From Zancudomyces culisetae (Eukaryota > Kickxellomycota > Harpellomycetes > Harpellales > Legeriomycetaceae): a stretch of DNA of 27,004 nt. Positions 1 to 27,004 of this stretch are shown here, piece after piece. The notes beneath the pieces were generated by a model that saw nothing but the letters and a program-made list of their open reading frames with translations, searched no databases and was not told where the DNA came from. The position numbers were made by a program, and so were the translations under genes. The stretch lies in contig LSSK01001953.1 of the NCBI GenBank assembly GCA_001969505.1, positions 1 to 27,004 on the forward strand, read 5' to 3'. Every line of letters starts with the position of its first letter. Position 1 is the stretch's first letter.

Positions 1-702
1 GCCAACAAACGTGAAATGCTATTCAACCATCTCCTGCTTCTTGGTTCAAAGGGAATCTGCAGTCTGCTAAATACTCTCGACAAATACTTGTCTCTCATCA
101 AGCATATTTATTCCCAGTCTCTGTCTGTCGATGGTTCTCTCGACCTTGCTAAACAGTCCTTGCTTGCCTGTGCCGTTTCCTTTTGGCGCCTTCATCCTCA
201 AATGCTGCTTATTGTCCTCGACAAGTTTGTCAATTTCCAACTACTCGATCCTGCCTTTGCCCTTTCTGCCATCATTGACCTGTTCAATTCCCTGTCCTCC
301 AACCAAGACTATGATGCTGTCTTGTCTGTTGAGTTTATTACCCAATTTCTTACTCTTCTCATTTCCAAAATCTCTCTGCGAATTGATATTGTCTCCTCCA
401 ATTCCCCCGACGACCCCCAACTTTCTATTCTCCAAAACGATCTTTTGGCCATCATCACCCGCAGCTTGGAGTTTTATCTTGTTCTTTTTTCCTCGGCTCA
501 ATCCGACCAATCCGCCGACATCCCCGCCTATTACCTCCCGTTCCTACTAGACAATGCCCAAATTGTTGTACCTTCTGCTGACCTCCTAAAGTCCTCTTCG
601 TTTGTCCCTCTTCAATCCAAAGCTGCCGATTTGAACCTTGACCCTACAAAGCTGGCGTCTTTATCTGAATCCTTTGACCTTGTTGTCAAGTATTTTTCTT
701 GA
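1..702 (+). CDS. Nuclear cap-binding complex large subunit (CBP80/NCBP1-like), C-terminal part
   Basis: The frame is open from base 1 to a TGA at 700-702, so the gene is cut by the window edge. About 233 residues are present with no visible intron. The protein is helical. It carries the pattern LLLLGSKGICSLLNTLDKY near the start, and after a gap a helix with AKQSLLACAVSFWRLHPQML followed by LDKFVNFQLLDPAFALSAII. This series (LGSK, W..HPQM, DK, Q..D..A) is what I recognise from the last MIF4G-like domain of CBP80, which with CBP20 binds the 5' cap of nuclear transcripts and acts in splicing, export and decay. The acidic, serine-rich end differs from animal proteins. The gene is clearly richer in G+C, and pyrimidine-rich on this strand, compared with the DNA after it. 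A related MIF4G-domain protein is possible but less likely. Confidence 0.75.
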   Translation, partial: ANKREMLFNHLLLLGSKGICSLLNTLDKYLSLIKHIYSQSLSVDGSLDLAKQSLLACAVSFWRLHPQMLLIVLDKFVNFQLLDPAFALSAIIDLFNSLSSNQDYDAVLSVEFITQFLTLLISKISLRIDIVSSNSPDDPQLSILQNDLLAIITRSLEFYLVLFSSAQSDQSADIPAYYLPFLLDNAQIVVPSADLLKSSSFVPLQSKAADLNLDPTKLASLSESFDLVVKYFS

Positions 703-743
703 GTCTAGAGTCTAGAGTCTTCATTCTGATTCTGATTCTGATT
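701..743 (+). repeat. Two short tandem repeats at the stop codon and start of the 3' UTR
   Basis: A 7-bp unit (GAGTCTA) is repeated almost three times at 701-720, overlapping the TGA stop. It is followed by a 6-bp unit (TTCTGA) repeated three times and a bit at 724-743. Both lie in the 3' UTR of the cap-binding gene. Confidence 0.85.
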
Positions 744-783
744 GTGTGTTTTTTTTTCTTTGTTTTTTTTTCCCCTCCTTCCC

Positions 784-789
784 AATAAA
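784..789 (+). promoter_or_regulatory. Poly(A) signal AATAAA of the cap-binding gene
   Basis: A canonical AATAAA lies 82 bp after the stop codon, behind a T-rich tract. It is a plausible cleavage and polyadenylation signal for the upstream gene. Confidence 0.55.
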
Positions 790-2705
790 CACTTTTCTGA
801 TTAGAAATGTATTTCTTGATGTATTTCAATTTATTTATTTCTGAATATATTCTTATTTGATATATTCATCCATTATAGTATGAATTTAATGACTTGGAGA
901 AAATATCTATTATATGATTACAACTCAAAAATGGTGTATTTAGATATATCAACATAAAATTAAAAATGAAATGTTTTGTAGAGCCGTAGTGATTATAATT
1001 AACCACATTTGTTTTATTTGTTAATTTATTTAATATTTAAGGTTGTACTTCAAACAATTACAAAAACATGTCTGATATCAAAATATCCAAATACTTGGGA
1101 TTATTTACTAGGTTGACAAGGTTCAATTTATTATTAGCTATTTATTTACTTTTGAATTCCATATTACTAGACTCTAGTACTCTATATTATATCTTGCAAC
1201 AACATATTTTTTTTTACACTTTTTTCACTCTACTATAATTACATTCCCAAAGTAATACCAAATATAGAATACATTCGCATATAATACCTCTAATCGTACT
1301 ATTTTTGCATAAATATATCAATATATATTCACAACTACAAAACAGAATAGAAATAACAAACATTTCTAGTCCAAAAAAAAAAAACTAGATGAATAACTCC
1401 TACCCTCCCTACAACTCCCTGTTTGAAGTACATAGAAATAATAAATTCTAACAAAAAAAAGAAACAATAATACACTGTTTTCAATTACCCAATAATCCAC
1501 TTTATAATTCTGTAGTATATTAATGCAAGCAGTGTAGTTTTAACCCCCCCCCCCACCCCCGAAAATGTTATTGTATTTTTTTTTACTTTTTTTTTTTCAA
1601 CAATACGTAAAAATGATCCACAACTTATTAAAACTCCAAACTTTGCAAGTTATGTAATCTGGAAACGGATCACTCGTATTTCTTTTGTATAGCCATAATT
1701 GTATTGTTTATTATCTGCTTTTACCCTTGGTATATAATCTTTATCAGTATTTTATAACATCCACTATTTTGTATGAATAACGTAAAAAAAAAATGTATTC
1801 AATAAACAAGTCTCGACATTATTTCCCCCCCGCCACCCACATATCTTACTACACTACGTTACAATCTATATATTAATTAGTAACCGGAATGACTTGTAAA
1901 GTAACCTATATTCAGATTGTTTTTAAAAATTACTCGTCTGATATTATTAATCGACAAATGGCAATATCTAATTTTATATACAACTGGATATGTTCAACTA
2001 TACCCATGTCTATTGATCATAAAACTAGTTGTTTAATGCCGTATTAATACTTTAAACTACTTTTAATATTTCAATAAAAATTACAAGTACTATAGATTCG
2101 CATCATGAAGATTTAATTACGTTATGATAAATATCTATGCATAAAAAAAATAGATCATCTTATCAATATTCAACTCTGCTGGTAAATACTGTAATTACTA
2201 GTTCAGATATCCAAAATTTATATAAATATATGTTTATACACTAAATTATAAAATTTAACGATTGGAAAGCTGTACTGGATAAAATCAAAAGCCTGTTAAT
2301 TAGCAAATGAGAACTTTATAGTGGTATTATATGAAATTCAAAGAATAGTAATAATTAGTAAATGTTATTATTAATCTGATGTATTGTTCAACTAATATAA
2401 TGGCCGAGTTTGGTATATCACTGATTATTTAAGTTATACAGAAAATTCGGATCAATAAACTAGTTCTTTTTGCCGAATACTAATGTTTAAACTGCTTTTA
2501 TTATTTTTATTATTATTATAATAATATTGAACACAAGTATACGTTATTAATTATTAACTACTAGGTATATTTAATATAAATTTATGTATACGGAAAGCAT
2601 ATTCCACGAAGAAATAACTAAAAAGGTGTTTTATTTGCTTTTCCACACTCGTAGTATTAAATTAGCCATTCAATTTACAATCGTTATTCGTTTTTTTATT
2701 GATAT
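790..2705. other. AT-rich spacer without a recognised gene
   Basis: No open frame of useful length or recognisable protein is present. The stretch holds homopolymer runs (a C-rich run near 1545-1560, several A and T runs) and one weak direct repeat: about 56 bp at 2015-2070 resembles 2450-2505 (GATCA..AAACTAGTT..TT..TGCCG, then TTTAAACT.CTTTTA). This may be a remnant of an old LTR pair or solo LTRs, but I could not find clean ends. Confidence 0.5.
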
Positions 2706-3140
2706 TGTAGTATAATGGCTCGATACTTTTAGCTAGAAATCAATAGCGATTCCTGAGTGGAACAGAAACACCAATGAGAGAAAACACAATCAATGTTAAA
2801 AACGATCTGTGACAGAAAAGTGAATAGCAAAGCAAATAAAACTAGACGTGACAACCAAAAGTAACATCTTTAGCCTTTCTTAACGGAATATGCCTTACAT
2901 GTGCGTTTATACATACTTTTTAATTGCAACTAGTACTTGATACAAATATAGTTTACTTTAATTTATTATTATTATAACAAAAATAAAAGGTTATTAAAAG
3001 CATTCTTATTATGGCAATCAGAACTAGTGAGGTGATCCGAGACCTGAGTATAATTTACAAAATATGCGCTATGACAAACCCAGCCATCATATTGGCTCAA
3101 AAGTATAACAGATTAGTTATAACTTATACTATATTTTACT
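2706..3140 (+). mobile_element. Solo LTR, family M (same family as 25167-25640)
   Basis: It begins TGTAGTATAATGGCTCGATA and runs parallel to the 5' LTR at 25167. Shared blocks include ACATCTTTAGCCTTTCTTAA, then GAACTAGT followed by GTGATCCGAGACCTGAGTAT. The 3' end is decayed (expected ...ATTACA, found ...TTTTACT), so the end is approximate and no target duplication is visible. Sense is set by the gag frame of the other copy. It ends about 119 bp from the 3' end of tRNA-Val. Confidence 0.75.
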
Positions 3141-3248
3141 TTATCACTTGCTCTCATAGGTAATTTTAATTTACTAATGAAACACATTTGATTTGTTAGC
3201 AAAAAAATGTAAGAGATAATAAACAATATGTAATATATATTCAAAAAT

Positions 3249-3255
3249 AAAAAAA
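3249..3255 (-). terminator. Pol III terminator of tRNA-Val
   Basis: A run of seven T on the minus strand starts a few bases after the tRNA discriminator base, the usual RNA polymerase III stop signal. Confidence 0.8.
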
Positions 3256-3258
3256 TCA

Positions 3259-3331
3259 TAGAGCTATTGGGGATCGAACCCAAGACCTTCTGCGTGTAAA
3301 GCAGACGTGATAGCCACTACACCATAGCTCT
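3259..3331 (-). tRNA. tRNA-Val (anticodon UAC)
   Basis: A full cloverleaf can be folded on the minus strand. The acceptor stem AGAGCTA pairs with TAGCTCT, followed by discriminator A. The D stem is GTG/CAC. The anticodon stem TCTGC/GCAGA encloses loop TTTACAC (anticodon TAC). The T arm is TTGGG-TTCGATC-CCCAA. Length is 73 nt with no intron. The intragenic B box (GGTTCGATC) is intact. A dense LTR stack begins 7 bp upstream of the 5' end, which places it at the Pol III initiation region. Confidence 0.95.
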
Positions 3332-3334
3332 TAT

Positions 3335-3338
3335 GTCG
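3335..3338. repeat. Target-site word GTCG next to tRNA-Val
   Basis: This 4-bp word lies 4-7 bp upstream of the mature tRNA. It recurs exactly at 3646-3649, 8694-8697, 8921-8924, 9332-9335, 11352-11355 and 11739-11742, each time between a CA-ending and a TG-starting unit. It is read as the target-site duplication reused by successive insertions. Confidence 0.85.
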
Positions 3339-3645
3339 TGTCCTGCGAGACAACTAATGTTTACAATTATGTACAATAATAGTAGTTTTTACTCCTTAGT
3401 GGTTTTTATACGTTATTGGACAGGTTTAAAGCTTAAACAATTTATCTAGGTATAAATATAAACTTTACAGTTTTAGGATTAAGTTTAGACTTTATTAGGA
3501 TAAATATATATCAATAAAGATAAGATATAACAACATATAAGTTATAAAGATAATAGTTTAAATATACTTTTAGTAGACTAGCTATAATTAAATAATACAC
3601 ACGTATTAATGCGTAAGAATTAACATTGGAAGCATTCTTGCGACA
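3339..3645 (+). mobile_element. Solo LTR, family A (copy 1)
   Basis: 307 bp from TGTCCTGCGAG to TTGCGACA, flanked on both sides by GTCG. A second copy of the same length, differing at few positions, lies at 17934-18240. It contains the CTCC..GTGG-TTTTTAT block found in other LTR families, which suggests plus sense. It is the unit nearest tRNA-Val and so probably the youngest of this stack. Confidence 0.85.
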
Positions 3646-3649
3646 GTCG

Positions 3650-3965
3650 TGTTAAGTTTTGAACTTACTTGTTTACTTTGTCATATTATTTGATATAATT
3701 CTATACTATAATATTTTATTACTATAAACTGTATATACTATATTCTTATTTTTTGAGTTCAAAGTTACTTTATTTGTGTTTTTCGGCAATGCCTTTTATC
3801 TCAGCTCATTTCGATAATAAAAATATTATAATAAATTGACTAAGTTATAAATGATGGACAAAAACCACGAGGGGAAAAAGGTCCAATCTAATAATACTGC
3901 TAATCCTATAAAACCAATAATTAAAAACTATGTAAAATTTGTTCACGTCATATGATTATATGACA
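3650..3965 (-). repeat. 3' LTR of family B element
   Basis: 316 bp with TG...CA ends. On the minus strand it begins TGTCATATAA, and the Gag-Pol stop codon lies inside it (3956-3958). It contains the TTGGACC / CCCC..GTGG / TTTTTGTCC hairpin block about 80 bp from its start. Confidence 0.95.
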
Positions 3966-6900
3966 GAACCCCTGCTCCAGATTGGACCTACCATCCTAAA
4001 TCTTTTTAGCTTTGACTTCAATGTTGTAGTAACATCTGGTATCATCTCGTCCTTATAGTGGTAGTGTTTCAGTAGGTCCCCGTGTACGAGGTCTCGGTTA
4101 CCATCACTGTCCGTTATAACATAGGTACCTAACCTCAATTTTCTGTCGACACGGTATGGGCCTTCCCATAGCTGTTCGAGCTTGCTCTGCGGTTGTTCCA
4201 CTTTTTTGAGCACTAGATTACCCTCCTTAAACTCGTACACTTGAACATTTCTATTGTACCTGATTCTTTCTTTCTCCTTAGTAGTTTTACTGTTCGTTAG
4301 CCCTGACCTCCTCAATGCAGGTAATTCCGACTTGATCGCTTCTACTCTTTCTTGTATGGCAATGTCCATATCCTCGACATCAGGCGGGGGTGTCCAAGTA
4401 CTTGGAGTAGAAATTTTAGTGCCATATAGCAGCTCCGCGGGACTAAATTTTGTGGCATTATTCCTCATTGTTCTAATGGCCAGAAGGGACTTCCAGATGT
4501 ACTGGTCCCAGTTCTCTTTATTTTTTCTACATTGCTTGACTAGAGAGTTCTTAAGTGTTTGGTTCAACCGCTCTACCTGTCCATTGCTTTGGGGACGATA
4601 GGCTGTGGTTGGAGTGTGTCTGATCTCTAACTCTTGGTACAACTTTTCTGAAAGATTACTTATGAATCCTGCGCCTCTGTCTGTTATAACCTGAGCCGGA
4701 ACACCAAAGTTCTGAACTATTTCTGTGATGATAAAGTTAATAATGGTTTCTGTTTGAATATTACTTACTGCTATCGCTACTGGCCATTTTGTAAAGTAAT
4801 CTATCCCCGTAAGAATAAATCTATTTCCGGCCTTTGATATAGGTGATATCGGCCCTATAGCATCGAGTCCAAATATTTCAAAGGGTCTTGGAGCCAATAT
4901 GGGTTGGAGTCCTATCCTTTTTACTCGGCTTCCTTTAAATAATTGACAGCTCTCGCATTGGTTTACTACAGCTTTTACTGTATCAAATAATCTATTCCCT
5001 GTAAATTTTTCTTTAACTTTTAGCCATGTGTTTGTCATTCCTTCATGTCCTTCCTCATGTATTAGTTTTATTTCGTTGTAGACATTACGTTCGTGAAGTA
5101 CTTCCTTTTTATTACCCTTTACTATTCTTACTAGCTTATCACCTTGCAACTTGTATTTACGGCTTTTGTCTCTTAATCTTTTTCTGAAACTCTCGTCTGC
5201 ATTATTAGGATAGTTATAACTTCTTAAATATTCCTTTATCGCTTCATAATAAAGAAAATCCATAGCAAAGACGTCGATAGTCTCTTCCTTCTTAGGTATG
5301 TTATCAGTTTCTAACCTTGACAGCGCGTCGGCGGGATTGTTCTTTCCTTGGCAATGTACTATGGTGTAATTGTAATTCCTTAGAATCATTGCCCAACGGG
5401 CAACTCTTCCAGTGATCTCTGTTCTGTCGAATAGCTGGAGAAGTGATTTATGGTCGGTTCTGATAGTAAAGTGACGACCCCATAGATAGTATTTAAACTT
5501 TTTGATTGACCACACTAGTGCTAACCCTTCCAAATGAGTCACACTGTAATTCTTTTCATGTTTGTTGGTGGTACGACTGATGTAGCATATGGGCTTTTCT
5601 TCATTGTTCTTTAACTGAGACAAAATTCCACCAATACCTTTGTAAGATGCATCAGTAGTTAATATAAACTCTTGTTCCCAATCGGGATGGGTTAGAGTCG
5701 GGGGTGAGCAGAGTGCGTTCTTTAGCTTCTCAAACGCCATTTCCATTTCGTCGTCCCAAGTCCACTTCGAATTCTTTTTTAATAATTTTAATAGAGGTAC
5801 TGTTGTTAATGCATATTCCTTAACAAACTTACGATAGTAGCCAGTCAAGCCTAAGAATGATTGTAGCTCTTTTACTGACGTAGGTCGCATAAACTTCTGT
5901 ATTGCTTCTATCTTAGCTGGACTTGTTTCAATCCCCTCTTCAGTTAAGACGTGTCCCAGATACTCTATCCTCCTCATTCCCAAGTAGGTCTTATTTCTGT
6001 GCAGTTGAACCTTGTTGCTTTTCAATAGATCAAATACTTGCCTTAGGTCTTCTACATGCGTGTCTAAGGATTTTGAAAAGACGATGATGTCGTCTATAAA
6101 AACTACGGCAGATTTCCACAGGACAGGCTCCAATGTTTTTTCCATGAGCCGCTGAAATGAAGCTGGGCTATTAGTAAGCCCAAATGGCATTACGTTATAG
6201 CAGTAGCTTCCACTGCCCGGTATGGAGAAGGCAGTTTTCTCCCTATCTTTTTCCGCCATTTTTATCTGCCAAAATCCGTTGAGGGCATCTAACGTGCTGA
6301 ACACGATAGATCCGGATAATGACATGAATATATCGTCTATTGTAGGGAGCGGGTATACATCCTTCTTAGTTACTTGGTTTAATCGCCGGTAATCGGCACA
6401 GATCCTCAGCTTCCCATTCTTTTTCCAGACGGTTACTACAGGGGAGCACCATTCTGACGCGCAGGGTGAGATTATTTTGTTTTCCTCCATTACTTTCAGT
6501 TCACTTCTAACTTTTTGTTGGAGATGGTATGGTATGCGATAAGGGCGCTGCTTAATCGCTTTACCATCTGTCAGCTCTATGGTGTGTTCAACCACGTCCG
6601 TCTGTGTTAGTTCTTCTAAGTCCTCTACAAACAGATCATTATACTCCTCTCTCAATCTGTCAAATCTAACGTCGTCATATTTATCTTGCACCTCAGCCTC
6701 AATACTATCTAGCTTTGCCATCAGGTATATCTCGGAATAGTTTTGAGCCGAGCTATCACTGTATGAGTTTGTGTATATAGGAACTACCAGCTCTGCGCTC
6801 GTCAATGGTATTTTTACCGATCTAGTTTGTAAGTCGATAATTACCTTGTATCTCTGTAAGAAGTCAGTACCCAAGATCAGTGTGTTGTCCATACGATCCA

Positions 6901-8344
6901 TTATAGTCATGTCCGTGGGGAACTCCATTCCCCCTATTTCCAATGGCACTCCTATTATCTTTCCTCTGGTCAAATGCTTCTTTCCATCTGCTGTTATAAT
7001 AATCTGATTTTCATCCGGTTCTGACATCAAACCCCATTCTTCAATTAGGTCAGGTGTGGCTACCGAGCAAACGGCACCCGTATCTACGATTGTTATTACT
7101 TCACTACCAAACACTGAGGCTCGAATTTTGCAATTAGATTGTTTCGGCTCTTCCATGTATAACTCGTTAATTTCATTTTTCTTTACTTTTTTGTTTAACA
7201 TGGACAACTCATTGGATAACTTTGGTGACACTTCAAGTAGTTGTGGAAGTGAGATGTGTGGATAGAAGGTGGCTAGCTCTTCATTTAACGAGAATGGTTT
7301 TACGTTTTCCGCCATCTTCAATGGTGCTGAAATTTTAGCTGGCTGTTTCTTTGGTTCTGACATAGGCATATCCTCTTGGACCTCCATTTTAATCTGTGTC
7401 AGATGCGGTGCCTTTACATGTTCTTGGCGTGCTTGTGTTGCCTTGTATGGATTGGCTCTGACCTCTGGGCTCTTTCGGCGTTGAACGGCCAACACTTCAC
7501 TGGTTTCTGATTCCATTCTTTCTGTTTCTAGTACGTTTACACCGCGGTCCTGAGGGGGTGATTGGTTCCTGTATTGGCTGGGGTTTGCCTTACATTCATG
7601 TCGCTTGTGTCCTAACTTCTGGCAGTTAAAACATCTCACCGGCCTCGGTACGTACCTATGTCTCGGGTTTCCTGTGTTTTGTACGGACTTCATCCGCCTT
7701 TCTACAGCTTCGTCTACTTTGGAGAGTATGTTAACACTCCACTCTTCCATCTTGTTAAGCATGTCCTGATATCCTATACTTCCTGTTGTGTTTTCTCCAG
7801 TGCGCCTACCCAATCCTGAATGCTCCTCACGTTGCGCTGCCTCCAATTCTGACCTCCAAGATGTATTCTGCACCTTGGTTCTCTCGTTTTCCATTATCCA
7901 ATTGATTACCTCATCCCATTCGGATAGTTTTCCTTCTCTTACCTTGATCTTATATTCTGGCCTTAAAGAACTAACAAGCCAATTGAATTTGGCTGTTTCA
8001 TCTTCCACATTAGCGTCTCTCAGGGATACTTCCAATGCATACTCTAGCTCCTCAATTGAACTATAGTTTTCTTGTTTTATTTCTTTTAATTTATCGTAAC
8101 TCATGTACCCCTGATTTTCCTTGCTGAACTTGTCCCTAAACTCTACTGTAAAGGTTGTCCAGTCGGTAAATTTACCCAAGTTCTTCTTATACCAAATGAG
8201 TTCTCTTCTACCTAACTTTAACTGAATTAGGTCTATCCAATCTGACTCATCCCACTTATTTAACTTGGATAGTAACCTAAACTGGTTTAACCATTCCATA
8301 GGTTCAATATCACTTGACTCTTCAAATCTTTGAATACTATCCAT
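3956..8344 (-). CDS. Ty3/Gypsy Gag-Pol polyprotein (1462 residues, single frame)
   Basis: The frame runs from ATG at 8344 to TAA at 3956 without stop or frameshift. Gag comes first, with a zinc knuckle CFNCQKLGHKRHEC at about residues 238-251 (CX2CX4HX4C). The aspartic protease has its active site DTGA at 421-424. Reverse transcriptase spans roughly 600-780, with D686 and FIDD at 749-752. RNase H carries D898, E939 and D964. The integrase has an H1096/H1100/C1130/C1133 zinc finger and a D1161, D1222, E1258 triad with 35 residues between the last two. A GPY/F-type segment (LWEGPYRV) lies near 1392-1399, and no chromodomain is seen. Gag and Pol are fused, so the Gag:Pol ratio must be set by processing or another route. 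The last codons and the stop lie in the LTR. The ATG is 34 bp from the LTR, which supports this start. Confidence 0.95.
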   Translation of the reverse strand: MDSIQRFEESSDIEPMEWLNQFRLLSKLNKWDESDWIDLIQLKLGRRELIWYKKNLGKFTDWTTFTVEFRDKFSKENQGYMSYDKLKEIKQENYSSIEELEYALEVSLRDANVEDETAKFNWLVSSLRPEYKIKVREGKLSEWDEVINWIMENERTKVQNTSWRSELEAAQREEHSGLGRRTGENTTGSIGYQDMLNKMEEWSVNILSKVDEAVERRMKSVQNTGNPRHRYVPRPVRCFNCQKLGHKRHECKANPSQYRNQSPPQDRGVNVLETERMESETSEVLAVQRRKSPEVRANPYKATQARQEHVKAPHLTQIKMEVQEDMPMSEPKKQPAKISAPLKMAENVKPFSLNEELATFYPHISLPQLLEVSPKLSNELSMLNKKVKKNEINELYMEEPKQSNCKIRASVFGSEVITIVDTGAVCSVATPDLIEEWGLMSEPDENQIIITADGKKHLTRGKIIGVPLEIGGMEFPTDMTIMDRMDNTLILGTDFLQRYKVIIDLQTRSVKIPLTSAELVVPIYTNSYSDSSAQNYSEIYLMAKLDSIEAEVQDKYDDVRFDRLREEYNDLFVEDLEELTQTDVVEHTIELTDGKAIKQRPYRIPYHLQQKVRSELKVMEENKIISPCASEWCSPVVTVWKKNGKLRICADYRRLNQVTKKDVYPLPTIDDIFMSLSGSIVFSTLDALNGFWQIKMAEKDREKTAFSIPGSGSYCYNVMPFGLTNSPASFQRLMEKTLEPVLWKSAVVFIDDIIVFSKSLDTHVEDLRQVFDLLKSNKVQLHRNKTYLGMRRIEYLGHVLTEEGIETSPAKIEAIQKFMRPTSVKELQSFLGLTGYYRKFVKEYALTTVPLLKLLKKNSKWTWDDEMEMAFEKLKNALCSPPTLTHPDWEQEFILTTDASYKGIGGILSQLKNNEEKPICYISRTTNKHEKNYSVTHLEGLALVWSIKKFKYYLWGRHFTIRTDHKSLLQLFDRTEITGRVARWAMILRNYNYTIVHCQGKNNPADALSRLETDNIPKKEETIDVFAMDFLYYEAIKEYLRSYNYPNNADESFRKRLRDKSRKYKLQGDKLVRIVKGNKKEVLHERNVYNEIKLIHEEGHEGMTNTWLKVKEKFTGNRLFDTVKAVVNQCESCQLFKGSRVKRIGLQPILAPRPFEIFGLDAIGPISPISKAGNRFILTGIDYFTKWPVAIAVSNIQTETIINFIITEIVQNFGVPAQVITDRGAGFISNLSEKLYQELEIRHTPTTAYRPQSNGQVERLNQTLKNSLVKQCRKNKENWDQYIWKSLLAIRTMRNNATKFSPAELLYGTKISTPSTWTPPPDVEDMDIAIQERVEAIKSELPALRRSGLTNSKTTKEKERIRYNRNVQVYEFKEGNLVLKKVEQPQSKLEQLWEGPYRVDRKLRLGTYVITDSDGNRDLVHGDLLKHYHYKDEMIPDVTTTLKSKLKRFRMVGPIWSRGSVI
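3966..3977 (-). other. Polypurine tract of family B element
   Basis: Read on the minus strand this is GAGCAGGGGTTC immediately before the 3' LTR. It is mostly purine and in the position where plus-strand DNA synthesis is primed. It overlaps the coding frame. Confidence 0.55.
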
Positions 8345-8360
8345 TTTCTATCAATTGGGT

Positions 8361-8376
8361 CCTGGCTGGATCACCA
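8361..8376 (-). other. Primer-binding site of family B element
   Basis: One base inside the 5' LTR the minus strand reads TGGTGATCCAGCCAGG, starting with the TGG that pairs with a tRNA CCA end. I cannot assign the primer tRNA. It does not match the four tRNAs in this window. Confidence 0.65.
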
Positions 8377-8377
8377 C

Positions 8378-8693
8378 TGTTAAGTTTTGAACTTAGTTGT
8401 TTACTTTGTCTTATTATTTGATATAATTCTATACTATAATATTTTATTACTATAAACTGTATATACTATATTCTTATTTTTTGAGTTCAAAGTTACTTTA
8501 TTTGTGTTTTTCGGCAATGCCTTTTATCTCAGCTCATTTTGATAATAAAAATATTATAATAAATTGACTAAGTTATAAATGATGGACAAAAACCACGAGG
8601 GGAAAAAGGTCCAATCTAATAATACTGCTAATCCTATAAAACCAATAATTAAAAACTATGTAAAATTTGTTCACGTCATATGATTATATGACA
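8378..8693 (-). repeat. 5' LTR of family B element
   Basis: 316 bp, TG...CA ends, about three differences from the 3' LTR (near 8387, 8403 and 8540 region). As the 5' LTR it should carry the element promoter. A further solo copy is at 18587-18897. Confidence 0.95.
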
Positions 8694-8697
8694 GTCG

Positions 8698-8920
8698 TGT
8701 TGTATAATTACATGTTTAACGTCCTACTGAGTAATATAATTACCCAGTATTATACAGGACGGGACTTTTATTAATATATATTAGTACTATAATTATTGTG
8801 GGAGTAAAAGACAATTTATTAATTAATTCAAAACTAGACTATTTAATGGATAAAATAATACTATTTAAATTAACCAATAAAATACAAGGAAATACAGGTA
8901 TATATTTCTACTATATAACA
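8698..8920. mobile_element. Solo LTR-like unit, family C
   Basis: 223 bp, TGTTGTATAATT ... TATATAACA, with exact GTCG on both sides. Near its TG end it has the CGTCCTA ... AGGACGGG hairpin shared with families E, G and H. Sense is not known. Confidence 0.75.
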
Positions 8921-8924
8921 GTCG

Positions 8925-9331
8925 TGTTATATTTTTTTATGTAGTATCTGATCAGTACGTTTGAGTAGCCTGCTGTTTAATTCAGCTACTTCTGGTTCCG
9001 GTTGTGTAGCTAGTATCTTAACCGTGTATGCTTGTTTATGTTTTAATTATTATATTTATACTTAGATACTTATACTATTAATCTTGATTTTGTTTATTTA
9101 CGATAGTGCTATTAGGTAATAAGAATAAAACTAATAGATATTGATTATGTAAAAAAAGTTAGATTCAAAAAACTAATTATATATGTTGTTTTTTCTCTGC
9201 ACCCTTGTGCCATTTTTTGATATTAAATACTAAATAATTAAGAATAAAAAATAAACTATTGATAGGTGTTCGATTGGATAAAAAAAAACCTTTCGGAAAA
9301 AAATCCAACACGAACATTTCGCTATATGACA
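8925..9331 (-). mobile_element. Solo LTR-like unit (family not seen elsewhere in the window)
   Basis: 407 bp, TGTTATATTTTT ... CTATATGACA, with exact GTCG on both sides. On the minus strand it holds a decayed form of the shared block (TTGGATTTTTTTCCG then AAAGGTTTTTTTTTATCC), which suggests minus sense. Confidence 0.7.
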
Positions 9332-9335
9332 GTCG

Positions 9336-9709
9336 TGTCGTGAATTTTAATCACCACAATTTATAATTTTTTCCCACTGGGTTTTTAATAAATTGCTAAG
9401 ATGGTTAGATTAAATTCACGTTACATTCCCGTAAATCCGCATGACAAAGCATTTCAGATGGATCGACAGTTGAGAAAATCATCCCCAACACGTTTATAAA
9501 TTTTAATGACTGGATTTACAATTTTAGCTTATGTTTCATTTACTTGTTTCAGATTATTATTATTTCACATGTTATCATGTAATTTCTATGATTAAGGTAT
9601 TTTATTAGGATAATAATTTTTACAGAATTTATATTAAGATTTAGTATTTCTAAAATAAAACAACATCAGTTCTCAAATACAGTTTTACTTATACTATATT
9701 TATACGACA
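9336..9709 (+). mobile_element. Solo LTR, family D (copy 1)
   Basis: 374 bp, TGTCGTGAATTTTAATCACC ... TTTATACGACA. GTCG precedes it. The spacer after it is decayed (TTG). It contains TTTTTTCCCACTGGGTTTTT about 50 bp from the start, as do the copies at 19926 and 24616. It lacks the clear 26-bp repeats of the other two copies. Confidence 0.7.
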
Positions 9710-9712
9710 TTG

Positions 9713-9966
9713 TGTTGTGTGTTGCCATGTTTAACGTCCCATTTAGTGTTTTTTACACCAAAAATCACACGGGACGGGTCATTTTACTTACCATTTACTA
9801 TATGCTGCGAATTATTATATAGTACTTTGGATATTGCAAAAGAGGACATTTATTTAGTTAAACAAAAATTTCAATTTTATACAATAAAATCTACAAAAAA
9901 TCTAACTAAAAATTACAAAACACAATTAACCAGTGGAAATGTTTCACCTATTGTAGGCATACAACA
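9713..9966. mobile_element. Solo LTR-like unit, family E (copy 1)
   Basis: About 254 bp, from TGTTGTGTGTTGCCATG to GGCATACAACA. A near-identical copy is at 20423-20672. It has the hairpin AACGTCCC ... GGGACGGGTC near its TG end. The spacers are three bases (TTG, GTC), taken as worn target duplications. Confidence 0.75.
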
Positions 9967-9969
9967 GTC

Positions 9970-10518
9970 TGTTATCAAAAGCATAGATTGACAGCTTTTG
10001 TTTATCAATTAGTTGGAACTATTATAGTAATTATACTATGTACTATTTTATTATAAGTTTTCACTATAATACTATCTGTTCCTGTGTAGAACCAACTTTA
10101 TTAAATTGATGTTTTTTCTTTCTAGGTCTTTTAAACAACCTATTTATACAAAATTCAAATACTAATAGAAATTAATTTATACTAATAAACTACTTTTTTT
10201 TCTTTCTTATCATGTCATAGAAAAACCATAAAGATAAAAAAACTATACATGATTCCTACAAATAAATAAACATATGCAAACATTCATGATTTGCATAAAC
10301 AAATACTACTTAAAATATACTAATAAAATATGCACAGACTACTTCTGTGTTTACTAATAATAAATAAATATGTGTAAACTACAAACAAATATTACAATTA
10401 AGTCAAACAATTAAGTATAATATGATAAATAATAAATATTTACAAGAAAATATCATAAAATCATATAAATATTTATATAAATGATAAACATATAGGTATG
10501 TTTACTCATTATATAACA
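9970..10518. mobile_element. Solo LTR-like unit, family F (copy 1)
   Basis: About 549 bp, ending ATTATATAACA. From TTTATCAATTAG on it resembles the unit at 20914. The first 24 bases (TGTTATC ... TTGACA at 9970-9993) look like a separate stub with its own TG and CA ends, so the true left end may be near 9997. Confidence 0.6.
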
Positions 10519-10789
10519 TGTTAGTCGTGTAGTAGAAATGTTTTACGTCCTACTTGAAAGCTATTGGCTTCCAAGAACTACACGAGACGGGCCGCTAATA
10601 GTTAATATTTGTAAATATTTATATGTACTATTATTTTATTCAAGAGACGACAAATTTATTTAACTAAAAATTTCATTGATTTAAATACTACAAAATCAAC
10701 TACAAAAACTATTTAATAAATAACCAATAAAATAACACTATTAATTACAATAGATGAGAAATCTATAACGTATAATATTTTATACGACA
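10519..10789. mobile_element. Solo LTR-like unit, family H (relative of G)
   Basis: 271 bp, TGTTAGTCGTGTAGTAG ... TTATACGACA. Its first part aligns with family G (GTCGTGTAGT, then A..ATG) and has the same hairpin (CTACTTG ... CCAAG.ACTACACG). No spacer remains on either side. An alternative start at 10528 would leave an exact GTCG before it. Confidence 0.65.
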
Positions 10790-11117
10790 TGTTAATGAAT
10801 AAAAAGTATTGTTATATCTTTTAATTAGGTTTACTATATCGTATTTATTTTTAATACTAATATTAAACTTTTACTAGAATAGACTGTTTTTCTAATTGTG
10901 AATAAAGATGTTTTTATTTTTTCTTCCAAGTGGGAGCTTCATTTAACCCCCAAAATATTTGACTAATTAAACTAAAATAACTAACTAATAAAAAACTATT
11001 GGACAAAACCACAAGGGGAAAAAGGTCCAATCTAAACATATAAAAATAACTAAAAATAACTTAAATAAAACCGGGGACTAATTCCCCTTATGCTTCTAAT
11101 CGTATTTCTATACGACA
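10790..11117 (-). mobile_element. Solo LTR, family J (copy 1)
   Basis: 328 bp. On the minus strand it starts TGTCGTATAGAAATACGAT and contains TTGGACCTTTTTCCCC, GTGG, TTTTGTCCAA, then GGGGGTTAAA. The second copy, in opposite orientation, is at 24621-24952. Confidence 0.75.
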
Positions 11118-11120
11118 TCG

Positions 11121-11351
11121 TGTCGTCTAGTGAAAATGCTTAACCTCCTACTTGGTAACTTTCGCTACCAAGTACTACACGGGACGGGTCAATTTCAATA
11201 TATATAAATTTATTATACTATTATTTATCTGTGGAAAAGAACAATTTTTAATTAAATCCATTCAAACATATTTATACTAATTCTATAAAATACTAAATAA
11301 AACTAACCAATAAAATTGGGACAACTCTTCAGTATAGTTTACTATACGACA
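11121..11351. mobile_element. Solo LTR, family G (copy 1)
   Basis: 231 bp, TGTCGTCTAGTGAAAATGC ... TTACTATACGACA. It closely matches 18900-19133. The hairpin CTACTTGGTA..GCTACCAAGTA is perfect in its core. Spacer TCG precedes it, and exact GTCG follows. Confidence 0.8.
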
Positions 11352-11355
11352 GTCG

Positions 11356-11738
11356 TGTAATATTTTATTTATTATTTAAAATATTTTATACACGTTATGG
11401 GTAATAAGTGTCTAAACACCTTGCTATTTACTCTCAAGAGAGAGTTTAAACTATCTTGTTGCGTAACTAACAATTATGGAGGTGTAGACAGTCTTTTGTT
11501 ATATTATACTATATATTTATTCCTCTTATAAAATATATATTATATTAACTTATATGTATAATTATTTCTATACAAAACTGATAACAAAAGAACCTACTAT
11601 CAGAGAAGTCAGATAAAACCCTCTTCGGGAGAAAAGTCCAATCTTCTCACACGTTTATAATAACTAATAAATAATAAACGAGAAACTGGTATTACCTAAT
11701 ATTGTAGTCCAGGGGTAATCACGCCAATTTTATATGGA
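11356..11738 (-). mobile_element. Solo LTR-like unit, family N (copy 1)
   Basis: 383 bp between two exact GTCG words. The right end reads TATATGGA instead of TATATGACA, a small deletion. The minus strand carries GATTGGACTTTTCTCCC then GGGTTTTATC. It is distantly similar to 17129-17538. Confidence 0.65.
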
Positions 11739-11742
11739 GTCG

Positions 11743-12108
11743 TGTTAACGAATTTGTATGTTTATATAGAAAATCCGTTTATTTAATAGTTATGTTGGTT
11801 TTTAGGGATATATGTGGCGTAGAATCTACTTGTGGCTTAGATTAATGGGCTCACTTAATCCGTCATAATGATCTTAAAAAATATCTACTAATGGCTAAAT
11901 ACTGCAAACTCTTAGTATATGTGTTTATTTTCTAAAAAGATAAGATAAGAACCAAAACTTGCTATCGAAATTTCTCACTAAAAAAACCTAACAAAAATTG
12001 CCAAGGAAAAAAGCGTCCAATTTCTAAATTAATTTTGATTACGTATTTCCATTGAATTTCTTCAATTTCCATACACTATTTTTATAAAGTATAAAATATT
12101 ATACGACA
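11743..12108 (-). mobile_element. Solo LTR-like unit, single copy in this window
   Basis: 366 bp, TGTTAACGAATTTG ... ATTATACGACA, preceded by GTCG and followed by GTG. A worn version of the shared hairpin block is on the minus strand near 12000-12030. Confidence 0.6.
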
Positions 12109-12111
12109 GTG

Positions 12112-12297
12112 TGTCGTACTTATTTTACGACTTTAATAATTTACTATATATTTTATACAATTTAACGATTTACCATAACAATCGTCGAACAATCTAATAT
12201 TCGCTTCGTCCTATTGTTTATTATATTGTTTAATTTAGTATAATAAGCTAGATTTTATTATTTTTTCTACTTTTTATAGCGAAAGGGAAAATATTAT
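12112..12297. mobile_element. Truncated LTR-like unit, outer edge of the tRNA-Val stack
   Basis: It begins TGTCGTACTTATTTTACGAC after a GTG spacer, but no CA end is visible before the next segment starts at 12298. It is probably an LTR cut off at its right side. Confidence 0.4.
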
Positions 12298-12400
12298 TGT
12301 CAAGATCTGGAGTCTGGAGAGTTATATTTATTATTATTGAAGTTTATTGAATGAATGTATACAAGATACTAGATACTGAATCCAAGACAGGAAAATTGTA

Positions 12401-12411
12401 CCCTTTTTATA
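12401..12411 (-). promoter_or_regulatory. TATA box of family V LTR
   Basis: TATAAAAAGGG on the minus strand, about 200 bp downstream of the heat-shock arrays and about 55 bp before the poly(A) signal. Confidence 0.55.
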
Positions 12412-12605
12412 CTTTTTTCCACGCCTTGGGTTTAGAATAAAACCACTATGAAAACTGCGGAATAGCTAAAAATGCAAGCTAAAGAAAAACGTGTTTGATT
12501 ACTAATCCAATTTGATTATTAATCAAACAAAAATCAATTTCGAATGCTATAAAATTAAACTTGTGAAAATTATTACGTAAGAAAAATTATTAAATTATGA
12601 GAATT

Positions 12606-12638
12606 TTCGGAAATGTTCTAGAATGTTGGGGAACTTTC
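12606..12638 (-). promoter_or_regulatory. Heat-shock-element array 1
   Basis: Seven alternating TTC/GAA half-sites in exact 5-bp phase at 12606, 12611, 12616, 12621, 12626, 12631 and 12636. Five are perfect; two are one-base variants (AAA, TTG). This is the binding pattern of trimeric heat-shock factor. Confidence 0.7.
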
Positions 12639-12666
12639 TAAACAATACTGCAGAATAAATGAACGA

Positions 12667-12694
12667 TTCTAGAACGTTTTCGAACATTCTAGAA
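12667..12694 (-). promoter_or_regulatory. Heat-shock-element array 2
   Basis: Six alternating half-sites in exact 5-bp phase at 12667, 12672, 12677, 12682, 12687 and 12692 (TTC, GAA, TTT, GAA, TTC, GAA). Only one differs from consensus, and by one base. It starts 29 bp from array 1. Confidence 0.75.
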
Positions 12695-13888
12695 TCACTT
12701 CATGACAGGTAGGCTTACAATAACATCCATGGAAATGGAAGTCCAAGGTTTTTTGTGAATAGGTCAAGGTTGTAGTTGACCAAAAGGTTTATGTCTAATA
12801 TGTTTGCATCTATTACGTTGATTGCATGTTGTTACATACTCCTTGATAAACTTGTTCATATTAGGCCAATAAAAGTTTTTTGAGATTAATTCCAACGTTT
12901 TAGTCTGACCATAGTGTTCAGCAGTAGGTGAATCATGGTAATTTATAAGTATTTGAAACTTAATAATATTGTTTTCTGGTACGTATATTGTATTTATATA
13001 CTAGCAGCCTATCTTTACACTAAAGTTTTTTAAATAATTATATTAAGTATATTTGTATGGTTGTTATGTAAGAAATCAAATTCCATTCTCGAGTTTTTGT
13101 CAATGTTGTGAGCATTTTTAATGCGAATAGTAATACTATCAATTGGTTTGGAGTCAATCGTAGCCGAAAGTATCAGTTGTCCAGGTTTTAGTAAGGTATG
13201 TAGGAATTGTATGGTGTTATCTCCCTCTTTTGGAAAATGGACTGGTCGACGAGAAAGAGCGTCGGATTTTCGATTTTTAGATCCTGGGGTATATTTAATA
13301 ATAAAATTGTAGTTTCCTAGTAGTTCTACCCATCGAGCCTATCGACTGTTCAACGACTTAGTTGATGTAAAATATTCTAGATTCTTGTGATCCGTTATAA
13401 CTGTAATCTGATATTGAGCTCACTCTAGGTATGCTCGTCATACTTTAAAGGCCTCGACGATTGCGAGCATGTCTTTGTCATAGATTTCATAATTTATTTC
13501 TGCTGAATGTAATAATCGAGAATAGAACACAATTGGGTGAGAAAATTATCTTCACATTTTTGTTGGATGACTCCGCCTATGGCAAAGCCAGACGCGTCTG
13601 TTTCAATAGTAACAGGTAAGGTAGGGTTAAAGTATCTTAATTTGGGTGCTGAAGTAAATGCTGCTTTAAGGTTATCATATGCTAGTTGAGCTTGATTTGA
13701 CCAATTCCAATTTGTATCTTTTTGCAGTAATTTTGTTATTGGTGTCACTATTGCAAAGAAATTTTTTATAAACCTGCTATAAATTTTTGCAAAAACTATA
13801 AAGCATTGATCTCTTTTATATTTGTTGGTGTTGGCCATGAATTTACAGCATTAGTCTTTGCTGGGTACATCGTTACTCCTTGTGCTGA

Positions 13889-14276
13889 TGTCAGGACTTG
13901 ACACTAAGTACTATATGTATTAACTATGCTATGATTTAATTAATAAAAACTATGAGATGAATAGTATTTTAATGCTAAAGTTTCCTATAGCAATAAAATC
14001 CATGTCTTTATATAGTTTTAAAATATACAAAATTAATTGTAAAACATTATTTAAACTATACTTAAACTATAACTTAAAAACTAAATAATCATAACTGTCA
14101 ACTCCACAGTTTACATTTAATAATTTGGGGTATAACCAAATTATTTAATATTAATTCTTCTCCATATATTATTAATTTGGAGTAAGAATTAAAGCGGTGA
14201 AAATGTTAATACATTGAACATTTGCTATTTTTGATATGGTATTAAAAATAGAATAATTCATGAATGGATCAATACA
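13889..14276 (+). mobile_element. Solo LTR, family L (copy 1)
   Basis: 388 bp, TGTCAGGACTTGACAC ... GGATCAATACA, with perfect 5-bp duplication GCTGA at 13884-13888 and 14277-14281. It sits between the RT palm and connection parts of the old pol. The first 15 bases form a near-perfect palindrome. Orientation is given relative to the copy at 26825. Confidence 0.9.
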
Positions 14277-14626
14277 GCTGATACAATATTTCCCTGAAAT
14301 TCCATACTGTTTTTGTGAAACTGTATTATTCCAGTTTTATGTAGAGTGGATATTTACGTAGACTTGATAAAATAGGTTTAACGTATATCATGGTCTACGA
14401 AATTGAAACTGTAAATTCCGATATCATCTAAATAAACTAAATCAAATTTATCCAAGCAATCTGGGAGTGCGTCGTTCGATAGGTGATTAAAAGATGCTGG
14501 CGCGTTACATAATCCAAACGATATACTTGATATTCGTGGTGAACATATTTTGTCTTAAATGCGGTTTTCTATTCATCGCCATCGGCAAATCGAATCTAAA
14601 TGCACGCGCCTTTTAGGTCAACTTAC

Positions 14627-15086
14627 TGTTAGAACTAGATTTATTTTATTTATTGAACTTGATTTCGAAAAATATTAACTTTATTAAACTAAAGAGAATA
14701 TTTTTCACTGACGATTTCCACAACGAATTTCGTTGGGTTTATATTCTTTTTCGTCAGCAAAAATTTCATGAAATAAACCTAGGTAGCAAGACCTTGTTTA
14801 TCGAAGAAAAAATATTTTCTTACTTCGATAAACATTCAAGGAGTTTGACCCTTGATTAGTTTCATGATTTTCAATGTTGGGGTTTAGTTCAACATTGTGT
14901 TGTTTTGGTTTATATAAAATATAAACAGTTACTAAAAATCGAATTGTTAATAAATTAATTTCATGATTACCTAAATCAATTTATGTAACTTTACTAAGAT
15001 GGAAATTCAACTTACTAATTTAATTAAACTAAAATAGAAATAAAATTAATTAAAAAAAATTATAGAACTACGTTCTATTCATAACA
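14627..15086 (+). mobile_element. Solo LTR, family K (copy 1)
   Basis: 460 bp, TGTTAGAACTAG ... TATTCATAACA, with perfect 5-bp duplication CTTAC at 14622-14626 and 15087-15091, inside the RT region. It contains an A-rich hairpin with 10-12-bp arms (TTTATCGAAG ... CTTCGATAAA) and the block TTTCCACAACG..CGTTGGGTTTAT, which resembles the CCC/GGG-TTTTT block of other LTRs. Confidence 0.9.
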
Positions 15087-15324
15087 CTTACGTATAGATT
15101 TTAGCAAGTCTGAGCCAAAATATTATTTCGCCTATGAATGGCAGTGAATACGTGTTTATAATTTATATTTTAATTAATCCGCGATAATCTACACAGAGTC
15201 GTAGAGTTCATTCTTATTCTTTACGTATTTAATTGGGGCGCCAACTGGTGACAAAGAAGAGAGGATAATGCCTTATTCCAGGATATCCTTAAGGTATTCA
15301 CTAAGGGCTTTAAGTTCTGTTTCT

Positions 15325-15651
15325 TATTATGAATAAAACTAGTTCTATAATTTTATTTTACATAAACCAAAACAACCAAATGTTGAACTTAACCCCAACA
15401 TTGAAAATTATGAAACTAATCAAGGGTCAAACTCCTTGAATGTTTATCAAAGTAAGCAAATATTTTTTTTTTCGATAAACAAGGTCTTGCAACCTTGGTT
15501 ATTGTTTATGAAAATTTCTCTGACGAAAAAGAATATAAACCCAACGAAATTCGTTGTGGAAATCGTCAGTGAAAAATATTCTCTTTAGTTTAATAAAGTT
15601 AATATTTTTCTTAAATCAAGTTCTATTAATAAAATAAATCAAGTTATAACA
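15325..15651 (-). mobile_element. Solo LTR, family K (copy 2), inverted and internally deleted
   Basis: Reverse-complement copy of 14627-15086 with perfect 5-bp duplication TTTCT at 15320-15324 and 15652-15656. About 130-140 bp near its 3' end is missing, and its terminal CA (TA on the plus strand) has mutated. It lies in the upstream edge of the RT region. Confidence 0.88.
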
Positions 15652-15837
15652 TTTCTAAAAAAGAATATATGGGACCAAGCGGAGTTTGTGAGTTTGAGTT
15701 TATGAGAATAATATGATTAGGTACGAAGAGGGGGTAGTTGGTCGGAAGCTACTTTGTCAAATACAACTTTAAAATCTGTACAATCATCAGGAATTAATAC
15801 GTTCGCATTGGTATTTGATCCAGGATATACAGCTGCT

Positions 15838-16227
15838 TGTCATGATCCATTCATGACATTATTTCTATTTTTATTTGTTAAAAATAATATCAAATTACAA
15901 ATTACTAAAATTGTCACCGCTTTAATTCTTTCTACGTAAATTTGAATTATAGATTAAGGATTAATTTATAATATTTTGAGGTAATACCAAATTAGAACAA
16001 GTATTAACTATGGAGTTGACGAAATTTATAATCTAGTTAATTAGTTATAGAATAAGTATAGTTTTTTAGGAAGAATACAAGTATTTTTAAAACTTGTAAA
16101 ACTATATTAACACAAGAATTGTATTGCTATAGTTTCCTAAACAATTTAACACTTTTCATCTCATAGTATTCTATTTGAATATATCATAGTCAAGTAAACT
16201 TATATTGCTTTGTGTCAAGTCGTGCCA
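15838..16227 (-). mobile_element. Solo LTR, family L (copy 2), inverted
   Basis: 390 bp reverse-complement relative of 13889-14276, sharing GATCCATTCATGA near one end, CACCGCTTTAATTCTT inside, and a worn GACTTGACAC at the other. The flanking bases (CTGCT, GCAAT) are not a clear duplication. Confidence 0.75.
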
Positions 16228-16965
16228 GCAATTTTGATACGCATCGTAGTAGTTAATAATTTTAAGGAGAAAAGCTAAACTATCTAATAATAATCTAGGT
16301 AGTAAATCTGGCAAGAAACATCTGCTATATAACGAGACCTGAAAGGAAAAGCGGCACGTTAGCATTTCTTTACCAAATATACTCTATTATTATTATTTTA
16401 AACTATTTGTGATGATTATAGTGTTTAGTTCATATCATATGTGTTAAAACTCTCGTACCCCATATAAGATAGTATAATCTTTTTAATAATAAACTCATGT
16501 AATAATATTCACACATGATTATGTTATTAAAATATTGAATATAATCTTTTTTAAAATTTTATGTGAAATTATTTAGCCCTCAAGTATATTTCAAATATAT
16601 ATTATAATACTTATCCAAAATAGTATAATTAATACCATCGTATTAGGATACTGGTTTAAATATAATCTACCAACCTTGTTATAATATCATATTAAAATAA
16701 CGTCAATATAAATATTTTAATATTAATGTTATTTTCTCTATAATGTATATGAATGTAAATCATAAACAATATGGTATCAAAGGCAAATTAATTAAAATAA
16801 TATAACAGATATAAAAATTATCAAAATAACTTAGTGATCCAAGAACAGTGATTTACTAAATAATGTTATCATAAAGAACTTGTATATCGGAATAAAAATA
16901 AAATACTAGATAAATATCTACAAATAGAAAATATAATTAAATATATATAAACGTTAAAAAAGTTT
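16228..16965. other. AT-rich stretch without a recognised gene
   Basis: An open frame of 64 codons on the minus strand at 16171-16365 shows no recognisable motif. It could be upstream sequence of the old pol element, but nothing supports this. The rest holds only low-complexity AT-rich sequence. Confidence 0.5.
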
Positions 16966-16971
16966 AAAAAA
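16966..16971 (-). terminator. Pol III terminator of the tRNA-Thr pair
   Basis: Six T on the minus strand, three bases after the tRNA-Thr(UGU) discriminator. A second T run follows a few bases later. No T run exists between the two tRNA genes. Confidence 0.8.
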
Positions 16972-16974
16972 TTT

Positions 16975-17046
16975 TGCCTAATGGGTGGATCGAACACCCG
17001 ACCTTTGGTTTACAAGACCAACGCTCTACCACTGAGCTAATCAGGC
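16975..17046 (-). tRNA. tRNA-Thr (anticodon UGU)
   Basis: Minus-strand cloverleaf: acceptor GCCTGAT/ATTAGGC with one G-T pair, discriminator A, anticodon stem TTGGT/ACCAA with loop CTTGTAA (anticodon TGT), T arm GGGTG-TTCGATC-CACCC. Length is 72 nt, no intron. It is the downstream member of a tandem pair. Confidence 0.95.
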
Positions 17047-17052
17047 TAACAG

Positions 17053-17125
17053 TGCCTTCTGTCGGAATCGAACCGACGACCTTCTGCTTACTAGGCAGAC
17101 GCTCTGCCAACTGAGCCAAGAAGGC
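17053..17125 (-). tRNA. tRNA-Thr (anticodon AGU)
   Basis: Minus-strand cloverleaf: acceptor GCCTTCT/AGAAGGC, discriminator A, anticodon stem TCTGC/GCAGA with loop CTAGTAA (anticodon AGT), T arm GTCGG-TTCGATT-CCGAC. Length is 73 nt, no intron. It lies 6 bp upstream of tRNA-Thr(UGU), with no Pol III stop between them, so the two are probably made as one precursor. Confidence 0.95.
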
Positions 17126-17128
17126 AAT

Positions 17129-17538
17129 TGAGTTTAAAATATTATTTTAAATATGTTTGCCTTTTTAGGGGCTTTGTACTCAACTCCGAACTCTATCTAC
17201 TTGTATAGTTTTTATCCTACACCCTTACTAATAGTTCGTTTTATGAAGTTAGTACAGTCGTAATTTTTGTATATCTTATTTTTGTTTTATTTTTATTTTC
17301 TTCTTCAAAACTGTGTATAAATTATATATATCTTTTGTTATCTCTAAAACTAATTATAAAACTTTTCCTGATAACGACTAACCTGTTATCAAGGATAGAA
17401 ATTGGATAAAACCCTCCATAGGGAGAAAAGTCCAATCTCCAATGAAATAAATTGATAAAATAAATATGATAAACTAAATATGATAAATAAACTGCCAATC
17501 AAAGCTAGAAGGTATGAACTATCATTAATTATATGACA
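17129..17538 (-). mobile_element. LTR-like unit, family N (copy 2)
   Basis: Starts within a few bases of the tRNA-Thr(AGU) 5' end, but its TG end is worn and the boundary is approximate. It ends TTATATGACA. The minus strand has GATTGGACTTTTCTCCC and GGGTTTTATCC. It is the first unit of the second stack. Confidence 0.5.
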
Positions 17539-17541
17539 GCT

Positions 17542-17930
17542 TGTCATATAGTAAACCAACACATACCTTGAAACAGTATAGTTTAGTAATCATATGTTTT
17601 TAATTAGTATTATGATTTTTATTACAAGTTTTAAACAGTATATACAAATTTATGCTTTAACTTTCAGTAGTAAAGTTTATGTATCTTTGTATAGTTTTAA
17701 TAGTATTTTTTAAGTTAGCAGTAAAAGTATATAAGTGCAGGGAAATAGCACTAAATAAAACACATCTTTAATCCAAATAAATAGTAGTAATAAGTTCTTT
17801 TATTCAGTATACTAATATTTAATAGTTAATAATAACAATATTAACGGATATTTGGTATAGTAAGAGAATAGGATAAAGTTCAAGTATATTTTAAGTTAAT
17901 ACAAGTTTAAGTTATAATAAAAATATAACA
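17542..17930. mobile_element. Solo LTR-like unit (single copy here)
   Basis: 389 bp from TGTCATATAGTAAACC to AAATATAACA, with three-base spacers GCT and GGC. Its contents have no match elsewhere in the window. Confidence 0.55.
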
Positions 17931-17933
17931 GGC

Positions 17934-18240
17934 TGTAGTGCGAGACAACTAATCTTTAGAATTATGTACAATAATAGTAGTTTTTACTCCTTAGTGGTTT
18001 TTATACGTTATTGGACAGGTTTAAAGCTTAAACAATTTATCTAAATATAAATATAAACTTTACAGTTTTAGGATTAAGTTTAGACTTTATTAGGATAAAT
18101 ATATATCAATAAAGATAAGATATAACAACATATAAGTTATAAAGATAATAGTTTAAATATACTTTTAGTAGACTAGCTATAATTAAATAATACACAAGTA
18201 TTAATGCGTGAGAATTAACATTGGAAGCATTCTTGCGACA
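17934..18240 (+). mobile_element. Solo LTR, family A (copy 2)
   Basis: 307 bp, the same length as copy 1 at 3339 and differing at only a few positions. Left spacer GGC, right spacer TGGC. Confidence 0.88.
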
Positions 18241-18244
18241 TGGC

Positions 18245-18584
18245 TGTGTCAAAATATGATTATTTACATATTTTATTACCTTTAAACCTATTTATTTTCT
18301 AGATATATACTATATTATTTGATATTTTATATAAACTGTATATACTACAGTATTGTTGTTTTTGGTTAAGAGTTATTTTTATTCAATAAGTTGTGGGCGA
18401 TACTATTAACAACAAAATTTCCCTATAATTGTATGCTAACTAATTACTAATTTAAACTATCCTAATTATGAAATCGTTGAACAAAAACCATGAGGGGAAA
18501 AAGGTCCAATCTAAAAATATTGATAATTATAATTTCCTAATAAATACCTATAAAAATTAAGTCCATTAGTTCCACTATATGACA
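18245..18584 (-). mobile_element. Solo LTR-like unit, related to family B in its core block
   Basis: 340 bp, TGTGTCAAAATATG ... ACTATATGACA. The minus strand has GATTGGACCTTTTTCCCC, TCATGG, TTTTTGTTC and the same relative layout as family B, but most of the sequence differs. Confidence 0.65.
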
Positions 18585-18586
18585 GC

Positions 18587-18897
18587 TGTTAAGTTTTAAA
18601 CTTATTTGTTTATTTTTTCTTATTATTTATATAATTCTATACTATAATATTTTATTACTATAAACTGTATAATTATATTCTTATTTTTTGAGTTCAAAGT
18701 TACTTTATAGTGTTTTTCGGCGATGCCTTTTATCAGCTCATTTCGATAATAAAAATATTATAATAAATTGAATAAGTTATAAATGATGTACAAAAACCAC
18801 GAGGGGAAAAAGGTCCAATCTAATAATACTGCTAATCCTATAAAACCAATAATTAAAAACTATGTAAAATTTGTTCACGTCATATGATTATATGACA
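18587..18897 (-). mobile_element. Solo LTR, family B (copy in the second stack)
   Basis: 311 bp. Nearly the same as the LTRs of the complete element at 3650-8693, with several small deletions and substitutions. Two-base GC spacers on both sides. Confidence 0.9.
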
Positions 18898-18899
18898 GC

Positions 18900-19133
18900 T
18901 GTCGTGTAGTGAAAATGCTTAACCTCCTACTTGGTAACTTACGCTACCAAGAACTACACGGGACGGGTCAATTATAATAATTTATAATTTTATATACTTA
19001 TTTTTTATCTGTGGAAAAGGACAATTTATTAATTAATTCACAATAAACATATTTATACTATTACTATAAAATACATCTATTAAACTAACCAATAAAATTG
19101 GGATAACTCTTCAGTATAGTTTACTATACGACA
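18900..19133. mobile_element. Solo LTR, family G (copy 2)
   Basis: 234 bp, TGTCGTGTAGTGAAAATGC ... TATACGACA, close match to 11121-11351 including the CTACTTGGTA / TACCAAG hairpin. The following unit starts with no spacer. Confidence 0.85.
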
Positions 19134-19534
19134 TGTCTTGATATATCTTTCTGAATATATGTTTTAAATAGACTATTTACTAAACTAATATTTAATACTT
19201 ATTAATTATAACTTAATCTTTAATAGTGTTTAGATAATATTGTGTTTATTATTAGTAAAAGTTTGGTGTCGTTACCACTTTGCATACTAAATCCTTCTTT
19301 TTTTATCGAAATGACTATAAATGTAAATGTTGTATAAAAGTATCCTAAAGTATAAATTAATCTCGATATTCGAAAAAGTCTAAAAACTAATTAGAGATTC
19401 CTAGTATGATAAACTTATATTAAATATATTATTATACGTTATCTAGAAAGTAATATATAAAGTTTTAATAATTTGTTAATAATTGTTATATTAACTCAAT
19501 TCTAAATGAGGTGTACTTCTCTTAAAATATAACA
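19134..19534. mobile_element. Solo LTR-like unit (single copy here)
   Basis: 401 bp, TGTCTTGATATATC ... AAATATAACA. The spacer after it is GTCT. No match elsewhere in the window. Confidence 0.5.
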
Positions 19535-19538
19535 GTCT

Positions 19539-19921
19539 TGTTGTATCAAATTTCTGATTATATTATACGCAGTAATTAGGCAACGAATTGGTGATTGTTC
19601 CCGAGTACAATCGGACAATTGCAGTCAGCAATTGTCAATTAAGCAACGTTTTAAATATATTTTATATTATATACTATATATTGATACTCTTTATAAATAC
19701 GACGACAAGGAATTCATGGAATCCTGGTCGGGAATCATATATTTTCTTCATAGCGTTTATTATAGTTATATACTAATTAAAGGTTTAATAATACCAAAAC
19801 TAATGCTTGGAAAGGTCCTGGACCAATAATTATAGTTTTAATACTATCTTTTAGTGTATACAGCCTCGTCGTACTGTATTACACTTAGCTAAGTTAATAA
19901 AAACTCATTATTTACACGACA
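19539..19921 (+). mobile_element. Retroelement fragment with possible integrase C-terminal remnant
   Basis: 383 bp, TGTTGTATCAAATTTC ... TTTACACGACA. Unlike its neighbours it holds possible coding remains: AWKGPGPIII at about 19804-19833, and in another frame PRRTVLHLAKLIKTH at about 19864-19908. This is the kind of sequence found at the GPY/F end of Ty3 integrases. It also has a perfect 8-bp hairpin, ACAATTGC/GCAATTGT, at 19615-19635. It may be a fused internal fragment plus LTR and not a plain solo LTR. Confidence 0.4.
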
Positions 19922-19925
19922 TGGC

Positions 19926-20419
19926 TTTCGTGAAATTACTGAAGATTTAAAATCCATTTTCCCACTGGGTTTTTTTGATTGTAAATTCCGATAGTAATTT
20001 TACGACAATCAAATTCACAATGATGTCATCTTATTACATCACAGTGTACGTAAATCAGTTGAAGTCACTGTGAATGTAAATCTAATGACATCACTGTGAA
20101 TGTTTATCGATCTAGTTCAACTGTCGTGAGTCATTACAACTCACATCAATTAAAACAATGTTTATATTTCATATGAATTAGGCTATCTTTATTAAATTAC
20201 AGTAATATTTATTTAGTTTATTTTAAGTTTATTTAGCGTTTCTAAAAGTATAAAAGACGTTCAAATTTTCGTCAGAGAAGGAGGATCAACAATTTTATTT
20301 TATAATTATTTAATAACATATATAACAAATATAATAAAAATATAAAATACAAAATATATAATATTAACATTATCAATAATTAAATTTTTAGTCAATTAAT
20401 ACAAGCTATTAATACGACA
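19926..20419 (+). mobile_element. Solo LTR, family D (copy 2)
   Basis: 494 bp. Starts TTTCGTGAAATTACTG (expected TG worn to TT) after TGGC and ends TTAATACGACA. It has TTTTCCCACTGGGTTTTTTT near the start and tandem ATF/CREB-like repeats at about 20020-20105. Its first 300 bp match 24329-24616 in inverted orientation. Confidence 0.8.
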
Positions 20420-20422
20420 GAC

Positions 20423-20672
20423 TGTATGTTGCCATGTTTAACGTCCCATTGAGTGTTTTTTACACCAAATAACACACGGGACGGGTCAGTTTACTTACCA
20501 TTACTATATGCTGCGTATTAATATATAGTACTTTGGATTTTGCATAAGAGGACATTTATTTCGTTTACCAAAAATTTCAATTTTATACAATTAAATCTAC
20601 AAAAAATCTAACTAAAAATTACATAACACAAATAATTTTTGGAAATGTTTTGCCTATTGTAGGAATACAACA
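20423..20672. mobile_element. Solo LTR-like unit, family E (copy 2)
   Basis: 250 bp, close match to 9713-9966 over its whole length, including the ACGTCCC ... GGGACGGGTC hairpin and the GGAATACAACA end. Spacers GAC and TGGC. Confidence 0.85.
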
Positions 20673-20676
20673 TGGC

Positions 20677-20911
20677 TGTGTAGTATTACTTTTAGTATAA
20701 TCGACTTACACAGTACTTTTTATATTAGTTTTTCTCCAATAGGTTTTCTAGTATATTCAGTCCACAATTTATAAGTTGAATAAAATTTTCTCTTTCAAAT
20801 TTGCTAAAATAGTCTAACAAATTATACTACAATACTATTGTACTAATTGTGCGAGCTAATTAAAGTAGATTAACTACATTGTCAGTATGCAAACAAAAAA
20901 ACCGCACGACA
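20677..20911. mobile_element. Solo LTR-like unit (single copy here)
   Basis: 235 bp, TGTGTAGTATTAC ... CCGCACGACA, between TGGC and GC. It separates E from F in this stack; in the tRNA-Val stack E and F are direct neighbours. Confidence 0.55.
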
Positions 20912-20913
20912 GC

Positions 20914-21222
20914 TGTTATCAATTAGTTTCTTAACCGCTTAAATAATGTATGTATTATGTTAATAATACATACTAGGTACTATTTTAAAGCAAGTTTTCA
21001 CTATATATGTTAAAGACTTTTAGTAAACAGACCAAACTAAGTTTTTTGATTTATTTGAATACTCCACTACAAAAAAAAACATGTGTAATTATATAAAATA
21101 TTATACTACATTAAACTTAACTATATACCATAACTTCTATTAAACCTATAATTATTAATTTAATATTTGTTCATGCCTAGAAAAAATCCGAAGATGAAAA
21201 AAACTCTGCATGAACCTGAATA
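20914..21222. mobile_element. LTR-like unit, family F (copy 2), cut by a Tc1/mariner insertion
   Basis: Begins TGTTATCAATTAGTT and resembles 9997 onward (TATCAATTAGTT, later a CATG..TAGAAAAA segment and ATGATT/ATGAAC). It stops at the TA where the Tc1/mariner end CAGTGACT begins. The rest of the LTR was not found on the other side. Confidence 0.6.
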
Positions 21223-21224
21223 TA

Positions 21225-22763
21225 CAGTGACTAAAAAAATTGTTCAAATGTTTTTGATGTTCATTCAAAAATTAGTCTATCTCACGAATATTATATCGTA
21301 TCACTATAAAAAATTCAATTATTATACATTAATATACCATGTATTACCTATCAATATTTGGTATGCTTGAACCAGCCAATCAACTGTAGTTATTCTTTTT
21401 GTAATAATATTTTATTTGAACAATTTTTTTGCTAATAATAAAAAAATAATAAACGTAATTATACTAATATTTGGTAAATCCACCCCTGGCTTTCAATACT
21501 GCATTAATTCTTGATGGCATGCTACTGAATAGCGACATACACTCGTCACGTGTTATCATATTCTACTCGTCTTGTACGCGGTCCCAAAGTTCGTTTATCC
21601 CTTTTGGTGCATTTTCGTGATTTGATAGCCGTTTTTTCAAATTGACCCATAGATGTTCAATTGGATTTAGGTCAGGTGACTGCGCTGGCCAGTCAAGCAT
21701 CTGAATTGAGTTAGTTTGCAACCATTCTTTAGTAATTTCCGCGGTGTGTTTTGGATCGTTATCATGCTGAAAAATTGTACTTTCCCTGTCTAAGTCGTAC
21801 CACTCCATTGATTTTTATAGTTTGTCTTCAAGAATATCACATTACAATTCTGCATTAAGTCCGCAATCAATTTTAGTAAAATAGCCTGGGCCTTCTGAAA
21901 TCATGCATCCCCATATCATGATTGAACCTCCACCATGTTTTATAGATTTTTTAACATGGTTCGGTTTTAACTGGCTCCCTTGTTTTTTCCAGCACCACAT
22001 GCGCCCATCTGACATAAATCTGTTAATTTTAGTCTCGTCAGACCATATCACACGTTTCCAGTCTTCTACAGTCCAATGCTGATTATTTTTAGCAAATGCA
22101 AGTCGTTGTTAAATATGGCCTAAATTTTGCATAGGTTTTTTGACCTAGGTTTTGCACTTAAACCATTTATATTAAAGCTATTTCACACATTTTGAGGTAC
22201 CACATATACGAGGCCTTTATTTTGAAAAATTTTGTAGCGTCTGTCGCTGTATCAAATTGTCCAGACGTAATTTTACGAATTATTAATCGCTCATTAGCTT
22301 TTGTCAATTTATTTGGGCTGCCAGGTGATAATTTTTTTAATGATGGACGATACTTTGTTTTTAAGTTCTATATTGTCCCTTTACAAATAGATAGTTTAGA
22401 TGAAATTAGGCTATATGAGTAAACATTATATAGCAGATTTATAACACTCCAAACATTTTCATTATTGAGTTTTTTCATCGTATTTAAATTGTTCAAAAAT
22501 TTATATTTTAAATAATAAAGTACAGTGTAGTTAATAGTTAGTAATTTTTAGTACAATAAATATATTTTAAATGATATCTACTAACATGAAAAAGAAATCA
22601 CCAATAAAGATAATTAAATTTTTAACCAAAAAATTGTTCAAATAAAATATTTTACAAAAAGTAGTACTACAGTTGATTAACAAGTTCAATTATTTTAAAA
22701 ATTTAATAGGTAATACATGGTATATGGATGTATAATATTTGTAAATTTTATATGGATATGATA
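21225..22763 (-). mobile_element. Tc1/mariner element A, decayed
   Basis: The left end is CAGTGACT after a TA (21223-21224). Inverted repeats are readable from about 21295 to 21440 on the left against 22620-22763 on the right (ATACCATGTATTACCTAT, AATCAACTGTAGT, TTTTATTTGAACAATTTTTT). The outermost 70 bp of the right repeat is missing, replaced at 22764 by element B. It carries one broken transposase. Confidence 0.8.
21464..22478 (-). pseudogene. Tc1/mariner transposase, broken (element A)
   Basis: About 338 codons from ATG at 22478 to a TAG at 21464, the usual length for the family. The N-terminal helix-turn-helix region (MKKLNNENVWSVINLLYNVY; later SPGSPNKLTK as the GRPR-like linker) holds one in-frame stop. 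A frameshift separates it from the catalytic half. All three catalytic residues are still visible: [20 protein letters not shown] and NPIEHLW, with 34 residues between the second D and the E. Further stops lie at 21842-21844, near 21808 and at 21563-21565, the last replacing the tryptophan expected after QDE. It cannot make an active protein. Confidence 0.92.
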
Positions 22764-22765
22764 TA

Positions 22766-22987
22766 CAGTGAGTTTCATTAATGTCTCAAAATATTAAAAA
22801 TAATTTGCAAAGTGTATTATCTCGCTCAATAATATCCAGAAATTATATGTTTTTTATATTATATAATGCACAAATGTTATATTCAGTTTATATATAAACT
22901 GTATTTTTATTGGTTAAAAATTAATTATGAAATTATATATTGAAAAAATTTTAAAAATGAGACAATTTTGGGAATTTTTCAAAAAAA
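22766..22987 (+). repeat. Left inverted repeat of element B
   Basis: About 222 bp. The outer end holds TGTCTCAAAATATT, and the inner end holds the same motif in reverse (AATGAGACAATTTT), so each arm has two facing copies of a possible transposase binding site. It overlaps the transposase stop codon at 22979-22981. Confidence 0.85.
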
Positions 22988-23999
22988 TACTTTAAAATTC
23001 TTCCACCTCTCTTTAGACTTGATAACTGCCTCAACTCTTTTGGGCATACTATCTATAAGACCAAGTATTGTTTCCACTGAAATTAAATTCCATTCCGTTT
23101 CTATTCGCTCCCATAATTCGATCATCCCGGACGGAGGTTTACTGTATCTATTTAGGCGTCTTTTGATGATTGCCCATATAGTTTTGATTGGGTTTAAGTC
23201 TGGAGATTGTGGCGGCCAGTCCAATGTATTATATTCCTGGTTTTCAAGCCAGCATGTAACTAACTTTGAGGTATGTTTAGGATCATTGTCATGTTGAAAT
23301 ATTATTGACTTGAGATCCAACTTGTAGTACTTTATTGTATTGCTAAGCTCGTCTTTTAAAATGTTTAAATAACCTTGCTTGTTTAACATTCCTGCTATTC
23401 GGCACATGTAACCAGTTCCAAATGCTGTGATGCATCCCCAAATCAATATTGATCCACCACCGTGTTTTACGGTCTGGATAATATTGTGCGGCTGTAGACT
23501 CACACCATCACGAACCCAAGTCCATTCATTTCCATCAGATCCAAATCGGTTGATTTTAGTTTCGTCGGACCAAATTACTCGTCTCCAATCATCAGTAGTC
23601 CAGTGGCGATGAGATTTTCCGAATCTCAACCTTTTTGCAATATTTTTAAGGCTCAGTTTCGGTTTGGATGTTTTTTTTTGCAACAGCATTTAGTTCATTA
23701 AAAGCCCTATTAATTGTAGACTTACTAGCACATACATTATTATCCATTTCTAACTTCCTTTGTACCGAAGTAGCAGATCGATACTCTCCAGATAATATCA
23801 TTCTAGTACATATTCGCTTGCTTTGGGATGAAAGCTTCGCTGGACGACCGCGTTTATTAGCCGGTAAATTGATATTCATTGCTGCTTTAATTCTGTATAT
23901 TGTTGCTTTACTAACCCCATGTTCTATAATGATTTGGTCATTGTTTCTGCCTTCAAGTATCGCGTTTTTTATATCCAGTTTACGTTGTTCAGATATCAT
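22979..23999 (-). pseudogene. Tc1/mariner transposase with one frameshift and a lost catalytic Glu (element B)
   Basis: ATG at 23999, stop at 22979, full family length of about 340 codons. Residues 1-103 form two helix-turn-helix units (GVSKATIYRIK; ASKSTINRAF) joined by a GRP linker (NKRGRPAKLS). A run of nine T on the plus strand at 23671-23679 shifts the frame; one base fewer would join the two parts. The catalytic half has VIWSDETKINRF, KHGGGSILIWGC and [10 protein letters not shown], but the third acidic residue is Lys: NPIKTIW, codon AAA at 23183-23185, 34 residues after the second D. A single G to A change from Glu explains it. The frameshift alone might be a sequencing error; the E to K change would still disable catalysis. 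Confidence 0.92.
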
Positions 24000-24106
24000 A
24001 GTTTAAAAAATTATATTTTAGATTAGTATAATGGTGTTATATATTTAATATGTAAAAGTTTTAAAAATTTAAAATTTGTATTCATAAAGTTATGATAGTT
24101 TAAATT

Positions 24107-24328
24107 TTTTTTTGAAAAATTCCCAAAATTGTCTCATTTTTAAAATTAATTCAATTTATAATTTCATAATGTATTTTTAACCAATAAAAATACAGTCTAT
24201 ATATAAACTGAATATAACATTTGTGCATTATATAATATAATAAACATATAATTTCTGGATATTATTGAGCGAGATATTACACTTTGAAAATTATTTTCAA
24301 TATTTTGAGACATTTTACAAACTCACTG
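24107..24328 (-). repeat. Right inverted repeat of element B
   Basis: Mirror of 22766-22987 with about 90 percent or more identity by eye, including the same inner and outer TGTCTC motifs. Confidence 0.85.
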
Positions 24329-24616
24329 TAAATATTACTATAAATTAATAAAGATAGCCTAATTCATATGAAAACATAAAACATTGTTATAATTGATGTG
24401 AGTTGTAATGACTCACGAAAGTTGAACTAGATCGATTTACATTCACTGTGATGTCATGAGATTTACATTCACAGTGACGTCAATTGATTTACGTTCACTG
24501 TGATGTAATAAGATGACAGCATTGTGAATTTGATTGTCGTAAAATTACTATCGGAATTTACAATCAAAAAAACCCAGTGGGAAAAAGGATTATAAATCTT
24601 CAGTAATTTCACGACA
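24329..24616 (-). mobile_element. LTR fragment, family D (copy 3), inverted
   Basis: On the minus strand it starts TGTCGTGAAATTACTGAAGA at 24616 and follows copy 2 (19926) for about 288 bp, to AATATTTA, where element B begins. The remaining 200 bp of the LTR is absent. Confidence 0.85.
24434..24511 (-). promoter_or_regulatory. Three 26-bp tandem repeats with ATF/CREB-like sites in family D LTR
   Basis: Units start at 24434, 24460 and 24486 (GATTTAC.TTCAC.GTGA then TGTCA/CGTCA/TGTAA). The sites are TGATGTCA, the perfect palindrome TGACGTCA at 24475-24482, and TGATGTAA. Copy 2 has a similar array. They lie 100-180 bp inside the LTR start, the position of an enhancer. Confidence 0.65.
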
Positions 24617-24620
24617 AAAC

Positions 24621-24952
24621 TGTCGTATGAAGATACGATTTTATATAATTAGCTTTATTTATTCATTAGGTTTTTAGTTAATAGTTTTGAGATTGGACCT
24701 TTTTTCCCCCTGTGGTTTTTGTCCAATAGTTTAGTTAGTTATTTACATTATATTTCCTCATTAATTATATTATTATCTGGGGGTTAAAGCAACCGCCCAC
24801 TTTGAATTAAATAAAAACACATCTTAACAAAATATTAAGTTAAACATATATAGTATTAAAAAATACAATAATACTAAAATAATATACTTAGTAATAAACA
24901 TATAATACAATAAGAATATTAAATAATCATAGAATTGTGAAATTCTGGAACA
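24621..24952 (+). mobile_element. Solo LTR, family J (copy 2)
   Basis: 332 bp, TGTCGTATGAAGATACGAT ... TTCTGGAACA. It has GATTGGACC, TTTTTTCCCCC, GTGG, TTTTTGTCCAA and GGGGGTTAAAG in the same order as 10790-11117. AAAC precedes it and AACC follows, possibly a worn 4-bp duplication. Its end is exactly 7 bp from tRNA-Leu. Confidence 0.78.
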
Positions 24953-24959
24953 AACCAGT

Positions 24960-25041
24960 AGTGGTTTGGCCGAGTGGTTAAGGCGGTAGACTTAAGATCT
25001 ATTCGAAGTTTCGATCGTGGGTTCGAACCCCACAATCACTA
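24960..25041 (+). tRNA. tRNA-Leu (anticodon UAA)
   Basis: Cloverleaf with the long variable arm of a class II tRNA: acceptor AGTGGTT/AATCACT, discriminator A, anticodon stem GTAGA/TCTAT with loop CTTAAGA (anticodon TAA), variable arm TCGAAGTTTCGA, T arm GTGGG-TTCGAAC-CCCAC. Length is 82 nt, no intron. Confidence 0.95.
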
Positions 25042-25078
25042 TATATAATTATATATTACTTATATTTTATCTTATAAC

Positions 25079-25083
25079 TTTTT
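25079..25083 (+). terminator. Likely Pol III terminator of tRNA-Leu
   Basis: First run of five T after the tRNA, 38 bp downstream. A four-T run at 25065-25068 could act earlier. Confidence 0.5.
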
Positions 25084-25166
25084 ATATTGTTATATAGCGA
25101 CGCAGATCACCCTTCGTCACAATAAAATCTACATTCTGTCGCATATTTTTACCTCACTCGAAATAT

Positions 25167-25640
25167 TGTAGTATAACGGCTACATACTTTTTGCTAGTGT
25201 AGTATAACGACTACATAATTTTTGCTAGCGAATCAACTGCGATAATTTAGCATAATATAACTACCAATTAACATGTAGTTATTTTATATTTAAATATTTA
25301 TAATAGTAAAGCTGAATATCTGAACGATCAGTAAAATAAAAGCGAAGCGGACAACGAAAATAAACATCTTTAGCCTTTCTTAACGGAATATACTTTACAT
25401 ATACGGTTTTTACATACTTAGTAATTGACAATAGTACTACATTGAGATAGTTTACTTAGTGTTTTATTATTATTACAACAATTATAAAAGATATTAAAAA
25501 CATTTCTATTACGGCAAGCAGAACTAGTTAAGTGATCCGAGACCTGAGTATAACTGACACAATCAGTGCTATACCAAACTCAGCGATCACATTAGCTGAA
25601 AAATATATCAGATAACTTAATACATCTACTATATATTACA
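25167..25640 (+). repeat. 5' LTR of family M element
   Basis: About 474 bp, TGTAGTATAACGGC ... CTATATATTACA, followed by the primer-binding site. The first 31 bp (25167-25197) is directly repeated at 25198-25228, so the true start could be either. The solo copy at 2706 has this unit once. Confidence 0.85.
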
Positions 25641-25642
25641 AT

Positions 25643-25659
25643 TGGGGGCTCTGCCGGGA
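25643..25659 (+). other. Primer-binding site of family M element
   Basis: TGGGGGCTCTGCCGGGA starts two bases after the LTR. It resembles the primer-binding sites complementary to tRNA-Pro in many Gypsy-type elements and retroviruses, with differences in the middle. Confidence 0.7.
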
Positions 25660-25758
25660 AAGTAATCTCCATATATCTCATTTTGAGGGAGAATTGAATG
25701 TTTATATACTAACCAGATTCAATCACAGTATTACACACGTCAAAGTATACAGATTCAA

Positions 25759-26824
25759 ATGATGGAAAAACCTGTCATATTTGAGGCTCAAGGTTCATTA
25801 GATCCAAAAGAGTGGATTTACAGGTATAAATTATTAGCTAAAGTAAACAAATGGTCAGATACTGATGCTATTGAATTGATTCAGCTTTATTTAGGAAAGA
25901 AAGAATTACAATGGTACAAGAAACACACTAAAGAGTTTAAAGATTGGGATACACTTGTTACCAAGTTTACAGAAAAATATTCTAGCAAAGAGATGGATTT
26001 TGTTTACTGGAAGAAAATTCAGATCATCAAACAGGCAGATTTTCACTCAATCGAAGACTTCGAGTTAGAACTGGAAGAATTGTTCGACAAAGCAGGAGTA
26101 AATGACGAAACCGTTAAATGGAACTGTTTAATGAACGCGCTAACTGAGAAGAATAAGCGCAAGGTGTTGGAGTCAGATAAGAAGAAATGGGCAGATGCAA
26201 TTAAGCTAATTGGGAAGTCAGAAAAGATTAAAGAAGCAGTAAAACCGAAGCCACTTAGTTCCAAAGACAGATTGAATGAGACCAGAAGAAGATTCCAGGA
26301 CAGCAAAGAAAAGTTCGACCAGCGAAACAAGATGAGGGAAAAAGCAAAGCAGGATAATGACTATAATGACATGATGAAACAGTTTGAGAAGTTAAGCGTA
26401 AATGTCATGAATAAAGTGGATGAGGCGGTTGATAGAAGTTTAAATAATACAAGAAGAAGAACTTACCATGATCGTTTTATACCTAAGTGCTATCACTGTG
26501 GAAGCAAAGGGCAACGAAAATATGAATGCAGACTGCTAGTTCAAAGAGACAAGAGTATGAAACAAACAGCGAAGACTCGGATGATTTAAACTGCATTGAA
26601 GTAGAAGACGTTGCCTACGCAGAGGTATTTGGTGCAGATCGTGTTGATAAAACTAAGCCTATCGTAGGACCCTATAAGAATAATAAATATTTTAATAAAA
26701 ACATAAACAAATTTGAATTAAAGCCAAAAGCAAATACAATAAACAATACAAAAATTATAAAACCAAAAAAAGATATTAAAGAGATCGAAATGAAAAAAGC
26801 ACCTAGCTTAAGAAGTCGAGAATC
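25759..26824 (+). pseudogene. Ty3/Gypsy Gag of family M element, frameshifted and interrupted
   Basis: The first frame gives 276 residues (25759-26589). It shares LLAKVNKW, ELIQLYLGKKELQWYKK and VNVMNKVDEAVDR with the Gag of the complete family B element. The zinc knuckle is CYHCGSKGQRKYEC, where the conserved His is Gln (codon at 26512-26514). Just after it the homologous reading passes to a second frame (26526-26837, SEDSDDLNCIEVEDVAYAEV), so one frameshift lies near 26526-26560. No slippery heptamer is obvious, and the relative B uses a single frame, so this is more likely damage than programmed shifting. The coding part ends at the LTR inserted at 26825. Confidence 0.85.
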
Positions 26825-27004
26825 TGTCAGGACTTGACAACTGAGTGATATTATTATTTAATTTATTGTCGAAAACTATAGTTAAAGAAGTTGTTATTTT
26901 ATTGCTAAAGATCTTTACAATAAAATCACTAAGTATTTATAGTTTTAAAACTCACTTTAAATTCAAATATAATTTAACTACAATAAATAACTAGGCATGA
27001 AACA
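26825..27004 (+). mobile_element. LTR, family L (copy 3), runs off the window
   Basis: Begins TGTCAGGACTTGACAACTGA, matching the start of copy 1 at 13889 (same 15-bp palindrome, then CTATAG...TTTTA blocks). It may be a solo LTR or the end of a full element. The preceding five bases GAATC should recur beyond its far end if it is a simple insertion. Confidence 0.8.

Follow-up and report, generated by a model that had tools for sequence, protein, structure and literature searches.

A deep stack of LTRs upstream of a Zancudomyces culisetae tRNA-Val gene shares a 4-bp word at its junctions

Introduction

The integration specificity of Ty3-like retrotransposons is usually approached through new insertions, and Ty3 itself inserts in both orientations. 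According to the sections of PMC8632968 covered here, Ty3 integrates at -6/-2 relative to the transcription start site and generates a 5-bp duplication. Tj1 of Schizosaccharomyces japonicus is a gypsy/Ty3 element that also integrates upstream of Pol III genes, and the covered sections of PMC4600332 mention no stack. DGLT-A of dictyostelids is a single-ORF Ty3/gypsy element without a chromodomain that is found upstream of tRNA genes together with many solo LTRs, and no reused-word stacks are described in the covered part of PMC5006619. The beta LTRs (Tca8) of Candida albicans occur preferentially upstream of tRNA genes, with no stack or reused word described in the corresponding part of PMC7175516.

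Here we describe a stack of LTRs upstream of a tRNA-Val gene of Z. culisetae, within a window that comprises one whole contig of 27,004 bases. As far as the covered accounts go, this system resembles Ty3/sigma of Saccharomyces cerevisiae in combining Ty3/gypsy elements, a fixed position just upstream of Pol III genes and a short target duplication, although the duplication is 4 bp here and 5 bp in both Ty3 and Tj1. It further differs from Ty3 in the LTR start, which lies at 7-8 nt from the mature tRNA, in the single orientation kept by the listed tRNA-linked copies of each family, and in its single gag-pol ORF. In Ty3, a chromodomain at the C-terminus of integrase serves as a ruler. On the same partial basis, DGLT-A is similar in its single ORF, tRNA-upstream sites and many solo LTRs, but lies 13-33 bp upstream in D. 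discoideum (PMC5006619), while the beta LTRs share the upstream-of-tRNA bias. What stands apart from known Ty3-like targeting is the depth of the stack, the 4-bp duplication, the short distance and the uniform orientation at tRNA genes. A partial literature search, which included the covered portions of PMC5911963, PMC5006619, PMC4600332, PMC8632968, PMC7175516, PMC3276169 and PMC12611240, found no description of a stack with a reused duplication.

Results

The target gene, a tRNA-Val (TAC) identified by ARAGORN, occupies positions 3259-3331 on the minus strand and is separated by a 3-nt TAT spacer in its sequence (3332-3334, minus strand) from the nearest copy of the word GTCG (3335-3338), which thus covers -4 to -7 relative to the mature tRNA 5' end. 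An empty allele of this site was looked for and none was found; another tRNA-Val(TAC) gene has TAT-TTTT at the place of TAT-GTCG. The first ORF of the window is MIF4G-like, based on a profile match; a homologue search with it came up empty, and one with a P-type ATPase from contig C328 yielded matches that point to Z. culisetae as the host.

Moving outward from the tRNA, the stack begins with a solo LTR (unit A, 3339-3645), GTCG (3646-3649), a full-length Ty3/gypsy element on the minus strand (unit B, 3650-8693), GTCG (8694-8697), a solo LTR with copies on contigs C668, C37, C141 and others (unit C, 8698-8920), GTCG (8921-8924), an LTR-like unit for which no other long copy was found (unit D, 8925-9331), GTCG (9332-9335) and a solo LTR whose copy on C637 adjoins tRNA-Arg (unit E, 9336-9709). 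TTG, a worn or different word (9710-9712), then leads to solo LTR F (9713-9966), whose minus strand is inferred from a purine-tract-like stretch adjoining two copies, and whose copies adjoin tRNA-Arg, -Asn, -Ala and -Thr genes. GTC (9967-9969) separates unit F from solo LTR G (9970-10518), and TGTTA plus GTCG (10519-10527) separates G from solo LTR H (10528-10789), which abuts solo LTR I (10790-11117) with no word. The outermost units are solo LTR J (11121-11351), preceded by TCG (11118-11120), solo LTR K (11356-11738), preceded by GTCG (11352-11355), solo LTR L (11743-12108), preceded by GTCG (11739-11742), and, beyond GTG (12109-12111), a putative LTR with an uncertain distal end and no copy found (unit M, 12112-12720). 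Tandem duplication was considered as the source of the repeated word and rejected, as no pair among units A-L is more than ~70% alike over half its length.

A first-pass annotation of this DNA had listed seven junctions in which exactly GTCG lies between a CA end and a TG start. GTCG followed by TG is indeed present at all seven positions (3335, 3646, 8694, 8921, 9332, 11352 and 11739), but the strict form CA-GTCG-TG holds for only five of them: at 3335 the left side is the tRNA spacer TAT, with no LTR there, and at 11739 the worn LTR end is GGA and not ACA. An eighth GTCG-TG occurs at 10524, where TGTTA intervenes after the preceding LTR end, while GTCGTG at 9337 lies within an LTR start and was not counted. 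The annotation also described the other junctions as worn (GTC, TCG, GTG, TTG) or wordless, and all of these forms appear when the 13 junctions are read by eye: outward, GTCG five times, TTG, GTC, TGTTA+GTCG, none, TCG, GTCG, GTCG and GTG. Five units (A, B, C, D and K) are bordered left and right by exact GTCG, indicating a 4-bp duplication. In 1000 dinucleotide shuffles of the 8.8 kb, CA-GTCG-TG averaged 0.039 with a maximum of 1, compared with five observed, and the commonest CA-NNNN-TG word of each shuffle averaged 1.9 with a maximum of 4. GTCGTG was observed nine times, compared with 0.7 per shuffle and a maximum of 5.

By its sequence, the only full-length element of the stack is Ty3/gypsy. 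Its LTRs (3', 3650-3965; 5', 8378-8693) are 99.05% identical and have TG/CA ends, and the element carries a predicted gag-pol gene in one ORF of 1462 codons (3956-8344, minus strand). Pfam analysis of three ORF pieces gave matches to protease, RT (RVT_1), RNaseH, H2C2 and integrase core (rve), in the order protease-RT-RNaseH-integrase that is seen in Ty3/gypsy elements (Metaviridae), while the gag match was under Pfam's cut-off. The best solved relative of the RNaseH-integrase piece was Ty3-G Gag-Pol (7q5b_A, E 1.8e-42, top of 29 matched sequences), a relationship that reflects a match and not a tree. The primer binding site is 18 nt long (8359-8376, minus strand) and complements the CCA-bearing 3' end of tRNA-Arg(ACG), and a polypurine tract, GGAGCAGGGG, adjoins the 3' LTR; the inner bases bordering the LTRs are G ahead of the primer binding site and TTC on the polypurine side. 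The Pfam matches include no chromodomain, and the stop codon falls 65 residues past the GPY triplet (counted by eye), which seemingly leaves little room for the domain that acts as a ruler in Ty3.

The same window contains a control stack (17129-20913) upstream of a tRNA-Thr (AGT) gene (17052-17125, minus strand, ARAGORN), which has just 3 nt to the first LTR-like TG. Its words are GCT, GGC, TGGC, GC, GC, none, GTCT, TGGC, GAC, TGGC and GC, where the TGGC at 19922 is a by-eye reading. This stack holds copies of unit A (17934-18240, 97.4% identity), unit B (95.3%), unit F (90.8%) and unit J (18900-19133, 89.8%). Four shared families carry GTCG-type words at one tRNA gene and TGGC/GGC/GC-type words at the other which, together with the near-fixed LTR start and the different words used elsewhere, supports the earlier proposal that GTCG is a property of the site and not of the elements. 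On the other side, the two flanks of unit F do not match each other in either stack (TTG/GTC at tRNA-Val, GAC/TGGC at tRNA-Thr).

Word similarity also follows the site. Words read by eye had a similarity of 0.506 within and 0.341 between stacks (45 junctions, 6 stacks), and none of 10000 permutations reached 0.506. Words found by regular expression alone gave 0.333 within and 0.215 between (52 junctions, 8 stacks; 0 of 10000 permutations), with p 0.0004 when the tRNA-Val stack was left out. Individually, the tRNA-Val (p 0.018) and tRNA-Thr (p 0.023) stacks were significant in the regular-expression test, and C668 (p 0.31), C141 (0.90), C772 at tRNA-Lys (0.71), C660 (0.07) and C679 (0.14) were not. 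Members of one LTR family in different stacks had a word similarity of 0.395 (22 pairs), slightly above the between-stack level. A genome-wide junction pattern gave 61 matches compared with 50 in a reversed control, so that most are due to chance, and matches were used only if they lay on known LTRs.

It is quite unlikely that units and their flanking words were partly copied between tRNA loci by ectopic recombination or gene conversion between LTRs, instead of being inserted in place. Such exchange could account for the mixed words of the tRNA-Lys stack (ACGT, ACG, GTTT, TTAA, none and TT), for divergence that is flat across units C, F, G, I and L, and for C141, a second stack with GTCG (no tRNA on the examined part of the contig), where GTCG precedes unit C as it does at tRNA-Val. 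However, the neighbours of unit C in C141 are not the same, and the families common to the tRNA-Val and tRNA-Thr stacks carry different words, which argues against the copying of whole units with their flanks from one of these stacks to the other.

A preference of the integrases for GTCG-like target bases, comparable to the LTR terminus TGTCGT, would make the word a matter of sequence and not of one reused site. The recurrence of GTCG in C141 and of GTCT both in the C668 stack and once at tRNA-Thr fits this idea, but we consider it very unlikely, given that the same or related families use other words elsewhere: TGGC/GC at tRNA-Thr, TTT on C238, TGTT at tRNA-Ala and ACGT at tRNA-Lys. Single copies of unit F have the duplication on both sides as TTTT at tRNA-Asn (C841) and as TCAC (C233), and one LTR, identical over 270 bases, is associated with GTTT at tRNA-Thr(CGT) (C95, C469) and TTTT at tRNA-Ser (C332). 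The near-constant quantity is the distance to the tRNA and not the word: of 15 tRNA-adjacent LTRs, 14 begin at 7-8 nt from the 5' end of the tRNA, and six of the 15 were chosen because an LTR was already known to be close to a tRNA. The 21 tRNA-linked copies listed all share the orientation of their family, which matches that of the tRNA wherever the strand of the element is known. An LTR upstream of tRNA-Leu (24621-24959, plus strand) shows the arrangement AAAC-LTR-AACC-AGT-tRNA in mirror orientation, with flanking words that differ by one base. On C668, C679 and C419, contigs that showed no tRNA, LTR copies lie in both orientations.

An assembly artefact is highly improbable. The genome is fragmented into 859 contigs, several of which end inside LTRs beside tRNA genes, but the window is a single intact contig containing a full-length element with an intact ORF and mutually different units, and other contigs show similar junctions. 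The notion that the words derive from LTR-LTR circle junctions or from tandem cDNA concatemers integrated together, suggested by the few bases between abutting LTRs, has a negligible chance of being right, as it is already contradicted by adjacent LTRs from different families, by inner bases of element B (G, TTC) that do not yield GTCG, and by words that vary by site within one family.

Discussion

Repeated integration, one element after another, at a single position defined by Pol III, with each event renewing the 4-bp target duplication, is very probably the explanation for this stack, and by analogy such reuse of one site would follow naturally from Ty3-like targeting. The Ty3-like retrotransposons of Z. 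culisetae would integrate at a position that TFIIIB and the rest of the Pol III machinery set at the tRNA gene, and at tRNA-Val the joining step of integrase would duplicate the 4 bp spanning -4 to -7. Because each insertion would leave the tRNA gene with its spacer and a copy of the word in place, the same site would be available to the next element, which would duplicate the word again and shift the older element outward. LTR-LTR recombination would then cut most elements down to solo LTRs, leaving different LTRs stacked with one site-specific word between them. Several observations run counter to this explanation: the inexact outer junctions (TTG, GTC, none, TCG, GTG), which may reflect mutational wear; the five stacks without a significant single word when tested individually, with the mixed words at tRNA-Lys; GTCG in C141; the mismatched flanks of unit F; the weak age order; the 3-nt distance at tRNA-Thr; and the LTR copies of both orientations on C668, C679 and C419.

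If serial integration is correct, the Z. culisetae genome preserves, one after another, many natural insertions at a single site defined to the base, where the word between neighbours would report each cut. This would extend the phenomenon to an early-diverging fungus of the insect (mosquito) gut, provide a series for measuring integration precision, orientation and turnover, and show to what extent a compact genome is protected by targeting to Pol III genes. There is about an even chance that a broader reading holds, in which around a dozen retrotransposons, representing a dozen LTR types and all in the same orientation, used one Pol III initiation site at the same base pairs, making the upstream DNA a chronological tape of the genome's retrotransposon history. 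Other tRNA genes would then be parallel tapes with their own 4-bp words, and part of the worn words (GGC and GC from TGGC; TGTCG and TGTCT with an extra base) may record a fixed distal and a variable proximal cut.

The first-pass annotation had further proposed that the stack is ordered by age, with the youngest unit nearest the tRNA, and this order is weakly supported. Age was measured by private substitutions, nearest-copy identity having been abandoned because it depends on sampling, and the dating left out units D, E, H, K and M, for each of which under three copies were usable. The two innermost units do rank with the least diverged. The number of private substitutions increases with rank (Poisson slope, p 0.039; Spearman 0.5, p 0.21, n = 8), but the trend hangs on unit J (p 0.31 without it).

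The Val stack and its junctions

The window, which spans all of contig C769, belongs to the 23.1-Mb genome, in 859 contigs, of Zancudomyces culisetae, a fungus living in the gut of aquatic insect larvae. ARAGORN placed tRNA-Val(TAC) at 3259-3331 and two tRNA-Thr genes at 16975-17125, all on the minus strand, and tRNA-Leu(TAA) at 24959-25042 on the plus strand. Upstream of tRNA-Val lies the Val stack, LTR units A (3339, innermost) to M (to about 12720, its distal end being uncertain). Apart from unit B (3650-8693), these are solo LTRs or LTR-like stretches; D and M, of which no long copy was found elsewhere in the genome, are classed as LTRs from their ends only. The LTRs of unit B are 99.05% identical to each other, and its single minus-strand ORF (1462 codons) has Pfam protease, RT, RNaseH, H2C2 and integrase domains, with a gag match below Pfam's cut-off. 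Its 18-nt primer binding site is complementary to tRNA-Arg(ACG). The best solved relative of its RNaseH-integrase piece is Ty3-G Gag-Pol (7q5b, E 1.8e-42), and among the best 120 of 317 matches the strongest named relatives come from Zancudomyces and Smittium. In pairwise comparisons of units A to L, similarity over half the length never exceeded about 70%; C, F, H and J were 62-70% alike, and B and I 63%.

The first-pass annotation had described seven junctions with GTCG between a CA end and a TG start. GTCG followed by TG was recovered at all seven, but the strict CA-GTCG-TG form at only five: GTCG is preceded by the tRNA spacer TAT at 3335 and by a worn LTR end at 11739. An additional GTCG-TG was found at 10524. 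Five CA-GTCG-TG in 3335-12115 compares with a mean of 0.039 and a maximum of 1 in 1000 dinucleotide shuffles. Moving outward, the 13 junctions read GTCG (five times), TTG, GTC, TGTTA+GTCG, none, TCG, GTCG, GTCG and GTG. All five innermost are exact; the eight outer ones include two exact words and one GTCG with extra bases. Exact GTCG flanks both sides of units A, B, C, D and K.

Junction words follow the site

A second stack, upstream of tRNA-Thr (17129 to about 20913), serves as a control within the window: it contains copies of units A, B, F and J (97.4, 95.3, 90.8 and 89.8% identity, respectively). Its words are GCT, GGC, TGGC, GC, GC, none, GTCT, TGGC (the eighth, assigned by eye and preceding an LTR whose start is worn), GAC, TGGC and GC. 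The words of these families are thus GTCG-type at one tRNA and mostly TGGC-type at the other, which upholds the earlier proposal that the word is a property of the site and not of the elements. Four F copies outside the window were examined with both ends: one adjoining tRNA-Asn (C841) has TTTT on both sides and one on C233 has TCAC on both sides, while those on C776 and C531 are each followed by the same CCTCCCCCC stretch, taken as the polypurine tract of full-length elements. The word of F is TGTT next to tRNA-Ala and CTGT next to tRNA-Arg, and an E copy adjoining another tRNA-Arg has TTTT. One further LTR, identical over 270 bases, shows GTTT at tRNA-Thr(CGT) on C95 and C469, which may represent a single locus twice, versus TTTT at tRNA-Ser on C332.

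Hand-read words were more alike within stacks than between them (0.506 versus 0.341; 0/10000 permutations; 45 junctions in six stacks, omitting the Thr junction nearest the tRNA and an unclear one on C668). Words of the same family in different stacks scored 0.395 (22 pairs, with family labels E, G, c and m based on distant similarity), slightly above the between-stack level. The contrast persisted for regular-expression words, a set that retains chance matches (0.333 versus 0.215; 0/10000; 52 junctions, eight stacks), also when the Val stack was excluded (p 0.0004). Tested singly with these words, only the Val (0.018) and Thr (0.023) stacks were significant; C668 (0.31), C141 (0.90), C772 (0.71), C660 (0.07) and C679 (0.14) were not, and C238 had too few junctions.

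Stacks on stretches in which no tRNA was seen have apparent words of varying clarity: GTCT (C668), GTCG (C141), TTT(T) (C238), TTTAA/TTA (C679) and GTAG (C660).

Distance and orientation relative to the tRNA

The LTR TG start lies 7-8 nt from the tRNA end at 14 of the 15 tRNA-adjacent LTRs recognised, six of which were chosen because an LTR near the tRNA was already visible. The distance is 7 nt at Val (TAT+GTCG), Leu (AGT+AACC), Lys on C772 (ATT+ACGT) and C2 (CAC+TTTT), Ser on C620 (TTA+CTCT), Thr(CGT) on C95 and C469 (TAT+GTTT) and Ala on C738 and C78; it is 8 nt at Ser (C332), Arg (C637 and C776), Thr (C531, incomplete in the stretch examined and identified by eye) and Asn (C841). ARAGORN boundaries alone give 6 nt for Leu and 7 for Asn, both shifted one base according to the acceptor stem. 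The LTRs at C772 and at the Ser genes were identified through their similarity to LTRs of other contigs, which for C772 was only 61% over 353 columns. The sole exception is the window's tRNA-Thr at 3 nt, where, as a conjecture, assuming a small deletion between two copies of TG would bring the distance back into line. TTTT occupies the word position in 15 of 37 tabulated tRNA genes, with an LTR recognised behind one of the 15, and a few more flanks in that table end in a T-run plus TG.

The LTRs upstream of two near-identical tRNA-Val/tRNA-Ser pairs, on C332 and C620, differ from each other and lie at almost identical positions; the pairs are perhaps alleles or paralogues hit independently.

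Each family keeps one orientation relative to the tRNA in 21/21 tRNA-linked copies, a count in which each family's first copy is uninformative: F in 8/8 (Val, Thr, C776, C841, C738, C78, C531 and C772), E and J in 3/3 each, and A, B and G in 2/2 each. The tRNA-Leu LTR, the last of the 21, matches its relative B in orientation, and full-length B is co-directional with the tRNA. As counter-evidence, LTR copies stand in both orientations on C668, C679 and C419 with no tRNA seen between them.

Age order

Private substitutions relative to other copies numbered 2/304 (A, polarised only through a copy 75% alike), 4/223 (C), 3/254 (F), 8/523 (G), 2/324 (I), 10/230 (J) and 6/364 (L), with B entered as 1.5/316, half of its LTR-LTR difference. 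Their Poisson slope on rank outward from tRNA-Val had p 0.039, and p 0.31 with J left out; Spearman correlation was 0.5 (p 0.21). FastTree terminal branches agree, being short for A and B, long for J and near zero for I, and Val-Thr identity drops with Val rank (97.4, 95.3, 90.8, 89.8%; four families only). Of the suggestion that the stack is ordered by age, what stands is a young-looking inner end; among the outer units no ordered gradient was demonstrated.

Results against serial integration at a tRNA-fixed site

Words are mixed in the tRNA-Lys stack (C772). GTCG also occurs on C141. Of seven junctions there, two have it (one ahead of unit C, one behind a worn LTR end), a third has TGTCG and a fourth GTC. 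Since C141 runs out in repeat sequence and ARAGORN found no tRNA in 3.7 kb of it, the recurrence may reflect either another tRNA flanked by GTCG or a broader preference. Another tRNA-Val(TAC), on C716, has TAT-TTTT in the corresponding position; GTCG is therefore not shared by all tRNA-Val genes, and the evidence that it is native to the window's tRNA-Val is the stack itself. The 47 matches listed included no empty allele of the Val locus.

Comparison with known elements

According to the passages cited here, Ty3 inserts between the TATA box and the start site, duplicating 5 bp, and is directed by TFIIIB contacts in which a chromodomain takes part (PMC8632968); DGLT-A of dictyostelids has one ORF without a chromodomain, and in D. 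discoideum its distance upstream of tRNA genes is 13-33 bp (PMC5006619); and Tj1 makes a 5-bp duplication (PMC4600332). Compared with these accounts, the Z. culisetae elements appear alike in their way of working but differ in a 4-bp duplication, against 5 bp for Ty3 and Tj1, and in a site nearer the mature tRNA. Because Ty3-like targeting implies reuse of a single site, the mechanism is of a known kind; stack depth, parallel stacks with different words and orientation set this case apart. The terms 'tRNA', 'LTR' and 'Gypsy' are absent from the main text of the 2025 Z. culisetae genome paper.

Other repeats and tRNA pairs

A repeat at 2834-3139 and 25334-25639, with many genome-wide copies, sits downstream of tRNA genes. 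Within the window the distance is about 120 bp for tRNA-Val and 290 bp for tRNA-Leu; for eight other tRNA genes (C283, C247, C772, C565, C117, C573, C650 and C698) it is 69-234 bp. The ORF after its second copy (25759-26589) is gag-like by eye, with no Pfam match. This is perhaps a second element, targeting the 3' side of tRNA genes. A Tc1/mariner-like transposase ORF (22979-23689; Pfam DDE_3) lies within 235-nt inverted repeats (22761-24333), and by eye 21480-22500 resembles another such element, now broken; an outer 253-nt inverted-repeat pair is at 19911-20163 and 24379-24631. Between the stacks, 14627-15651 has inverted repeats nested in one another, with arms of 46, 106 and 121 nt that are 85-96% complementary, and this stretch may contain additional pol remains.

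Co-oriented tRNA pairs a few nt apart (Thr-Thr, Cys-Pro, Arg-Lys, Val-Ser and Lys-Ala) occur at 16975-17125 and on C440, C574, C619, C810, C698, C804, C108, C332, C620 and C78, which suggests dicistronic precursors.
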